In this document: positions 1 through 64,000 of the stretch, piece by piece | Position numbering within the stretch: position 1 is the first letter of the stretch | Layout: the number at the start of each line of letters is the position of its first letter | Assembly: GCF_901827155.1 (NCBI RefSeq) | Contig: NZ_LR594659.1 | Span: 434,001 to 498,000, forward strand | Direction: 5' to 3' | DNA: 64,000 nucleotides | Origin: Variovorax sp. PBL-H6 | GTDB taxonomy: Bacteria > Pseudomonadota > Gammaproteobacteria > Burkholderiales > Burkholderiaceae_C | Position numbers and translations under genes: made by a program | The notes under the pieces: generated by a model | Told to the model about the DNA's origin: nothing | The model's database searches: none | What the model saw: only the letters and a program-made list of their open reading frames with translations

Positions 1-1256
<1,256 letters not shown>

Positions 1257-1277
1257 AGCGGCTGCATAGGAATCCAG

Positions 1278-1697
1278 ATGGCAAACACCATTCACGTCGA
1301 CGTGGTCAGCGCCGAGGAGTCCATCTTCTCGGGCGAGGCCAAGTTCGTCGCGCTGCCGGGTGAAGCCGGCGAGCTCGGCATCTATCCGCGCCACACGCCG
1401 CTGATCACGCGCATCCGTCCTGGTGCGGTGCGCATCGAGACGGCCGACGGCGGCGAGGAATTCGTCTTCGTGGCGGGCGGCATTCTGGAAGTGCAGCCCA
1501 ATACCGTCACCGTGCTGTCCGACACCGCGATCCGTGGCAAGGACCTCGATGAAGAGAAGGCCAACAAGTCCAAGGCCGCTGCCGAGGAAGCGCTCAAGAA
1601 GGCCAAGAGCGATATAGATATCGCGTTGGCTCAATCGGAGCTTGCCGTGATGGCTGCTCAGATCGCGGCGTTGCGCAAGTACCGCCAGAAAAAATAA
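1278..1697 (+). CDS. atpC: ATP synthase F1 subunit epsilon
   Basis: The gene encodes the epsilon subunit, which links the central stalk to the c-ring and can inhibit ATP hydrolysis. It has 139 residues, normal for the family. The N-terminal beta-sandwich carries the typical [14 protein letters not shown] block, and the C-terminal part is a Lys/Ala-rich helical hairpin. It follows atpD by 21 nt and is followed by an intrinsic terminator, so it closes the operon. The ATG lies just after AGGAATCC, a reasonable ribosome binding site. Confidence 0.97.
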
Positions 1698-1721
1698 GCA
1701 AGGCCCGCCACTGCCAGCCAA

Positions 1722-1751
1722 AAAGCCGCCCATCGGGCGGCTTTCTTTTTG
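1722..1751 (+). terminator. Rho-independent terminator of the atp operon
   Basis: A perfect 10-bp stem (AAAGCCGCCC / GGGCGGCTTT) with a 3-nt loop is followed by a T-rich tract. It lies 24 nt after the atpC stop. Confidence 0.92.
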
Positions 1752-1895
1752 AGCAACCCATCGAGGGGGCTGGTACCTTAAGTCCAAAATTGGCCGAAGT
1801 TCAGGCTTGTTCGGCTGAAGCTCAGCGCCTAGTATTCGCGCTCGAATCCGGTCGGTGCCACTGGCCGGATCCGAGACGAACGGAGACAAAAAAGC

Positions 1896-3098
1896 GTGGC
1901 AACCTGGAACGGCCTCACCGCCGACGAGATGGCGCTGCTGGAAACGACCTTCTGGTCGGCCGGCGGCTCGCGCCATGTCATGGCGGAGCGGCTTGGTTTC
2001 TCCAAGAGCAAGGCCAACGCGCTGATCGCCGGGCTGGTCGAGCAGGGCCTGCTGGCCGAGTCTGGGCTGCAGCGCTCCTCGGGCGGGCGCCGTGCCGAGA
2101 ACCTGAAGTTGCATGAGGGCCTTGGCGTACTGATCGGCGTGGACATCGGCGCCACCAGCCTCGACGTCGCCGTGCTGCGGCCTGACCTGAGCGTGCTGGC
2201 CCAGCATGCCGAGCCGGCCGACGTTCGCGAGGGCCCCGGCGTCGTGCTGGCCCGCGTCCGCCTGCTGATGCGCGAGTTGCTGAGCCGCTGCGGCCTCGAG
2301 CCGAAGCTGGTGATCGGCATTGGCATCGGCGTGCCGGGCCCGGTCAACTTCGAGATCGGCCAGTTGGTGAATCCGCCGCTCATGCCCGCCTGGGACAGCT
2401 TCTCGATCCGCGACTACCTGCGCGAGGACTACGCCGCACCGGTCTTCGTCGACAACGACGTGAACTTGATGGCGCTCGGGGAGCTCTGGCGGCTCAAGCG
2501 CTCGCTCTCCAACTTCCTCGTCATCAAGGTCGGGACCGGTATCGGCTGCGGCATCGTCTGCCACGGCGAGGTGTACCGCGGGGCGGCCGGCTCGGCCGGG
2601 GACGTGGGCCACATCTGCGTCGACCAGGAAGGGCCGCTGTGCCATTGCGGCAACCTGGGCTGTGTCGAGGTGATGGCGGCCGGTCCGGCCATCACGCGCA
2701 TGGCTGTACAGGCGGCCGAAGCCGGGGAGAGCATTGCGCTGGCCGAACGGCTGCGCGCGCAGGGCCGTATCGACGCTGTCGACGTGGGCCAGGCCAGCCG
2801 CGCCGGAGACGCGGCCGCCAACGCCATCGTGCAGCGGGCCGGCCAGCTGATTGGGCAGATGCTGGCCTCCATCGTCAACTTCTTCAATCCATCGCACGTG
2901 TTCATCGGCGGCGGCATTACCCGCATAGGGCCGCTGTTCCTGGCGGCGCTGCGCCAGAGCGTCTATCACCGCTCCCTGGCGCTGTCGACGCGACACCTGG
3001 AGATCCAATACACCCCTCTGGGTTCGCAGGCCGGGCTGGTCGGTGCCGGCGCGCTTGCGATGCACGAGACGCTCAAGGCCCGCGGAGTCGCGCCATGA
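1896..3098 (+). CDS. ROK-family transcriptional regulator
   Basis: This is a 400-residue ROK protein with an N-terminal winged helix-turn-helix (about residues 8-60), so it is probably a sugar-responsive repressor of the NagC/XylR type. The ROK domain shows the nucleotide/sugar fold blocks GVDIGATSLDVAV, GVPGPVNFEIG and VDNDVN. The zinc-binding CxCGNLGCxE motif has Cys at about 249, 251 and 256. The start is GTG, preceded by GGAGAC. The stop overlaps the next ATG by 4 nt (ATGA), so it is co-translated with the sugar ABC transporter that it probably controls. Which sugar is sensed cannot be told. Confidence 0.9.
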   Translation: MATWNGLTADEMALLETTFWSAGGSRHVMAERLGFSKSKANALIAGLVEQGLLAESGLQRSSGGRRAENLKLHEGLGVLIGVDIGATSLDVAVLRPDLSVLAQHAEPADVREGPGVVLARVRLLMRELLSRCGLEPKLVIGIGIGVPGPVNFEIGQLVNPPLMPAWDSFSIRDYLREDYAAPVFVDNDVNLMALGELWRLKRSLSNFLVIKVGTGIGCGIVCHGEVYRGAAGSAGDVGHICVDQEGPLCHCGNLGCVEVMAAGPAITRMAVQAAEAGESIALAERLRAQGRIDAVDVGQASRAGDAAANAIVQRAGQLIGQMLASIVNFFNPSHVFIGGGITRIGPLFLAALRQSVYHRSLALSTRHLEIQYTPLGSQAGLVGAGALAMHETLKARGVAP

Positions 3099-4642
3099 CC
3101 ATGCCGCAGCAGCAGCAGCAGCCGCAGCCCCATTCGCCGAAGCGCAGCGTCGCCGTCGAGTTCGAGCAGGTCGTGAAGGCCTTCGGCCCGGTACAGGTCC
3201 TGCACGGCGTGAGCTTCTCCTTGGAGCCTGGGCGCGTCTATGGCCTGCTTGGCGAGAACGGCGCCGGCAAATCCACGCTGATGAAGATCCTGGCCGGCTA
3301 CGAGCCGATCACCGGCGGCACGGTGCGCGTCAACGGCGAGCCGCAGCAGTTTGCCAGCTCGCGCGAGGCCGAGGCGCTGGGCATCGTGCTCATCCACCAG
3401 GAGTTCAACCTTGCCGAGGACTTGACCGTGGCGCAGAACATCTTTCTCGGCCACGAAAAGAAGAAGGGTTTCCTGCTCGACGACCCCGCGATGGAGCGCG
3501 ACGCCGCGGCCGCGCTCGCGCAGGTCGGCCTGAAGATCGACCCCCGCACCAAGGTGCGCCGCCTGATCGTGGCCGAGAAGCAGCTCGTCGAGATCGCCAA
3601 GGCGGTCTCGCGCCATGCCCGCCTGCTCGTGATGGACGAGCCCACCGCCACGCTCACGCCCGGCGAGACCGAGCGGCTGTTCCGACTGATCGCGCAGCTT
3701 CGCGACGACGGGGTGACCATCGTCTACATCTCGCACAAGCTCGACGAGGTCGAACGCGTGACCGACGAGGTGATCGTGATGCGGGACGGCCGCTTCGTCA
3801 CGCGTGCCCCCACCGCCGAACTCACGCGCCACCAGATGGCCAACCTGATGGTGGGCCGCGAACTGGCTGACCTGTACCCGCCACGCGATCCCGTCACCGC
3901 GGCGCATGCGCCCGCGATGCAAGTGCGCGATTTCAGCGTGCCCGGCTGGGCCGACAGCGCCAGCTTCGAGGTGCGGCCCGGCGAGATCCTGGGCTTTGCC
4001 GGCCTGGTGGGCGCCGGCCGCACGGAGCTCTTCGAAGGACTGCTGGGCCTGCGCCCTGCCAGCGGCGGCAGGGTCGAGATCGGCGGCAAATCCGTTCAGC
4101 TGCGCAATCCCCGCGACGCCGCGCGACACGGCCTCACCTACCTCAGCGAGGACCGCAAGGGCAAGGGCCTGCACGTCCACCTGGGCCTGCGCCAGAACCT
4201 CACGCTGATGGCGCTGGAGCGCTATGCCCAGCCTTGGCTCAAGCCCGAGGCCGAGCGCAGCGCGCTGGCCGCGGCAGTGAAGGACTTCGGCATCCGCACG
4301 GGGGACCTGGATGCGCGCGCTTCATCGCTCTCGGGCGGCAACCAGCAGAAGCTCGCGCTGGCCAAGGTGCTGCAGCCGAAGCCAAGGGTCGTGGTGCTCG
4401 ACGAGCCCACGCGCGGCGTAGACGTCGGCGCCAAGCGCGACATCTATTTCCTGATCCAGCGGCTGGCTCGCGAGGGGCTCGCCGTGATCGTCGTCTCTTC
4501 CGAATTGATGGAGCTGATCGGCCTGTGCCACCGCGTCGCGGTGATGCGCGCCGGCCGGCTCGTCGCCACGCTCGACGCGAACCAACTGACCGAAGAGGAA
4601 CTCATCGCCCATGCCACCGGAACCGCAGCAAGCCAAGCCTGA
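3095..4642 (+). CDS. Sugar ABC transporter ATP-binding protein (RbsA/MglA type)
   Basis: This is a double ATPase of 515 residues that energises uptake by a ribose/galactose-class ABC importer. The first domain has Walker [10 protein letters not shown] and Walker [11 protein letters not shown]. The second has the degenerate P-loop GLVGAGRTE with signature LSGGNQQK and [12 protein letters not shown]. This asymmetry is typical of carbohydrate uptake family CUT2. I chose the ATG at 3095 because it overlaps the ROK stop as ATGA. A longer in-frame reading upstream is only a frame shadow inside the ROK gene. The N-terminus carries a Gln-rich stretch from a short CAG run. Confidence 0.94.
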
Positions 4643-5636
4643 AGCAGCGGGCGTCATGCACCGCAGCGAATCCAAGCCGCGCTGGACCGAGCGCCTGCAC
4701 GGTCTCGGCCCCGTCATCGGCCTGGTGCTGCTGTGCATCGCCGGCACGTTGCTCAACAGCGACTTCGCCACTCTCGACAATGCCATGAACGTGCTCACCC
4801 GCACCGCCTTCATCGGCATCATCGCGGTCGGTATGTGCTTCGTGATCATCTCGGGCGGCATCGATCTCTCGGTCGGCTCGATGGCCGCGCTCATTGCAGG
4901 CTGCGTGATCATGTTCATCAACGCGATGGGTCCGGCGCTTGGCTCGCCGCTGCTGGCGGTGGGGCTGGGTGCCGTGCTCGCGGTGGTGCTGGGCGCGATC
5001 TTCGGGCTGGCGCACGGCCTGCTCATCACCAAGGGGCGCATCGAGCCCTTCATCGTCACGCTCGGAACGCTGGGCATCTTCCGTGCCTATCTCACCTACT
5101 TCGCCGACGGCGGTGCGCTCACGCTGGACAACGAGCTGTCCGACCTCTATGCGCCGGTCTACTACGCGAGCCTCCTGGGCATCCCTGTGCCGGTATGGGT
5201 GTTCCTGGTCGTCGCGGTCGTCGGTGGCGTCATCCTCAACCGCACCGCCTATGGCCGCTACGTGCAGGCCATCGGCTCGAACGAGCAGGTCGCACGCTAC
5301 GCCGCCGTGGGCGTCGACGGCGTGAAGATCCTCACCTATGTGCTGCTGGGTGTATGCGTGGGCATCGCAACGCTGCTCTACGTGCCGCGCCTGGGCTCGG
5401 CCTCGCCCACCACCGGCCTCCTGTGGGAGCTGGAGGCGATTGCCGCCGTCATCGTCGGCGGCACCGCGCTCAAAGGCGGCGCCGGGAGCATCACCGGTAC
5501 CGTGATCGGCGCCATCCTGCTCTCGGTCATCAGCAACATCCTCAATCTCACGAGCATCATCAGCGTGTACCTCAATGCCGCTGTGCAGGGCTTCGTGATC
5601 ATCGTGGTCGCATTCCTGCAGCGCGGGCGACGCTAG
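4611..5636 (+). CDS. Sugar ABC transporter permease (RbsC type)
   Basis: This inner-membrane permease of about 341 residues belongs to the branched-chain/ribose permease family. It has about eight to ten hydrophobic segments and the typical block [17 protein letters not shown] followed by the [11 protein letters not shown] region near the C-terminus. From 4611 the start overlaps the ATPase gene by 32 nt. An in-frame ATG at 4656 would leave no overlap and drop 15 Pro/Gln/Ala-rich residues, so either start is possible. It works with the ATPase before it and the binding protein after it. Confidence 0.93.
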
Positions 5637-5685
5637 CGCGCCTCGCAAGAATTTTCATGACAGTTTTTCAACAAGGAGACAGCAA

Positions 5686-6648
5686 ATGAATCCCATCACA
5701 CGACGCCTCGCACTCACCGCGGTCGCCGCTGCAGCGCTTGCCGCCGGTCCGGCCTTCGCCGCCGAGAAGGTCAACCTCGGCGTCTCGATCCCGGCCGCGA
5801 CGCACAGCTTCATGGGCGGCATCAACTACTGGGCCAACCAGGCAAAGAAGGACCTGGAGAAGGAACACAAGGACCTCAAGATCACCATCAAGACGGCGGC
5901 CAATGCGCCCGAGCAGGCCAACCAGCTGCAGGACCTCTCGACGGTGACCAAGATCAACGCGCTGGTGATCTTCCCCTTCGAATCCGCCGCGCTCACCAAG
6001 CCCGTGGCCCAGGTCAAGGCCAAGGGCACCTACGTCACGGTGGTCGACCGCGGCCTGACCGACACCAGCGCGCAGGACGCCTACGTGGCCGGCGACAACA
6101 CAGCCTTCGGCAAGATCCCGGCCGAGTACATCGCCAAGAAGCTGGGCGGCAAGGGCGACGTCGTGGCGCTGCGCGGCATCGCCACCACGCTGGACAACGA
6201 GCGCATGGACGCCTTCAACGGCGTGCTCAAGAACTACCCCGACATCAAGCTGCTCGACGCCAAGTACGCCAACTGGAACCGCGACGACGCCTTCAAGGTC
6301 ACGCAGGACTACCTGACGCGCTTCAAGAAGATCGACGCCATCTGGGCAGCCGACGACGACATGGCCGTCGGTGTGCTCAAGGCCATCGAGCAGGCCAAGC
6401 GCGACGACATCAAGGTCATCTTCGGCGGTGCCGGCGCCAAGGGCATGGTCAAGACCATCCTCGACGGCAAGGACCCGCGCATCCAGGCCGACGTCAGCTA
6501 CTCGCCCAAGTTCATCTACAACGCCATCAAGCTCACGGCCGAGGCGCGCCTCAAGGGCGAGAAGCTGCCGGCGACGACGATCATTCCCTCGGTGCTGATC
6601 ACCAAGGAAAACGCCAAGGACTTCTACCACCCGAATTCGCCTTTCTAA
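5686..6648 (+). CDS. Periplasmic sugar-binding protein of the ABC importer
   Basis: This 320-residue solute-binding protein of the RbsB/peripla_BP_4 family delivers substrate to the adjoining permease. A signal peptide is clear: two Arg, an Ala/Leu-rich core, and a probable cut after GPAFA. The mature part begins with a [14 protein letters not shown] strand typical of the fold and has the [14 protein letters not shown] segment. A strong ribosome binding site (AAGGAGA) stands before the ATG. It is the last transport gene, and a hairpin repeat separates it from the dehydrogenase. Confidence 0.93.
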
Positions 6649-6690
6649 GCGCTCTCCCAGGCTTCGCGCACTTGGTGTCGCTCTCGCCAA

Positions 6691-6745
6691 CCCCCTTCCG
6701 GGGGCGACACCAGCGGTCCGGCAAAGCCGGTTCCGCGGTGTCCCC
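6691..6745. repeat. GC-rich intergenic hairpin (REP-like)
   Basis: An imperfect palindrome folds the block GGGGCGACACCAGCGG-CCGGC around an AAA loop with GCCGG-CCGCGGTGTCCCC. A second small hairpin (CCCCC-TTCC-GGGGG) overlaps its left arm. It sits between the binding protein and the oxidoreductase genes and has no T-tract. Stabilising the upstream mRNA or attenuating transcription is plausible. That it is a dispersed repeat is inferred from its style and its partial likeness to the insert at 25160-25255. Confidence 0.55.
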
Positions 6746-6778
6746 GAGGGCGCTGGCCCGGGCCCTGCACTGCACCCC

Positions 6779-7945
6779 ATGATTCAACCGATCACTTCAC
6801 GCAAGTTGCGCTACGCCATGGTCGGCGGCGGGCGCGATGCCTTCATCGGCGCGGTGCACCGCAAGGCCATCGCGCTCGACGGCCAAGCAGAGTTGCTCGC
6901 CGGCGCGCTATCTTCCAGCGCCGAGAAAGCGAAGGCCTCCGGGCGCGAGCTCTGGCTGGCCGACGACCGCAACCACGGCGACTGGCAAGCCCTGCTCGAC
7001 GACGAGCTGAGGCGCCCCCAGGAAGAGCGCATCGACTTCGTCTCGATCGTCACGCCCAACCATCTGCACTTCCCCGTCGCGCAGGCCTTCGTCGAGGCCG
7101 GCTTCCACGTGGTGTGCGACAAGCCGCTGGTGCACACCGGCGCGCAGGCCGATGCGCTGGTCGCGGCCGTGGCGCGGCAGGGCACCGTGTTCGCCGTGAC
7201 CTACAACTACACCGGCTACCCGATGGTGCGCGAGGCGCGCGAGATCGTGAGAAGCGGCCGGCTTGGCGATATCCGCAAGGTGGTCGTCGAATACAACCAG
7301 GGCTGGCTCGCAACCCAGCTCGAGAAGGGAGGCAACAAGCAGGCGGCCTGGCGCAGCGATCCCGCCAGGAGCGGCGCGGCCGGTGCCATCGGCGACATCG
7401 GCTCGCATGCCGAGAACCTGGTCGCCACCGTGACCGGGCTGGAGATCGAAAGCCTCTGCGCGGACCTGAGCACGCTGGTTCCGGGCCGCGCGCTCGACGA
7501 CGACGGCAGCGTGCTGCTGCGTTTCCGCGGCGGGGCGCGCGGCGTGCTCATCGCCTCGCAGGTCAATACCGGGCTGGAGAACGACTTGCGCCTTCGCGTC
7601 TCCGGAACGCTGGGCACGCTGGTCTGGCGGCAGGAGCAGCCCAGCGAGCTGCTGCATCTGCCGCACGACGGGCCGCGGCGCGTGCTCACGCGCGGCGCAC
7701 CGTGGTTGGGCGAGTCGGCGCGGCGCGCGAGCCGGCTGCCCAGCGGGCATCCGGAGGGTTTCATCGAGGCCTTCGCCAACGTGTATGCCGGCGTCTTCGC
7801 CGATGTTCGCGCGCGGCTCGACGGCAGACAGGCCGACGCGCTGGAGGCAGACTACCCGGGGGTGGAGGACGGCGCCCGCGGTGTGCGCTTCATCGAGCGC
7901 GTGGTGGCGTCGGCAGGCAGCACGACGAAGTGGACGGCGTGGTGA
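6779..7945 (+). CDS. Gfo/Idh/MocA family NAD(P)-dependent oxidoreductase
   Basis: This 388-residue dehydrogenase family protein probably oxidises the imported sugar or sugar alcohol. The N-terminal Rossmann segment ([18 protein letters not shown]), the CDKPLVHTG motif at the end of the nucleotide domain and the [12 protein letters not shown] segment of the catalytic domain are visible. It lies 130 nt behind the binding protein gene on the same strand, across a hairpin, so it is probably part of the operon. Inositol, xylose or another sugar could be the substrate; the sequence does not decide. Confidence 0.88.
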
Positions 7946-7969
7946 GGACGGCACGAGCCCAGGCGCGCC

Positions 7970-8770
7970 TCAGCTCGACGGGCGCCCCTTCCCCAGGGTG
8001 ATCCTGCCCTTCTGCACCGCCCACACCCTGCCATCCGGCGTGCCCACGAACATGGGCTGGCGCGCCCAGAGACTCCAGAAGACATGGGCCTCCGTCGGGA
8101 TGTTGTCGAGGACGTGCGTCACGTACAGGCTGGCCGCTCGAGGGTCCTGCCGCAGGGTCAGGCAGCTGCGCGTGAAGCTGCGTTGCGCGATCACCGATGC
8201 TCCCTCGGTGATCACGCGGTAGGTGCCGCCGAGCGGAACCGTGTTGTTCCCGCTGGTCGTGGGCAGCAGGTAGACCACCCACCTGCGGGGGACGTCGCCG
8301 GCATCGGCCGGCAGGACCACCGTGTTGTATTGCTCGGTGCAGGGCTGGAACCCGGACCCGACCGCCAGCTCGCGGGCGGCAGCGGCGCCTGCCTCGAAGG
8401 GTGTCAAGGGCGAGGGCTGGTCGAGCGTGGTGAGTTCCTGGATCTTGTCGTCCTCGATCGATACGGCCACGCGGTAGAGCGCAGCGGGCCGTCGGTCCAC
8501 GAAGGTCACCGTGACGAGGCCGTCGTGCTCTTCGGTGATCCATCCCCGCACGCGCGCGTCGCGGCGGAAGGCCGGAATCTTGAGCGCCGCCTCGCTGGCC
8601 GCCGCAATGGCGCGCTCATGCTGGTGGACCGCCCTGCCCATCACTTCAGCGCTCTCCAGTGCGGCGGTTTCCTGTTCCGGCGACAGGGGCGGCAACGGCT
8701 GCTGGCCTTCGTCGGCCCGGGCGGCGAGCCAAGCCAGCGCGAAGGCCAAAGCAAGGAGGAGGCGGATCAT
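7970..8770 (-). CDS. Secreted protein of unknown function
   Basis: A 266-residue protein begins with a clear signal peptide (MIRLLLALAFALAWLAARA, cut before DEG). I recognise no domain in the mature part. It has an N-terminal Glu/Ala-rich helix, a beta-rich middle and two Cys residues that might pair. I chose the ATG at 8770 because it begins the signal peptide; longer readings add unlikely residues. It is convergent with the oxidoreductase gene, with only 24 nt between stops. Confidence 0.72.
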   Translation of the reverse strand: MIRLLLALAFALAWLAARADEGQQPLPPLSPEQETAALESAEVMGRAVHQHERAIAAASEAALKIPAFRRDARVRGWITEEHDGLVTVTFVDRRPAALYRVAVSIEDDKIQELTTLDQPSPLTPFEAGAAAARELAVGSGFQPCTEQYNTVVLPADAGDVPRRWVVYLLPTTSGNNTVPLGGTYRVITEGASVIAQRSFTRSCLTLRQDPRAASLYVTHVLDNIPTEAHVFWSLWARQPMFVGTPDGRVWAVQKGRITLGKGRPSS

Positions 8771-8921
8771 GGTCCCGGCAATCGAAAGCAGCGGATGGTA
8801 TCGATGGCAGTGCCAATGCACGCAGCGAAGAGACATTTCGCGAGAGTTGCCGGACTGTCCTCGTGAAGGACTGCTCACGCCGCTGATCGGCCGGGCGTTA
8901 TGCGCGGTGAGGTGCGTCGAA

Positions 8922-9473
8922 TCAAGGATGCGCAGCGCGTCCAATCAGCCGTGCCAGCTGCGAGAGCGCCGCTTCGGCAGAAGATGCCATCGCCGTCGAG
9001 CAGGCCAGCATCAGGTTCAGCCGCTGTCCCAGGCCTTCGACCATGACGCCGCTGTCGCGCTCGCGCGTCACACCGGTTGCGTCCTGCGTGCACGCCATTG
9101 CGGCTCCCACGCGTCTCGCGTAGCTGCCGGCAGGCACGCCGTAGACGACGACCGGCTTGCCCAGTGCCACCGCGAAGCCGACCTCGAACACGGTGCCCGA
9201 GTCCGGCTCGAGGCCGCGGAAGTTCATCAGGTTGGCGATCACGCCATCGACCTGCCGGATGAGCGCGATGTTGCCCTCATAGATCCGGCGTGCGCGCTCG
9301 TCGTCGCTGCCCGTGAAGTCCGCGTCGAGGCCGCCGTCCGATGGCGCGATGCCCTTCAGGCCCAGCCGCTCGCACGCGGCTTTCAGGTCCCGGTAGATCT
9401 GTTCGCAATCGCGAAAGAAGATGTCCGGGCCGGCGAGGTAGACGCGAGGCCGGGGAGGTCGGGGCTGGTGCAT
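8922..9473 (-). CDS. Nucleoside 2-deoxyribosyltransferase family protein
   Basis: This 183-residue protein has the deoxyribosyltransferase/RCL fold. The N-terminal strand VYLAGPDIFFRD is the family's hallmark. The block EPDSGTVFEVGFAVALGKPVVVY carries the expected catalytic Glu. Such enzymes exchange bases on deoxynucleosides or cleave nucleotides for salvage. An ATG at 9473 fits, and upstream in-frame sequence does not resemble the family. The gene is divergent from the membrane-protein gene at 9696. Confidence 0.85.
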   Translation of the reverse strand: MHQPRPPRPRVYLAGPDIFFRDCEQIYRDLKAACERLGLKGIAPSDGGLDADFTGSDDERARRIYEGNIALIRQVDGVIANLMNFRGLEPDSGTVFEVGFAVALGKPVVVYGVPAGSYARRVGAAMACTQDATGVTRERDSGVMVEGLGQRLNLMLACSTAMASSAEAALSQLARLIGRAAHP

Positions 9474-9695
9474 GGTCGCGTTCGTGGTCGCTGGATCTTC
9501 CGAGGGGACGCGCTCATTGTCCGGCACGTCAGGGCCGGGACGCGTGCTGCGATGCGTAGGTTCGATCCCACAGAAGTTACGTCCATACGCTGCCGGCCCG
9601 GCGCCACGGCCGTTATCAGCATTCATGCATCCGCACGTGGTCGCTGCTGCATCCGCGGCGCGCACGGACGGTGCTTCGATGTGAAGGGGAGACGT

Positions 9696-10292
9696 ATGGA
9701 CGCCGAGAGCACGCAAGCCCTGTGGGTAGTGGGAATCGTCGTGGTTCTTGCCCTGGTCGCGCTGGCTGCCTATTTGTTCCACCGAAAACGACAGTCGGGC
9801 CTGCTCGCGGCGCGCTTCGGCGACGAGTACGACCGCGCCGTCAAGCACCATGGCAGCCGGGCGAAGGCAGAAGCCGAACTCCGGCAGCGCACGGCGAGGG
9901 TCGAGCGGCTGCGCATCGTTCCGCTGGCGCCTGGCGAAGCGGCGCGCTTCAGCAGCGCGTGGAACAAGGTGCAGGCCGAGTTCGTCGACAACCCGTCCGG
10001 CGCGGTGACGCAGGCGGACCAACTGGTGCGCGAGCTGATGCAGAAGCGAGGCTATCCGATGGGCGACTTCGAGCATCGTGCGGCCGACATCTCGGTGGAC
10101 CATCCCGCGGTGGTGAGGAACTACCGCGCGGCGCAGGCCATCCATGCGCGCACCCTGAGCGGCGAGGTAGAGACCGAGGAGCTGCGCAAGGCCGTGGTTC
10201 ACTACCGTGCGTTGTTCGATGAATTACTTGAAGTGCGCGTGGAAAACCCGCCGCGCGCGATGCCGGCGAGACCGGTGGAGGCACGATCATGA
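9696..10292 (+). CDS. Membrane-anchored conserved protein, paralogue of the next gene
   Basis: This 198-residue protein has one N-terminal transmembrane helix (about residues 9-28), then a basic, probably cytoplasmic, helical domain. The domain contains the block FSSAWNKVQAEFVDNP followed by VTQADQLVRELMQKRGYP and a C-terminal YRALFDELL helix. The pattern is widely conserved in bacteria without known function. GGGGAGA precedes the ATG. Its stop overlaps the next ATG as ATGA, and the next protein shares its domain. Confidence 0.75.
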   Translation: MDAESTQALWVVGIVVVLALVALAAYLFHRKRQSGLLAARFGDEYDRAVKHHGSRAKAEAELRQRTARVERLRIVPLAPGEAARFSSAWNKVQAEFVDNPSGAVTQADQLVRELMQKRGYPMGDFEHRAADISVDHPAVVRNYRAAQAIHARTLSGEVETEELRKAVVHYRALFDELLEVRVENPPRAMPARPVEARS

Positions 10293-10801
10293 TCTTCGAT
10301 ACCAGGCGTGGTGAGCGCAGCGAGCACGACGTTGCCGCCCGACCCATGCAGAACACGCAGAACACGCAGAGCCGGAATGCGGATGCCCGCATCGCGCCGG
10401 ACGACCTCGAGCAGCCGGTTTCGCGGCAGCCAGAGCCGTCGCGGCAGCCGCGGCAACAGGAGCAGTTGCAGGCGTCACAGGTGCCACAGCGGCCCCACAC
10501 GGTGCAGCAGGATCGTGCGGACGAGTCGCTGGCCCCGCTCTTCGCGCCCGAGGCAGCACGGGATTTCCGTGCCAGTTGGGACGCAGTGCAGATCGGCTTC
10601 GTCGACGATCCGCAGCAGGCCGTGCGCCAGGCCGATGAATTGGTAAGGCAGATGCTGCAGAACCTCTCGCAGACCTTCTCGGACGAGCGGGCGGGACTGG
10701 ATACGCGCGGCGGCGGAGCGGCGGATGCCGCCTCGACGGAGAAGTTGCGCGTCGCCCTGCGTCGCTATCGCGCCTTCATGCAGCGGTTGCTCTCGCTGTG
10801 A
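10289..10801 (+). CDS. Conserved protein with the same domain as its upstream neighbour
   Basis: This 170-residue protein has a low-complexity Gln/Arg-rich first half (to about residue 75), then a domain parallel to the previous gene product: FRASWDAVQIGFVDDP, AVRQADELVRQML and a final LRRYRAFMQRLL helix. Unlike its neighbour it has no transmembrane helix and has lost the RGYP and VDHP segments. Translational coupling (ATGA) and shared domain suggest tandem duplication and perhaps a heteromeric complex. The function is unknown. Confidence 0.72.
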   Translation: MIFDTRRGERSEHDVAARPMQNTQNTQSRNADARIAPDDLEQPVSRQPEPSRQPRQQEQLQASQVPQRPHTVQQDRADESLAPLFAPEAARDFRASWDAVQIGFVDDPQQAVRQADELVRQMLQNLSQTFSDERAGLDTRGGGAADAASTEKLRVALRRYRAFMQRLLSL

Positions 10802-10814
10802 TCGGGAGGTTGTG

Positions 10815-11006
10815 ATGGTGCAAAGAAGAACCGATGCCGACTCACCGCCGCGCGACGCAGGCAAGGCTCCGGGCCACACCCCCTTCCTGCGGCAGCGCGT
10901 CGGGACTGACGCGCCGAAGCGCCGCTCTTCCGAAGGTGCGAGCACCGGCCGCAGTGCGAAGTCGACTGCCGGGGGAGCCGCCGGCCAGTTGACCGAGAAG
11001 GACTGA
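10815..11006 (+). CDS. Small basic hypothetical protein
   Basis: A 63-codon frame starts with ATG 6 nt after a good ribosome binding site (GGGAGG) and follows the previous stop by 13 nt. The product is hydrophilic and rich in Arg, Ser, Gly and Asp, so it is probably disordered. No family is recognised. Its placement and ribosome binding site are the only support. Confidence 0.5.
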   Translation: MVQRRTDADSPPRDAGKAPGHTPFLRQRVGTDAPKRRSSEGASTGRSAKSTAGGAAGQLTEKD

Positions 11007-11058
11007 TGGCGACGCGGCCCGCGCGCGGCTGGGCTTTTCCTGTTTGAAGGAGTGCAAC

Positions 11059-11301
11059 ATGAACGATCCACAAGACCCCAAGAGCCCTGACATCCAGGGC
11101 GAAGGCAACTACGAAGCCACGCGGCGCTACGACAAGGCCACCACGGACTTCGTGAAATCGGGCAAGGTCGATGAAGCCGCGCGCAATGCGCGTCCGAAGA
11201 GCGAGTCCGAAGCCGAAGCGATGCGCAAGGCCGAGCTGGAGGGCAAGTCGCACGCGAAGGGCGAGGACCCGGCCTTGCGCAAGGGCGGCGGCTCGCAGTA
11301 A
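11059..11301 (+). CDS. Small hydrophilic conserved protein
   Basis: This 80-residue protein is strongly charged. It has the segment GEGNYEATRRYDKATTDFV followed by SGKVDEAARNA and a Glu/Ala/Lys-rich helix. Similar small proteins occur in Burkholderiales near stress-related genes, from memory, without known role. AAGGAG at 11047-11052 sets the ATG at 11059, and a TTG five codons upstream overlaps this site and is unlikely. It is the last gene of the small-protein group. Confidence 0.68.
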   Translation: MNDPQDPKSPDIQGEGNYEATRRYDKATTDFVKSGKVDEAARNARPKSESEAEAMRKAELEGKSHAKGEDPALRKGGGSQ

Positions 11302-11376
11302 ATGTCGGGGCCGTCGCCGGAAAGGCCGGCTTGCAGCCCGCGGGCGGCATCCGCGGCGTGAGGCCACAATCCGGCC

Positions 11377-13455
<2,079 letters not shown>

Positions 13456-13474
13456 GCAAGCGTTTGGCTGTGGC

Positions 13475-14086
13475 TCAGGGCTCGTGCACCGCCGCCGTGC
13501 GCAGCGTGATCGAATAGCGCAGCGACTGGACGGGTGTCACTCGGTGCTGCCAGCGCCACCGCGCAGGCCCGCGCATCCGGTAGATCGAACGAGGTGCAAC
13601 CACGAGATCGATGTGGGGACCGGGGCGGCCCCGCGCGTCCCTGACAGGCGGATAGGGCCTGAACTGCATCAGGCCCGCGCCCAGCAGCGAGATGCCCACG
13701 ACTTCCTCGAATTCCGGCACATCCCGGTGCCAGCCCAAGGGCGTGCCTGGGCTGTATTCCGCGACCAGCATGTGCACCAGCATCTCCGGCGCCACCTTCA
13801 TCCACCGCGCAACCTTGTCGCGCAGCGGCACCAGCCGGGCTGGCAGGTCCGGCGAAGGCCGAAGCCGGTTGGCGTCGAAGTCGTAGTGGCCACCGAAGCT
13901 GATGCCGCGGCGCCGTGCCGTGTAGTCCTTGTAGCGCATCTGCTCCAGCGGCAAGGCCCGCACGATGTGCAGCAACTCGCTTTCCTCGTCCGCGTCCAGG
14001 AAGTCGTCTTCGTAGCGCCAACCCTGCAGCAGCGCGGCAGGGGCCTCATCGAAGAGCGCGGCCTGCGCGGGGTGCGCCCCTGGCAT
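13475..14086 (-). CDS. AlkB-family 2-oxoglutarate/Fe(II) dioxygenase
   Basis: This 203-residue dioxygenase resembles AlkB enzymes that remove alkyl groups from nucleic acid bases. The iron ligands appear as His120 and Asp122 (GWHRD) and His181 (WQHRV), and Arg190 (SLRYSITLR) would hold 2-oxoglutarate. The block HMLVAEYSPGTPLGWH is typical. It lies one nucleotide from the DUF3606 gene on the same strand, and close to a ligase-associated repair module read the other way. A DNA or RNA repair role fits, but the substrate is unproved. Confidence 0.88.
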   Translation of the reverse strand: MPGAHPAQAALFDEAPAALLQGWRYEDDFLDADEESELLHIVRALPLEQMRYKDYTARRRGISFGGHYDFDANRLRPSPDLPARLVPLRDKVARWMKVAPEMLVHMLVAEYSPGTPLGWHRDVPEFEEVVGISLLGAGLMQFRPYPPVRDARGRPGPHIDLVVAPRSIYRMRGPARWRWQHRVTPVQSLRYSITLRTAAVHEP

Positions 14087-14087
14087 G

Positions 14088-14312
14088 CTAGGCCGAGGCG
14101 CTTGTCTTGCGGAGCGCGGACGCGCCGCTTCGGCCCGCCCTCAGGTGCCATTCGATGTCCATCGCGCGGCTGCCGACGGCGCGCACGGCTTCACGCAGAC
14201 AGTCGTGCGAGACGTCGAGCCGGCGCGACCATTTGTCCAGCTCTCGGGCGCTGCTGATGTCGATGCGTTCGGGCTGCGCGCCACCGCGCGCTCCTTCTGC
14301 CGTGGTCTTCAT
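14088..14312 (-). CDS. DUF3606 domain protein
   Basis: This 74-residue protein matches the DUF3606 pattern: RIDISSARELDKWSRRLDVS, then LREAVRAVGSRAMDIEWHL. The family's function is unknown. The ATG at 14312 follows GGAGCAAAG. It ends 1 nt before the AlkB start, so the two are probably co-transcribed from the region shared with the divergent exonuclease gene. Confidence 0.78.
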   Translation of the reverse strand: MKTTAEGARGGAQPERIDISSARELDKWSRRLDVSHDCLREAVRAVGSRAMDIEWHLRAGRSGASALRKTSASA

Positions 14313-14547
14313 GGCTTTGCTCCTGAATGCCTGGCTTGTGCTCGTCAGGGAGACCCACCGTAGGGACCTTGGTTTCGACAATTTGTAGGAGATCAGCCAT
14401 CCGGGCTGCCCTCCAACCCGAACAGGCCGATCGCCCGGGGTGTCCGCGGAGCGCGGCAGCAGGGTCTCGCAAGCGGCTTCGCGCGTGGGCAGGGCGCGAC
14501 GCGGGCCTACACGCGCGCGCGTCGAGGCGGGGCTAGGATCGCCTGCC

Positions 14548-15621
14548 ATGCCCGCCGAAGACCTCGTCGTTGCGCGCCGCGAAGGCCTCTACTGCCCGCC
14601 CGGTGACTTCTACATCGACCCGTGGCGGCCGGTGGACCGCGCGGTCATCACCCACGCGCATTCCGATCATGCGCGCGTGGGCCATGGCCACTACCTCGCG
14701 CACGAGGACAGCGCCGGGACCTTGCGCGCGCGGCTTGGCGACATCACGCTGCAGACGCTTCCCTATGGCAGCGCGATCGATCATCGCGGCGTGCGCCTGT
14801 CGCTGCATCCGGCCGGCCACGTGCTGGGCTCGGCGCAGGTGCGGCTCGAACATGGCGGCCGCGTGTGGGTCGCCTCCGGCGACTACAAGACCGAGCCGGA
14901 CGGTACCTGCGCGCCCTTCGAGCCGGTGCCCTGCGACACCTTCATCACCGAATCCACCTTCGGCCTGCCGATCTACCGTTGGCCTGCACAGGCCGCGCTC
15001 TTCGCCGAAATCGACGGCTGGTGGCGCGCCAACGCGAACCACGGGCGCGCCTCCGTGCTGCTGTGCTATGCCTTCGGCAAGGCGCAGCGCATCCTGCACG
15101 GCGTCGATGCGAGCATCGGGCCGATCGTCGTGCATGGCGCTGTGGAGCCGTTGAACGCGGTCTATCGCGCGGCGGGCGTGGCACTGCCGCCCACCTTGCG
15201 CGTGACGGACCCCGGCGTGGACGCCGCGCTGCTCAAGCGCGCGCTGGTGCTGGCGCCGCCATCGGCCGCCGGTACGCCATGGATGCGGCGCTTCGGCCAG
15301 TACTCGGATGCCTTCGCCAGCGGCTGGATGCAACTGCGCGGCACACGGAGGCGGCGCGGCGTGGACCGCGGCTTCGTGATGTCGGACCACGCGGATTGGC
15401 CCGGCCTGCAGCAGGCCATCGCCGCGACCGGCGCCGAGCGCGTGTTCGTGACGCACGGCAGCGTGGCCGTGATGGTGCGATGGCTGCAGGAAAGCGGACT
15501 GGATGCGCGCGCCTTCCAGACCGAATACGGCGACGAGGACATGGAAGGCGGTGCAAACGACGCGAGCCCGGAAGCAAAAGGAGAGAAGCCCGAGAGGGAG
15601 GAGGACGTCGCCTCGCCATGA
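14548..15621 (+). CDS. Ligase-associated MBL-fold DNA exonuclease
   Basis: This 357-residue beta-CASP/metallo-beta-lactamase protein belongs to the ligase-associated exonuclease family. The metal motif THAHSDHARVG gives His36, His38, Asp40 and His41. HPAGHVLGSAQV and the later MSDHADW and VFVTHG motifs are also present. It is the first gene of the four-gene repair cluster (exonuclease, ligase, helicase, phosphoesterase), and its stop overlaps the ligase ATG as ATGA. It presumably trims ends before ligation, by analogy with the family. The acidic C-terminal tail looks disordered. Confidence 0.92.
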   Translation: MPAEDLVVARREGLYCPPGDFYIDPWRPVDRAVITHAHSDHARVGHGHYLAHEDSAGTLRARLGDITLQTLPYGSAIDHRGVRLSLHPAGHVLGSAQVRLEHGGRVWVASGDYKTEPDGTCAPFEPVPCDTFITESTFGLPIYRWPAQAALFAEIDGWWRANANHGRASVLLCYAFGKAQRILHGVDASIGPIVVHGAVEPLNAVYRAAGVALPPTLRVTDPGVDAALLKRALVLAPPSAAGTPWMRRFGQYSDAFASGWMQLRGTRRRRGVDRGFVMSDHADWPGLQQAIAATGAERVFVTHGSVAVMVRWLQESGLDARAFQTEYGDEDMEGGANDASPEAKGEKPEREEDVASP

Positions 15622-17282
15622 AGCAGTTCGCTGCGCTCTACCGCGAGCTCGATGCGAGCACCTCCAACCTCGTGAAGCAGGCGGCGCTGCAGCGCTACCT
15701 GCAGGCCGCCGCCCCCGAGGACGCCGCGTGGGCTGTGTACTTCCTCGCAGGCGGGCGGCCGCGGCAACTGGTGCCGACCAAGCTGCTGCGCCTGCTCGCA
15801 CAGCAGGCTGCCAGCCTTCCGGAGTGGCTGTTCGACGAGAGCTACGAAGCGGTCGGCGACCTTGCCGAGACGCTCTCGCTGTTGCTGCCGCCACCCACCG
15901 AGGCGCACGACCTCGGCCTTGCGACCTGGATCGAGCAACACCTGCTGCCGTTGCGCGGAATGCCGCCCGAGCCGCTCGCCGATGCGCTGCGTGCCCAGTG
16001 GCGCCAGTTGGCGCCGGAGGAGCGCCTCGTCTACTTCAAGCTCATCACGGGCGCCTTCCGCGTCGGCGTCTCGCGCCTGCAGGTCACGCAGGTATTGGCG
16101 ACGATGAGCGGGCTCGACCCCAAGCGCGTCGCGCAGCGGCTCATGGGCTACACCCACATCACGGGCCGGCCGGGCCCGGCCGATTTCACGGCGCTGATCG
16201 CGCCCGAGAGCGGCCACGAGCAGGACCGCCAGGCGGGCGGGCACCCCTACCCCTTCTTCCTCGCACATCCTTTTGCGTTGCCGCTCGATCAGTTCGATGC
16301 GGTGCTGGGACCACCCTCGCAGTGGATCATCGAATGGAAGTGGGACGGCATCCGCGCCCAGCTGGTGCGGCGCGCCGGCCAGGTGTGCCTGTGGTCGCGC
16401 GGCGAGGAACTGGTGACGGACCGCTTTCCCGAGCTGGCCGAGATGGGCCGGGCGCTGCCTGACGGCACGGTGCTCGATGGCGAGGTGGTGGTCTGGCGCG
16501 AAGATCGCGTGCAGCCCTTTGCCGAGCTGCAGAAGCGCATCGGCCGAAAGACGCTGACGCCGAAGCTGCTGCGCGAAATCCCGGCGGTGCTGCTGGGCTA
16601 CGACCTGCTCGAATGGCAAGGCCGCGACCTGCGCGCGCTGCCGCAGCACGAGCGGCGCGTGCTGCTCGACGATCTCATCGCGACGGTGCAGCACCCGGCG
16701 CTGATCGCGAGCCCGATGCTGCACGGCGAGAGCTGGCAGGACCTCGCGCGCCAGCGCGAATCGGCGCGGGCGATGGGCGTGGAAGGCATGATGCTCAAGC
16801 AGCGCCACGCGGCCTACGGCGTCGGCCGCACCAAGGACGTCGGCCTGTGGTGGAAGTGGAAGATCGATCCGCTCTCGGTCGACGCCGTGCTGGTCTACGC
16901 GCAGCGCGGGCACGGACGGCGCGCGAGCCTCTACAGCGACTACACCTTCGCCGTGTGGGACGCACCGCCCGAGGTGGACGGGCGCAAGCTCGTGCCGTTC
17001 GCCAAGGCCTATTCCGGCCTGAGCGATGCCGAGATGGCGCGCGTGGACGCGATCGTCCGCCGCACCACCATCGAGAGCTTCGGACCGGTGAGGAGCGTGA
17101 CGCCCACGCTGGTCTTCGAACTCGGTTTCGAGGGCATCGCGCGCAGTGCGCGGCACAAGAGCGGCATCGCGGTGCGCTTTCCGCGAATGCTGCGCTGGCG
17201 CGAGGACAAGCCGGTGGAGGAGGCGGATACCTTGCAGACGCTGGCGGCACTGTTGCCGCAACCCGCATCGACATCGCCGTGA
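15618..17282 (+). CDS. ATP-dependent DNA ligase of the repair cluster
   Basis: This 554-residue ligase is separate from the NAD-dependent LigA and seals nicks using ATP. An N-terminal helical domain (to about 215) precedes the nucleotidyltransferase domain. Motif I is [11 protein letters not shown], with Lys241 as the adenylation site. [10 protein letters not shown] and the later [16 protein letters not shown] and WWKWK motifs follow, then an OB domain. It is co-translated with the exonuclease (4-nt overlap) and followed by the helicase after 79 nt. Confidence 0.95.
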
Positions 17283-17361
17283 GCAGCAACCCGGCCCAGT
17301 CTTTCTCCCTCCGCTTCCGGGGGCGGGCAGGGGCGGGGGCACAGGGCGAAGGAGCAAGACC

Positions 17362-19953
17362 TTGAGCCGACTCGACGATTGGTTCGCGTCGCGCGGCTGG
17401 AAGGCCTTCGACTTTCAACGCCGCGTCTGGCAAGCCCTGGCCGAAGGGCGCTCCGGCCTGCTCCACGCCACCACGGGTGCCGGCAAGACCTACGCCGTCT
17501 GGCTCGGTGCGCTGCAGGCTTTCGCGACGAAGGACGCGAGCAAGTCGCCGCCGCCGCTCACCGTGCTGTGGCTGACGCCGATGCGCGCGCTGGCTGCCGA
17601 TACCTTGCGCGCCTTGCAGCAGGCCCTCGAGGCCCTGCAGCCCGGCTGGAGCGCAGCTGCCCGCAGCGGCGACACCTCCTCGGCCGAGCGCAGCGCGCAG
17701 AACCTGCGCCTGCCGACCGTGCTGGTCACGACGCCCGAGAGCCTCGCTCTGCAGCTCGCGCGCGCCGATGCCAGGACGGTGCTGGGCTCGGTGCGCCTGG
17801 TCGTGGTCGACGAATGGCACGAGCTGCTGGGCAACAAGCGCGGCGTGCAGGTGCAGCTCGCGCTGGCACGGCTGCGCCGCTGGAATGCCGGCCTGTGCAT
17901 CTGGGGCATGTCGGCCACGCTCGGCAATCTGCAGGACGCCATGCGCACGCTGCTGGCCGGCGGCGACGGTGTGCTGGTGCAGGGCGAGGTGCCCAAGCAG
18001 TTGCTCATCGACTCGCTGCTGCCCGGGCGCGCCGAGCGCTTTCCGTGGGGCGGGCACCTGGGGCTCACCATGCTGCCGCAGGTGGTGGGGGAGATCGCCG
18101 CCAGCGCGAGCACGCTGGTCTTCACCAACACGCGCTCCCAGTCCGAGATCTGGTACCAGGCCCTGCTCGAGGCGCGGCCCGAGTGGGCCGGGCAGATCGC
18201 GCTGCACCACGGCTCGCTGGACCGCGCGGTACGCGAGTGGGTGGAGCTGGGCCTGAAGTCCGGCGCGCTCAAGGCGGTGGTGTGCACCTCGAGCCTGGAC
18301 CTGGGCGTGGACTTCCTGCCGGTCGAGCGCGTGTTGCAGATCGGCTCGGCCAAAGGCGTGGCGCGCCTGCTCCAGCGCGCGGGCCGTTCGGGCCACGCGC
18401 CGGGACGGCCGTCGCGCATCACCCTCGTGCCCACGCACAGCATCGAGATCGTGGAGGGTGCCGCCGTGCGCGACGCCGTGGCGCAGGGGCGCATCGAGGA
18501 GCGCCGATCCCCGGCGCAGCCGCTGGATGTGCTGGTGCAGCACCTGGTCACGGTCGCGCTCGGCGGCGGCTTCGTGCCCGACGACCTCTATGCGGAGGTG
18601 CGTGCCACCGTGGCCTATGCCGGGCTGTCCCGCGAGAGCTGGCAGTGGTGCCTGGATTTCGTGGCGCAGGGCGGGCCTTCGCTCGCGGCCTACCCCGACT
18701 ACCGCCGCGCCGTGGCCGACGCGGAGGGCGTCTGGCGCGTGCCCGATACACGCCTGGCGCGCCGGCATCGCATGAACATCGGCACCATCGTCAGCGACGC
18801 CAGCATGGCCGTGCAGTACCTGCGCGGCACCAGGATCGGCAGCGTGGAGGAAAGCTTCGTCGCCCGCATGAAGCCGGGCGACTGCTTCCTCTTCGGCGGC
18901 CGGCTGCTGGAGCTGGTGCGGGTGCATGACATGACGGCCTGGGTGCGGCGCGCGAGCGGCCGCAAGCCCTCCGTGCCGCGATGGAACGGCGGGCGCATGC
19001 CGCTGACCAGCACCCTGGCCGATGCCGTCGTGCGGCAGCTGGCGCGGGCGAATGAAGGTCGCTACGACACGCCCGAGCTGCAATCCGTCCGGCCGCTGCT
19101 CGAGATCCAGCAGCGCTGGTCGGCCCTGCCCACGCCGGAGACGCTGCTGGCCGAGTTGCTGAAGACGCGCGAGGGCTGGCATCTCTTCCTGTATCCCTTT
19201 GCGGGGAGGTTGGTGCACCTGGGCCTGGCCAGTCTGCTGGCCTGGCGACTCGCGCAGCACCAGCCGCGTACCTTCTCGATCGCGGTGAACGACTACGGCT
19301 TCGAGCTGCTTTGCGCGGCCGATCCGGACTGGCCGGCGCTGCTGCCGCAGGTGCTGGCACCGGTGGACGAGACGGAGTTGCTGCACGAGGTGCTCGCCTC
19401 CCTCAACGCCACCGAGCTGGCCCGCCGGCGCTTTCGCGAGATCGCGCGCGTCTCCGGCCTGATCTTCCAGGGCTATCCCGGCGAGCGGCGCAGCAGCCGG
19501 CAGCTGCAGGCCTCCTCCTCGCTGTTCTACGAGGTGTTCCGCAAGTACGACCCCGCCAACCGCCTGCTGCAGCAGGCCGAGGAGGAACTGCTCGCGCAGG
19601 AGCTGGAGATCGGGCGGCTGCGCGCGGCGCTGGCCCGCATGGCCTCGCAGCGGCTCGTGGTCCGGACGCTGCAGCGGCCCACGCCCTTCGCCTTTCCATT
19701 GATGGTGGAGCTGTTTCGCGAGAAGCTGTCGAACGAGAGCGCGGCCGAGCGTATCGCGCGCATGGTCGCGCAGCTGGAGCGGGCCGCGGGGGGCGCGGCC
19801 GAGGACGCAGACGCTGACCGGGTGCGCAGGACACTGGCCTTCGAGCGGCCGGTGGAGGACGCTCAGGCCGAGACCCGGCAAGGCGTGTCGCGCCGCAGTT
19901 CACGCCCGCGCGGAAAAATCCCGGAAGCGCGGAAGAGCGGAGGCGCGACGTGA
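17362..19953 (+). CDS. Ligase-associated Lhr-type DEXH-box DNA helicase
   Basis: This 863-residue superfamily 2 helicase works with the ligase. Walker A is ATTGAGKT (residues 36-43) and motif II is DEWH (150-153). SATLGN and [11 protein letters not shown] are motifs III and VI. The long C-terminal part is the Lhr-core winged helix and DUF domain region. I place the start at TTG 17362 because AAGGAG lies at 17349-17354, 7 nt before it, and the protein then begins directly with the expected [12 protein letters not shown]. Upstream in-frame ATGs lie inside the ligase gene. Confidence 0.93.
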
Positions 19954-19999
19954 CAATTCGCAAGATTTTGCTGCGCGGCCTTCTGGGAAACTCGAACAC

Positions 20000-20668
20000 G
20001 TGCATGCCGCTTCCTCCTCCTGCCGGCTCGACGTCGCCGGCGAATCCCTCGACCTTCTTCCAGAGCGAGCCCTCTGGTGGCCGGCCGCCGAGACGCTCTT
20101 CGTCGCCGATCTTCACCTGGGCAAGGCGGCCAGCTTCCGGGCACTGGGGCAACCGGTGCCGCACGGCACCACGGGGCAGAACCTTGCCCGCCTCGACCGC
20201 CTGATCGAGCAGCACCATCCGCGCGAGCTCGTCGTGCTCGGCGATTTCCTGCATGACGCTCAGGCGCGCACGCCGCAGCTGCTGGCGAGCCTCCAGGCCT
20301 GGCGCGAAGTGCACGCGGATCTTGGCTGCACGCTGGTGCGCGGCAACCACGACAGCCATGCCGGCGACCCGCCAGCGACGCTTCGCTTCGAGAGCGTCGA
20401 CGAGCCCTACCTGAGCGGCCCCTTCGCCGCCTGTCACCACCCCCGGCCTCATCCGACGCACTTCGTCCTCGGTGGTCATCTCCATCCGGTCTGCAAGTTG
20501 CAGGGCAGTGCGCGCGACAGCCTGCGCATGCCCTGCTTCGTGCGCGAGGAAGGGCGCCTGATCCTGCCGGCCTTCGGCGAGTTCACCGGTGGCTGGCTGA
20601 TGGAGCCCGTGCCTGGCCGGCGTTTCTATGGCATCGGCGGCGATGCCGTGTGGCCCTTGCCGATCTGA
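20000..20668 (+). CDS. pdeM: Ligase-associated metallophosphoesterase (MPE/PdeM family)
   Basis: This 222-residue calcineurin-like phosphoesterase completes the module. Metal ligands are visible as Asp37/His39 (ADLHLGKAASFR), Asp82 (LGDFLHD), Asn116-His117 (RGNHDSH) and His160/His162 (GGHLHP). The Pseudomonas putida member of this family is a Mn-dependent single-strand DNA endonuclease, which I recall from the literature. The start is GTG, 46 nt after the helicase stop. A nuclease role in the same repair path is expected. Confidence 0.92.
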   Translation: MHAASSSCRLDVAGESLDLLPERALWWPAAETLFVADLHLGKAASFRALGQPVPHGTTGQNLARLDRLIEQHHPRELVVLGDFLHDAQARTPQLLASLQAWREVHADLGCTLVRGNHDSHAGDPPATLRFESVDEPYLSGPFAACHHPRPHPTHFVLGGHLHPVCKLQGSARDSLRMPCFVREEGRLILPAFGEFTGGWLMEPVPGRRFYGIGGDAVWPLPI

Positions 20669-20680
20669 AGACTTCCACTC

Positions 20681-21265
20681 ATGGCACAAGCACCCGAGCC
20701 TCCCCGGCGCAATGACCTGCGCGAACATGCCGTCGAACTGATGATGCAGGCCGCTCCGCTGGCTGGCATGAGCCGCGCCGAAGCGGAAGTCGTGGTCGAC
20801 GCCATGAAGCCGGTGCATGTGCTGGCAGACACGCTGCTGTTCGAGGAGGGCGATGCGGCCGACAGCGACTATCTGGTGCTCGTGCTCGAAGGCCAGCTGC
20901 GGGCCGTGAACAGCTCCGGCATTCCCGATGGCGAAGTCGTGATCACGGTGGTCGGTGCCGGCAGCCTGTTGGGTGAGATGGGGGTGATCGACGGCGGGCC
21001 GCGCTCCGCCAGTTGCACGGCGCTCACGGACGTCAAGCTGGGCGTGCTCCCGCGCGCTTCGCTGCTGGCCCTGGTCGAGAGCCATCCGATGGTCGCGGCC
21101 CGCATGATGCTGGGCATCTCTACGATCCTTGTGGGGCGCCTGCGCGAAGGCAACCGCCGTTTGCGCACGCTGTCGCAGGTGTCGCGCGCGCTGCAGCTGG
21201 AGCTGGACGCGGTCCATGCGGTCAACCGGCGGCTGCTGGAGGAGCAGATCGGACGCGGCGCCTGA
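20681..21265 (+). CDS. Cyclic-nucleotide-binding domain protein without DNA-binding domain
   Basis: This 194-residue protein has one cNMP-binding domain (about residues 35-150), with the phosphate-binding cassette GSLLGEMGVIDGGPRSASC. No CRP-type helix-turn-helix follows. The C-terminus instead is a long amphipathic helix of about 40 residues that may form a coiled coil. It begins 12 nt after the phosphoesterase stop, so it is probably co-transcribed with the repair module. It may sense a nucleotide and bind a partner; this is inference. Confidence 0.82.
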   Translation: MAQAPEPPRRNDLREHAVELMMQAAPLAGMSRAEAEVVVDAMKPVHVLADTLLFEEGDAADSDYLVLVLEGQLRAVNSSGIPDGEVVITVVGAGSLLGEMGVIDGGPRSASCTALTDVKLGVLPRASLLALVESHPMVAARMMLGISTILVGRLREGNRRLRTLSQVSRALQLELDAVHAVNRRLLEEQIGRGA

Positions 21266-21299
21266 GCGGCGCGCGCGGGTAGCCCGATCCTTCTGCCTG

Positions 21300-21827
21300 C
21301 TACACCACCAGGACCGGTTCGTCGGGCAGCTCGTTGCGGTCGGGCGCTCCCTCGGCAAGCGGGAAGTGCGCCACCAGCAGCGCAGACACTTCTTCCAGCG
21401 CCTGCGTGAGCCCGTCCTCGAAGCGGCCTTCCCGGAACGCGGACGCCATTCGCCTGGCCATTGCAGCCCATTCTTCCGCGCTCACGTGGGCATCGATGCC
21501 TCGGTCGGCCACGATCTCGATCGCGTGCTCGGCCAGCAGCAGATAGATGAGCACGCCGTTGTTTTCCGCGGTGTCCCATACGCGCAGCTTGCCGAACAGG
21601 GTAATCGCGCGCTCGCGCGCAGGTGCGCCGCGCTGGATGTACGACCACGGCAGACCGGCCTCGATGCAGATTCGCACCTCGCCGCGATGCCGGCGCTCGC
21701 TGGCCGCGACCCTCGCCTTCAGGCGTTCCAGGGTCTCGGCGGGCAGCACGCGCCGCACATCGGCCTCGTCGGTCCAGCGATGGCGCCAGAGCCGCCGGAG
21801 CGTGGAAGGAAGGGATTGCGTGGCCAT
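21300..21827 (-). CDS. TPM domain protein
   Basis: This 175-residue protein has a TPM (YgcG/Psb32-type) fold. The block AASERRHRGEVRICIEA and the segment GVLIYLLLAEHAIEIVADRGI are typical. No transmembrane helix is seen. The ATG at 21827 is chosen because upstream in-frame residues are an Arg/Trp-rich shadow of the Gly-rich tail of the previous gene. It follows that gene by 2 nt and forms a LemA-TPM-TPM cluster read on the minus strand. Confidence 0.85.
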   Translation of the reverse strand: MATQSLPSTLRRLWRHRWTDEADVRRVLPAETLERLKARVAASERRHRGEVRICIEAGLPWSYIQRGAPARERAITLFGKLRVWDTAENNGVLIYLLLAEHAIEIVADRGIDAHVSAEEWAAMARRMASAFREGRFEDGLTQALEEVSALLVAHFPLAEGAPDRNELPDEPVLVV

Positions 21828-21829
21828 CG

Positions 21830-22768
21830 CTACCAGTCCCCCGACGCGCCGCCGCCGCCGAAATCGCCGCCACCGCCCGAGCTGAAGCCACCGCCGGACG
21901 AGGATCCGCCGCCCCAGCCGCCACCCCCCAGGCCGCCGCCAAGCCCACCGAGGCCCGGCCCCCAACCGCCGCGGCGACCGCCGCGCCGCCCGGCGCCCGC
22001 GCCGAAGGCGCTCGACAGCAAGGTGAAGAGCAGCGCTGCGAGCCCCGCCAGCACGGCGATCACCAGGCTCGCGGTCAGCATCATCACCACCACGCCCGCC
22101 ACGCCGCCCAGCGCCACCGGCCCCAGCACCTTGCCGAGGATGGCGCGCGCAATCGGCGCGCCGATCAGCACGCCGAAGAACAGGAAGACGGCCAGGTCGC
22201 CCCAGTCGAAGCCGGGCTCCTCCTGCGCACCGCCGAAGTCACCGCTCCTGGCATCCACCTCCGGCAGCGGCTCGCCCTTGACGCGCGCGATCAGCTGGTC
22301 GGCCGCGGCGTCGAGTCCGCCGGCGAAATCGTTCTCGCGAAAGCGTGGCTTCATCGCGAGGTCGATGATGCGTGCCGCCGCGATGTCGGGCACCGCGCCT
22401 TCGAGCGTCTTCGCAACTTCGATGCGCATCTTGCGGTCGTTCTTGGCGACGACGACGAGGATGCCGTCGCCAACCTCCTTGCGGCCGATTTTCCAGGCGT
22501 TGCCCACGCGGTTGGCGTAGCTCGCGATGTCCTCGGGTGCCGTGGTCGGGACCATCAGCATCACGATCTGCGAGCCCTTCTCCTGCTCGAAGGCGGCCAG
22601 CTTGGCTTCGAGTGCCTGGCGCTTTGCAGCGTCGAGCGTGCCGGTCTGGTCGATGACCCGTGCGCTTGGCGGTGGAACCGGCAGCAGGTCTTGCGCGTGC
22701 ACGCCCGCGAACGCGACGGCCAGCAGGAAGAGTGCTGCCAGCGCGCGCCGGATGCGGGCGGCCATCAT
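21830..22768 (-). CDS. YgcG-family TPM domain membrane protein
   Basis: This 312-residue protein has a signal peptide (cut near VHA), a periplasmic TPM domain (about residues 36-165, with VIDQTGTLDAAKRQALEAKL), two or three hydrophobic segments, and a C-terminal tail of Gly repeats ending in GGGGASGDW. Such Gly-rich tails are typical of YgcG proteins paired with LemA. Function in membrane maintenance is suspected in the family but not established. It lies 6 nt after lemA. Confidence 0.88.
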   Translation of the reverse strand: MMAARIRRALAALFLLAVAFAGVHAQDLLPVPPPSARVIDQTGTLDAAKRQALEAKLAAFEQEKGSQIVMLMVPTTAPEDIASYANRVGNAWKIGRKEVGDGILVVVAKNDRKMRIEVAKTLEGAVPDIAAARIIDLAMKPRFRENDFAGGLDAAADQLIARVKGEPLPEVDARSGDFGGAQEEPGFDWGDLAVFLFFGVLIGAPIARAILGKVLGPVALGGVAGVVVMMLTASLVIAVLAGLAALLFTLLSSAFGAGAGRRGGRRGGWGPGLGGLGGGLGGGGWGGGSSSGGGFSSGGGGDFGGGGASGDW

Positions 22769-22774
22769 CGAGGC

Positions 22775-23389
22775 TTACTTCTTCGGCTGTTGCTGCTGCT
22801 GGCCGAAGTCGACCGTCGGCGGGGTGGAGATCTGGGCCTCGTTCTGCACGCTGAAGTTGGCCTTGGGGTCGTAGCTGAAGATCTTGGCCGTGAGGTTGGT
22901 GGGAAAGCTGCGCGCGAGCACGTTGTACTCCTGCACGGTCTGGATGTAGCGATTGCGCGCCACGGTGATGCGGTTCTCGGTTCCCTCCAGCGTCACGCGC
23001 AGGTCGCGGAAGGCCTGGTTGGCCTTGAGGTTGGGGTACTGCTCGGCCACCACCATCAGGCGCGACAGGGCGCTGGAGAGCTCGCCCTGCGCCTGCTGGA
23101 AGCGGTTGAACGCCTCCGGGTTGTTGAGCGTCTCGGGCGTGACCTGGATCGAGGTGGCCTTGGCCCGCGCCTCGATCACCTTGGTCAGCGTCTCCTGTTC
23201 GAAGTTGGCTTCGCCCTTGACCGTGGCCACGATGTTGGGCACGAGATCGGCGCGGCGCTGGTACTGGTTGAGCACCTCGCTCCAGGCCGATTTGCTCGCC
23301 TCGTCGAGGCGCTGGAAGTCGTTGTAGCCGCAGCCTGCGAGCGACAGCGTCGCAAGGAGGATCAGGAGCCAGCGTTGGATGCTCACCAT
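22775..23389 (-). CDS. lemA: LemA family lipoprotein
   Basis: This 204-residue LemA protein has an N-terminal lipobox (LSLAGC), and an all-helical domain with NQYQRRADLVPNIVATVKG and the EGTENRITVARNRYI block. It ends with a Gln-rich tail. LemA proteins are membrane-anchored with an unclear role, and usually pair with TPM proteins, as here. The ATG at 23389 is placed to give a normal signal peptide; upstream sequence is a shadow of the divergent gene. Confidence 0.9.
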   Translation of the reverse strand: MVSIQRWLLILLATLSLAGCGYNDFQRLDEASKSAWSEVLNQYQRRADLVPNIVATVKGEANFEQETLTKVIEARAKATSIQVTPETLNNPEAFNRFQQAQGELSSALSRLMVVAEQYPNLKANQAFRDLRVTLEGTENRITVARNRYIQTVQEYNVLARSFPTNLTAKIFSYDPKANFSVQNEAQISTPPTVDFGQQQQQPKK

Positions 23390-23440
23390 ATCGAAGCCCT
23401 CTTCGTCGTTCGTGCGAAACGGCGAAGGTAGCATAGGCTG

Positions 23441-24220
23441 ATGGTGGTCGATTCTCTTCAGGCATTGCAGGCCGCGAACCGCAAGCCGCCGCCGCTGCGC
23501 CGGGACGAGGGCACGCTGCTGATCGCCGGCGCCACCGGAGCGCTGGGCCAGGAGCTGGTCCGGCGGCTCGCCGGCCGGCATCGCTTCGAGCACACGCGCG
23601 TGCTGGTGCGCGAGCCGATCCGCGCCGGGCTGCGCGGTGTCGAGACCGTGCTGGCGCCCGGCCCCGACATCGCGCACTGGCCGCGCACCGCGGCCGACGC
23701 GGCGCTGGTCCTGTTCGAACCGCCGCGCCTCTACTACGACCGCGAACGCGCGCTATGGACGCCCGAGCCGGCACAGTTGCCTGCACTCGCGGCCTGGCTG
23801 AAGGCCTGCGGCGTGCGCACGCTGGCCGTCGTGCAGCCGCACGACCAGGGCCGGCTGCCGGAGGCGCTCAAGCGCGGGCTGGCCAGCCTCGACGAGGAGG
23901 CAGTCGTGGCCCAGGGCTTCGAGCGCGTGATCATCGTGCGCACGGCGCGCAAGCCCGCTGCGGCGCGCTTCGGCAATCCGGCCGAGCGGCTGGCGGCCTG
24001 GATGCTGTCGGTCGCACGCTTCATGGTGCCGGCCAGCGAGCAGCCGGTGCGCGCCGGCAAGGTCGCGGAGCTGGTCGAAGTGGCACTGCGCATCGCGCCG
24101 CCGGGCGTGCACGTGGCCGCGCCCGAGCTGGTGTGGCAGGCGGCCCAGGGCGAGCTGCAGGCAGTGGCCGAGGGCTGGCTGCTCGCTGCGCTCGGGGAGG
24201 TCCGCAGCGTGGAGGCGTGA
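23441..24220 (+). CDS. NAD(P)-binding Rossmann-fold protein (NmrA-like)
   Basis: This 259-residue protein has an N-terminal nucleotide-binding motif TLLIAGATGALGQELVRRL (GxxGxxG). The rest looks like an atypical short-chain dehydrogenase, without a YxxxK catalytic motif that I can see. The reaction is unknown. It is divergent from lemA with 51 nt between starts. Confidence 0.72.
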   Translation: MVVDSLQALQAANRKPPPLRRDEGTLLIAGATGALGQELVRRLAGRHRFEHTRVLVREPIRAGLRGVETVLAPGPDIAHWPRTAADAALVLFEPPRLYYDRERALWTPEPAQLPALAAWLKACGVRTLAVVQPHDQGRLPEALKRGLASLDEEAVVAQGFERVIIVRTARKPAAARFGNPAERLAAWMLSVARFMVPASEQPVRAGKVAELVEVALRIAPPGVHVAAPELVWQAAQGELQAVAEGWLLAALGEVRSVEA

Positions 24221-24320
24221 ACGAGCGACCCATTCCGGGCTCACTCTGGCCCTGCGGCGCGCGGGCGAGCGATGCGCGCCAAGCGTCCGAGGCAAAATCG
24301 CCACTCCAGTCTCAGTCACC

Positions 24321-24770
24321 ATGTCCAAGCCCAAACTCCGCGCCGCCGCCGTGGCCGGCACCGCAGACGATACCGAGGCGATCTTTTACGAGGCGCTGCA
24401 GCGCGGCGACATCGACGCCCTGATGGCCTGCTGGGCCGACGAGGACGAGGTGTTCTGCGTGCATCCCGGCGGCCCGCGCCTCGTGGGCGCCGGCGCGATC
24501 CGCGCGGCTTTCGAACAGATGTTCGCCAACGGCGCGATCCATGCCACGCCGGCCCATGTGCGCAGGGTGGAGTCGCTGGCGAGTGCGGTGCACAACGTGC
24601 TGGAGCGCATCGAGGTGCTGACGGCCGAGGGACCGCGCCATGCCTTCGTGCTGGCCACCAACGTCTATCACAAGACCGCGCAGGGCTGGCGCATGGTCGC
24701 CCACCATGCGAGCCCGGGCATGGTTCATGCGCCCGAGGAGGCCGACGAGATCCCGCCGGTTCTTCACTGA
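24321..24770 (+). CDS. SnoaL-like/NTF2-fold protein
   Basis: This 149-residue protein has the NTF2-like pattern of SnoaL/DUF4440 proteins: an N-terminal helix (AIFYEALQRGDIDALMACWAD), a strand with VFCVHPGG, and VYHKTAQGWRMVAHHAS near the end. These domains bind small hydrophobic molecules or act as ketosteroid isomerase-like enzymes. No catalytic assignment is possible. The stop overlaps the next start (TGATG), so it is translated together with the hydrolase. Confidence 0.8.
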   Translation: MSKPKLRAAAVAGTADDTEAIFYEALQRGDIDALMACWADEDEVFCVHPGGPRLVGAGAIRAAFEQMFANGAIHATPAHVRRVESLASAVHNVLERIEVLTAEGPRHAFVLATNVYHKTAQGWRMVAHHASPGMVHAPEEADEIPPVLH

Positions 24771-25828
24771 TGCTGATGCAGTATGTGGCCCCGCGCTGGC
24801 TGCCGGGCGGCAACCTCCAGACCATCTGGCCCGCGCTCTGGGCGCGTCGCGTCGAGGCGCCGCTGCCGGCTTACCGCCGCGAGCGCTGGACCGCGCCGGA
24901 CGGCGACTTCATCGACGTCGACTTCCTCGCGGCGCAAGGGCCCGCGCCGCGGCCGCTGCTGGTGCTCTTCCATGGGCTCGAGGGCTCCTCGAGGAGCCAC
25001 TATGCGGAGGCCTTCGCGGCCCATGCACTGGCGCGCGGCTGGGACTACGCGGTGCCGCATTTCCGCGGCTGCAGCGGCGAGATCAATCTCGCGCCGCGGG
25101 CCTACCACTCGGGGGACTACGAGGAGGTGGGCTGGATTCTTGCGCGCCTGCGTGAGCGGCAGGTCGGACCCGAGCGCGGCGCCGGGCTGCCCCAGGTAAG
25201 CGAGCGCGCCCTTGGGGGGCAGCGAGGACACGAGGTGCCGAGCGTTGGGGCACCCATCTTTGCGGCGGGCGTCTCGCTGGGCGGCAACGCCCTGCTCCGC
25301 TGGGTCGAGGAGGCGGGGGCGGAAGCGTCGAAGGTCGTCAGTGCGGTCGCCTCGATCAGCGCGCCGCTGGACCTCGCGGCCGGCGGCGCCGCAATCGGGC
25401 AAGGTTTCAACCGGCTGGTCTACACGCGCATGTTCCTCGCCAGCATGAAGCCCAAGGCGCTGGCCAAGCTGGCCCAGCACCCGGGCCTGTTCGACCGCGA
25501 GGCGTTGATGGCCGCAGCCGACCTGCGTGCCTTCGACAACGTCTTCACCGCGCCGCTGCACGGCTTTCGCGACACCGACGATTACTGGCGGCGCGCCTCC
25601 GCCAAGCCGCACCTGGGCGCGATCCGCATCCCGGCGCTGATCGTGAACGCGACGAACGATCCCTTCGTCCCGGCCGCCAGCCTGCCGCGTCCCGAGGAGG
25701 CGGGCCGCCATGTCACGCTATGGCAACCGGCACATGGGGGGCATGTGGGCTTTCCGATGGGGCCGCCGCCGGGTCATGTACGCGGCCTGCCTGAACGGGT
25801 CGGCGACTGGCTCGCGCAGTACCTCTGA
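24770..25828 (+). CDS. YheT-family alpha/beta hydrolase with inserted segment
   Basis: This 352-residue hydrolase resembles YheT-type esterases. It has the N-terminal PRWLPGGNLQTIWPAL, the oxyanion strand LVLFHGLEGSS, and the nucleophile elbow AAGVSLGGNAL with Ser169. The NATNDPFVP Asp and HGGHVGF His complete the triad. Residues 131-162 are an extra Gly/Arg/Glu-rich stretch encoded by a repeat-like DNA block, placed just before the nucleophile strand. It keeps the frame, so the enzyme may still fold. Confidence 0.86.
   Translation: MLMQYVAPRWLPGGNLQTIWPALWARRVEAPLPAYRRERWTAPDGDFIDVDFLAAQGPAPRPLLVLFHGLEGSSRSHYAEAFAAHALARGWDYAVPHFRGCSGEINLAPRAYHSGDYEEVGWILARLRERQVGPERGAGLPQVSERALGGQRGHEVPSVGAPIFAAGVSLGGNALLRWVEEAGAEASKVVSAVASISAPLDLAAGGAAIGQGFNRLVYTRMFLASMKPKALAKLAQHPGLFDREALMAAADLRAFDNVFTAPLHGFRDTDDYWRRASAKPHLGAIRIPALIVNATNDPFVPAASLPRPEEAGRHVTLWQPAHGGHVGFPMGPPPGHVRGLPERVGDWLAQYL
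25160..25255. repeat. Repeat-like GC-rich insertion inside the hydrolase gene
   Basis: The block codes for about 32 residues that break normal YheT family alignment. It contains GCGCCCTTGGGGGGCAGCGA and other segments typical of intergenic palindromic repeats in Comamonadaceae, from memory. It keeps the reading frame (96 nt, divisible by 3). The boundaries are approximate. Confidence 0.5.
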
Positions 25829-25879
25829 CGCGGCTTCGTCCGATGGCGCGGCGGCACCATCCGCGCCAGAATCGGCACC

Positions 25880-26419
25880 ATGGACGACATCGTCAAACAG
25901 GCGCTCGCCAAATGGCCCAACGTGCCGCACTGCTATGGCTGGCTCGGCCTCGACGCACGCGGCAACTGGTACATGCGGGACGACCGAACGCAGGCCGCGG
26001 GGCCCTTCCCGACGGCCAAGGGCTCGCTGCTGAAGCACGAGAAGTTGATCGACTTCATCCAGCGCAACTACGAGCACGACGAGCGCGGCCAGTGGTTTTT
26101 CCAGAACGGGCCGCAGCGCGTCTATGTGGAGCTGGAGGCCGCGCCGTGGGTGTGGCGGATCGGCGAGGATTTCAGCGTGCGATCGCAAGCGGGCGATCGG
26201 GTCGAGCCTTCGGCCTGTCTGGTCGACGAGGAGGGCCGGCTCTACCTGGCCACGCCGATCGGGCTGGGCCTGGTGCACACGCAAGACATGGGGTTTGCGG
26301 CCGACGCGGTCGAGCAGGGGCGCTGGGTGCCGGAGGACGTGCGTGCCGCGGACCTGCCGGGGCGCTACGGGCATGTCATGAGCCCGGCGGCGACCGCGCC
26401 TGTCCAGCCAGCGCACTGA
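25880..26419 (+). CDS. Conserved hypothetical protein (DUF2946-annotated type?)
   Basis: This 179-residue soluble protein begins MDDIVKQALAKWPNVPHCYGWLGLDARG, a pattern well conserved in Burkholderiales as I recall. Homologues are sometimes labelled DUF2946, which I cannot verify. It has an aromatic-rich middle (GQWFFQNGPQRVYVELE) and no signal peptide or membrane helix. The function is unknown. A bidirectional terminator separates it from the convergent cytochrome gene. Confidence 0.75.
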   Translation: MDDIVKQALAKWPNVPHCYGWLGLDARGNWYMRDDRTQAAGPFPTAKGSLLKHEKLIDFIQRNYEHDERGQWFFQNGPQRVYVELEAAPWVWRIGEDFSVRSQAGDRVEPSACLVDEEGRLYLATPIGLGLVHTQDMGFAADAVEQGRWVPEDVRAADLPGRYGHVMSPAATAPVQPAH

Positions 26420-26443
26420 GAGGCCGAACGCCGGCGCGTCAAA

Positions 26444-26471
26444 AAAAAGAGCCCGCATGCGGGCTCTTTTT
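26444..26471. terminator. Bidirectional Rho-independent terminator
   Basis: A perfect palindrome of 14 bp per arm (AAAAAGAGCCCGCA and its complement) lies between convergent genes. The A- and T-tracts at the two ends serve both strands. Confidence 0.93.
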
Positions 26472-26490
26472 GCGAGGCACGAGGACCTGC

Positions 26491-27111
26491 TTACTGCTTG
26501 GCGGGTTCCGAGGCCGGCGCCGCAGCCGCATTCTCAGCTGCGCCCTCCTGGGCACCCGCGGCAGCCGGTCGGTCGGGCACCGGGAACTTGGCGCCGCCGG
26601 CATTGGCCATGTAGACCACCGCACGGCCGATCTCGGTGTCCTCGAAGTCGCCGCCGCCCTGGGGGGGCATGGCACCCTTGCCCTTGAGCGCGTGTTCCAG
26701 CAGGGTTTCGTAGCCTTGTCCGATGCGCGGCCCCCAGGCCGCGGCGTCGTTGAAGTGCGGGGCGCCCGGGATGCCGGGGGCGCCATGGCAGGCCACGCAC
26801 TGTGCCTTGAACACCGCCTCGCCGGTGGCCAGCGCGCGGTTGGCGTCGCGGATCTCGATCGAGCCGACCTTCTTGAGGCGATCGGCGAGTTCCCGGTCGC
26901 GCTCTTCCTTCGTCACGCCATAGAGGGCCATGCCCGAGCCCTGCACCTCCCCCGAGGGGTGGTTGGCGGAGGTCACATACGAGACCAGGCCGACGATGAT
27001 CAGGATCGGCGCAATGAAGGAGAAGAAGACTGCCAGCAGCAGTTGCTTTGGGTTCTTGATCGGGCCGGTGTGGGCATCTTCTGTGGCCTGGTAGTGCGCG
27101 TCGTCGCTCAT
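26491..27111 (-). CDS. Membrane-anchored cytochrome c (c5-like)
   Basis: This 206-residue protein has an N-terminal cytoplasmic stretch, one transmembrane helix (about residues 23-46) and a periplasmic cytochrome domain. The heme site is CVACH (105-109), and Met148 in GKGAMPPQGGGDF is the likely axial ligand. The C-terminus is Ala/Glu-rich. It probably carries electrons in the respiratory chain. The ATG at 27111 follows GAGGACCC. A TATAAT box lies upstream at 27160-27165. Confidence 0.9.
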   Translation of the reverse strand: MSDDAHYQATEDAHTGPIKNPKQLLLAVFFSFIAPILIIVGLVSYVTSANHPSGEVQGSGMALYGVTKEERDRELADRLKKVGSIEIRDANRALATGEAVFKAQCVACHGAPGIPGAPHFNDAAAWGPRIGQGYETLLEHALKGKGAMPPQGGGDFEDTEIGRAVVYMANAGGAKFPVPDRPAAAGAQEGAAENAAAAPASEPAKQ

Positions 27112-27159
27112 TGGGTCCTCAGTGTGGGGGCTCGTCGGGCTTTTTGTAATCAACCGCGG

Positions 27160-27165
27160 ATTATA
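27160..27165 (-). promoter_or_regulatory. Probable -10 box of the cytochrome c gene
   Basis: The minus strand reads TATAAT here, 49 nt before the cytochrome start codon. No good -35 is visible at the usual spacing, so the assignment is tentative. Confidence 0.4.
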
Positions 27166-27219
27166 GAGAGGCGTTCGAAGGCGCCCGAAGGCGCGCCCTC
27201 TGGCGGTTCCCTCCGGGCT

Positions 27220-28641
27220 TCAGCGCGTGGCCCATCCGCCGCCCAGCGTCTTGTACAGCACCACCTGGTTCTGCAACTGCGCGAGCTGGATCTGTACGGC
27301 GGCCAGTTGCGCGCCGTAGAGCGAGCGTTGCGCGTCGAGCAGTTCCAGCGCGCTGGCGACGCCGTTGCGGTAGCGCAGGTCCGAAAGCCTGAAGCGCACC
27401 GATTCGGCTTCCGTCTGCGCGCGCAGCGCGCGCAGCTGCTCGCCCAGCGTCGCGCGGCCTGCGAGCGCGTCGGCGACCTCGCGGAAAGCGGTCTGGATCG
27501 ACTTCTCGTATTGCGCCACTGCGATGTCGCGGCCGGCCCTGGCCGCATCCAGCCCGGCCTGGTTTCGGCCGGCGTCGAAGATCGGCAGCGTCACCTGCGG
27601 AGAGAAGGCCCAGGCCTTGGTTCCGCGCTCGAACAGGTTCGAGAACTCGCTGCTGGCGGTGCCGATCGAGGTGGTCAGCGCCACGCGCGGAAAGAAGGCG
27701 GCCCGCGCCGCGCCGATGTTCGCGTTGGCCGCGATCAGCTGCTGCTCGGCCGCGCGGATATCGGGCCGTTCGCCCAGCAGATCGGAGGGCAGGCCGGCGG
27801 GCAGCTCCGCCATCGGCGCCACCGCATCCAGGCCGCGCGTACCGCCTTCGGTGGCCTGCGTCGGCACCGGCGCACCGAGCAACAGGGCCAGCGCGTTCTC
27901 GTCCTGCATGCGCAGGCGCTGCTGCTCCGCGTAGGAGGCACGTGCGCTCTCGGCCAGCGAATCGGCCAGCCGCAGGTCGATCTCCGAGACCACGCCGCTG
28001 TCGAAGCGCAGAAGGGTGAGCTTCTGCGATTCTTCACGGGTGGCCAGCGTCTGGCGCGTGAGTGCGAGCAGCTGGTCATCCGCGATCAACGTGAGCCAGC
28101 CGTTGGCCACTGCGCTGACCAGGCTGATCTGGGTGGCCTTGCGCGACTCCTCGGTGGCAAGGAATTGCGCCAGCGCCTGCTCCTTGAGGCTCGCGATGCG
28201 GCCGAAGAAGTCGAGCTCCCAGGCCGTGAGGCCGAGGTTGACCGAATACGTGGACGCGACGCTGCCGCCCAGGCCCGCTGCCTGCAGCGGGTTGGGGCTC
28301 GAGCGCGATCCGCTGGCCGCCAGCCCGAGCGCCGGGAATTGCGCCGAGCGCTGGATCTGGAACTGGGCGCGGGCCTGCTCGATGTTGGCGACCGCCACGC
28401 GCAGGTCGCGGTTGTTGGCAAGCGCCATTTCGATCAGCTGCGCCAGCCGAGGATCGGTGAAGTAGTCCTGCCAGGCCAGCGTGGAGACCGGCGACGCGCT
28501 GGTGGCTGTGGGCTGCGCGCCAGGATAGCTGGCCGGCACCGGCGCCGCGGGGCGCTCGTAGGTCGGGATCAGCGAGCAGCCGGCCAGGAGCAAGGCGGCT
28601 GCGCCGGCGAGGGCGGTGGAAGCGAAGTTCTTCTTAGTCAT
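27220..28641 (-). CDS. Outer membrane efflux lipoprotein (OprM/NodT family)
   Basis: This 473-residue outer-membrane channel of an RND efflux system has a lipobox (LLLAGC) and the two OEP repeats of the TolC fold. Family blocks include LARANLGAARAAFFPRVAL-like sequence (NANIGAARAAFFPRVALT) and GRNQAGLDAARAGRDIAVAQYEKSIQTAFREV. I use ATG 28641, which overlaps the pump gene stop by 8 nt; a TTG six codons upstream is the alternative. It is the third gene of the pump operon. Confidence 0.93.
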   Translation of the reverse strand: MTKKNFASTALAGAAALLLAGCSLIPTYERPAAPVPASYPGAQPTATSASPVSTLAWQDYFTDPRLAQLIEMALANNRDLRVAVANIEQARAQFQIQRSAQFPALGLAASGSRSSPNPLQAAGLGGSVASTYSVNLGLTAWELDFFGRIASLKEQALAQFLATEESRKATQISLVSAVANGWLTLIADDQLLALTRQTLATREESQKLTLLRFDSGVVSEIDLRLADSLAESARASYAEQQRLRMQDENALALLLGAPVPTQATEGGTRGLDAVAPMAELPAGLPSDLLGERPDIRAAEQQLIAANANIGAARAAFFPRVALTTSIGTASSEFSNLFERGTKAWAFSPQVTLPIFDAGRNQAGLDAARAGRDIAVAQYEKSIQTAFREVADALAGRATLGEQLRALRAQTEAESVRFRLSDLRYRNGVASALELLDAQRSLYGAQLAAVQIQLAQLQNQVVLYKTLGGGWATR

Positions 28642-31600
28642 GGGCGGGGCTTTCTTCAATGCCTGCGGCCTGGGCGTGGCGGCGATCGGCCTCGCGCTGG
28701 CGCTCGCTGCCCCTGAAAAGGCTGCGCACCACCACGAAGAACACCGGCACGAAGATCACGGCGAGCGTTGTGCCGGTCACCATCCCTCCGATCACGCCGG
28801 TGCCGATCGCGCGCTGGCTTGCCGAGCCCGCGCCCGACGCCAGCACGAGCGGCAGCACGCCGAGCCCGAACGCCAGCGAGGTCATGATGATGGGCCGGAA
28901 CCGCAGGTGGGCGGCCGCCAGTGCGGACTCGACCACGCCCTTGCCCTGCGCCTGCAGGTCCTTGGCGAACTCGATGATCAGGATCGCGTTCTTCGCCGAC
29001 AGACCGATGATCGTGATCAGCCCGACCTGGAAGTACACGTCATTCGAATAGGCGCGCAGCAGGGTCGCGAGCAGCACGCCCAGCACCCCCAGCGGCACGA
29101 CCAGGATCACCGCCAGCGGAATGGTCCAGCTCTCGTAGAGCGCGGCCAGGCACAGGAACACCGCGAGGATCGAGAAGGCATACAGCGCGATGGCCTGCGA
29201 GCCCGCGAGCTTTTCCTCGCGCGACTGGCCGGTCCACTCGTAGCCGAAGCCCGGGGGCAGTTGCGCGGCGAGCTTCTCCACCTCGGCCATCGCGGCGCCC
29301 GAGCTGTAGCCCGGGGCGGCCGAGCCCGAGATGCGGACGGCCGGGTAGCCGTTGTAGCGCACCGTCTGCTGCGCGCCGGTGATCCAGCGCGTGCTCGCGA
29401 ATGACGAGAGCGGCACCGGTTCGCCCTTGCTGTTGCTCGCGTTGAGCCGGAGCAGATCGTCAGGTTGCATGCGCGCCGGCGCATCGGCCTGCACCACCAC
29501 GCGCTGCAGGCGGCCCTGGTTCGGGAAGTCGTTGATGTAGCTGGAGCCCAGCGCCGTCGACAGCGTGCTGTTGATGGCATCGAAGCTCACGCCCAGCGCG
29601 TTCGCCTTGTCGCGGTCGATGTCGATCTGCAGCTGCGGCGCGTCTTCCAGGCCCTCGGGCCGCACCTGCGTCAGCAGCGGGCTCTTGCTGGCCATGCCCA
29701 GCAACTGGTTGCGTGCGTTGGTCAGTGCCTCGTGGCCGGCGCCGCCGCGGTCCTGCAGGCGGAAGCTGAAGCCGCTGGCGTTGCCCAGCTCGGGAATGGG
29801 CGGCGGCGACAGCGGATAGATGAAGGCATCGCGGATGCTCGACAGCGCCCCGAAGGCGCGGCCCGCCACCGCATCGGCCGCCTGGCCCGGCTCGTGACGC
29901 TGGGCCCAGTCCTTGAGCGTCACGAAGGCGAGGCCCGCGTTCTGGCCCTGCCCCGAGAAGCTGAAGCCGAGCACGCCGACGATGCTCTGCACCTCCGGTT
30001 GCTTCAGGATGTACTTCTCGACCTCCTGCATGACCGACAGCATGCGCTCCTGGGTTGCCCCCGGGGGCAATTGCACGTTGACGATGATGTAGCCCTGGTC
30101 CTCCTGCGGCAGGAAGGAGGTCGGCAGCTGCCGGTACACCAGGACCACCGCGCCGATGATGGCGGCGTAGATCACCAGGTAGCGCGCCGCGCGCTTGAGG
30201 ATGCGCGCCACGAGACTCTCGTAGCCCTTGGCGGTGCGCGTGAAGCCGCGGTTGAACCAGCCGAAGAAGCCGCGCTTTTCGTGGTGGTGGCCGGCCTCCA
30301 CCGGCTTCAGCAGCGTGGCGCACAGCGCGGGCGTGAGCGACAGCGCCATGAAGGCCGAGAAGCTGATCGACGCCACCATCACCGCCGAGAACTGGCGGTA
30401 GATGTTGCCGGTGGAGCCCGCGAAGAAAGCCAGCGGCACGAACACCGAGATCAGCACCACCGTCACGCCGATGATGGCGCCGGAGATCTGGCGCATTGCC
30501 TTTCGCGTGGCCTCGAGCGGAGAGAGCCCCTCCTCGCTCATGATGCGTTCGACGTTCTCCACGACCACGATGGCGTCGTCCACCACGATGCCGATCACCA
30601 GCACCATGCCGAACATGGTCAGCACGTTGATCGAGAAACCCAGCGCCAGCAGGACGCCGAAGGTGCCCAGCAGCGCGATCGGCACGACGATCGTCGGAAT
30701 GAGCGTGTAGCGCCAGTTCTGCAGGAACAGGAACATCACCAGGAACACCAGCGCCACCGCTTCGAACAGCGTCTTCACCACCTCCGTGATGGAGATGTTG
30801 ACGAAGCGCGAGCTGTCGTAGGGAATGCTCCACTTCACGCCTTGCGGGAAGAAGCGCTCGAGCTCGGCCATCTTGGCCCGGATCGCTTTCGCCGCGGCCA
30901 GCGCGTTGCCGCTGGGCGCGAGCTGCACGCCGACGCCGACGGCCTGCTGTCCGTTCAGGCGTGCCGAGGTCGCGTAGCCCTGCCCGCCGAGCTCGATGCG
31001 CGCCACGTCCTTGAGCCGCACGGTGGAGCCGTTGGTGTTCGCGCGCAGCACGATGTTGCCGAACTGCTCGGTGGTGGTGAGCTGTCCGTTGACCACCACG
31101 GTCGCCGCGATCGCCTGGCCGGGCACGTTGGGCAGGTCCCCGATGGTGCCGGAGGACACCTGCGCGTTCTGCGCGCGGATCGCCGCGTTGACGTCGGCGG
31201 CCGACAGGTTGTACCCCTGCAGCCTGGCGGGATCGATCCAGATGCGCATGGCGCGCTCGGTGCCGAACAGCTGCGCCTGGCCGATGCCGGCCACGCGCTG
31301 CAGCTCCGGCACGACATTGCGCGAGGCATAGTCGCCCAGCGCCGTCGTGTCGATCGCCGGGTTGTCGGACGACAGCATCGTGAACAGCAGGAAGTTGTTG
31401 CGCGACTTGTCCACGCGCACGCCCTGCTGCGTCACCGCTGCCGGCAGCCGGGGCGTGGCGCGCGACAGTCGGTTCTGCACGTCCACCTGCGCGAGGTCCG
31501 CGTTGGTGCCGGTCTCGAAGGTGATGGTGATGGTGCCCGTGCCGTCGGCCTGCGCCACCGATTCCATGTAGATGAGCCCGGGCGAGCCGTTCATCTCGCG

Positions 31601-31798
31601 CTCGATGACGGACAGCACGCTGTCCTCCAGCGTCTGGGCCGAAGCGCCGGGATAGGCGACATTGATGACGATGGCAGGCGGCGCCACCGGCGGGTACTGC
31701 GCGATCGGCAGCTGCGTGATCGCCACGCCGCCCACCACGATGACGAACAGCGCGATCACCCACGCGAAGATGGGGCGGTCGATGAAGAACTTTGCCAT
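28634..31798 (-). CDS. RND efflux pump inner-membrane transporter (AcrB/MexB family)
   Basis: This 1054-residue HAE1-type drug-proton antiporter has the proton-relay pair DD in GIVVDDAIVVVENVE, the N-terminal MAKFFIDRPIFAWVIALFV helix and two large periplasmic loops. It exports hydrophobic drugs through the adaptor and channel encoded beside it. It lies 13 nt after the adaptor gene, and the operon order is adaptor, pump, channel. The closest named models would be AcrB, MexB or TtgB; the exact drug range cannot be inferred. Confidence 0.96.
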   Translation of the reverse strand: MAKFFIDRPIFAWVIALFVIVVGGVAITQLPIAQYPPVAPPAIVINVAYPGASAQTLEDSVLSVIEREMNGSPGLIYMESVAQADGTGTITITFETGTNADLAQVDVQNRLSRATPRLPAAVTQQGVRVDKSRNNFLLFTMLSSDNPAIDTTALGDYASRNVVPELQRVAGIGQAQLFGTERAMRIWIDPARLQGYNLSAADVNAAIRAQNAQVSSGTIGDLPNVPGQAIAATVVVNGQLTTTEQFGNIVLRANTNGSTVRLKDVARIELGGQGYATSARLNGQQAVGVGVQLAPSGNALAAAKAIRAKMAELERFFPQGVKWSIPYDSSRFVNISITEVVKTLFEAVALVFLVMFLFLQNWRYTLIPTIVVPIALLGTFGVLLALGFSINVLTMFGMVLVIGIVVDDAIVVVENVERIMSEEGLSPLEATRKAMRQISGAIIGVTVVLISVFVPLAFFAGSTGNIYRQFSAVMVASISFSAFMALSLTPALCATLLKPVEAGHHHEKRGFFGWFNRGFTRTAKGYESLVARILKRAARYLVIYAAIIGAVVLVYRQLPTSFLPQEDQGYIIVNVQLPPGATQERMLSVMQEVEKYILKQPEVQSIVGVLGFSFSGQGQNAGLAFVTLKDWAQRHEPGQAADAVAGRAFGALSSIRDAFIYPLSPPPIPELGNASGFSFRLQDRGGAGHEALTNARNQLLGMASKSPLLTQVRPEGLEDAPQLQIDIDRDKANALGVSFDAINSTLSTALGSSYINDFPNQGRLQRVVVQADAPARMQPDDLLRLNASNSKGEPVPLSSFASTRWITGAQQTVRYNGYPAVRISGSAAPGYSSGAAMAEVEKLAAQLPPGFGYEWTGQSREEKLAGSQAIALYAFSILAVFLCLAALYESWTIPLAVILVVPLGVLGVLLATLLRAYSNDVYFQVGLITIIGLSAKNAILIIEFAKDLQAQGKGVVESALAAAHLRFRPIIMTSLAFGLGVLPLVLASGAGSASQRAIGTGVIGGMVTGTTLAVIFVPVFFVVVRSLFRGSERQREADRRHAQAAGIEESPAHD

Positions 31799-31811
31799 TC
31801 GGGCGCGCTCC

Positions 31812-33095
31812 TTACTGCTTCGCGGCCGGGGCCGGGGCAGCGTTGGCGGGCGGCGCAGCCGGGGCAGCGGCAGAGGCCGGTTCGGGCGCCTTCCACGGCA
31901 CCGGCTTCACGGGCGCGCCGGGCGGCATCATCATCAGCTTCTGGAAGCCGTCGACCATGACCTGCTCGCCAGCCTTCAGGCCTTCGGTGACCACCCACTG
32001 GTTGTTCTGCGCGGCGGTGATCTTCACCGTGCGCTTGCTCAGCTTGCCGTCGGGGCCGACGACGGTCAGCGTGTCGCCCTGCTGGGTGCGCGTGACCGCC
32101 TGCTGCGGCACCGTGATCGCGTTGGTTGCCTGCGCCTGCTCCACCTTCACCCGAACGTAAAGGCCCGGCAGCAGTTCGCCCTTCGGGTTCGGCACCTCGG
32201 CGCGCAGCATGACTTGCCCCGTGGTCGCGTCCACCGTCAGATCCGAGAACAGCAGCTTGCCGGGCATCGCGTACTCGCTGCCACCTTCCAGCAGGATGCG
32301 CACGCTGGCCGCATCGCTGCCGCTCGCGCGCTTGAACTGGCCGGCGTCCATGGCGCGGCGCAGCTTGAGCACCTCGTTGGCCGACTGGGTGAAGTTCACG
32401 TAGACCGGGTCGATCTGCTGGATCACGGCCAGCGGCGTGGCGTCGCCCTGGCCGACCAGCGCGCCTTCGGTCACCAGTGCGCGGCCGATGCGGCCCGCGA
32501 TCGGCGCGGTGACGCTCGCATAGCCGAGGTTGATCCTTGCCGTCTGCAGCTCGGCGCGCGCGACAGCGATGTCCGCCTCGGCAGTCTTGGCGGAGGCCAC
32601 GGCATTCAGGTATTCCTGCTTGCTGACGGCGTTGGCCTCCACCAGCGGCTTGTAGCGCTCCGCCAGTGCCTTGGCCTGGACCGCGTTCGCCTCGGCGCGC
32701 GCCAGGCTCGCCTGGGCGCTCTGCTGCGTCGCGAGGTAGGGCGCCGGATCGATGCTGAACAGCGGCTGGCCGGCCTTCACGTCGCTGCCCTCGCGGAACA
32801 GCCGCTTCTGCAGGATGCCGGCGGCTCGGGCGCGCACCTCGGCCACGCGCGAGGCTTCGAGGCGACCCGGCAGCTCGGTGACCAGCCCGACATCGGTCGG
32901 CGTCGCCACCACCACGCCCACTTCGGGCGGGGGCGGAGCGCCGCCGGCGGCACCGCCTCCCGGGGCCCCTCCGGCCGGCGCCTCGCTCTTGCCACAGGCA
33001 GCGAGGGTCAGCACCGCGGCAGCTGCGATGGCAGCGAAGACGGTGCGACGCGGCATGGACAACAACGAATGACGCGAGACATGCAGAACGGGCAT
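31812..33095 (-). CDS. RND efflux periplasmic adaptor (AcrA/MexA family)
   Basis: This 427-residue membrane fusion protein has a lipobox (LTLAAC, then GKSE). The lipoyl half-motifs are EVRARAAGILQKRLFREGSDVKAGQPLF and YASVTAPIAGRIGRALVTEGALV, flanking a helical hairpin. The C-terminus is Ala/Pro-rich. The ATG at 33095 follows AAGGAATCG; an ATG 13 codons later is possible. It is divergent from the TetR regulator gene, with the operator between them. Confidence 0.94.
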   Translation of the reverse strand: MPVLHVSRHSLLSMPRRTVFAAIAAAAVLTLAACGKSEAPAGGAPGGGAAGGAPPPPEVGVVVATPTDVGLVTELPGRLEASRVAEVRARAAGILQKRLFREGSDVKAGQPLFSIDPAPYLATQQSAQASLARAEANAVQAKALAERYKPLVEANAVSKQEYLNAVASAKTAEADIAVARAELQTARINLGYASVTAPIAGRIGRALVTEGALVGQGDATPLAVIQQIDPVYVNFTQSANEVLKLRRAMDAGQFKRASGSDAASVRILLEGGSEYAMPGKLLFSDLTVDATTGQVMLRAEVPNPKGELLPGLYVRVKVEQAQATNAITVPQQAVTRTQQGDTLTVVGPDGKLSKRTVKITAAQNNQWVVTEGLKAGEQVMVDGFQKLMMMPPGAPVKPVPWKAPEPASAAAPAAPPANAAPAPAAKQ

Positions 33096-33191
33096 GCGAT
33101 TCCTTTGAAGCAGGGACGGGGAACGGCGCGTGGTCGCGGCGGATGCCTATAGCACCACGGCGAGCTTGGCCATCGGGGAGGGGCCCGAGTT

Positions 33192-33215
33192 TACATACAT
33201 TCGTGAATGTATAGT
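33192..33215. promoter_or_regulatory. AcrR-like operator between pump and regulator genes
   Basis: The inverted repeat ATACATTC-GTGAATGTAT sits in a 24-bp site that matches 20 of 24 positions of the E. coli AcrR operator as I remember it. It lies in the 172-nt region between the divergent adaptor and TetR genes, so one repressor could control both. Confidence 0.85.
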
Positions 33216-33267
33216 GGCAGTCTCACGCGGGTTCGATGTTTTACATGTTTCAAGAGAAGGGGGCAAA

Positions 33268-33927
33268 GTGGTCCGTCGTACCAAGGAAGAGGCACTGGCC
33301 ACCCGGCATCGTCTGCTCGATGCCGCGGAGGTGCTGTTCCAGTCCCAGGGCGTATCGCGGACCACGCTGCAGCAGATCGCGCAGGAAGCCGGCGCCACCC
33401 GCGGTGCGATCTACTGGCATTTCAAGGACAAGCCCGACCTCTTCAACGCCATGATGGAGCGTGTCACCCTGCCGTTGGAGTCCGCCACGCGCGAAGCAAG
33501 CGCGGCCCACGAGGACCCGCTGGCGGCGATCGAGCAGGTGATGGTGCAGGCCCTGAACCTGATGGTCACCGACCCGCAGGCGCGCCGGGTCTTCGAGGTG
33601 GCTACGCTCAAGGTCGAGTACACGGACGAAATGGCACCGGTGCTGCAGCGCCATCGCAGCGCGCGCAACGAATGCGTGACCGATTTCGTCCACGCCCTGC
33701 AGCATGCTGCGAGCCGCGCGGGCATCGAACTGCCGATCCCGGTCAAGACCGCGGCGTACGGGCTCCACGCGGTGATCAGCGGTCTGATCCAGGACTGGCT
33801 GCTCGACCCCGGCGCCTTCGACCTCGTGCCGGCGGGACGGCATCTGTTCAACGTCTATCTGGCAGGGCTGGGATTCGAGCGCAGGGCGGCGGTGGTGGTG
33901 AAGGGGAACTGCAGGCAGCTTGCGTGA
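33268..33927 (+). CDS. TetR-family repressor of the efflux operon (AcrR/TtgR-like)
   Basis: This 219-residue TetR regulator begins VRRTKEEALATRHRLLDAAEVLF, the standard AcrR N-terminus, with the helix-turn-helix TTLQQIAQEAGATRGAIYWHFKDK. The C-terminal ligand domain carries the AcrR-type VYTDEMAPVLQR-like segment. I choose GTG 33268, preceded by AGAAGGGGG; upstream in-frame sequence crosses the operator and cannot be coding. It should bind the AcrR-like site at 33192-33215 and repress both itself and the pump. Confidence 0.92.
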   Translation: MVRRTKEEALATRHRLLDAAEVLFQSQGVSRTTLQQIAQEAGATRGAIYWHFKDKPDLFNAMMERVTLPLESATREASAAHEDPLAAIEQVMVQALNLMVTDPQARRVFEVATLKVEYTDEMAPVLQRHRSARNECVTDFVHALQHAASRAGIELPIPVKTAAYGLHAVISGLIQDWLLDPGAFDLVPAGRHLFNVYLAGLGFERRAAVVVKGNCRQLA

Positions 33928-33970
33928 TCAGTGATAATCATCGGCTTCGGGCTTTGGCCTGAAGCCTCCT

Positions 33971-34045
33971 CTCGCTGTATTTCAACGGATAGAATTCGGC
34001 CCTCCGAAGGCTGAGATCCAGGTTCGATTCCTGGCGGCGGGACCA
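33971..34045 (+). tRNA. tRNA-Arg (anticodon CCG)
   Basis: A 75-nt cloverleaf can be folded by hand. The acceptor CTCGCTG pairs with CGGCGGG including two G-U pairs. The anticodon arm CGGCC-CTCCGAA-GGCTG gives anticodon CCG, and the T-arm is CCAGG-TTCGATT-CCTGG. A 4-nt variable loop and encoded CCA follow. The D-stem is weak (TTC/GAA), as in some Arg tRNAs. It reads CGG codons, which are common in a GC-rich genome. A strong terminator follows. Confidence 0.85.
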
Positions 34046-34049
34046 ATTC

Positions 34050-34085
34050 AAAGGCCGGAAGCATCAACATGCTTCCGGCCTTTTT
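34050..34085 (+). terminator. Rho-independent terminator after tRNA-Arg
   Basis: A 15-bp perfect stem (arm AAAGGCCGGAAGCAT) with loop CAAC runs into TTTTT. It follows the tRNA by 4 nt. Confidence 0.93.
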
Positions 34086-34179
34086 CATTTCTCCCTCTGA
34101 GAAGGCCCTTTCATGGTCCGATTGAGTCCGATCCGCCAGGCCTGGCCCTGGCTCGCAGGTCGGATCCGCGCAGCCGGTT

Positions 34180-34935
34180 TCAGATCATCGTCGCGCCGCC
34201 GTTCACGTCCATCGTGATCCCCGTGACATAGCTGGCTTGCGGCGAGGCGAGCCAGACGACGGCGTTCGCGATCTCCTGCGGCTGGGCGAGCCTTCCCAGC
34301 GGCGTCGTGCGCTGGATGTGCGCGATCCGCTCGGCCGAGCGGATCCCCAGTGTTCGCGGCGTCTCGACATTCGCGGGCGCGACGGCGTTCACGGTGATCC
34401 CGTGCGGTCCGAGATCGCGCGCGGCCTGCCGGGTCAGTGCCAGCATGCCGCCCTTGGCGGCGGTGTAGTGCGGCGGATTCGGGTTCACGCCGCTGCGCGC
34501 CGCCATGCTGGACAGCGAGACGAAGCGTCCGAAGTTGCGCTCCATCATGTGCGGCGCGGCGGCCTTGAGCAGATAGAACATCGAGCGCAGATTCGAATTG
34601 ACCACCGGGTCCCATGCCTCGACCGGGCAGTCGATGAGGCTGACGTACGCGGGGAAGCCGCCGGCGGAATGAACCACGATGTCCAGTCGCCCGTGCGCCT
34701 TGGCGAACCCGTCGATGGCATCGCGGGTCTGCTCCCAGCTGCCCAGGTCCACGATGCGCACCTCGGCGCGTCCGCCTTCCTCGGTGATGGCGCGCGCGCT
34801 CTCTTCGGCGCCTTCGCGGTTCATGTCCATGATGCAGACGATGGCGCCTTCCCGCGCCAATGTCGCGGCCGTCGCGGCGCCGATGCCGGTGGCCGCGCCG
34901 GTGACGATGGCCGTCCGTCCTTCGAATTGATTCAC
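34180..34935 (-). CDS. Short-chain dehydrogenase/reductase
   Basis: This 251-residue classical SDR has TGAATGIG for the cofactor, a downstream catalytic Ser in SLSSMAA and Tyr/Lys in HYTAAKGG. Asp in CIMDMN after the second strand suggests NAD(H). The start is GTG overlapping the previous stop as GTGA. It is the last gene of the long minus-strand run. The substrate is unknown; oxidation of a hydroxy intermediate of the pathway is plausible. Confidence 0.9.
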   Translation of the reverse strand: MNQFEGRTAIVTGAATGIGAATAATLAREGAIVCIMDMNREGAEESARAITEEGGRAEVRIVDLGSWEQTRDAIDGFAKAHGRLDIVVHSAGGFPAYVSLIDCPVEAWDPVVNSNLRSMFYLLKAAAPHMMERNFGRFVSLSSMAARSGVNPNPPHYTAAKGGMLALTRQAARDLGPHGITVNAVAPANVETPRTLGIRSAERIAHIQRTTPLGRLAQPQEIANAVVWLASPQASYVTGITMDVNGGATMI

Positions 34936-35870
34936 TGTGCTTCCTTTTCAGTTGGAGGGATCTGGCGCTCGATGGCGCCGATGATGATGGCGTTGTCCAG
35001 GTGGGCCTCGCCGCGATCGATGCACTCGGCCATCAACGCGCGGTAGCGGCGGGCGAAGGGCAGGCCGAGGCCCACCTGCTCGCCCAGGCCGACGATCAGC
35101 GAGAAATCCTTGTGGCTCTGGTCGACCCGGCTTTGCGGCGGCTCGAAGCGGCGGTGCAACATGAGCGGACCCTTCACGTCCATCACTTGCGAGTAGGCGG
35201 CCGAACCCTTCAGCACCTCCAGAAAGCGCGCGGGGTCGAGGCCCAGCGCGCCCGCGAATGCCAGTCCTTCGGCCAGCGCGGCGCGGTTGACGCCCAGCAC
35301 GAGGTTGATCGCCAACTTGGCCCGGCTCGCGTCGCCGAAGACCGGGCCGAGGTAGGGGTGCTGCCGGCAGATCGCCCGCATGAGGTCGCCGCGCCTTTCG
35401 TTGACGGCTTCGCGGCAGGCGACCAGCCCGACCGCCTGCCCGTCCGCGAACTGTCGGCTCGATCCCGAGATGGGCATTTCGATGAAATCGTGGCCGCGCG
35501 ACTCGACCTCGCGGCCCAGCGCCGCCATGTCGGCCGGATCGCAGGTGCTGGTGCAGACCACCGTGAGGCGCCGTGCCGATTCGCCGCCTTCGCCCGGCGC
35601 GCGCTGCGGCAAGGCCTGCGCCACGTCACGCGCCTGCGCGGCATTGAAGACGCACAGCACGACGTCCGTGGCCACGTCGAACAGCGCGGCCAGGCTCTCG
35701 CAGGCTTGCCCGCCATTCGCGGCCAGCCGGCTGCGCTTGGCCGGGTCGATGTCGTAGCCCGCCGTACGGGTGCCCGCCGCGAGGAGGCGCGTCGCCAGTG
35801 CCTGCCCCATGAGCCCGAGCCCGACCACGCCGACCGTCCCGCCGACGACTGCGTCCGCGGGCTCGCTCAT
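34932..35870 (-). CDS. NAD-binding beta-hydroxyacid dehydrogenase (HIBADH family)
   Basis: This 312-residue protein resembles 3-hydroxyisobutyrate/tartronate semialdehyde dehydrogenases. It has GVVGLGLMGQALATRLL, substrate motif PISGSSRQFADGQAVGLV and a likely catalytic Lys in ASRAKLAINLVLG. It overlaps both neighbours by 4 nt (ATGA upstream, GTGA downstream). A role in oxidising a beta-hydroxy acid in the same pathway fits. Confidence 0.88.
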   Translation of the reverse strand: MSEPADAVVGGTVGVVGLGLMGQALATRLLAAGTRTAGYDIDPAKRSRLAANGGQACESLAALFDVATDVVLCVFNAAQARDVAQALPQRAPGEGGESARRLTVVCTSTCDPADMAALGREVESRGHDFIEMPISGSSRQFADGQAVGLVACREAVNERRGDLMRAICRQHPYLGPVFGDASRAKLAINLVLGVNRAALAEGLAFAGALGLDPARFLEVLKGSAAYSQVMDVKGPLMLHRRFEPPQSRVDQSHKDFSLIVGLGEQVGLGLPFARRYRALMAECIDRGEAHLDNAIIIGAIERQIPPTEKEAQ

Positions 35871-36853
35871 TCGGGCTTCAGGTCCAGCGCCTTGACCAGC
35901 GCGGTCCAGACCTGCGTCTCTTCGTGCAGTTGCCGGGAGAACTCCTGCGGCGACTGGCTGACCTTCACCTCCATCCCGCCGCGGGCGATGGTCTCGCGCA
36001 CCGCCGGCATGTTCGCGACTTCCGCGAACTCCTTGAACAGCCGGTCCCGAATCCTGTCCGGCGTGCCCTTGGGCAGGAACATGCCCGCCCAGTTGCTCAT
36101 GCCGAAGCCGGGCACGGTCTCGCTCACGGCCGGGAGGTCGGGCAGCAGCTTGCTGCGGGTCGGCGTGGTGACCGCGATAGCGCGCACCTTGCCGCTGGCC
36201 AGCATCGGGCCGGCCGCGGCCTGCGTGGCGAAGGCGACGTCCAGGCGCTCGGTCGCGAGGTCGGCCATCGCGAGGCCGCCGCCCTTGTAGGGAACGTGTT
36301 CCATCGGCAGCCCGGTCTTGAGCTTGAACATCTCGCCGCCCAGGTGGTCCGCCGAGCCGACGCCCGAGGTGCCGAAAGTGATCGGCCGGTTCTGCTGCCG
36401 GGCCCACGTGACGAACTCGGCGACGTTGCGGTAGGGCCGCGGCGCGGGCACGACGATGACGTTGATGATCTCGGCAAGGTTCGCGATCGGGACCAGGTCC
36501 TTCATCGGGTCGTAGGTCAGGCCCGGCACCAGCGCGAGCGCCACCGAGGTCGACGACGGCGTCGCGACCAGCAGCGTGTAGCCGTCGCCGGGCGATTTGG
36601 CGGCGACCTCGGTGCCCAGCCGCGCGCCGGCGCCGGGCTTGTTGTCGATCACCATGCTTTGACCGAGGCGTTGCTGCATCGGCTCCGAGAGCGCGCGCGC
36701 CACCGTGTCGAGCGCGCCGCCCGCCGGGAAGGGCACCACGACCTTGATGGGCCTGCTCGGCCAGCCGCCCTGGGCCATGGCCAGGGACGGCAGGGCGCCG
36801 AGTGCGGCCAGCATCTGCACGATGCGGCGCCGGTGGAAGGTTGGATCGGTCAT
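35867..36853 (-). CDS. Bug-family (TctC-type) periplasmic solute receptor
   Basis: This 328-residue tripartite tricarboxylate receptor has a signal peptide (ends near LAMA) and then WPSRPIKVVVPFPAGG, VIDNKPGAGARLGTE and HVPYKGGGLAMADL, all diagnostic. Bug proteins bind carboxylates or amides. No TctA or TctB membrane subunit gene is present nearby, so it is an orphan receptor, as is common in Burkholderiales. It precedes a GST gene in the same strand run. Confidence 0.92.
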   Translation of the reverse strand: MTDPTFHRRRIVQMLAALGALPSLAMAQGGWPSRPIKVVVPFPAGGALDTVARALSEPMQQRLGQSMVIDNKPGAGARLGTEVAAKSPGDGYTLLVATPSSTSVALALVPGLTYDPMKDLVPIANLAEIINVIVVPAPRPYRNVAEFVTWARQQNRPITFGTSGVGSADHLGGEMFKLKTGLPMEHVPYKGGGLAMADLATERLDVAFATQAAAGPMLASGKVRAIAVTTPTRSKLLPDLPAVSETVPGFGMSNWAGMFLPKGTPDRIRDRLFKEFAEVANMPAVRETIARGGMEVKVSQSPQEFSRQLHEETQVWTALVKALDLKPE

Positions 36854-36875
36854 TGCATTTGTCTCCTGGTGGATC

Positions 36876-37559
36876 TCAGACTGCGTCGGGCGCGAACCGT
36901 GCCACGCGCCGCTCGAAGGCCCGCCGCCCGGCCAGCCGGCCGTGATAGCGCAATAGCGCCGGAAAGCGTTCGCCCGTGTCGTCGAGCCGCGCCCACTTGT
37001 CGACCATCACGCCGAAGGCGAAATCCGCCATGGTGAGGGCCTCCCCGGCGATGTAGGGCGTGCGGGTCAGCTGCTGTTCGGCGATGCGCAGGATGTCGTG
37101 CACCTCGCGCGTCATGCGCTGCACCAGCGCGTCGTCCTGGTCGGCCTTCGGCGTGCGGGCGCGATAGATGTAGTAGGTGCGAAAGGTCGGGTAGTAGAGG
37201 GTGGTCGCAGCCCAGTCCATCCATTGGTCCGCGATCGCCCAGGCGCGGATGTCGGCCGCACCGAGCGCACCCTGGCCGTGTTGCGCGCAAAGGAAGCGGA
37301 TGATCGCGTGCGATTCCCAGAGCGCGAAGTCGCCGGCCTGCAGCACCGGGATGCGGCCGTTCGGATTCATGGCGAGAAACGCCGGCTCCTTGTTGCGCCC
37401 GTGGTGCTGGCCGGCGTCGATGCGCTCGAAGTCGTCGATGCCGAGTTCGTCCAGGCACCACAGCACCTTCTGCACGTTGAACGCCGCCTCGCGCCCCCAC
37501 AGCCGCAGGCCCGACAGCGAGATCTCGCCGGAGGGCTTGGCCTGAACGGCGTCGCTCAT
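36876..37559 (-). CDS. Glutathione S-transferase family protein
   Basis: This 227-residue GST has the thioredoxin-fold half with FNVQKVLWCLDELGI and the cis-Pro/glutathione motif GRIPVLQAGDFALWESHAI. The C-terminal helical half has TMADFAFGVMVDKWA. The start overlaps the dioxygenase stop as ATGA. It may be a detoxifying or cofactor-type transferase in the pathway, with no precise reaction. Confidence 0.9.
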   Translation of the reverse strand: MSDAVQAKPSGEISLSGLRLWGREAAFNVQKVLWCLDELGIDDFERIDAGQHHGRNKEPAFLAMNPNGRIPVLQAGDFALWESHAIIRFLCAQHGQGALGAADIRAWAIADQWMDWAATTLYYPTFRTYYIYRARTPKADQDDALVQRMTREVHDILRIAEQQLTRTPYIAGEALTMADFAFGVMVDKWARLDDTGERFPALLRYHGRLAGRRAFERRVARFAPDAV

Positions 37560-38470
37560 GCAGGCTGCGCCTCGACGACGGCGCGCGCGCGCGGGTGCGG
37601 CGGCCGGCTGTGGGCGTCGGGCGCGCGAAGCGGCCGGTCGCCCTTGACCTGCGCGGCATGCAGGATGCGCTCCTGGCGCGCGTCGAACGGGCCGCGCCGG
37701 TGCAGCGTGCAGCGGTTGTCCCAGAGCACCACGTCGCCCTGCCGCCAATGGTGCTCGTAGGTGAAGCGATCCTGGGTGGCGTGCTGCCACATCGCATCGA
37801 GCAGCCGGTCGGACTCGCCGGCGGGCAGGCCGTCGATGGCGTGCGCCAGCCGCCGCCCGAGGAACAGCGAGTTCGCCCCGGTTTCGGAATGGGTGTTCAC
37901 GATCGGATGGACCGGGCCGCTGCTCTCTCCCGGCTTCGCGCCCATGCGCAGGTTGCGGTTGGTGTCGTAGGCGGTGTCGTGCCTGATTGCCCGCTGCAGC
38001 GCGACCTGTCGCAGGTCCGGCGGCAAGGTGTCGAACGCCGCGTACATGTTGGCGAACCAGGTCGTGCCGCCGGCCTCGGCGGGCGGGATCTTCACGCCGT
38101 GCAGCACGCGCATGCCGCCGACGACTTCCTTGAACGAGTAGTCGCTGTGCCAGACCACCTCGCCATCGCCAAGCTCGCCGATCGGCAGCCCGTTGACCTT
38201 GACGTTGGAGACCACGGTAATGGCCGGCGGCGCATCGCTCACCTGGTGGCCCGAGCGTTCGTGCGCGGCGGGCGGCAGCATCAGCTCGCCGAAGCGCGAG
38301 GCCAGCCGCAGCAGGTCGTCGTCGCCGATCTTCTGGCCGCGAACCAGCAGCAGCAGGTGGTCGAGGTAGGCCTGGTAGAGCATCTGGAAATCGGCCTCGG
38401 GGATCTCGCGGGTCAGGTCCAGGCCGACCACCTCGGCCCCCAGCGCGTTCGGCAGGGCAATGATCTTCAT
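37556..38470 (-). CDS. TauD/TfdA-family 2-oxoglutarate dioxygenase
   Basis: This 304-residue enzyme couples 2-oxoglutarate oxidation to hydroxylation or cleavage of a small acid. The iron ligands are His108 and Asp110 (VWHSDYSF) and His257 (TLHRRGPFD), and Arg268 (RQERILHAAQ) would bind 2-oxoglutarate. Members cleave taurine, 2,4-D or similar compounds. With the surrounding enolase and dehydrogenases it should act on a substituted acid. The specific substrate is not predictable. Confidence 0.92.
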   Translation of the reverse strand: MKIIALPNALGAEVVGLDLTREIPEADFQMLYQAYLDHLLLLVRGQKIGDDDLLRLASRFGELMLPPAAHERSGHQVSDAPPAITVVSNVKVNGLPIGELGDGEVVWHSDYSFKEVVGGMRVLHGVKIPPAEAGGTTWFANMYAAFDTLPPDLRQVALQRAIRHDTAYDTNRNLRMGAKPGESSGPVHPIVNTHSETGANSLFLGRRLAHAIDGLPAGESDRLLDAMWQHATQDRFTYEHHWRQGDVVLWDNRCTLHRRGPFDARQERILHAAQVKGDRPLRAPDAHSRPPHPRARAVVEAQPA

Positions 38471-38488
38471 CTGAAAGTCTCCTTGTTC

Positions 38489-39631
38489 TCAGCGCACACG
38501 ATAGCGATCGATCTTGGCCTCGTCGACCTCGATGCCCAGCCCCGGCCCCGACGGAATCGCCAGCGCGCCGCCGGTGGGCAGCAGGGGCGTGACGACCAGG
38601 TCGTCGGCCAGGTAGTGGTTGGTCAGGTTGATGCCCCAGTCGAGGTTGCACATGACCGCGCCGAGCTGCGCGAGGCCGGCGCAGCCGATGCTGGATTCGC
38701 CCACCTTGCAGGCCAGGTTGATGTGCAGCCCGAGCTGCTCGCACAAGTGGGAGGCGTGGACCACCGCCGACAGTCCGCCGAACTTGATGGTCTTCAGGTT
38801 CACGCCCGCCACCGCCTGCGCCTCGGCCAGCGCCATGACATCGGCGGCCGAGCCGACCGATTCGTCGGCGCACATCGGGATCGACACGCGCGCGGCCAGC
38901 CGCGCCATGCCGCGCAGGTCGTCGCTGCGCAGCGGTTGCTCCAGGAACAGCAGCTTCTGGTCCGCGACCTGGGCGCAATAGTCCAGCACGTCCTGCGCAT
39001 CCAGCCCCATGTTGCCGTCGGCGCACAACACGACATCCCAGCCGAGCGCCTCGCGCAGCAGCCGCGTGCTGCGCACTTCCTCCGAAAGCGGCTTGACGCC
39101 GACCTTGATCTTGAAGAAGTCGACACCGTCGGCGCGCCGGGCCTTGGCCTCGTCCACGTCGTCTTCCACGCTGTCGTTGCCCAGCAGGTGCATGGGGCGC
39201 ACCACGTCGCGCCGGGCGCCGCCGAGAAGCTCGTAGACGGGCACCTTCAGGAGCCGGCCGCACAGGTCGAGCAGCGCTTCCTCGACCGCGCACTTGGCGC
39301 CGGTATTGCGCAGCATCGCGCGGTCCACCCGCGTCATCAGGCCGACGCGGTCGAGCGGATTCTGGCCGCCGAGCAGCGGGCAGAACACCTGGGTCGCCGC
39401 AGTGAGCATGCTGCCCTGCAGGTCGCCGGTCATGGTCGGGGCCGACGCGGCCTCGCCCCAGCCCACGCTGCCGTCCTCGGCCTCGATGCGCACCAGCAGG
39501 TTCTCGGCGTGCGTCAGGCGCACGCCGGCCATCCGCATCGGCTTGCGCAGCGGGATCGACACCGCCATCGCGTCCGCGCGGCGAATGCGCGGCGCCCGTG
39601 CGCCGAGGGGAAGCCTCAGGTCCTGGCTCAT
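38489..39631 (-). CDS. Enolase-superfamily enzyme (muconate-cycloisomerase subgroup)
   Basis: This 380-residue protein has an N-terminal capping domain and a TIM barrel. FFKIKVG gives the KxK base. LCADGNMGL, LFLEQPL and MCADESV carry the metal Asp and Glu residues, and LKTIKFGGL supplies the opposite Lys expected in the MLE subgroup. Such enzymes do cycloisomerisation, racemisation or dehydration of carboxylates. It overlaps the Bug receptor gene stop by 4 nt. Confidence 0.88.
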   Translation of the reverse strand: MSQDLRLPLGARAPRIRRADAMAVSIPLRKPMRMAGVRLTHAENLLVRIEAEDGSVGWGEAASAPTMTGDLQGSMLTAATQVFCPLLGGQNPLDRVGLMTRVDRAMLRNTGAKCAVEEALLDLCGRLLKVPVYELLGGARRDVVRPMHLLGNDSVEDDVDEAKARRADGVDFFKIKVGVKPLSEEVRSTRLLREALGWDVVLCADGNMGLDAQDVLDYCAQVADQKLLFLEQPLRSDDLRGMARLAARVSIPMCADESVGSAADVMALAEAQAVAGVNLKTIKFGGLSAVVHASHLCEQLGLHINLACKVGESSIGCAGLAQLGAVMCNLDWGINLTNHYLADDLVVTPLLPTGGALAIPSGPGLGIEVDEAKIDRYRVR

Positions 39632-40605
39632 GGCTGTATCCGGATGTTGAGGTCCTTGGCGACCTTCACCCAGCGCGCGATGTCCTGTTCGAGGTAGCTG
39701 CGCGCTTGCGCCGGATTCAGCGGCATCGCGACCGCGCCGACGCGATCGAGCGAGGTGCGCATGTCGTCCCGCGCCAGCGCCTCGCGCACCGCGCGCGACA
39801 AGCGTTCGACCACCGCGGGCGGCGTGCCTTTCGGAGCGAAGAGGCCGTACCACGATCCGATCTCCAGCCCGGGCACGCCGGCCTCGGCCAGCGTCGGCAA
39901 CTCGGGAAACACCGGCGTCCGGCTGGTGCCGCCGGTGGCGATGCAGCGCACCCGGCCGCTCTTGGCGTGCGGTGCCACGCTGGGGATCGAGTCCATGGTC
40001 ATGGAGATCTGGCCGCCCATCACGTCGACCATCGCATTCGGCAGGCCCTTGTACGGCACATGCTGGATCTCGATGCCCAGCCTGCTCTTGAGCGCCTCGA
40101 ACCCCAAGTGGGTGGAACTGCCCAGGCCCGAGGAGCCGTGCGTCAGCTTGCCGGGCTGCGCCTTGGCGAGCGCGGTCAGCTCGCCCAGGCTGGTGGCCGG
40201 GATCGCGGGGTTCAGGCACAACAGGAAGGGCGCGTTGCCGAAGATCGCCACCGTCTCGAAGTCGTTCAACGGGTGGTAGGCCAGGCCTTCGATGGTGGCG
40301 AAGTTGGTGGCGTGGGTGCCGGTGGTTCCCAGCAGCAGCGTCTGGCCGTCCGGCCGGGCGCCGGCCACCTCGCGCGATCCGACGATGCCCGAGGCGCCGG
40401 CCTTGTTGTCGATCACCACCGTCTGGCCAAGGATCTGGCCCATCGTTCGACCGATCTCCCGGCCCATGAAATCGGCGCCGCCGCCGGCAGTGAACGGCAC
40501 CACGAGCCGGATGGTGCGTGTGTTGTCCTGCGCCTGCAACGCCGCCGGCGCGGCCAGAAGCGGCAACAGCAGCGCCATGGCGAGGCGCCTTATCGATGCA
40601 TGCAT
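39628..40605 (-). CDS. Bug-family (TctC-type) periplasmic solute receptor
   Basis: A second Bug receptor of 325 residues starts at the ATG preceded by AGGAGAC. It has a signal peptide and the typical IRLVVPFTAGGGADFM, VIDNKAGASG and HVPYKGLPNAM blocks. It is well diverged from the first receptor in this run. No transport subunits are nearby. Orphan receptors may deliver solute to a distant TctAB or act as sensors; both are inference. Confidence 0.92.
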   Translation of the reverse strand: MHASIRRLAMALLLPLLAAPAALQAQDNTRTIRLVVPFTAGGGADFMGREIGRTMGQILGQTVVIDNKAGASGIVGSREVAGARPDGQTLLLGTTGTHATNFATIEGLAYHPLNDFETVAIFGNAPFLLCLNPAIPATSLGELTALAKAQPGKLTHGSSGLGSSTHLGFEALKSRLGIEIQHVPYKGLPNAMVDVMGGQISMTMDSIPSVAPHAKSGRVRCIATGGTSRTPVFPELPTLAEAGVPGLEIGSWYGLFAPKGTPPAVVERLSRAVREALARDDMRTSLDRVGAVAMPLNPAQARSYLEQDIARWVKVAKDLNIRIQP

Positions 40606-40678
40606 GGGTGCTTGTCTCCTGCTTGTTTTTTTGGGAGCTTCCAATGTGCCGCGCAGCCGGCCATTGATCAAATGATCT

Positions 40679-41767
40679 TCATGTATGCGAGCCAATGTTC
40701 CTGTCTATGGGTGCGCCCTTCGCCAGGCCCTGGCGGACGAACTCGCGCAGGTCGACCCGCGCGCCCTGGTGCCGGTCGGAATGACGCGCGGCCTCGACCA
40801 TGCCGAGGATCTCGATGCCGTAGTCCGCATCGAAATCCGGCTGGGGCCTGCCTCCGATCGCCTCTGCGAATCGCTCGAGTTCGTCCTGGAACATGTCGCC
40901 CGCGGCCACCGGAAGGCGCTCCGCCTGGTGGAAGGCCTGACCCTGGCGCTGCAGCGTCAGCGTGGCGGACTCGTGCAGCCGCCCGGCCGTCGGCCACAGG
41001 GTCTGGTCGATGCGGTAGTGCATGGTGGCGCGCGTGCCCACCACGCGAATGTCGAACACGCCCGCGGCGGTCCACGAGCTGCCGATGCTGCCCAGGGCAC
41101 CGCTCTCGAACACCAGCGACAGCAGCCACTGGTCTTCCACCTCCGGCCGCGCCGGCGATCTGCGGGCGGAGGTCGCGCCGACGCTGGCCACCGGACCGCC
41201 CAGGAAGCGCTGCACGTCCAGCTGGTGGATCGCGATCTGGCTCAGCGGACCGCCGGGCGCCTTGTCCTGGTACCAGCGCCAGTCCTCGCGCGTGAGGGAA
41301 AGGGCGCGCGGATTGAAGAAGTGGCCCTCGAGCAGGCAGAGGTCGCCCAGCTCGCCCGCATCGATGTGCTGCCGGATCGCCTGCACGCCCGCCAGCAGCT
41401 TGGCGCAATGGCCGACGAAGACGCGCACGCCCGCCGCCTCGCAGGCCGTGCGCAGGGACAGCGCCTCGTCCAGCCGCTGCGTGATCGGCTTCTCGATGTA
41501 GACGTGCTTGCCGGCCTCCGCGCAGCGCAGCGCGTATTCCAGGTGCAGCTCGTTCGGCACCGTGAGGATGATCCCTTGCAGCGCCGGGTCTGCGAGCAGA
41601 TCCTCCACCCGGTCCGGGCAGTCGATGCCGAAGTCGCTCGCAAAGCTCGCCCGGGTTCCGGCCGACCGGCTGAAGCCGCGCGTGATCCGGAGCTTGTCCG
41701 AGCTTGCCGCCGCGCGGGCCAGCACGCCCGCCCATTTGCCGAGTCCGATGATGCCCAGCTCGATCAT
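40679..41767 (-). CDS. Gfo/Idh/MocA family oxidoreductase
   Basis: This 362-residue dehydrogenase has IELGIIGLGKWAGVLARA (nucleotide binding), YIEKPITQRLDEA and the GGPLSQIAIHQLDVQRF segment with the family His. It is 55 nt past the LysR stop and 73 nt upstream of the Bug gene. It may act on a sugar-acid or similar compound. It is unlike the sugar-operon oxidoreductase at 6779 except in fold. Confidence 0.87.
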   Translation of the reverse strand: MIELGIIGLGKWAGVLARAAASSDKLRITRGFSRSAGTRASFASDFGIDCPDRVEDLLADPALQGIILTVPNELHLEYALRCAEAGKHVYIEKPITQRLDEALSLRTACEAAGVRVFVGHCAKLLAGVQAIRQHIDAGELGDLCLLEGHFFNPRALSLTREDWRWYQDKAPGGPLSQIAIHQLDVQRFLGGPVASVGATSARRSPARPEVEDQWLLSLVFESGALGSIGSSWTAAGVFDIRVVGTRATMHYRIDQTLWPTAGRLHESATLTLQRQGQAFHQAERLPVAAGDMFQDELERFAEAIGGRPQPDFDADYGIEILGMVEAARHSDRHQGARVDLREFVRQGLAKGAPIDRNIGSHT

Positions 41768-41822
41768 GTGCCTGGCCTTTCGTGAGTGAAGTGCATGTCG
41801 ATGGCGCGGGCCGTCGCGCCGG

Positions 41823-42734
41823 TCATTGCTTGAGCGACTCGGGCCGCTGCGCACCCGCGCCGCTTCGGTTCGCGGTGCGCACCATCTCGAGGATGACCTT
41901 CGCGGCAGGTGGCAGGCCGGTCCCGCGCCGCGTGAAGATGCAGGCGATGCGCCGCAACACAGGGCGGATCGGCACGGCCACCAGCGGCCCGGTGCGGCTG
42001 GCCATGCGCGTCGCGAGGATGGTGCCGAGGCGGGTCTTCGCCGCCATCTGCAACAACGCGTCGATCGAGTTGAGTTCGAGCTTCACCATCGGGCGGCAGG
42101 ACGCCTCCGCGAAGGCCGCATCGACCAACTTGCGCGAGACGAAGCTGCGCGGCAGCAGCGCGAGCGGCACCTCGCCGAGTTCGCCGAGGCCGATCGACTT
42201 CCGCCCGGCGAGCGGATGCTCCCGGACGACGATCAGCGCCAGCTCTTCCTCGAACATTTCCTCCAGTGCCACCAGCTCGCTGTGCGCGGGCCCGTAGGCC
42301 ACCCCGAAGGAAAGTTCGCCATCGCGCACCTGGCGCTCCAGTTCGGCCGTGGGCAGCTCCAGCACGTTCAGCTCGATGCCGGGGTACTCGGCCTGGAAGC
42401 GCGAGAGCACCGGCGGGAGAAGCGTGTTGGTGAACGACGAGACCACCCCGAAGGCCAGCCGTCCCTCGCGCAGCCCCTGGAAGGCGCGCACCGCGGCCTT
42501 GCCGTCCTCGGCCTCGCGCAGCGCGCGGCCGGCATAGGCGGTGAAGATCTCGCCGGCGCCAGTCAGCCGCACGCTGCGGGCACCGCGCTCGAACACCTCG
42601 CATCCCAGCTCGTCCTCGAGTTGGCGGATCTGGTGCGACAGCGTGGGCTGCGTGATGCACAACTCGTCGGCGGCGCGCGTGAAGCTGCCGAGCTTCACCA
42701 CGCTGACGAAGTAACGCAGGTGCCTCAGCTCCAT
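41823..42734 (-). CDS. LysR-family transcriptional regulator
   Basis: This 303-residue LTTR has the N-terminal helix-turn-helix SFTRAADELCITQPTLSHQIRQLE and a C-terminal effector domain beginning at GRLAFGVVSSF. It sits inside the strand run between the FAD oxidase and the Gfo/Idh gene, and may control either half of the cluster. It is a close relative in sequence pattern of the LysR at 51078-51980. Confidence 0.92.
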   Translation of the reverse strand: MELRHLRYFVSVVKLGSFTRAADELCITQPTLSHQIRQLEDELGCEVFERGARSVRLTGAGEIFTAYAGRALREAEDGKAAVRAFQGLREGRLAFGVVSSFTNTLLPPVLSRFQAEYPGIELNVLELPTAELERQVRDGELSFGVAYGPAHSELVALEEMFEEELALIVVREHPLAGRKSIGLGELGEVPLALLPRSFVSRKLVDAAFAEASCRPMVKLELNSIDALLQMAAKTRLGTILATRMASRTGPLVAVPIRPVLRRIACIFTRRGTGLPPAAKVILEMVRTANRSGAGAQRPESLKQ

Positions 42735-42808
42735 CGTCGGCTCCGTCGGGGCCTGTCACGGCGCTGCATCGGCCTGGCCGGCAGACCCGCCCGCGCCGGA
42801 TGGCCGCG

Positions 42809-44221
42809 TCATAGCACCTTGCCCGGGTTCATCAGCCCCCGCGGGTCCAGTGCCTGCTTGATCGTGCGCATCAGCTCGATCTCGATCGCGCTCTTGTAGC
42901 GCACCAGCTCGGCACGCTTGGCCTGCCCGACGCCATGCTCGGCGCTGAAGCTTCCGTTGAAGCGCTCCACCACCGGGTAGACCGCTTCCGAGACGCCGCG
43001 CGGCCAGTCGGCTCCATCGGGCGGCGAGGTCGCGTTGAAGTGCAGGTTGCCGTCTCCCAGGTGGCCGAAGCAGAGCATCTCGGCGCCCGGATGCCGCGCC
43101 GCCAGTTCCTCGGCAGCGGCCTCGATGAACGCCGGCACGTCCGCGGTCGCGACCGCGATGTCGGAACGGAACGCCGGTCCGTTTGCGACCGTGGCCTCGG
43201 GGATCGTCTCGCGCAGCCGCCACAGGCCGTCGGCCTGCGCCATCGTGCCCGCCACGATCGCGTCGTCCGCGTCGCCGGCGGCCAGCGCGTCCGCCAGGAC
43301 CTGCTCCAGGCCCTCGCGCAGTGTCGCCTCCTCGCCGCCGCCCGCCAGCTGCATCAGCACGTACCAGGCGTGCCGCTGCTCGAAGGGGTCGCGTTCGCCG
43401 CGATGCCGCACCACCAGGTCCAGGCACTTGCGGCCGATCAGCTCGAACGCGCTCAGGTGCGTGCCGCAGGCCCCCTGCAAGCGGGCGAGCAGGCGCACCG
43501 CGGCGGCGGGATCGGCAACGCCGACGAATGCCGTCGCGCTGCTCGGCGCCGCCGGATGCAGCTTGAGCACGGCGCGCGTCACGATGCCGAGCGTTCCCTC
43601 GGCGCCGATGAAAAGGTGCTTGAGGTCGTAGCCCCGGTTGTCCTTGCGCAGGCCGCGCAGTCCGTCCCACACGCGGCCGTCCGGCAGCACGACCTCGAGG
43701 CCGAGCACCAGGTCGCGCGTGTTGCCGTAGCGCAGCACGTTGATGCCGCCGGCGTTGGTCGAGATATTGCCGCCGATCTGGCAGCTGCCCTGCGCGGCCA
43801 GGCTCAACGGGAACAGGCGGCCGGCCTCCAGCGCCGCCTGCTGCGCCACCTGCAGCACGCAGCCCGCCTGCAGCGTCATGGTGAGGTTCAGCGGATCGAC
43901 CGACAGCACACGGTTCATGCGCGACAGCGAGAGCACCACCGCTTGCCCGCTCTCGTCCGGCACGGCACCGCCGCACATGCCGGTATTGCCGCCCTGCGGC
44001 ACGACCGCCACGCCCGCCTCTGCGCAGAGCCCGACGACGCGCGAGACTTCATCGGTCGATCCGGGCCGCACCACCGCCAGCGCACGGCCCGAATAGGCGC
44101 CGCGCCAGTCGGTGACGAAAGGCACCTGCTCGTCCGGCGCGGTCAGCACGTTGCGCGGCCCGACCACGCCGGCCAGCGCGTCCTTCAATCGATCGGTCAC
44201 CTGTTCGTCCTCTCTCGTCAT
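42809..44221 (-). CDS. FAD-binding oxidase (GlcD/LDH4 family)
   Basis: This 470-residue flavoprotein has the FAD-binding blocks VVPQGGNTGMCGG and SCQIGGNISTNAGG and a C-terminal cap ending FGHLGDGNLHFN and AEHGVGQAKRAEL, with the His residues of the family. It oxidises a 2-hydroxy acid such as glycolate or lactate or a relative. The start overlaps the permease stop as ATGA. It is a strong pointer to a hydroxy-acid intermediate. Confidence 0.92.
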   Translation of the reverse strand: MTREDEQVTDRLKDALAGVVGPRNVLTAPDEQVPFVTDWRGAYSGRALAVVRPGSTDEVSRVVGLCAEAGVAVVPQGGNTGMCGGAVPDESGQAVVLSLSRMNRVLSVDPLNLTMTLQAGCVLQVAQQAALEAGRLFPLSLAAQGSCQIGGNISTNAGGINVLRYGNTRDLVLGLEVVLPDGRVWDGLRGLRKDNRGYDLKHLFIGAEGTLGIVTRAVLKLHPAAPSSATAFVGVADPAAAVRLLARLQGACGTHLSAFELIGRKCLDLVVRHRGERDPFEQRHAWYVLMQLAGGGEEATLREGLEQVLADALAAGDADDAIVAGTMAQADGLWRLRETIPEATVANGPAFRSDIAVATADVPAFIEAAAEELAARHPGAEMLCFGHLGDGNLHFNATSPPDGADWPRGVSEAVYPVVERFNGSFSAEHGVGQAKRAELVRYKSAIEIELMRTIKQALDPRGLMNPGKVL

Positions 44222-45021
44222 TCGCGCCTGGCGCCCATGCCCCAACGCTCGATGGTCGCCGCTTCCAGCCGCTGGAAGACGAATCGCTCGAACAGCACGC
44301 CCAGGATGCCGATCAGCAGCAGTGCCGCGAGCATCACGCTGGCATTGAGGAATTCCTTGGCATCGAAGATCACCTTGCCCAATCCCCATTCCGGACTGGC
44401 CAGCAGCTCGCCGCCGATCACCGCGATCCACGCGCGGCCGAAGGACAGGCGCAGGCCGGTGATCAGGTAAGGCAGCGTGCCCGGCATGACGACCTTGACG
44501 AGCAGCGCGACGGGACCGGCGTTCATCACGGTCGCGGCGCGCAGCCACAAGGGGTTGACGGCCCGCACGCCCATCCACACGTTGAACAGCAGCGGGAAGA
44601 GCGCGGCGTACACCACCACCGCCACGGTCGCCGTGTTGCCGATGCCGAACCAGAGCACCACCAGCGGCACCCACGCCAGCGACGGGATCGGCAGCAGCAC
44701 GTTGAGCGGCGCGCGCAGCAGGTTCTCCCAGCCGGGGTAGCGGCCCATCAGCACCGCCATCGGCACCGCCACGGCGGTGGCGATGCCCATGCCCACGAAC
44801 ACGCGCAGCAGCGTGGCGCCGGTGTGCCTGGCCAGGCTGCCGTCCGCCAGCGAAGCGCCGAGCGATTGGAGGATGGCCGCCAGCGGCGGCGTGATCGCCG
44901 GGGAGTACATGCCGCTGCGCGCGAAGTATTCCCAGGCGCACAGCAGGACCACCGCGCCTGTGACGCGGCGCAGCAGCCGGCCCATGCCCTGGCTGCCGCC
45001 GGCCGAGAGAGTGGAGTTCAT
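44218..45021 (-). CDS. ABC transporter permease (SsuC/TauC type)
   Basis: This 267-residue inner-membrane permease has about six hydrophobic helices and the EAA-type loop VMNAGPVALLVKVVMPGTLPYLITGL. It belongs to the nitrate/sulfonate/taurine class. It follows the next permease gene after 7 nt, so the importer has two different permeases forming a heterodimer. The ATPase and binding protein lie upstream in the same operon. Confidence 0.9.
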   Translation of the reverse strand: MNSTLSAGGSQGMGRLLRRVTGAVVLLCAWEYFARSGMYSPAITPPLAAILQSLGASLADGSLARHTGATLLRVFVGMGIATAVAVPMAVLMGRYPGWENLLRAPLNVLLPIPSLAWVPLVVLWFGIGNTATVAVVVYAALFPLLFNVWMGVRAVNPLWLRAATVMNAGPVALLVKVVMPGTLPYLITGLRLSFGRAWIAVIGGELLASPEWGLGKVIFDAKEFLNASVMLAALLLIGILGVLFERFVFQRLEAATIERWGMGARRE

Positions 45022-45028
45022 GTTTCGT

Positions 45029-45862
45029 TCAAGCCTTGATCATTCCCCAGCGCACCACGGTGCGCCGTTCGAGCCGTTCGAACAGCTGCTTTTCGAGCAG
45101 CACCCCGATCACGCCGATCACCGCGATGGTGGCGAGCATCACGTCGGTGTTGAGGAACTGCTGCGAGCCGAAGATCAGCCACCCGAGGCCCCGATCGACC
45201 GACATCAGCATCTCCACCGCGATCAGGATGCGCCATGCGCCGGCCAGCCCGAGGCGCAGACCCGACAGCACCGAGGGCAGCGCGGCGGGCAGCACCACCT
45301 TCAGGAACATCGCCGCGTCGCCGGCGCCCATCACGGTGGCCGAGCGTACCCAGATCGGCTTCACGCCCTTGACGCCGCGCCAGGTGTTGATGATGACCGT
45401 GAAGCACGATGCGACGCCGACCAGCAGGATCGCCGGCACGTCGCCGAGGCCGAACCACAGCACGAAGAGCGGTGCGTAGGCGATGCCGGGAATCGGATAC
45501 ATGAAGCTCACCACCGGCAGCAGCAGGTCTTCGGCCCAGGGGTGACGGCCCATCAGCAGGCCGAGCGTCACGCCCACCGCCGCCGCGAGCAGAAAGCCCA
45601 TCGCGAGCCGGTACAGGGTCGCGACGACCGAGGCCAGCAGCGTGCCGTTCGCGGTGATGCGGACCAGCGCGCTGCCGATGGCCTCCAGCGTCGGGAACAG
45701 CTTGGCCGGGAAGATGCCCGCGCGCGCGACCGCCTCCCAGGCCACGGCGGCCAGCACGAAGAGCGCGATCGACGCCGCCCAGGTCCGCAGCGGCAGGGCG
45801 GGCGTCGTGGCGCGGCGCCGCGGCGGAAGGGTCGCGGCGGGCGGGGCACCCACCGCGCTCAT
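45029..45862 (-). CDS. ABC transporter permease (SsuC/TauC type), second subunit
   Basis: This 277-residue permease has the same architecture as its neighbour, including VMGAGDAAMFLKVVLPAALPSVLSGL. The N-terminus is Pro/Arg-rich and cytoplasmic. Its ATG overlaps the binding-protein stop as ATGA. The pair probably arose by duplication, because their EAA loops are similar. Confidence 0.9.
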   Translation of the reverse strand: MSAVGAPPAATLPPRRRATTPALPLRTWAASIALFVLAAVAWEAVARAGIFPAKLFPTLEAIGSALVRITANGTLLASVVATLYRLAMGFLLAAAVGVTLGLLMGRHPWAEDLLLPVVSFMYPIPGIAYAPLFVLWFGLGDVPAILLVGVASCFTVIINTWRGVKGVKPIWVRSATVMGAGDAAMFLKVVLPAALPSVLSGLRLGLAGAWRILIAVEMLMSVDRGLGWLIFGSQQFLNTDVMLATIAVIGVIGVLLEKQLFERLERRTVVRWGMIKA

Positions 45863-46845
45863 GCCCGGGCCGCTTCAGCGGCGGTGCGGGTTTCGAGCAC
45901 CCGTTTCCAGTCGGGCGCGGCGTCGATCTGCTTCTGCTTCACCAGGTCGGCCGCGCTCTCGTCGAGGTACTGGACCAGGTTGGGGCGATAGCTCGCGTCG
46001 GCGTCGACCTTCGACAGCATCCGGGCCACCACCGGCTCCTTGATATCCATGCCTTGCGACTTGAAATGGTTGAAGACGATCTGCGTGGCGCGTTTCGGGT
46101 CCTTCTCGAGGATCCTGGCCGCGGCCAGCCAGCCGCGCATGAACTTGACGAGTTCGGGCTGCCGCTTGTCCACCACCGCGCGGTTGGCCGAGAGGAAGAC
46201 CGGCTGCATGTCGAAGTCAGCGTAGTCGACCAGCACCGTGCCGATGCCCTCCACCTCGGCGATCGACGGGAACGGCTCGACGCCCGCGAAGGCATCCACC
46301 GACTTGCTGACCAGCGAGGCCACCTGGTTCTGGAACGACACGTTGACGCCCTGCACGTCGGCCTTGCCGAGGCCGTACTTCGCCAGGATCTTGTTCTGGA
46401 ACACGCTGTCGGTGGCGGAGCCGAGCTGCGACGCGACGCGCTTGCCCTTCAGGTCGGCGATGGTCTTGATGCCGCTGTCCTTGGCCGCCACCACCGCGTT
46501 CGTGCGCCCGGCGTACATGCAGGCGGCCAGTGCCAGCATGTCGCTCTTGGCCGCGCCCACGATGAAGGGCGTGGCGCCCAGCACGCCGACATCCACCCGG
46601 CCGGACACCATCGCATCGCGCGTGCTCTTGCCGTCCGCGAACTGCAGCAGCTGCACGTTGGCGCCCGCCGCTTCGAAGGTCTTCTCCGCCGCCGCGATCA
46701 TCGCGATCGCGCCCCACGAGGTGTTCTGGTAGCCGACGCGGATAGGCGTGCCCTGCGCCAGTGCCGGCGTTGCCAGCAGCGGACCGGTGGCGGCGAGCGC
46801 CCCGATCGCGGCGAGCACCTGGCGTCTCTGGATGTCCTTGGTCAT
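45859..46845 (-). CDS. ABC substrate-binding protein (SsuA/NMT1 type)
   Basis: This 328-residue protein starts at the ATG behind GAAGGAGAC. It has a twin-Arg-like IQRRQVLAAIGALAATG signal sequence cut near ALA. The mature domain has IRVGYQNTSWGAIAMIAAAEKTFEA, the start common to nitrate/taurine/thiamine-precursor binders. The compound bound is unknown; aromatic or sulfonate-like acids are typical for the class. Confidence 0.9.
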   Translation of the reverse strand: MTKDIQRRQVLAAIGALAATGPLLATPALAQGTPIRVGYQNTSWGAIAMIAAAEKTFEAAGANVQLLQFADGKSTRDAMVSGRVDVGVLGATPFIVGAAKSDMLALAACMYAGRTNAVVAAKDSGIKTIADLKGKRVASQLGSATDSVFQNKILAKYGLGKADVQGVNVSFQNQVASLVSKSVDAFAGVEPFPSIAEVEGIGTVLVDYADFDMQPVFLSANRAVVDKRQPELVKFMRGWLAAARILEKDPKRATQIVFNHFKSQGMDIKEPVVARMLSKVDADASYRPNLVQYLDESAADLVKQKQIDAAPDWKRVLETRTAAEAARA

Positions 46846-46897
46846 GCGCTTGTCTCCTTCGTTGTTGATGGAACCGATGCCGCGGCGCGGGCGACCT

Positions 46898-47647
46898 TCA
46901 GTGCACGCCGAGCGCGGCGGATATCTCCCGCTGCGCCTCGATGAACTCGGGCGCAAGCGGATCGCGCGGGCGCGGCAGCGTCAGGCGGAACTCGGCCTTC
47001 AGCTTGCCCGGGTGCGCCGCCAGCACGATCACCCGGTCGGCCAGGTAGACCGCTTCGGAGATGTTGTGGGTGACGTAGACCACGGTCTTGCGCGTCTTCT
47101 GCCAGATGTCCGTCACCAGCCGCTGCATCTCCTCGCGCGTCATGGCGTCGAGCGCGGCGAAAGGCTCGTCCATGAGCAGCACGCCGGGGTTGTAGGCCAG
47201 CGCGCGGGCGATCGCGACGCGCTGCTGCATGCCGCCGGACAACTCGTGCGGAAAGGCGTCCGCGAACTTGGTCAGCCCGACCAGCCGCAGGAATTCCATG
47301 GCCGTTTCGCGCCGCTCGGCCGTCGGGATCTTCCGCATCTCCAGCCCGAATTCGACGTTGCGCCGCGCGGTGCGCCATGGGAAGAGCTGCGCGAAGTCCT
47401 GGAACACCACGCCGCGATTGCTGCCCGCGTCATCGCTGCCATCGCCGATGCGGATGGTGCCCTGCGTCGGATGCAGGAAGCCGACGATCATGTTCATGAT
47501 GGTCGTCTTGCCGCAGCCGCTCGGGCCGAGCACGCAGACGAATTCGGCGGGCGCGACCTGGAGCGACACATCGTCCACCGCGAGCACCTCGCGGCCGGCG
47601 GACTGGTAGCGGTAGGACACGTGCTCGATTGCGATCGCTTCTGCCAT
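46898..47647 (-). CDS. ABC transporter ATP-binding protein (SsuB/TauB type)
   Basis: This 249-residue ATPase has Walker A GPSGCGKTT, signature LSGGMQQR and Walker B VLLMDEPFAALD. It belongs to the nitrate/sulfonate/taurine class and powers the two adjacent permeases. The ATG at 47647 follows the GGAGACAGCC ribosome binding site. A short gap of 61 nt separates it from the upstream SDR gene. Confidence 0.93.
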   Translation of the reverse strand: MAEAIAIEHVSYRYQSAGREVLAVDDVSLQVAPAEFVCVLGPSGCGKTTIMNMIVGFLHPTQGTIRIGDGSDDAGSNRGVVFQDFAQLFPWRTARRNVEFGLEMRKIPTAERRETAMEFLRLVGLTKFADAFPHELSGGMQQRVAIARALAYNPGVLLMDEPFAALDAMTREEMQRLVTDIWQKTRKTVVYVTHNISEAVYLADRVIVLAAHPGKLKAEFRLTLPRPRDPLAPEFIEAQREISAALGVH

Positions 47648-47708
47648 GCTGGCTGTCTCCTGTTGTTCGATGCCGATTGCCGGCGGGGCGCCCGCAACGC
47701 GCGGCGGC

Positions 47709-48440
47709 TCACTGCCCGCCGGTGCCCGTGATGCTGGTGCCTCCGCAGACGAAGAGCGACTGCCCGGTGATGAAGCCGCTGCGCTCGTCGAGCAGGAAGC
47801 CCACCGCATGCGCGACATCGCCGGGCTCGCCGACGCGGCCGACCAGGATGTTCTCGACAACGGTCTGCCGCTGCACGCTGCCGAACGGATGCCCTCGGTT
47901 GAAATGCGTGGTGGCGACCGGGCCGGGCAGCACGGCGTTGACCGTGATGCCGTGCGCCCCGGTCTCGATGGCAACGGTGCGCGTCAGGCCGAGCAGGCCG
48001 GCCTTGGCCGACGCGTAGACGCTGCGCGCCGACTTGCCCAGCACCGCCCGCGAGGAGATGTTGACGATGCGCCCGAAGCCGCGCTCCTTCATGCCCGGCA
48101 CCAGCGCCTGGGTGAGCAGCAAGGCCGCGCCAAGGGTGATGTCGGTCACGTAGCGCAGCTCGTCGATGGTGGCGTCCATCAGCAGCGCCGGGCAGTTGGC
48201 GCCGGCGTTGTTCACCAGCGAATCGACCGCATGGCGCTCGGCGATGCGGCGGCCCGCTTCGCGCGTGGCCGCCATGTCGGACAGGTCCGCCGGGTAGAAC
48301 ACGAGCCGCGGATGGCTCTCCCGCGGCGCAGAACGCTGCACGGCGATGACGGTCATGCCGTCTGCCAGCAGCTTCTGCGCGACGGCCTCGCCGATGCCCG
48401 AGCTGGCACCGGTGACCACGACGACGCGATCGCGGCTCAC
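47709..48440 (-). CDS. Short-chain dehydrogenase/reductase
   Basis: This 243-residue SDR has TGASSGIGEAVA, NNAGAN, NISSRA and YASAKAG. The start is GTG, overlapping the amidohydrolase stop as GTGA, so it is co-translated. It is more similar in the active site to FabG-type reductases than to the SDR at 34180. It likely oxidises an alcohol intermediate. Confidence 0.9.
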   Translation of the reverse strand: MSRDRVVVVTGASSGIGEAVAQKLLADGMTVIAVQRSAPRESHPRLVFYPADLSDMAATREAGRRIAERHAVDSLVNNAGANCPALLMDATIDELRYVTDITLGAALLLTQALVPGMKERGFGRIVNISSRAVLGKSARSVYASAKAGLLGLTRTVAIETGAHGITVNAVLPGPVATTHFNRGHPFGSVQRQTVVENILVGRVGEPGDVAHAVGFLLDERSGFITGQSLFVCGGTSITGTGGQ

Positions 48441-49804
48441 AGGTAGTCCACGATCTTCCAGCTGCCGGGCTCGGCGTTCACCACGTTCTTGGTCGACTTG
48501 CCCGGCCGGCGGTCGGCATACACCCTGCCTTCCTTCATCACGATCTGGATGTTCTTCTTGTCCTGCAGGCAGCGGATGTCCTGGAGCGGGTCGCCGCCGA
48601 CTGCGACCAGGTCGGCGATCTTGCCGACCTCGAGCGAGCCGATGTCCTTGTCGAGCTTGATCGCGCGTGCCGCATTGATGGTCGCCGTCTGCAGCGCGTG
48701 CATGGGCTTCATGCCGAGGTCGACGTAGAGCGCAAGCTCGGACGCATTGGTGCCCATCTCGGGGTCGAAGCCCATGTCGGTGCCCATCGCGATGTTCACG
48801 CCGGCCTTGTACATGGTCTGGAAGGTCTCGAAGCAGTTGTGCTGCAGGCCCTTCATCTTCTTCAGCACGAACTGCGAGGTGCCCTGCTCGCGACGCAGGT
48901 CGATGGCATGGTCGGTGCGATGCGACAGCGTGGGCGTGACATAGGTGCCGGTCTTCACGATGGCGTCGACGCTCTCGCTGTCGCAGAACACCATGTGCTC
49001 GATGGTGTCGGCGCCGGCCTTCAGGGCCATGCGCTGGGCCTGCGGCGTGAAGCAGTGCACCGCGAGGATCTTGTGGAAGGCGTGGGCCTCGTCGGCAAGG
49101 GCGTCCAGTTCCTCCTGCGTCATGTTGCGAATGTCCGGCTCCTCCTTGTCGGTGCCGCCGCCGCCCGAGGCGCAGGTCTTGATGACGTCGCAGCCCTGCA
49201 GCAGGTTGGTGCGGGCGAGCTTGCGCAGCTCCCAGGGGCCGTCGGCGGTCTGGAAGCCGATGCGCAACGCGGCGCGCGGCTGGATCAGGTCGAGGTGCGA
49301 ACCGGTGATCGAGGTGAATGCCGCGACCAGCATGCGCGGCCCCTCGACGATGCCCATCTCGATCGCGTCCCGGATGGCGCAGGCCTCGCGCACCAGCAGC
49401 CCGCGCGATGCCGACAAGCCCATGTCGCGCAGCGTCGTGAAGCCCATGTCGAAACACAGCTGCGCATGGAAGAGCCCGTACATCTGCTGCAGCTCGGGCG
49501 TGATCTCCCACTGCGCCACCCGGAAGTTGTGGAAGGTGAGGCAGTTGAACATCATGGTGTGCAGGTGCACGTCCAGCATGCCGGGGATGAGGGTCGCGGA
49601 GCCGCAGTCCAGCACCTCGGCGTGGTCAGGGACGCGGATCGAATGCTTGTTGCCGATCTGCTTGATGCGGCCGTCTTCGATCACGATCACCGGGTCGTCC
49701 ACCGGGTCGGCGCCGGTGCAGTCGATCATTTTCTTGCCGGTGACGTAGCGGATCCCGGTCTGCGCGGGCGTGGTCGACTGGACGACGGAGGCGTTCAAGC
49801 TCAT
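48437..49804 (-). CDS. Amidohydrolase family protein (prolidase-like group)
   Basis: This 455-residue metal-dependent hydrolase has DVHLHTMM near the N-terminus of the barrel, a probable carbamylated Lys in CDVIKTCASGGGG, AVHCFTPQ, IEHM and an Asp in MGTDMGFDPEMG. The overall pattern matches the Xaa-Pro dipeptidase/imidazolonepropionase-like group that cleaves amide bonds. The start at 49804 is preferred over a longer frame. The CobW GTPase lies 43 nt upstream, suggesting supply of metal to this enzyme. Confidence 0.9.
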   Translation of the reverse strand: MSLNASVVQSTTPAQTGIRYVTGKKMIDCTGADPVDDPVIVIEDGRIKQIGNKHSIRVPDHAEVLDCGSATLIPGMLDVHLHTMMFNCLTFHNFRVAQWEITPELQQMYGLFHAQLCFDMGFTTLRDMGLSASRGLLVREACAIRDAIEMGIVEGPRMLVAAFTSITGSHLDLIQPRAALRIGFQTADGPWELRKLARTNLLQGCDVIKTCASGGGGTDKEEPDIRNMTQEELDALADEAHAFHKILAVHCFTPQAQRMALKAGADTIEHMVFCDSESVDAIVKTGTYVTPTLSHRTDHAIDLRREQGTSQFVLKKMKGLQHNCFETFQTMYKAGVNIAMGTDMGFDPEMGTNASELALYVDLGMKPMHALQTATINAARAIKLDKDIGSLEVGKIADLVAVGGDPLQDIRCLQDKKNIQIVMKEGRVYADRRPGKSTKNVVNAEPGSWKIVDYL

Positions 49805-49847
49805 GGCGGCTGGCTCTTTCTCGTGCGTGGAAAAACGGATCGGAAAT

Positions 49848-50981
49848 TCAGCGTGCGCTCGCGGCTTCCGCCGGTTCGGGCGCGCGCTGGCGGAACAGGG
49901 AAATCGTGTCGCGGAAGCGTGCATAGACCTCGGGCCGGATCACCATGTTCCGGAGGTCGCGGCCGCCCTCGAACCGCAGTGCGGCGAAGGTGTCGCGCAG
50001 CGCCTGCTCGTCGAGTCCGCGCACGATGAAGACCATGCGCGAGCGGCGGTCATCGTCGGGCCATTGGTCCAGCGGGACCGGTTCGCTCACGATGGTCTGC
50101 ACGGCGTGGACCGCATAGGGTCGGCCCTCGACGTTGACGATGCCCTTGACGCGCAGCAACCCCGCGCCGCGGAAGCCGGACAGCAGGTGCTGCCACAGCA
50201 CCAGCCCGGGCACGGTGGCCTCGCCCTCGTGCACCAGCGAGAAGGTGCGCACCGGCGAGCGGTCGTCGGCTGTCGGCGACGCGAAGGCCTCGCTCGCCAG
50301 CCACTGGCGGACTTCCGCGAGGCTGCCGCCGGCCTGGTGCGGCGTCCCGTCCAGCAGGCGCGCGTCGAGATCGCCGTGAGCGGCACGGACCTGTCGCGCG
50401 CCGGGGTTCAGGGTGCGCAGGCGGGCGGACAGCGCTTCGACGGCCTGTGGCTCGGCGACGTCGACCTTGCTGAGCACCAGCACGTCGGCCACGGCGACCT
50501 GCTTGATCGACTGTGCGTACCTGTCGAGGTGCTGCAGCGCGTGCAGGCTGTCGGCCATCGTCAGCACCACGCGCAGCTCGAAGTGGCGGCTGATCTCGGG
50601 ATCGACCTGCAGCATCTGGATGATCGGGACCGGATCACCGAGGCCCGAGGTCTCGATCAGCACGCGGTCGAAATCGGTCTCGGTGCCGGCGACCCGTCGG
50701 TCCAGCAGGTTGAGGAGGCTGGCGGCGACTTCCTCGTGAACGTATTCGCACATGCAGCCGCCATCGACCAGGCGCATGCGCTTGCTCGGGGCCTGGATCA
50801 GCACGTGGTCGACGCCGACCTCGCCGTACTCGCTGACCACCACGGCGGCCTGGCCGCAGGCGGGCTTCTTCAGCACCGCATTGACAAGGGTCGTCTTTCC
50901 GCTACCGAGAAAGCCAGTGATCACGGCAACGGGAATCCGTTGTGCCGACGGCGAGTTCACATCCAATTTTGTCTCCTGCAT
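49848..50981 (-). CDS. CobW/COG0523 GTPase, first copy
   Basis: This 377-residue G3E GTPase has Walker A TGFLGSGKTTL, the SEYGEVGVD block, and LETSGL-type ETSGLGDP. The usual CxCC metal site is changed to CMCE in VDGGCMCEYVHEE. The C-terminal domain has VKGIVNVEG and the family's VVFIVRGLD-like end. COG0523 proteins deliver or insert metals such as zinc. The neighbouring amidohydrolase is the likely client; this is inference. Confidence 0.9.
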   Translation of the reverse strand: MQETKLDVNSPSAQRIPVAVITGFLGSGKTTLVNAVLKKPACGQAAVVVSEYGEVGVDHVLIQAPSKRMRLVDGGCMCEYVHEEVAASLLNLLDRRVAGTETDFDRVLIETSGLGDPVPIIQMLQVDPEISRHFELRVVLTMADSLHALQHLDRYAQSIKQVAVADVLVLSKVDVAEPQAVEALSARLRTLNPGARQVRAAHGDLDARLLDGTPHQAGGSLAEVRQWLASEAFASPTADDRSPVRTFSLVHEGEATVPGLVLWQHLLSGFRGAGLLRVKGIVNVEGRPYAVHAVQTIVSEPVPLDQWPDDDRRSRMVFIVRGLDEQALRDTFAALRFEGGRDLRNMVIRPEVYARFRDTISLFRQRAPEPAEAASAR

Positions 50982-50986
50982 CTTTG

Positions 50987-51004
50987 CAACCGTTCGAGCG
51001 GTTG
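50987..51004. promoter_or_regulatory. Inverted repeat upstream of the first CobW gene
   Basis: A perfect 6-bp inverted repeat CAACCG-N6-CGGTTG lies just upstream of the CobW start, between it and the LysR gene. It may be a regulator site. No further evidence. Confidence 0.35.
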
Positions 51005-51077
51005 GCGTGCAGGCGACTATAGGAAGAGATGCTCAACGCATCAAATAGACAGACGAAATCGGTCGAATTCTGCTGGT

Positions 51078-51980
51078 CTATGCATCGTCGTTGGCCGCGC
51101 TGGCGCGTGCGTACACGTCGCGGATCATGTCCGCCATGCGCAGCGCGGCGGCGGTGCGATGCCCGTCCTTGCGCCACAGCAATGCCACCCAGCGGCGCGG
51201 CGTCGGCGTGAGCAGGCGCACCTTGCTCACGCCCGCGAGCGCATCGATGGCACCCGCTGCGAGCACCGAGGACAGCGCCGTGCTGCGCACGATCGACAGG
51301 ATGGCCTCGATGGAGTTGACTTCGAGCACCACGTTGGGTGTCGCGCCCAGGTCGCCGAGAAATCGATTGAGCATCTGGCGCGACGAGAACTCGCGCGTGA
51401 GCAGGACCATGCGCTCATCGCGCAGCGCCTGCATCTCCACCGAGGGGGCATTGGCGAGCGGATGCGACGGCCCGACGGCAAGCACCAGCTCCTCCTCGAA
51501 CAGCTTCTCGGCGGCGATGTGCTCGGTGTCCTCGGACACGTAGGCGATCGCAAGATCCAGGCTGCCGTCCAGCAATTCGCGCTCCATCGCGGCACGCGGC
51601 AAGAGGCGCGCGACGACTTGAAGGCCGGGGTGCTCCTGTGCGAACTTCGCCAGCACCGAGCTGACCTGCGAGCGCGAGAACGAGTGGAACAGCCCGACGT
51701 TCAACGTGCCGCGCAACAACCCTTGCAGTTCGGAGACGGTGTTGATCGCGGCATCCATCTCGACCAGCATCCGCTGCGCATGCGGCAACAGGCCGCGGCC
51801 CGCCTCCGTCAAGACCACGACGCGCGGGAAGCGATCGAACAGCACCGCGCCGAGTTCGGTCTCCATCTGCTTGATCTGGTGGGAGAGCGTGGGCTGCGCG
51901 ATGCCGAGCACCTCCGCGGCTCGCGTGAAGCTGCCGGTGCCGGCGATGGCGACCAGGTAGCGAAGGTGACGCAGTTCCAT
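51078..51980 (-). CDS. LysR-family transcriptional regulator
   Basis: This 300-residue LTTR has the N-terminal helix-turn-helix SFTRAAEVLGIAQPTLSHQIKQME and effector domain starting at GTLNVGLFHSF. It is first in the minus-strand run, 96 nt upstream of CobW, and probably regulates that run. It shares the MELRHLRY start and most helix-turn-helix residues with the LysR at 41823-42734. Confidence 0.92.
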   Translation of the reverse strand: MELRHLRYLVAIAGTGSFTRAAEVLGIAQPTLSHQIKQMETELGAVLFDRFPRVVVLTEAGRGLLPHAQRMLVEMDAAINTVSELQGLLRGTLNVGLFHSFSRSQVSSVLAKFAQEHPGLQVVARLLPRAAMERELLDGSLDLAIAYVSEDTEHIAAEKLFEEELVLAVGPSHPLANAPSVEMQALRDERMVLLTREFSSRQMLNRFLGDLGATPNVVLEVNSIEAILSIVRSTALSSVLAAGAIDALAGVSKVRLLTPTPRRWVALLWRKDGHRTAAALRMADMIRDVYARASAANDDA

Positions 51981-52001
51981 GAAATCAGAAATCCGACAGG
52001 C

Positions 52002-52105
52002 TCACGCCCAGGGTTTGGAGCCCGAGCCCGCTCCGGCCAGGGCCAGACAGGGGCCATGTCGATCGTTGACTGCTTCTTGCTGCGCGAGATTGAGACCGGA
52101 GGTCA
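52002..52105 (-). pseudogene. 5' fragment of a Rep/UvrD helicase gene
   Basis: The minus strand encodes 34 codons, starting at an ATG and including LNLAQQEAVNDRHGPC and LALAGAGSG. This is the Q-motif and the start of the Walker A loop of Rep/UvrD/PcrA helicases. It breaks off where GSGKT should be completed, changes to SKPWA and stops. The rest of the gene is not seen elsewhere in the window. It is most likely a relic left by insertion or deletion. Confidence 0.78.
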
Positions 52106-52248
52106 TGGGGCGGGGTCGGGAAACGAGGGCTGCTGCTCGCGAAGAGCGCGCAAGGATTGCGGCAGGCCGTGAGCGGGCAATGATACGGCCCGCTGTCGGA
52201 CGGCCGGTCACGCAGGGCTTCCCGGCATTGCCGGTTTCTCTATGCCTG

Positions 52249-52545
52249 CTATCGCGCTTCCTGCTGCAGGTTGCGCTCGAACCGCTCCAGCAGTGTGTGC
52301 ATGGTGCGACGCGCTGCGGAGAAGTCTTCTGAACTCTGACGCACGGCCAGATCCTGCTCATAGTCTGCGCGCGTGTCGAATGCGCACTCCCAGCGTACAT
52401 CCGGACCAGGCCCCTCCAGCTTTGTGAAGATGCGACCGCCCGGCAGCCCGAGGCGCATCCGGATCTCGCTCGCGCGCCGCCGCTGCGCCAAGACCGCCTC
52501 GACCTGACCGGGCAGTGCGTAGTAGTTGGTGATTTCGATAACCAT
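52249..52545 (-). CDS. Small NIPSNAP-like/dimeric alpha-beta barrel protein
   Basis: This 98-residue protein reads MVIEITNYYALPGQVEAVLAQR, then RIFTKLEGPGPDVRWECAFDTRADYEQ, the pattern of ferredoxin-like dimeric barrel proteins (NIPSNAP, EthD and ABM families). The ATG at 52545 follows AGGAGACC. It is divergent from the enolase operon and may share its GntR-controlled promoter region. The function is unknown. Confidence 0.7.
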   Translation of the reverse strand: MVIEITNYYALPGQVEAVLAQRRRASEIRMRLGLPGGRIFTKLEGPGPDVRWECAFDTRADYEQDLAVRQSSEDFSAARRTMHTLLERFERNLQQEAR

Positions 52546-52638
52546 GAAGCGGTCTCCTGAGTGGGCAACAGTGGACGCATTGTGGAGACGCGCTGCACCT
52601 CGAGCATCGGTGGTTGATCGCTTGACAATCACGATGTT

Positions 52639-52657
52639 TGATCACACACTGTGATCA
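52639..52657. promoter_or_regulatory. Putative GntR operator, copy 1
   Basis: The sequence TGATCACACACTGTGATCA is a perfect inverted repeat (8-bp arms, 3-nt spacer). It lies between the divergent genes at 52249 and 52717, with TTGACA at 52622-52627 just before it. The same architecture recurs at 60025-60043. Short palindromes of this size are typical for FadR-subfamily GntR proteins. Confidence 0.8.
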
Positions 52658-52716
52658 CAGTACGGGTCCCGCAGATAGGCTGCGCGGACCTCAGCACCCC
52701 TGCGAGGAGTTCATCG

Positions 52717-53877
52717 ATGCCGACGATCCGGTCCATAGACACGCTGCTGGTCCAGCTTCCCACGCGACGAGAGCACAAGTGGACCGGTCTGACCGAATCC
52801 ATCGGCCGCTATCTGCTGACGCGCGTGGTCGACAGCGACGGGCGCATCGGTTGGGGCGAGGCCCCGGCGTTGAAAGATTGGGGGGGTGAGTTCGGCCGCT
52901 ACTTCGGCGAGTCCACGGCCATCGCCCGGATGGTCATCGAGAAGTACCTCGCCCCTTCGCTCGTCGGCGTCGAACTCGGGAACTTCGCTGAGATGCACGC
53001 GCGCATGGACGCGGTGATCCGCGGATATCCGTATGCCAAGGCCGCCGTCGAGTTTGCGGCCTACGACGTCACCGGCCGCTGGCTCGGCCTTCCGGTCCAT
53101 ATGCTGCTCGGCGGCAAGGTGCGCTCACGAATCATGGTGACCCACTCGATCGGGCTGATCCCGATCGCCGAGGCGGAAAAAGAAGTGGCGCAGGTCGCGG
53201 CCGAAGGGATCCGGACGATCAAGATCAAGATCGGGGTCGACGCGAAGCGCGACATCGACATGGTGCGCACGGTCCGGGCAGCGGTCGGTGACGATGTCGA
53301 ACTGTGCGTGGACGCAAACGAAGGCTATCGCACGCCCGGCGAGGCCATCGCCACGGTGCGGGCCATGGAGCCGTACAGACTCAAGTATGTCGAGCAGCCG
53401 GTGATGGGCATCGAGCGCATTGCCGAGGTGGCGCGCGCGATCGACCCGCCGGTGATGGCGGACGAGTCGGCCTGGAACGCGCACGACGTGATCCAGATCA
53501 GCGAGCACCGCGCAGCGCAGATCGTGTCGATCTACAGCACCAAGCCGGGCGGGCTCTACAAGGCCATGGAAGTCGCGGCCGTATGCCGTGCGGCCGGAAT
53601 CATCTGCAACGTGAACGGTTCGGTCGAGACCGGCATCGGCAACCTCGCCAACATCCACCTGGCCGCGGCGGCGCCTGCTGCGACCCTGTCCTGCGTGGTC
53701 CCGGTGTCCACGCCGGCCGAATGGCAAAACGGCCAGGTCGGAGGCATCTACTACCGCGACGACCTGATCGCCGCGCCGATGAAGCTTGTCGACGGCGGCA
53801 TCGAAGTCCCGAGCGCGCCCGGCATGGGCATCGATGCCGATCTCGCCAAGATCGAGAAGTACACGGTGCGCGACTGA
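52717..53877 (+). CDS. Enolase-superfamily enzyme (muconate-cycloisomerase subgroup)
   Basis: This 386-residue enzyme has TIKIKIGVDAKRD (KxK), LCVDANEGY, KYVEQPV and VMADESAWN for the metal ligands, and IVSIYSTKPGGLYK for the opposite Lys. The N-terminal capping domain is complete. The start at 52717 follows GAGGAG with 7-nt spacing; a more upstream ATG would lie in the operator. It is the first gene of the enzyme operon and is diverged from the enolase at 38489. Confidence 0.9.
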   Translation: MPTIRSIDTLLVQLPTRREHKWTGLTESIGRYLLTRVVDSDGRIGWGEAPALKDWGGEFGRYFGESTAIARMVIEKYLAPSLVGVELGNFAEMHARMDAVIRGYPYAKAAVEFAAYDVTGRWLGLPVHMLLGGKVRSRIMVTHSIGLIPIAEAEKEVAQVAAEGIRTIKIKIGVDAKRDIDMVRTVRAAVGDDVELCVDANEGYRTPGEAIATVRAMEPYRLKYVEQPVMGIERIAEVARAIDPPVMADESAWNAHDVIQISEHRAAQIVSIYSTKPGGLYKAMEVAAVCRAAGIICNVNGSVETGIGNLANIHLAAAAPAATLSCVVPVSTPAEWQNGQVGGIYYRDDLIAAPMKLVDGGIEVPSAPGMGIDADLAKIEKYTVRD

Positions 53878-53906
53878 CCCACAACATACATCCAAGGAAG
53901 TTCCAG

Positions 53907-55046
53907 ATGCGCAAAGTAATCATCGAGCGGCAGGTCAAGGCGATCGCCGAGCACAAGCTCGACGCCATGGTGTCGTGTTCCCCGGAAAACTACGCCTACG
54001 CCACCGGCTTCGTCGTGCCCTCGCAACCACTCATCAGGCACCGCCATGCGATGGCGATCGTCACGGCTGACGGCACGACGGAGCTGTTCTCGGTCGATAT
54101 GGAAGCCAGCACCGTGAAGCGCCGTGCACCGGAGGTGCCCACGCGCATCTGGGCCGAGTTCACCGACGACGCGATGGTCGTGCTGGCCGACCAACTGGAC
54201 AAGCTCGGACTCGGGCGCGCGCGCATCGGCATCGAGATGGACTACCTGCCGGCCGGCGACCTGTCGCGACTGCAGAAGGCGCTCCCCGGGGCGCAGTTCG
54301 TGCACTGCGAGCAGATCCTCGCGCGACTGCGCCAGATCAAGACGCCGGAGGAGATCGCCTTGCTGCGCCGCCTGTCGCGCATCGCCGATCAGGCCATCAC
54401 GGACGCGCTCGCGTCGGTCAGGGCCGGCGATTCGGAAATGGACATCGCCGGGCACCTGACCCGCAACGTCTATGCCTTGGGTGCCGAGCACTTCAAGCTG
54501 ATGATCATCGCGACCGGCGAGCGCAGCGTGCTGCCCAACGTGGGCCCGAGCGAGCGCAGGCTCAAGCCGCGCGACGTCTGCCGCGTCGAGATCTTCTCGG
54601 TGATCGACGGCTACCAGGCGGGGGTGTGCCGCACCGCGGTCGTGCACGAGGCGCCTCCCAAGGCGGAGGCCATCTGGCAGCACCTGGTGGACTGCAAGTA
54701 CCGCATCATGGAAATGGTGAAGCCCGGCGCGAGCTGCCATGCCATCTACGACGCCTTCATTGCCAAGCTGGCCGAAATGGACCTGCCGCCGATCTCCTTC
54801 GTCGGCCATGGCATCGGGCTGCACCTGCACGAAGACCCTTACCTGGGCAAGACACCTGTCCTCGGCCGGCCCGGAACCGATGCGCTGATCGAGGAGGGCA
54901 TGGTGCTCGGCTTCGAACCCCTGTGCTATGAAACGGGGCACGGCTTCGGCATGCAGAACAAGGACATGCTGCTGGTCACGGCCAATGGCTGCGAACTGCT
55001 GTCCGACTACGCCGATACCGACAAGCTGCTGGTCGTCAAAGGCTGA
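53907..55046 (+). CDS. M24-fold (creatinase/prolidase-like) protein with altered metal site
   Basis: This 379-residue protein has the N-terminal creatinase domain and the C-terminal pita-bread domain. The usual metal-ligand pattern is broken. The first Asp is Glu (RVEIFSVIDGY), the second Asp is Gly (QAGVCRT) and the last Glu is Lys (NKDMLLVT). The His in GHGIGL and the Glu in LGFEP remain. The His before the metal site (usually HYxPS) reads NVGPS. Creatinase is a known metal-free member, so it may be a non-peptidase hydrolase or lyase. Confidence 0.88.
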   Translation: MRKVIIERQVKAIAEHKLDAMVSCSPENYAYATGFVVPSQPLIRHRHAMAIVTADGTTELFSVDMEASTVKRRAPEVPTRIWAEFTDDAMVVLADQLDKLGLGRARIGIEMDYLPAGDLSRLQKALPGAQFVHCEQILARLRQIKTPEEIALLRRLSRIADQAITDALASVRAGDSEMDIAGHLTRNVYALGAEHFKLMIIATGERSVLPNVGPSERRLKPRDVCRVEIFSVIDGYQAGVCRTAVVHEAPPKAEAIWQHLVDCKYRIMEMVKPGASCHAIYDAFIAKLAEMDLPPISFVGHGIGLHLHEDPYLGKTPVLGRPGTDALIEEGMVLGFEPLCYETGHGFGMQNKDMLLVTANGCELLSDYADTDKLLVVKG

Positions 55047-55080
55047 GCAGCGGCCCACAATCCCTTCTGGAAAGTTCTCC

Positions 55081-56520
55081 ATGCGCACGCTCATCGAGCA
55101 CCTTGAATTCGCGTTCCTCGTCGATGCCGACGACACGGTGGTGCGCGACGCCAGCATCCTCCTCGACAACGACCGCATCGTCGACATCGGGCGGGCGGCG
55201 GACGTCGCGGCACGACACCGCGGCGAGCACTTCGACCGGGTGATGGACGGGCGCATGCTCGGCATCTGTCCCGGCTTCGTCGACAGCCATGTCCATTTGT
55301 CCGAGACCCTGTCACGCGCCGTGTTCCCGGACAACCTGAACACGCGCGCCTGGGTCTTCCACTGGGCCAAGCCGTTCTACGCACACATCACGGAGGAAGA
55401 CGAGTACTGGGGTGCGTTGCTCGGCATCACCGAGATGCTGCGCAACGGCACCACCTGCTTCATCGACATGGGCTCGCAGTACGACCCAGGCATCACGGTC
55501 CGTGCGATGGAGAAGACCGGCATCCGCGGCGTGACCGGCCGGCATGCCGCCGACAATCCGCCGCCCGAACTGCCGCGCGGCTGGACCGAGGAAATGGCGC
55601 GGCACCATTTCTTCCCGAATGCACAAGCGGCACTCGCCGAGCTGGAAGCCTGTGTGCGCAAGTACGACGGCGCTCTCGACGGTCGCGTGCGTTGCTGGGT
55701 GAACATCGAAGGCAAGGAACCCTGCACGCTCGAGCTCCACGTCGGCGCCCAGAAGCTGGCGGAGCGGCTCGGCGTCGGCACCACCTACCACCTGGCGACC
55801 TCGATCGAGGAGGCCAAGGTCTGCGAGGACAAGTATGGTTGCTGGCCGATCACGCGCATCGACCGCGCGGGGGGCATCGGCTCCAACCTGGTCATCGCCC
55901 ACGGTGCGGCGGTCAGCGACGAGGAAGTGAAGCTGCTCGCGGCCCGCGGCGCCAAGGTCGCGTTCTGCCCGTGCTCCTCGTTCAAGCTCGGCAAGGGCGC
56001 GACGGCGATCGGCAAGTATCCCGAGATGGTCGCTGCCGGCGTGACGGTCGGGCTCGGTACCGATGGCGTGTCGGCTGCCGGCAACATGAACCTCATGCGC
56101 CAGATGCTGATCGTCGCCGGCATGTTCAAGGACGCACGCATGAAGCCCGACGTGTTCACGGCCCGGCAGGCCCTCAGGGCAGCGACGATCGACGGCGCCA
56201 AGGCGGCAATGTGGGACCACGAGATTGGTTCGCTCGAGGTCGGCAAGAAGGCCGACTTCATCCTGTTCGATCTCGATCACATCGAATGGACGCCTTTTCA
56301 CGATCCGCTGCAGGCACTGGTCTTCTCGGCATCGACAGCGTCGATCTCGCAAACCTGGGTCGACGGCAAGACGCTCTACAGCGAAGGCAAGGTCCACGGG
56401 GTGGATGAGCCTGCGCTGCGTCGCAAGGCCAGGGAACTGGCGGCCGCAGCCGTGGAGCGCGCGGGGCTGCACGACGAGGACGTCGAAACCACGACGACGC
56501 TGTACGACAACGGCAACTGA
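55081..56520 (+). CDS. Amidohydrolase/deaminase family protein (ATZ/TRZ-like)
   Basis: This 479-residue metal-dependent hydrolase has FVDSHVHLSETL, a further barrel His in TYHLATSI, VIAHGAAVSDEE and GLGTDGVSAAGNMNL. It matches the group of S-adenosylhomocysteine deaminase, AtzB and TrzN enzymes that remove amine or halide groups from N-heterocycles. The ATG at 55081 has a weak upstream GGAAAG. It is 34 nt after the M24 gene and touches the next start (TGATG). Confidence 0.9.
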   Translation: MRTLIEHLEFAFLVDADDTVVRDASILLDNDRIVDIGRAADVAARHRGEHFDRVMDGRMLGICPGFVDSHVHLSETLSRAVFPDNLNTRAWVFHWAKPFYAHITEEDEYWGALLGITEMLRNGTTCFIDMGSQYDPGITVRAMEKTGIRGVTGRHAADNPPPELPRGWTEEMARHHFFPNAQAALAELEACVRKYDGALDGRVRCWVNIEGKEPCTLELHVGAQKLAERLGVGTTYHLATSIEEAKVCEDKYGCWPITRIDRAGGIGSNLVIAHGAAVSDEEVKLLAARGAKVAFCPCSSFKLGKGATAIGKYPEMVAAGVTVGLGTDGVSAAGNMNLMRQMLIVAGMFKDARMKPDVFTARQALRAATIDGAKAAMWDHEIGSLEVGKKADFILFDLDHIEWTPFHDPLQALVFSASTASISQTWVDGKTLYSEGKVHGVDEPALRRKARELAAAAVERAGLHDEDVETTTTLYDNGN

Positions 56521-57683
56521 TGCGGATCCTGCGTTCCGTCGCGCTGATCGATCGCGCGGGCAGTTTCGATCTTGTGCTCGAGGGCGAGCGCGTGCGTGAC
56601 ATCTCGGCCGCCGCGGATGCGGCAGCGCCGCGCTGGCTGGCCATGCCATCGCTGGTCAACCTGCATGCGCATGCCAACCGTGCGTATGCGGCGCCGGCAC
56701 GGCGTCCGTCGTCGCTCGGCGATGCGGTGGCTTCGGCGAAGCGCGAGCGCGCCAGCGCCACCACCGAGGACATCAGGGCGCGAGCTTCCAAGCTGCTGCG
56801 CAGGTCAATCGAGCATGGCGTTTCCTCAGTACGCACGCACACCGACATCGATGTCGTCACCGGCATGCGCGCGATCGACGGGGTGCTGGCGGCCGCATCC
56901 GAAGTGACATCGGCGCTCGATGTCGAGATCGTGGCCTTTGCGAGCGCGGCTGCTGATCCGAGTCATCCCGAGACGCGAGCGCTGTTCTCCGAGGCGGTCG
57001 GCCGAGGTGCTTCGCTGATCGGCGCCGTGCCGGCGCTTTGCGCCCACCCCGCGCGGGCGCTGGACGCACTGCTCGACACCGCGATGGCGCTGGACGTTCC
57101 AGTCGACGTTCATCTCGACGAACATCTCGACGCGCCGGGCGCACTGATCCACCGGCTGGTGGAAGCGACCGAGGCGCGTGGCCTGCAGGGTCGCGTCACG
57201 GTGAGTCACGCCTGCGTGCTTTCGGCCCTGCCGTGCGCCGATGTCCGCCGGCTCCTCGACCGGATGGCTGCCGCAGGCATTGTGTTGGTGGTGCTGCCCG
57301 AGCTGAATCTCTATCTGCAGGCGCGTGGCGACGGTGCGCCGCGCGTGCGCGGGTTGGCGCCTGTCATCGAGGCGTTGAAGTCGGGTGTCCCGGTTCGTTT
57401 CGGCACCGACAATGTCAGGGACTGGTTCTTTCCGTTCGGGGATGGCGACATGCTCGAGACCGGCTTCGTCGGTGCCTTGGCCTCGCAGGTCGATGCCGCG
57501 GAGGAACTCGGCGCATTGATCTGCGGCGGCCGGCGGCGCATCGAAGTCGGCGATCTGGCGGACCTGCTGCTGGTACCGGCCTCGTGCTTCGACGATGCAC
57601 TCGCAAGACGCCCCGCCGGGCGCGTGCTGCTGCGGCGAGGGGAGGAAGTGGGGGCCGCCGCGCGCGGTGCGATGGCAGCGGTC

Positions 57684-58721
<1,038 letters not shown>

Positions 58722-58723
58722 CG

Positions 58724-59194
58724 TCAGGCCAGCTCGAAAATGGCATCGACCTCGACGGCGACATTGCGCGGCAGCGAATTGCAGCCGACCGCCGCACGTG
58801 CATGGCGGCCTGCATCGCCGAACACCTCGACCATGAGGTCGGAGGCGCCGTTGATCACCTTGGGATGCTCGCCGAACTCGGGCGTGGCGTTGACGAAGCC
58901 GCCGAGGCGCACACAGCCTGCGACGCCTTCCAGGCTGCCACCCAATGCGGTGCGCAGCTGGGCAAGAATGTTGATGGCGCAAAGTCGCGCCGCCTGCTGC
59001 GCTTGCTCGACCGACAAGTCCTTGCCCACCTTGCCCACGTACTGGTCCTTGCCATCGGCAGTCGGGACCTGCCCCGCGATGTAGATCAGAGAGCCGCTCT
59101 TGCGGGCGGGAACATAGTTGGCGGCTGGAGCGACTGCCTTCGGCAGTTCGATGCCGAGTTGGGCCAGGCGTGCTTCGGGTCCTTGGGTTGTCAT
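58724..59194 (-). CDS. Rid-family protein lacking the catalytic arginine
   Basis: This 156-residue YjgF/Rid-fold protein has LIYIAGQVPTADGK, INILAQLRTALG and AAVGCNSLPRNVAVEVDAIFEL. In E. coli RidA the position before LP is Arg105 needed for imine deamination; here it is Ser (NSLP). An extra N-terminal stretch of about 25 residues precedes the fold. The protein may be a Rid-like binder or a different hydrolase. It is co-transcribed with CobW and follows the GntR gene. Confidence 0.88.
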   Translation of the reverse strand: MTTQGPEARLAQLGIELPKAVAPAANYVPARKSGSLIYIAGQVPTADGKDQYVGKVGKDLSVEQAQQAARLCAINILAQLRTALGGSLEGVAGCVRLGGFVNATPEFGEHPKVINGASDLMVEVFGDAGRHARAAVGCNSLPRNVAVEVDAIFELA

Positions 59195-59219
59195 TCTCTG
59201 GAGTCCTTGGAGGTGAGTG

Positions 59220-59966
59220 TCAGTTGCCGAAATAGAGATCGTCGAGCGGAGCGGAAAGCAGGTCGTCCCCATTCGATTCGCTGAGCGCAGGGGCGAGCGA
59301 GCTGCCCGTGCTTCGAATGTCGCGCAGCACGCCCTGCCTGGCCATCGCGGGCTTCCTGGTGCGCAGGCCCTCCAAGATCTCGACATGCGCCGAGGCATCC
59401 CACGGCGTGCTCGGGGACAGCAGCGACAAGTACATGGTGGGTCCGAACTGCAGCCACAGCGACTCCACCAGCGGCATGACCACCTCGGTCTTGGAGGCCT
59501 CGTACAGCGTGAAGTGAAAGCGCTGGTTCGAGGACAGGCAGCCGAGCAGGTTGCGCTTCGCAATCGCCTCCAGCAGCTCGTCGTTGATGCCGGTCAAGGT
59601 GCTCAGCAAGGCCGGGGTGCCGTTGCGGCACGCCATCTCCGTCGCCATGCCCTCGATCAGCTCCCGCACGGCGAAGAGTTCCTTCAGCTTCTTGGGGGTG
59701 AGCCGCGGAACGCGAACAGAACCGCTGGCGGTGTCTTCCAGCGCATTGATGACGACCAGCCGCGCCAGCGCCTCCCGGATCGGCATCGGACTGGTGCCGA
59801 AGCTGCTGGCCAGCTTGCGCAGGCTCATCACCTGCCCGGGCACGAAAGCACCGACCATCAGGCCGCGCCGAAGGCGTTGGAAGACTTCCTCCGGGACGCT
59901 GCCGCGCGCGCGTTTGCCCGGTACTTCAGGTGTGGTTTGTGGAAGGCGCTCGGCGGTCTTTTCCAT
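59220..59966 (-). CDS. GntR-family (FCD) transcriptional regulator
   Basis: This 248-residue regulator has an N-terminal winged helix (VFQRLRRGLMVGAFVPGQVMSLRKLASSFGTSPMPIREAL split here by length) and a C-terminal FCD ligand-binding domain with ELFAVRELIEGMATEMA. It is divergent from the ABC transporter operon, with operator copy 2 between them. It very likely binds both operator copies and controls both operons and itself. The ligand is presumably a pathway compound. Confidence 0.92.
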   Translation of the reverse strand: MEKTAERLPQTTPEVPGKRARGSVPEEVFQRLRRGLMVGAFVPGQVMSLRKLASSFGTSPMPIREALARLVVINALEDTASGSVRVPRLTPKKLKELFAVRELIEGMATEMACRNGTPALLSTLTGINDELLEAIAKRNLLGCLSSNQRFHFTLYEASKTEVVMPLVESLWLQFGPTMYLSLLSPSTPWDASAHVEILEGLRTRKPAMARQGVLRDIRSTGSSLAPALSESNGDDLLSAPLDDLYFGN

Positions 59967-60014
59967 GGGACTCTCTCGTTGCGTGTGTGATGCGGGTTAT
60001 CCCGGTTGTCCGTG

Positions 60015-60044
60015 ATTATAAGTGTGATCACACTATGTGATCAA
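60015..60044 (-). promoter_or_regulatory. Promoter of the GntR operon
   Basis: On the minus strand TTGATC (60039-60044) and TATAAT (60015-60020) are 18 nt apart. The operator copy 2 covers the -35 and spacer, so binding would block RNA polymerase. This suggests autorepression. Confidence 0.65.
60025..60043. promoter_or_regulatory. Putative GntR operator, copy 2
   Basis: The sequence TGATCACACTATGTGATCA is a perfect inverted repeat with arms identical to those of copy 1 at 52639. It lies between the GntR gene and the divergent ABC transporter operon. The two copies differ only in the central 3 nt. Confidence 0.85.
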
Positions 60045-60143
60045 GACGAGTTTTCAGGCCTTCGACAGTTCAACCCTAAGCCTCCATGGCCAAGAGGGCA
60101 AGAGTTGGTTCATTCACACACTCAACGACACGGACGGTATCCC

Positions 60144-61145
60144 ATGCGACTCCTGCAACTGCGCATTCCCTCGTTCTCCCGCCTCCGCACGGCTGCCCTG
60201 GCGGCCGCGCTTGCCGCCACTTCCACCGCATGGGCCGCCGATGAAGTGAAAGTGCGGTTCAGCTGGAAGCTCAAGGGCGAGTACGGACACCTCTACCTGG
60301 CACAGGAGCAGGGCCTCTACGCCGCCAAGGATCTGACCGTGCGGATGGGCGAGGGCGCGGGCGCGCCCGCCGCCCTCGGCGCGCTGTTGCAGGGGCAGGA
60401 AGACGTGGTGGTGATGCCCGCCATCTTTGCGGTGTCGGCGATCCAGAAAGGCATGCCGGTCAAGATCGTCGCGCTCTACCACCCGAAGACTCCCGTGGTA
60501 CTGATTTCCCACCCCGACAAGCCCGTGAAGCAACCGAAGGACCTGGAAGGCAAGACGGTCGCCCACTCGGTGGGAGAGACAGGCACCTCCTACCTGGCCG
60601 TCTTCTGTGCGGTCAACGGCATCGACTGCGACAAGGTCAAGAAGGTGCAAATGGATGCGCAGTCGCGCGTTCCCCAGTTTCTTCAGAAGCAGGTGGATGC
60701 AGTGAGCCTCTATCGCACCAGTGATCTGCCGGTGCTCGAGGCCAAGGCCGGCACCAAGTTCCCGCTGCTCGACCTGGCTGAGAACGGTCTCGCCATTCCC
60801 GGGCTGGCCGCGGTGTCGAGCAATGCGATCATCGCCAAGAGGCCCGATGTGCTGAGGCGCTACCTCGCGGCGGTCAATGAAGGCATCGCCGCAACGCGCA
60901 AGGATCCGAAGTCGGCCGCCGCCGCCTTGATGAAGTCCTGGCAGGGCAGCCCGCCCCAGGATGTCGTGCAAGCGCAGGTGCAAGCCACGATGGACGCAGT
61001 GAAAACCGAGGCCGGCAAGCCGGTCGGCTGGATCGATGCGAAGGCGATCTCGCAGGCGCTGGACCTGATCAAGACCGACGAGGCGATCGGGACACCCAAG
61101 CCCGTGGAGACTTTCTTCACCAACGACCTCCTGCCTGCCCTGTGA
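60144..61145 (+). CDS. ABC substrate-binding protein (NMT1/THI5-like)
   Basis: This 333-residue periplasmic protein has a signal peptide (ends near TAWA) and mature VKVRFSWKLKGEYGHLYLAQEQGLYAAKDL, the start typical of NMT1/SsuA-like binders. The chosen ATG at 60144 gives a normal signal peptide; upstream in-frame sequence covers the operator. It is the first gene of the transporter operon under operator copy 2. The substrate is unknown. Confidence 0.9.
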   Translation: MRLLQLRIPSFSRLRTAALAAALAATSTAWAADEVKVRFSWKLKGEYGHLYLAQEQGLYAAKDLTVRMGEGAGAPAALGALLQGQEDVVVMPAIFAVSAIQKGMPVKIVALYHPKTPVVLISHPDKPVKQPKDLEGKTVAHSVGETGTSYLAVFCAVNGIDCDKVKKVQMDAQSRVPQFLQKQVDAVSLYRTSDLPVLEAKAGTKFPLLDLAENGLAIPGLAAVSSNAIIAKRPDVLRRYLAAVNEGIAATRKDPKSAAAALMKSWQGSPPQDVVQAQVQATMDAVKTEAGKPVGWIDAKAISQALDLIKTDEAIGTPKPVETFFTNDLLPAL

Positions 61146-61164
61146 ACCCAGCAAAGGTCCGTGC

Positions 61165-61989
61165 ATGACCCAACTCAAACACTCCCAAGCCGTTGCGGTG
61201 CCCACTGTGGACAAGTCCAGGAAGAAAGCCGCAGGCGGCAGCTTCACCGAGCGCTATGCGTCCGTGCTGCTGGCTGCGGCCATCCTGCTCGCGTGGCAGG
61301 TCGCGGTCCCGCTTCTCGGCCTGTCGGAATTCGTACTCCCGACGCCGCTGGCCATCGGCAAGCGGATCGTGACGGACTTCGATCTGCTCGCGGCCCACTC
61401 GTACATCACCTTGCTCGAAGTGCTTGCGGGCTTTCTTGCCGGGGTGCTGATTGGCATTCCCCTGGCGCTGGCGATCTTCTATTCGAAAGCGTTCGAGCGT
61501 GCCGTCTATCCGCTGCTGGTGGCGCTGCAGACCGTGCCGAAGATCGCGCTGGCACCCCTGCTGGTTCTCTACCTCGGCTACGGCTGGGGCCCCAAGATCA
61601 GCCTCGCGTTCCTGATCTCCTTCTTCCCGATCGTGATCTCGACGGTGGTCGGCCTCCAGTCGCTGGACAAGGGCCTGGTGAACATGGTGCGCTCCATGGG
61701 GTCCACCGAATGGCAGACCTTCTTCAAGGTCAGGCTGCCCGCCGCCATGCCGAGCATCTTCGGCGGCCTGAAGGTGGCCATCTCCCTGGCCGTGATCGGC
61801 GCCATCATCGGCGAGTACATCGCCGCGGAGCGAGGCCTCGGCTACCTTCAACTGCAGGCGACCTCGCAGTTCGATACGACGCTGAACTTCGCCACCGTCG
61901 TCACCATCTCCCTGCTCGGCGTGCTGCTCTATTTCGTTCTGGCGCTGATCGAGTCCAAGGTCTCCTATCAACGTGAAAGCGCCAAATGA
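61165..61989 (+). CDS. ABC transporter permease (SsuC type)
   Basis: This 274-residue permease has about six hydrophobic helices and the EAA loop MGSTEWQTFFKVRLPAAM. It belongs to the same class as the permeases at 44218 and 45029. It is the only permease in this operon, so it would form a homodimer. It follows the binding-protein gene by 19 nt. Confidence 0.9.
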   Translation: MTQLKHSQAVAVPTVDKSRKKAAGGSFTERYASVLLAAAILLAWQVAVPLLGLSEFVLPTPLAIGKRIVTDFDLLAAHSYITLLEVLAGFLAGVLIGIPLALAIFYSKAFERAVYPLLVALQTVPKIALAPLLVLYLGYGWGPKISLAFLISFFPIVISTVVGLQSLDKGLVNMVRSMGSTEWQTFFKVRLPAAMPSIFGGLKVAISLAVIGAIIGEYIAAERGLGYLQLQATSQFDTTLNFATVVTISLLGVLLYFVLALIESKVSYQRESAK

Positions 61990-62052
61990 CCGAAAGCAGC
62001 GACATGACATTCATCGGAGTCTCGTGCCTCATGGAGTTGGAGGAGGGCCGCC

Positions 62053-62841
62053 ATGAGTAATGCAGCCAATGTGCGGGTCGAAGGCGTCTCCAAGACCTAT
62101 GAAGTGCGTGCCGGCGACGATGTCAGGGCGCTCGACCGCGTCGACCTCGACATCGCCCCCGGCAGCTTCGTGGCCATCGTCGGGCCCAGCGGATGCGGCA
62201 AGAGCACGCTGCTGTCGCTCCTGGCCGGATTGACCCCCGTGTCCTCGGGCCGCCTGCGCATCGATGGCGACGAAATCCTCAAGCCGCATCCGAAGGCCGG
62301 TGTGGTTTTTCAGTCCGATCTGCTGTTGCCTTGGAGGAGCATCATCGACAACGTGTTGCTGCCGGTCGAGATCAAGGGGCGGAACCGGGCCGCCAGCATC
62401 GGCCGCGCGCGCGAACTGCTCGCGCAGGTGGGCCTGCAGGGATTCGACAACAAGTTCCCGTTCGAACTCTCGGGCGGTATGCGCCAGCGCGTGGCAATCT
62501 GCCGCGCCCTGATCCAGGAACCGGGGCTGCTGCTGATGGACGAGCCCTTCGGCGCGCTGGACGCCCTGACGCGCGAGCAGATGATCATGGATCTGCAGAC
62601 CATGTGGCTGCGGTTGGGCAACACCGTGTTGTTCATCACGCACGGCATCGACGAGGCGGTGTTTCTCGCGGACCGGGTGATCGTCATGTCCCCACGCCCA
62701 GGCCGCGTGGACCTCGACCTGGCCATCGACATTCCGCGACCGCGCCGCTGGAGCGGCATCCACGAGAACCCCGCCTTTCAGCACCACGTGCGACAGGTGC
62801 GGGAGATGTTCGAAGCCAAGGGCGTCCTGGTCGCACACTGA
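62053..62841 (+). CDS. ABC transporter ATP-binding protein (SsuB type)
   Basis: This 262-residue ATPase has Walker A GPSGCGKST, signature LSGGMRQR, and Walker B LLLMDEPFGALD. The ATG at 62053 follows GGAGGAGGG. A 63-nt gap after the permease gene shows no other feature. Together with the binding protein and permease it forms a complete importer of the nitrate/sulfonate class. Confidence 0.93.
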   Translation: MSNAANVRVEGVSKTYEVRAGDDVRALDRVDLDIAPGSFVAIVGPSGCGKSTLLSLLAGLTPVSSGRLRIDGDEILKPHPKAGVVFQSDLLLPWRSIIDNVLLPVEIKGRNRAASIGRARELLAQVGLQGFDNKFPFELSGGMRQRVAICRALIQEPGLLLMDEPFGALDALTREQMIMDLQTMWLRLGNTVLFITHGIDEAVFLADRVIVMSPRPGRVDLDLAIDIPRPRRWSGIHENPAFQHHVRQVREMFEAKGVLVAH

Positions 62842-62849
62842 GGTACAGC

Positions 62850-63938
62850 ATGAAAGTTTCGATTCTGGGCGCCGGCGCCGGCGGTGCCGCGTCCGTGGCC
62901 GAGCTCACGCAGGCCGGCCATGACGTGGTTCTGTGGAACCGCTCTCCTGAAACCCTCGCGCCGTTTCAAGCGCTCGAGGGCGTTCGCTACGACGGCGTGC
63001 TCGGCACGGGAATCGCTCGTCCGCGCCTGATCACCGCCGATCTGAGGGCTGCCATCGAAGGCGCCGACGCGGCGGTGGTCACGCTTCCGACCTTTTCTCA
63101 CGCGCCGGTTGCTCGCGCACTGGCTGCTGCCGGCTGGCCGGCGAACCGGCCGGTCGTCCTGAACCCCGGCCATACCGGCGGCGCGCTGGAGTTCGCCCAT
63201 GCCTGGCGCGAAGTGCGCCCCGACCTGCCGCCCATCGCCGAGTTCTCCACGCTGACCTACGTGGCCCGCAAATACCAGGCCGACGGCGTGACCGTCACCG
63301 GCCGTGCGCGCCAGGTCCGCGCCGCAGCGCTGCCGGGCGGCAATGCGGCACTGACCGCGGCCTGTGCGCTGTTCCCGGGCGCCACGCCCGTCGGCGACGT
63401 GCTCGCCTCCGCACTCGCCAATGCCAACCTGGTCCTGCATCCGCCCGGTGCGGTGCTGGCCGCCGCATGGGTCGAGGCGACGCATGGCGATTTCACCTTC
63501 TACGTCCAGGCCATGACGCCAGGTGTCGCTCGCACGATGCGTGCGCTCGACGACGAACGACTTGCCGTTGCCGCGGCCTTCGGCCATCACCTGCCGAACT
63601 TGATCGGCGAGATGCAGCTGATCGGCACGGTGGAGTCCTCGGTGAGCGACACCCAGGACTTCGTGGCCGCGATCGCGGGGGGCGAGGCGAACAAGCGCAT
63701 CAAGGGGCCCGACTCGCTCCAGCATCGCTATTACCGCGAGGACTTCGGGCACGGCCTGTTGCCATTCCTCGAGCTTGCGGCGGTTGCCGCCGTCGCCACG
63801 CCGGTGGCGCGATCGCTCTACACGCTCGCGCAGGCCTTCGTCGGCGTCGATTACGCGAAGGGCGGGCGCACCGCAGAGGCGATGGGAATTGCCGGGATGT
63901 CCAAGAACGAACTTCTACAACATGTGAGGCAGCCATGA
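62850..63938 (+). CDS. Opine dehydrogenase-like NAD(P)-dependent enzyme
   Basis: This 362-residue protein begins KVSILGAGAGGAASVAELTQAGHDVVLWNR, a Rossmann motif, and has a C-terminal domain with conserved HPPGAVLAA-like segment and KGPDSLQHRYYREDFGHGL. This is the octopine/opine dehydrogenase family, which makes or splits N-carboxyalkyl amino acids. It is 8 nt after the ATPase gene, so it belongs to the transporter operon. The stop overlaps the last gene's ATG as ATGA. Confidence 0.88.
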   Translation: MKVSILGAGAGGAASVAELTQAGHDVVLWNRSPETLAPFQALEGVRYDGVLGTGIARPRLITADLRAAIEGADAAVVTLPTFSHAPVARALAAAGWPANRPVVLNPGHTGGALEFAHAWREVRPDLPPIAEFSTLTYVARKYQADGVTVTGRARQVRAAALPGGNAALTAACALFPGATPVGDVLASALANANLVLHPPGAVLAAAWVEATHGDFTFYVQAMTPGVARTMRALDDERLAVAAAFGHHLPNLIGEMQLIGTVESSVSDTQDFVAAIAGGEANKRIKGPDSLQHRYYREDFGHGLLPFLELAAVAAVATPVARSLYTLAQAFVGVDYAKGGRTAEAMGIAGMSKNELLQHVRQP

Positions 63939-64000
63939 ACTGGGACCAAGCCGTCATCGCGATCGTCGGCGGCGATCGACGCGAACAGGAGATTGCGCGC
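63935..64000 (+). CDS. Start of a DpaA-like Rossmann protein (3' truncated)
   Basis: Only 22 codons are visible before the window edge: MNWDQAVIAIVGGDRREQEI, then AR. The pattern AVIAIVGGDRREQ resembles the N-terminus of dipicolinate synthase subunit A and similar enzymes. With so little sequence the match is tentative. The gene overlaps the opine-dehydrogenase-like gene stop as ATGA, so the two are co-translated. Confidence 0.45.
   Translation, partial: MNWDQAVIAIVGGDRREQEIAR

Follow-up and report, generated by a model that had tools for sequence, protein, structure and literature searches.

A probable doubled GT-N4-AC operator and a proposed local GntR repressor for a catabolic cassette of Variovorax sp. 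PBL-H6

In the window analyzed here, a stretch of 64,000 nucleotides of Variovorax sp. PBL-H6 (contig NZ_LR594659.1, positions 434,001 to 498,000), the product of a gntR gene is quite probably a local, self-regulating repressor of the surrounding cassette of about a dozen catabolic and uptake genes, predicted from sequence to act through doubled operators. The initial annotation had placed two operons under one FCD regulator, and that reading is supported by the co-conservation of sites, regulator and targets, by their co-occurrence across 101 genomes, by the lack of further genomic copies of the site and by its overlap with promoters. As to the extent of the regulon, both operons were retained, and ridA, cobW, the opine-dehydrogenase-like gene and perhaps a 98-aa ORF have to be added to them. 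The features, in window coordinates, are:

52249..52545, minus strand: 98-aa ORF, divergent from operon 1 across operator 1, conserved, possible further target
52622..52627, plus strand: TTGACA, probable -35 element for the enolase operon; 11 bp separate it from the 19-bp palindrome that follows
52637..52646, no strand: second unit in operator 1, TTTGATCACA, degenerate and spaced 13 bp from the perfect one
52639..52657, no strand: operator 1, TGATCACA-CAC-TGTGATCA, conserved 5' of the enolase operon in orthologous loci
about 52645-52650, plus strand: putative weak -10 CACACT of the enolase operon, read from the sequence
52650..52659, no strand: TGTGATCACA, the perfect 10-bp unit in operator 1; the genome has one more exact copy, in operator 2
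52717..53877, plus strand: enolase-superfamily (muconate-cycloisomerase-like) gene, first of operon 1 (PF13378, PF02746)
53907..55046, plus strand: M24/creatinase-like hydrolase gene (PF00557, PF01321)
55081..56520, plus strand: amidohydrolase gene, ATZ/TRZ type (PF01979)
56520..57719, plus strand: second amidohydrolase gene, cytosine-deaminase-like (PF07969)
57684..58721, minus strand: CobW-family GTPase gene, behind ridA (PF02492, PF07683)
58724..59194, minus strand: ridA-like gene, behind gntR (PF14588, PF01042)
59220..59966, minus strand: gntR, FCD-type GntR regulator of 248 aa, proposed repressor (PF07729, PF00392; nearest solved chain McbR, 4p9f)
60015..60044, minus strand: probable gntR promoter, TTGATC (60044-60039)-18 bp-TATAAT (60020-60015), from the promoter scan
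60023..60032, no strand: TGTGATCACA, the perfect 10-bp unit in operator 2 and the other exact genomic copy
60025..60043, no strand: operator 2, TGATCACA-CTA-TGTGATCA, conserved 5' of gntR in orthologous loci
60036..60045, no strand: second unit in operator 2, TGTGATCAAG, degenerate and spaced 13 bp from the perfect one
60144..61145, plus strand: NMT1/SsuA-type substrate-binding protein gene, first of operon 2 (PF09084)
61165..61989, plus strand: ABC permease gene (ORF named by sequence reading, kept with the substrate-binding protein and ATPase genes)
62053..62841, plus strand: ABC ATPase gene (ORF named by sequence reading, kept in orthologous loci)
62850..63938, plus strand: opine-dehydrogenase-like gene (PF02317)

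The inverted repeat TGATCACA-N3-TGTGATCA lies where it had first been reported, at 52639-52657 and 60025-60043, with the same arms and a different N3. Both copies are flanked by divergent genes, operator 1 by the 98-aa ORF (minus strand) and the enolase operon, operator 2 by gntR-ridA-cobW (minus strand) and the ABC-transporter operon. In 100 dinucleotide shuffles of the window the palindrome was matched 0.11 times on average when 3 mismatches were allowed, and no shuffle contained two matches. A genome scan for more copies, proposed in the initial annotation, was run and did not return many random ones: within 2 mismatches the 6.87 Mb genome holds operators 1 and 2 only, four further matches have 3 mismatches each, and a reversed control pattern gave a single match at up to 3 mismatches. 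Outside the 19 bp both operators are asymmetric, each having one perfect 10-bp TGTGATCACA on opposite sides (right in site 1, left in site 2), and the exact unit occurs in the whole genome in these two copies, one per operator. By eye, some sites among the matches listed have a possible third unit further out, with a 13-bp period.

The regulator is a member of the GntR superfamily, FCD (FadR/VanR) subfamily, with an N-terminal GntR winged helix (PF00392, 47.4 bits, cut-off 27) and a C-terminal FCD domain (PF07729, 65.2 bits, cut-off 24.3). In part of the FCD subfamily the metal site consists of Asp/Asn and three His; Asn147, His151, His194 and Asp216, which may correspond to these positions, with Asp then in place of the third His, are invariant across 25 aligned regulator proteins. 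The nearest solved chains of the enolase-superfamily protein are of the muconate-lactonizing type, and in the M24/creatinase-like protein the alignment shows the prolidase metal-ligand positions to be changed. For the second amidohydrolase the NCBIfam matches were below the cut-off, and a Pfam search with the 98-aa ORF gave no match. Taken together, the solved relatives of the cassette enzymes (muconate-lactonizing-type, prolidase/creatinase-type, ATZ/TRZ-type and opine-dehydrogenase folds) indicate no one compound.

Regulator gene, target genes and operators are linked and co-conserved. Of 37 orthologous loci (regulators 53-100% identical), 35 have the palindrome at up to 2 mismatches, with 94 sites in all; these loci share a common ancestry, so that their co-occurrences are not independent events. 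According to gene order, the 94 sites stand before enolase, gntR, transporter or opine-dehydrogenase genes, and they are kept together with the FCD regulator and the target genes in alpha- and betaproteobacteria, the cassette being common to Variovorax, Aminobacter, Shinella, Bradyrhizobium and others. In many rhizobial loci the opine-dehydrogenase-like gene has its own operator, and the 98-aa ORF adjoins the enolase operon also in loci L065, L066, L067, L075, L086, L146-L148 and L219. In two loci, L093 (regulator 55% identical) and L094 (53%), the cassette genes are present without any site, even with 3 mismatches allowed; the helix of their regulators ends in RS, that of the other orthologues in RE or RD. 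Six of 101 genomes of the genus contain the exact palindrome, and these are the six that encode the regulator at 81% identity or higher. Eight genomes yielded 22 exact TGTGATCACA, located in the cassette or in detached or related groups of cassette genes, with one exception that lies before another GntR gene with the same helix signature. Genome G243 has one exact copy 5' of a paralogous substrate-binding protein gene on a separate contig, and G160 has six in a second locus, alongside transporter and DpaA-like genes.

The 19-bp inverted repeat of the initial annotation exists as described, but its building block is more likely TGTGATCACA, a 10-bp palindrome of the form GT-N4-AC, and the 19-bp form would then consist of two such units 13 bp apart. 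As GT-GATC-AC, TGTGATCACA matches the GntR operator consensus NyGTNxACNy (PMC4494728, excerpt), which the whole 19-bp frame does not. Its GT-AC distance of 4 nt is unlike the 3 or 2 nt of FadR-subfamily sites (PMC4494728, excerpt), a distance that is a usual trait of the subfamily and no condition of membership. A second core exactly 13 bp away accompanies 39 of 39 exact units in the orthologue loci, against 7 of 46 in 34 other loci that were picked for holding the unit or lying close to loci that do. Paralogue loci gave 19 exact TGTGATCACA in 16 of 48 loci, where 0.46 were expected, 15 of them positioned 76-280 bp before the matched gntR region. That a single GntR dimer instead reads TGATCACA-N3-TGTGATCA as one 19-bp palindrome with a 3-nt spacer we consider unlikely. 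In its favor, the two TGATCA cores and their spacing are nearly invariant in the orthologue group, the inner 19-bp frame is also well conserved, and a 3-nt central spacing is typical for FadR-subfamily sites (PMC4494728, excerpt). The exact 10-bp unit is moreover present in only 39 of the 94 sites (89 at up to 1 mismatch, with both units imperfect in many rhizobial sites), although these half-site counts are biased towards the 19-bp form by the selection of the sites on 19-bp similarity. Against a single dimer, AC precedes GT in the 19-bp frame, the reverse of the consensus that the 10-bp unit matches, distant relatives mostly carry a single TGTGATCACA, and each site of the window has one perfect 10-bp unit.

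The sites were first thought to act in repression because they overlap probable promoter elements, a view now supported by the spacing of TTGACA and by the gntR promoter around operator 2. The -35 and -10 elements of the enolase operon were absent from the output of the consensus promoter scan; at operator 2, which spans the gntR -35 box and most of the spacer, the scan found its one promoter, a number not above chance (mean 0.7 in shuffles). An exact TTGACA is located 10-13 bp from 72 of the 94 sites, against a background of 0.5% (any gap of 0-19, either strand), which makes occlusion of the promoter by the bound regulator likely. In the mechanism we propose, the FCD-type GntR protein (59220-59966) would bind both operators at the strong TGTGATCACA and at its weaker partner at a distance of exactly 13 bp, two dimers probably sitting side by side, and would cover the -35 box and spacer of sigma-70 promoters. 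The predicted units enolase-M24-amidohydrolase-amidohydrolase, gntR-ridA-cobW, the ABC transporter together with the opine-dehydrogenase-like gene, and possibly the 98-aa ORF, would thus be shut off, and some compound of the pathway may release the protein from the operators. Since some FCD proteins activate transcription, e.g., CitO of Enterococcus (PMC4746285, excerpt), an activator or a mixed activator/repressor was also considered, and appears improbable: the sites are on or just behind the -35 box and not upstream of it, favoring occlusion, and the gntR promoter has the same arrangement. Least credible by far is that the palindromes belong to a CRP/FNR-like regulator or to the neighboring LysR (51078-51980), with an accidental link to GntR. 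TGTGA and TCACA are CRP-like half-sites, and the LysR gene is about 660 bp from operator 1; yet the TGTGA-N6-TCACA spacing is absent from both sites, two genomic copies are unlike a global regulator, and TGTGATCACA precedes other gntR genes in different gene neighborhoods. Among the orthologous loci LysR has a match in L066 only (31%) and gntR is always present, as expected for loci fetched by gntR. Both candidate owners were rejected on spacing, genome count and conservation.

Of the solved relatives, the one closest in sequence to the regulator is McbR/YncC of Escherichia coli (PDB 4p9f, E 3.9e-21), which is likewise of the GntR family, VanR subfamily, a likeness known here from sequence similarity. 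McbR reportedly senses dihydrofolate and binds AT-rich sites with an ATATAT motif (PMC13343897, excerpt); its helix reads SITPVREA against SPMPIREA in the gntR product, and it is without the first FCD histidine (NRLFR against NQRFH). A parallel in operator use is Atu1419 of Agrobacterium fabrum, an FCD/VanR-type repressor that binds as a dimer to a 10-bp palindrome, with sites that overlap -10/-35 elements and of which two can be bound together (PMC7797058, excerpt). Type of protein, palindrome length and position on promoter elements are shared with our predicted system, but the Atu1419 operator ATGTATACAT is a GT-N2-AC with copies 190 or 109 bp apart and looping (PMC7797058, excerpt), whereas TGTGATCACA is a GT-N4-AC paired at 13 bp. 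The adjacent dimers suggested for our operator recall NanR of E. coli, several dimers of which bind cooperatively side by side on short repeats, although NanR relies on three direct repeats of GGTATA and on an N-terminal extension (PMC8012715, excerpt) and here there are two palindromic units. Weaker extra boxes 7-12 nt from the center have been described for GntR-family palindromes (PMC4494728, 2015, excerpt); in our sites, with their 4 nt between GT and AC, the extra box is a near-complete second palindrome at a fixed distance. Open-literature searches for the operator motif gave nothing on it among the matches listed. Three papers contain TGATCACA together with GntR, and two of these three also match TGTGATCA; in the excerpts of PMC3187754 and PMC7356990 the string is inside an oligonucleotide or primer, and the third, PMC5989213, is on human SETBP1. 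Of 12 papers that contain TGTGATCACA, the only one with a bacterial title is PMC12724174, and its excerpt shows the string as part of a primer.

A broader proposal, which we put forward tentatively, is that a large FCD clade with the helix signature Arg50-Ser59-Met61 reads a shared TGTGATCACA, and that the cassette regulators may have evolved the 13-bp doubled operator, separating their own genes from those of single-unit paralogues in the same cell. The signature tracks the 10-bp unit (up to 1 mismatch), present in 9 of 14 new loci with it and 5 of 43 without, the 57 loci being what was left of 60 after removal of L187 (the window itself) and of L164 and L182 (paralogues from an already used genome), and including seven pairs more than 90% alike. 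The rule had been formed on an earlier set, with the exact unit upstream in 31 of 78 loci with Met61 and 1 of 66 without, six loci being counted twice under two identifiers. Five of the 14 signature-bearing loci are without the unit, and the five with the unit and without the signature all have Arg50-Ser59, with Met at 60 rather than 61. In a Xanthobacter genome (G910) there are two exact TGTGATCACA: the copy at the cassette is doubled, while the other stands alone before a further GntR gene, whose product is 31% identical and has the same helix signature.

The catabolic cassette, with its enolase, creatinase-like M24 protein, amidohydrolases, opine-dehydrogenase-like enzyme, RidA, CobW and transporter, gains from these results an operator and a regulon that can be tested. 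A search of open-access papers for the gene set, with thresholds of 4 of 6 and of 3 of 6 terms, found no description of it. The operator locates detached members of the pathway in related genomes, an aid in identifying the substrate. In the wider clade, helix signature and 10-bp site may represent a protein-DNA code, and the single versus double arrangement would allow a direct test of crosstalk avoidance between paralogous repressors.

Both 19-bp palindromes claimed in the initial annotation are present exactly at 52639-52657 and 60025-60043, far above the 0.11 expected by chance in the window at up to 3 mismatches. A scan of the 6,871,554-base genome for further copies returned none besides these two operators at up to 2 mismatches, and matches with 3 mismatches occur in four other places. 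The surrounding genes are as follows, operons being predicted from gene spacing and strand:

52639-52657: operator 1, between the enolase operon and a 98-aa open reading frame without Pfam match
behind operator 1: predicted operon of enolase, M24 (53907-55046) and two amidohydrolase genes (one at 55081-56520)
59220-59966, minus strand: gntR, encoding a GntR winged helix and an FCD domain
downstream of gntR, same strand: ridA, then a CobW GTPase gene (57684-58721)
60025-60043: operator 2, between gntR and the transporter operon
beyond operator 2: predicted transporter operon of NMT1-type substrate-binding protein, permease and ATPase genes, the last gene being opine-dehydrogenase-like

A second cassette, read from its open reading frames at 45859-51980 (minus strand), comprises NMT1-type substrate-binding protein, ATPase, SDR, amidohydrolase, second CobW GTPase and LysR genes, and the palindrome scan of the window found no operator copy in it. 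The two CobW-family GTPase genes, 57684-58721 and, by sequence reading, 49848-50981, differ from each other and each adjoins amidohydrolase genes; CobW-family GTPases in this position possibly supply metal to those enzymes.

The operators are conserved together with the regulator. Of the loci retrieved by searching with the regulator, 37 whose own regulators are 53-100% identical to it were analysed, the window among them. With up to 2 mismatches allowed, 35 of these hold 19-bp sites, in total 94, which judging from gene order precede enolase, gntR, transporter or opine-dehydrogenase genes. Many rhizobial stretches have three sites and one (L074) has four, because the opine-dehydrogenase operon carries its own. 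The two loci lacking a site at this threshold, L093 and L094, hold cassette genes with 55% and 53% identical regulators, whose helix ends in RS, not RE. Below 47% identity the 19-bp site (up to 2 mismatches) was found in none of the relatives but L042, a partial control since L008-L064 are only 2-4 kb long; the L042 regulator is 44-46% identical, and its locus has enolase, RidA, opine-dehydrogenase and M24 genes. Within the genus, the exact palindrome occurs in 6 of 101 genomes, exactly the six with a regulator at least 81% identical, an agreement with a random-placement chance of 1 in 1.27 billion, which, as the six share ancestry, only excludes a random sprinkle. Allowing 1 mismatch adds two genomes, one with a diverged cassette (G160) and one in which a short contig holds a portion of the cassette (G246). 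In G243, the single additional site is on a separate contig, immediately before a gene 58% identical to that of the substrate-binding protein.

Since the core TGATCA is itself palindromic, two readings of the site are possible: a single 19-bp inverted repeat, or a pair of 10-bp units spaced by 13 bp. Four results favour the units. The genome has two exact copies of TGTGATCACA, one per operator, and the GT/AC order of this 10-mer agrees with the GntR consensus, whereas the order in the 19-bp frame does not. In locus L097 (46% identical regulator) the 19-bp site is absent even with 3 mismatches allowed, whereas the exact 10-mer is present three times: one copy precedes gntR, another a DpaA-like gene, and the third lies between a divergent pair of opine-dehydrogenase-like genes, one of which is accompanied by additional enolase and M24 homologues. 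Exact 10-mers were also found in 16 of 48 loci with regulators at most 42% identical (19 found vs. 0.46 expected), and 15 of these 19 lie 76-280 bp ahead of the matched gntR region; the helix QIRDLA...TSVMPVREA is identical in eight of the 16 loci (Limnohabitans and kin), which are therefore not eight independent cases. The 29 other 10-bp palindromes of equal arm composition each occur at most once in the 42 loci searched, vs. 52 occurrences of TGTGATCACA. A second core, i.e., at least 5 of the 6 bases of TGATCA, stands at exactly 13 bp from all 39 exact units in the 35 orthologue loci, vs. 7 of 46 in 34 other loci, which were selected for holding units themselves or having close kin that do; doubling is thus characteristic of the orthologue group. 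As a counterpoint, of the 94 orthologue sites only 39 contain an exact unit, although 89 do when 1 mismatch is allowed. The initial annotation's reading of a palindrome-defined GntR regulon is sound, while its operator anatomy, a 19-bp site, is revised towards 10-bp units.

In eight genomes with the cassette or a diverged form of it, 21 of 22 exact 10-mers map to the cassette itself or to gene groups that are detached from it or related to it (G160, G243, G912). The remaining one precedes the gene of a different GntR protein with 31% identity, in whose helix, GTSAMPVRE, the signature residues recur. On contig 6 of G160 (L153), which differs from the contig of that genome's regulator gene, six exact 10-mers fall within 3.6 kb round transporter, DpaA-like and isochorismatase-like genes.

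DNA-touching helix positions are described as correlating with operator bases (PMC4494728). Here, Arg50, Ser59 and Met61 of the regulator were associated with the presence of the unit: of the 78 loci with Met61, 31 have an exact unit in the roughly 400 bp ahead of gntR, vs. 1 of the 66 lacking Met61 (144 loci, six counted twice). We take these residues to correspond to FadR Arg35, Thr44 and Thr46. In a second set of 57 loci, fetched later and with three repeats removed, 9 of the 14 loci with the signature had the unit upstream when 1 mismatch was allowed, vs. 5 of the 43 lacking the signature (Fisher p = 0.0003; background, 5% of random 450-bp stretches from the loci), and the corresponding figures for the exact unit were 6 of 14 vs. 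3 of 43 (p = 0.004), associations that, as the loci are related by descent, constitute support short of proof.

For 72 of the 94 sites, the distance to an exact TTGACA is 10-13 bp (background 0.5%, any gap of 0-19, either strand), which places the operator in the spacer of a probable sigma-70 promoter. At operator 2, the gntR promoter match TTGATC-18-TATAAT has the operator over its -35 element and spacer, though the shuffled region yields such matches at a mean of 0.7 and this match alone proves nothing. In the FCD domain, Asn147, His151, His194 and Asp216 are kept in 25 of 25 aligned proteins, and the third His usual in this domain is presumably replaced. Repression by occlusion, with self-control, would be the simplest reading of this arrangement. 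By analogy with Atu1419, described as acting on 10-bp palindromes (PMC7797058), and NanR, described as acting on repeats (PMC8012715), each operator would be bound by two dimers.

The recurrent genes of the cassette are enolase, M24, opine-dehydrogenase-like and RidA, often with amidohydrolase, CobW and transporter genes, and the annotated rhizobial versions add DpaA-like, hydantoinase-like and isochorismatase-like genes. In the rhizobial cassette of L075 the additions, at 5703-8613 and 8815-9801, are a DpaA-like dehydrogenase, a hydantoinase/allantoinase-like enzyme, a 227-aa protein with no Pfam or NCBIfam match and an isochorismatase-glyoxalase fusion. In the alignment, the prolidase residues Asp, Asp and Glu, which we take to be metal ligands, are replaced in the M24 protein by Glu, Gly and Lys; their alteration makes a creatinase-like C-N hydrolase likelier than a peptidase, and suggests a metal-free enzyme. 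The amidohydrolase at 55081-56520 has HLAT where relatives, e.g., 3hpa, have HLAE, whose Glu is catalytic in deaminases, and may not be an ordinary deaminase. From these genes we infer a pathway degrading an N-substituted amino acid or cyclic amide.

An enolase relative (about 75% identity) is found on large plasmids in 13 records from Aminobacter, Shinella and Phyllobacterium, and in the single record viewed, Shinella sp. HZN7, the entire cassette surrounds it, which suggests cassette transfer between lineages. The twin operators and their regulon are an addition to a well-known kind of system, in which the doubled operator is unusual, and the putative helix code, read from sequence comparison, is worth testing.
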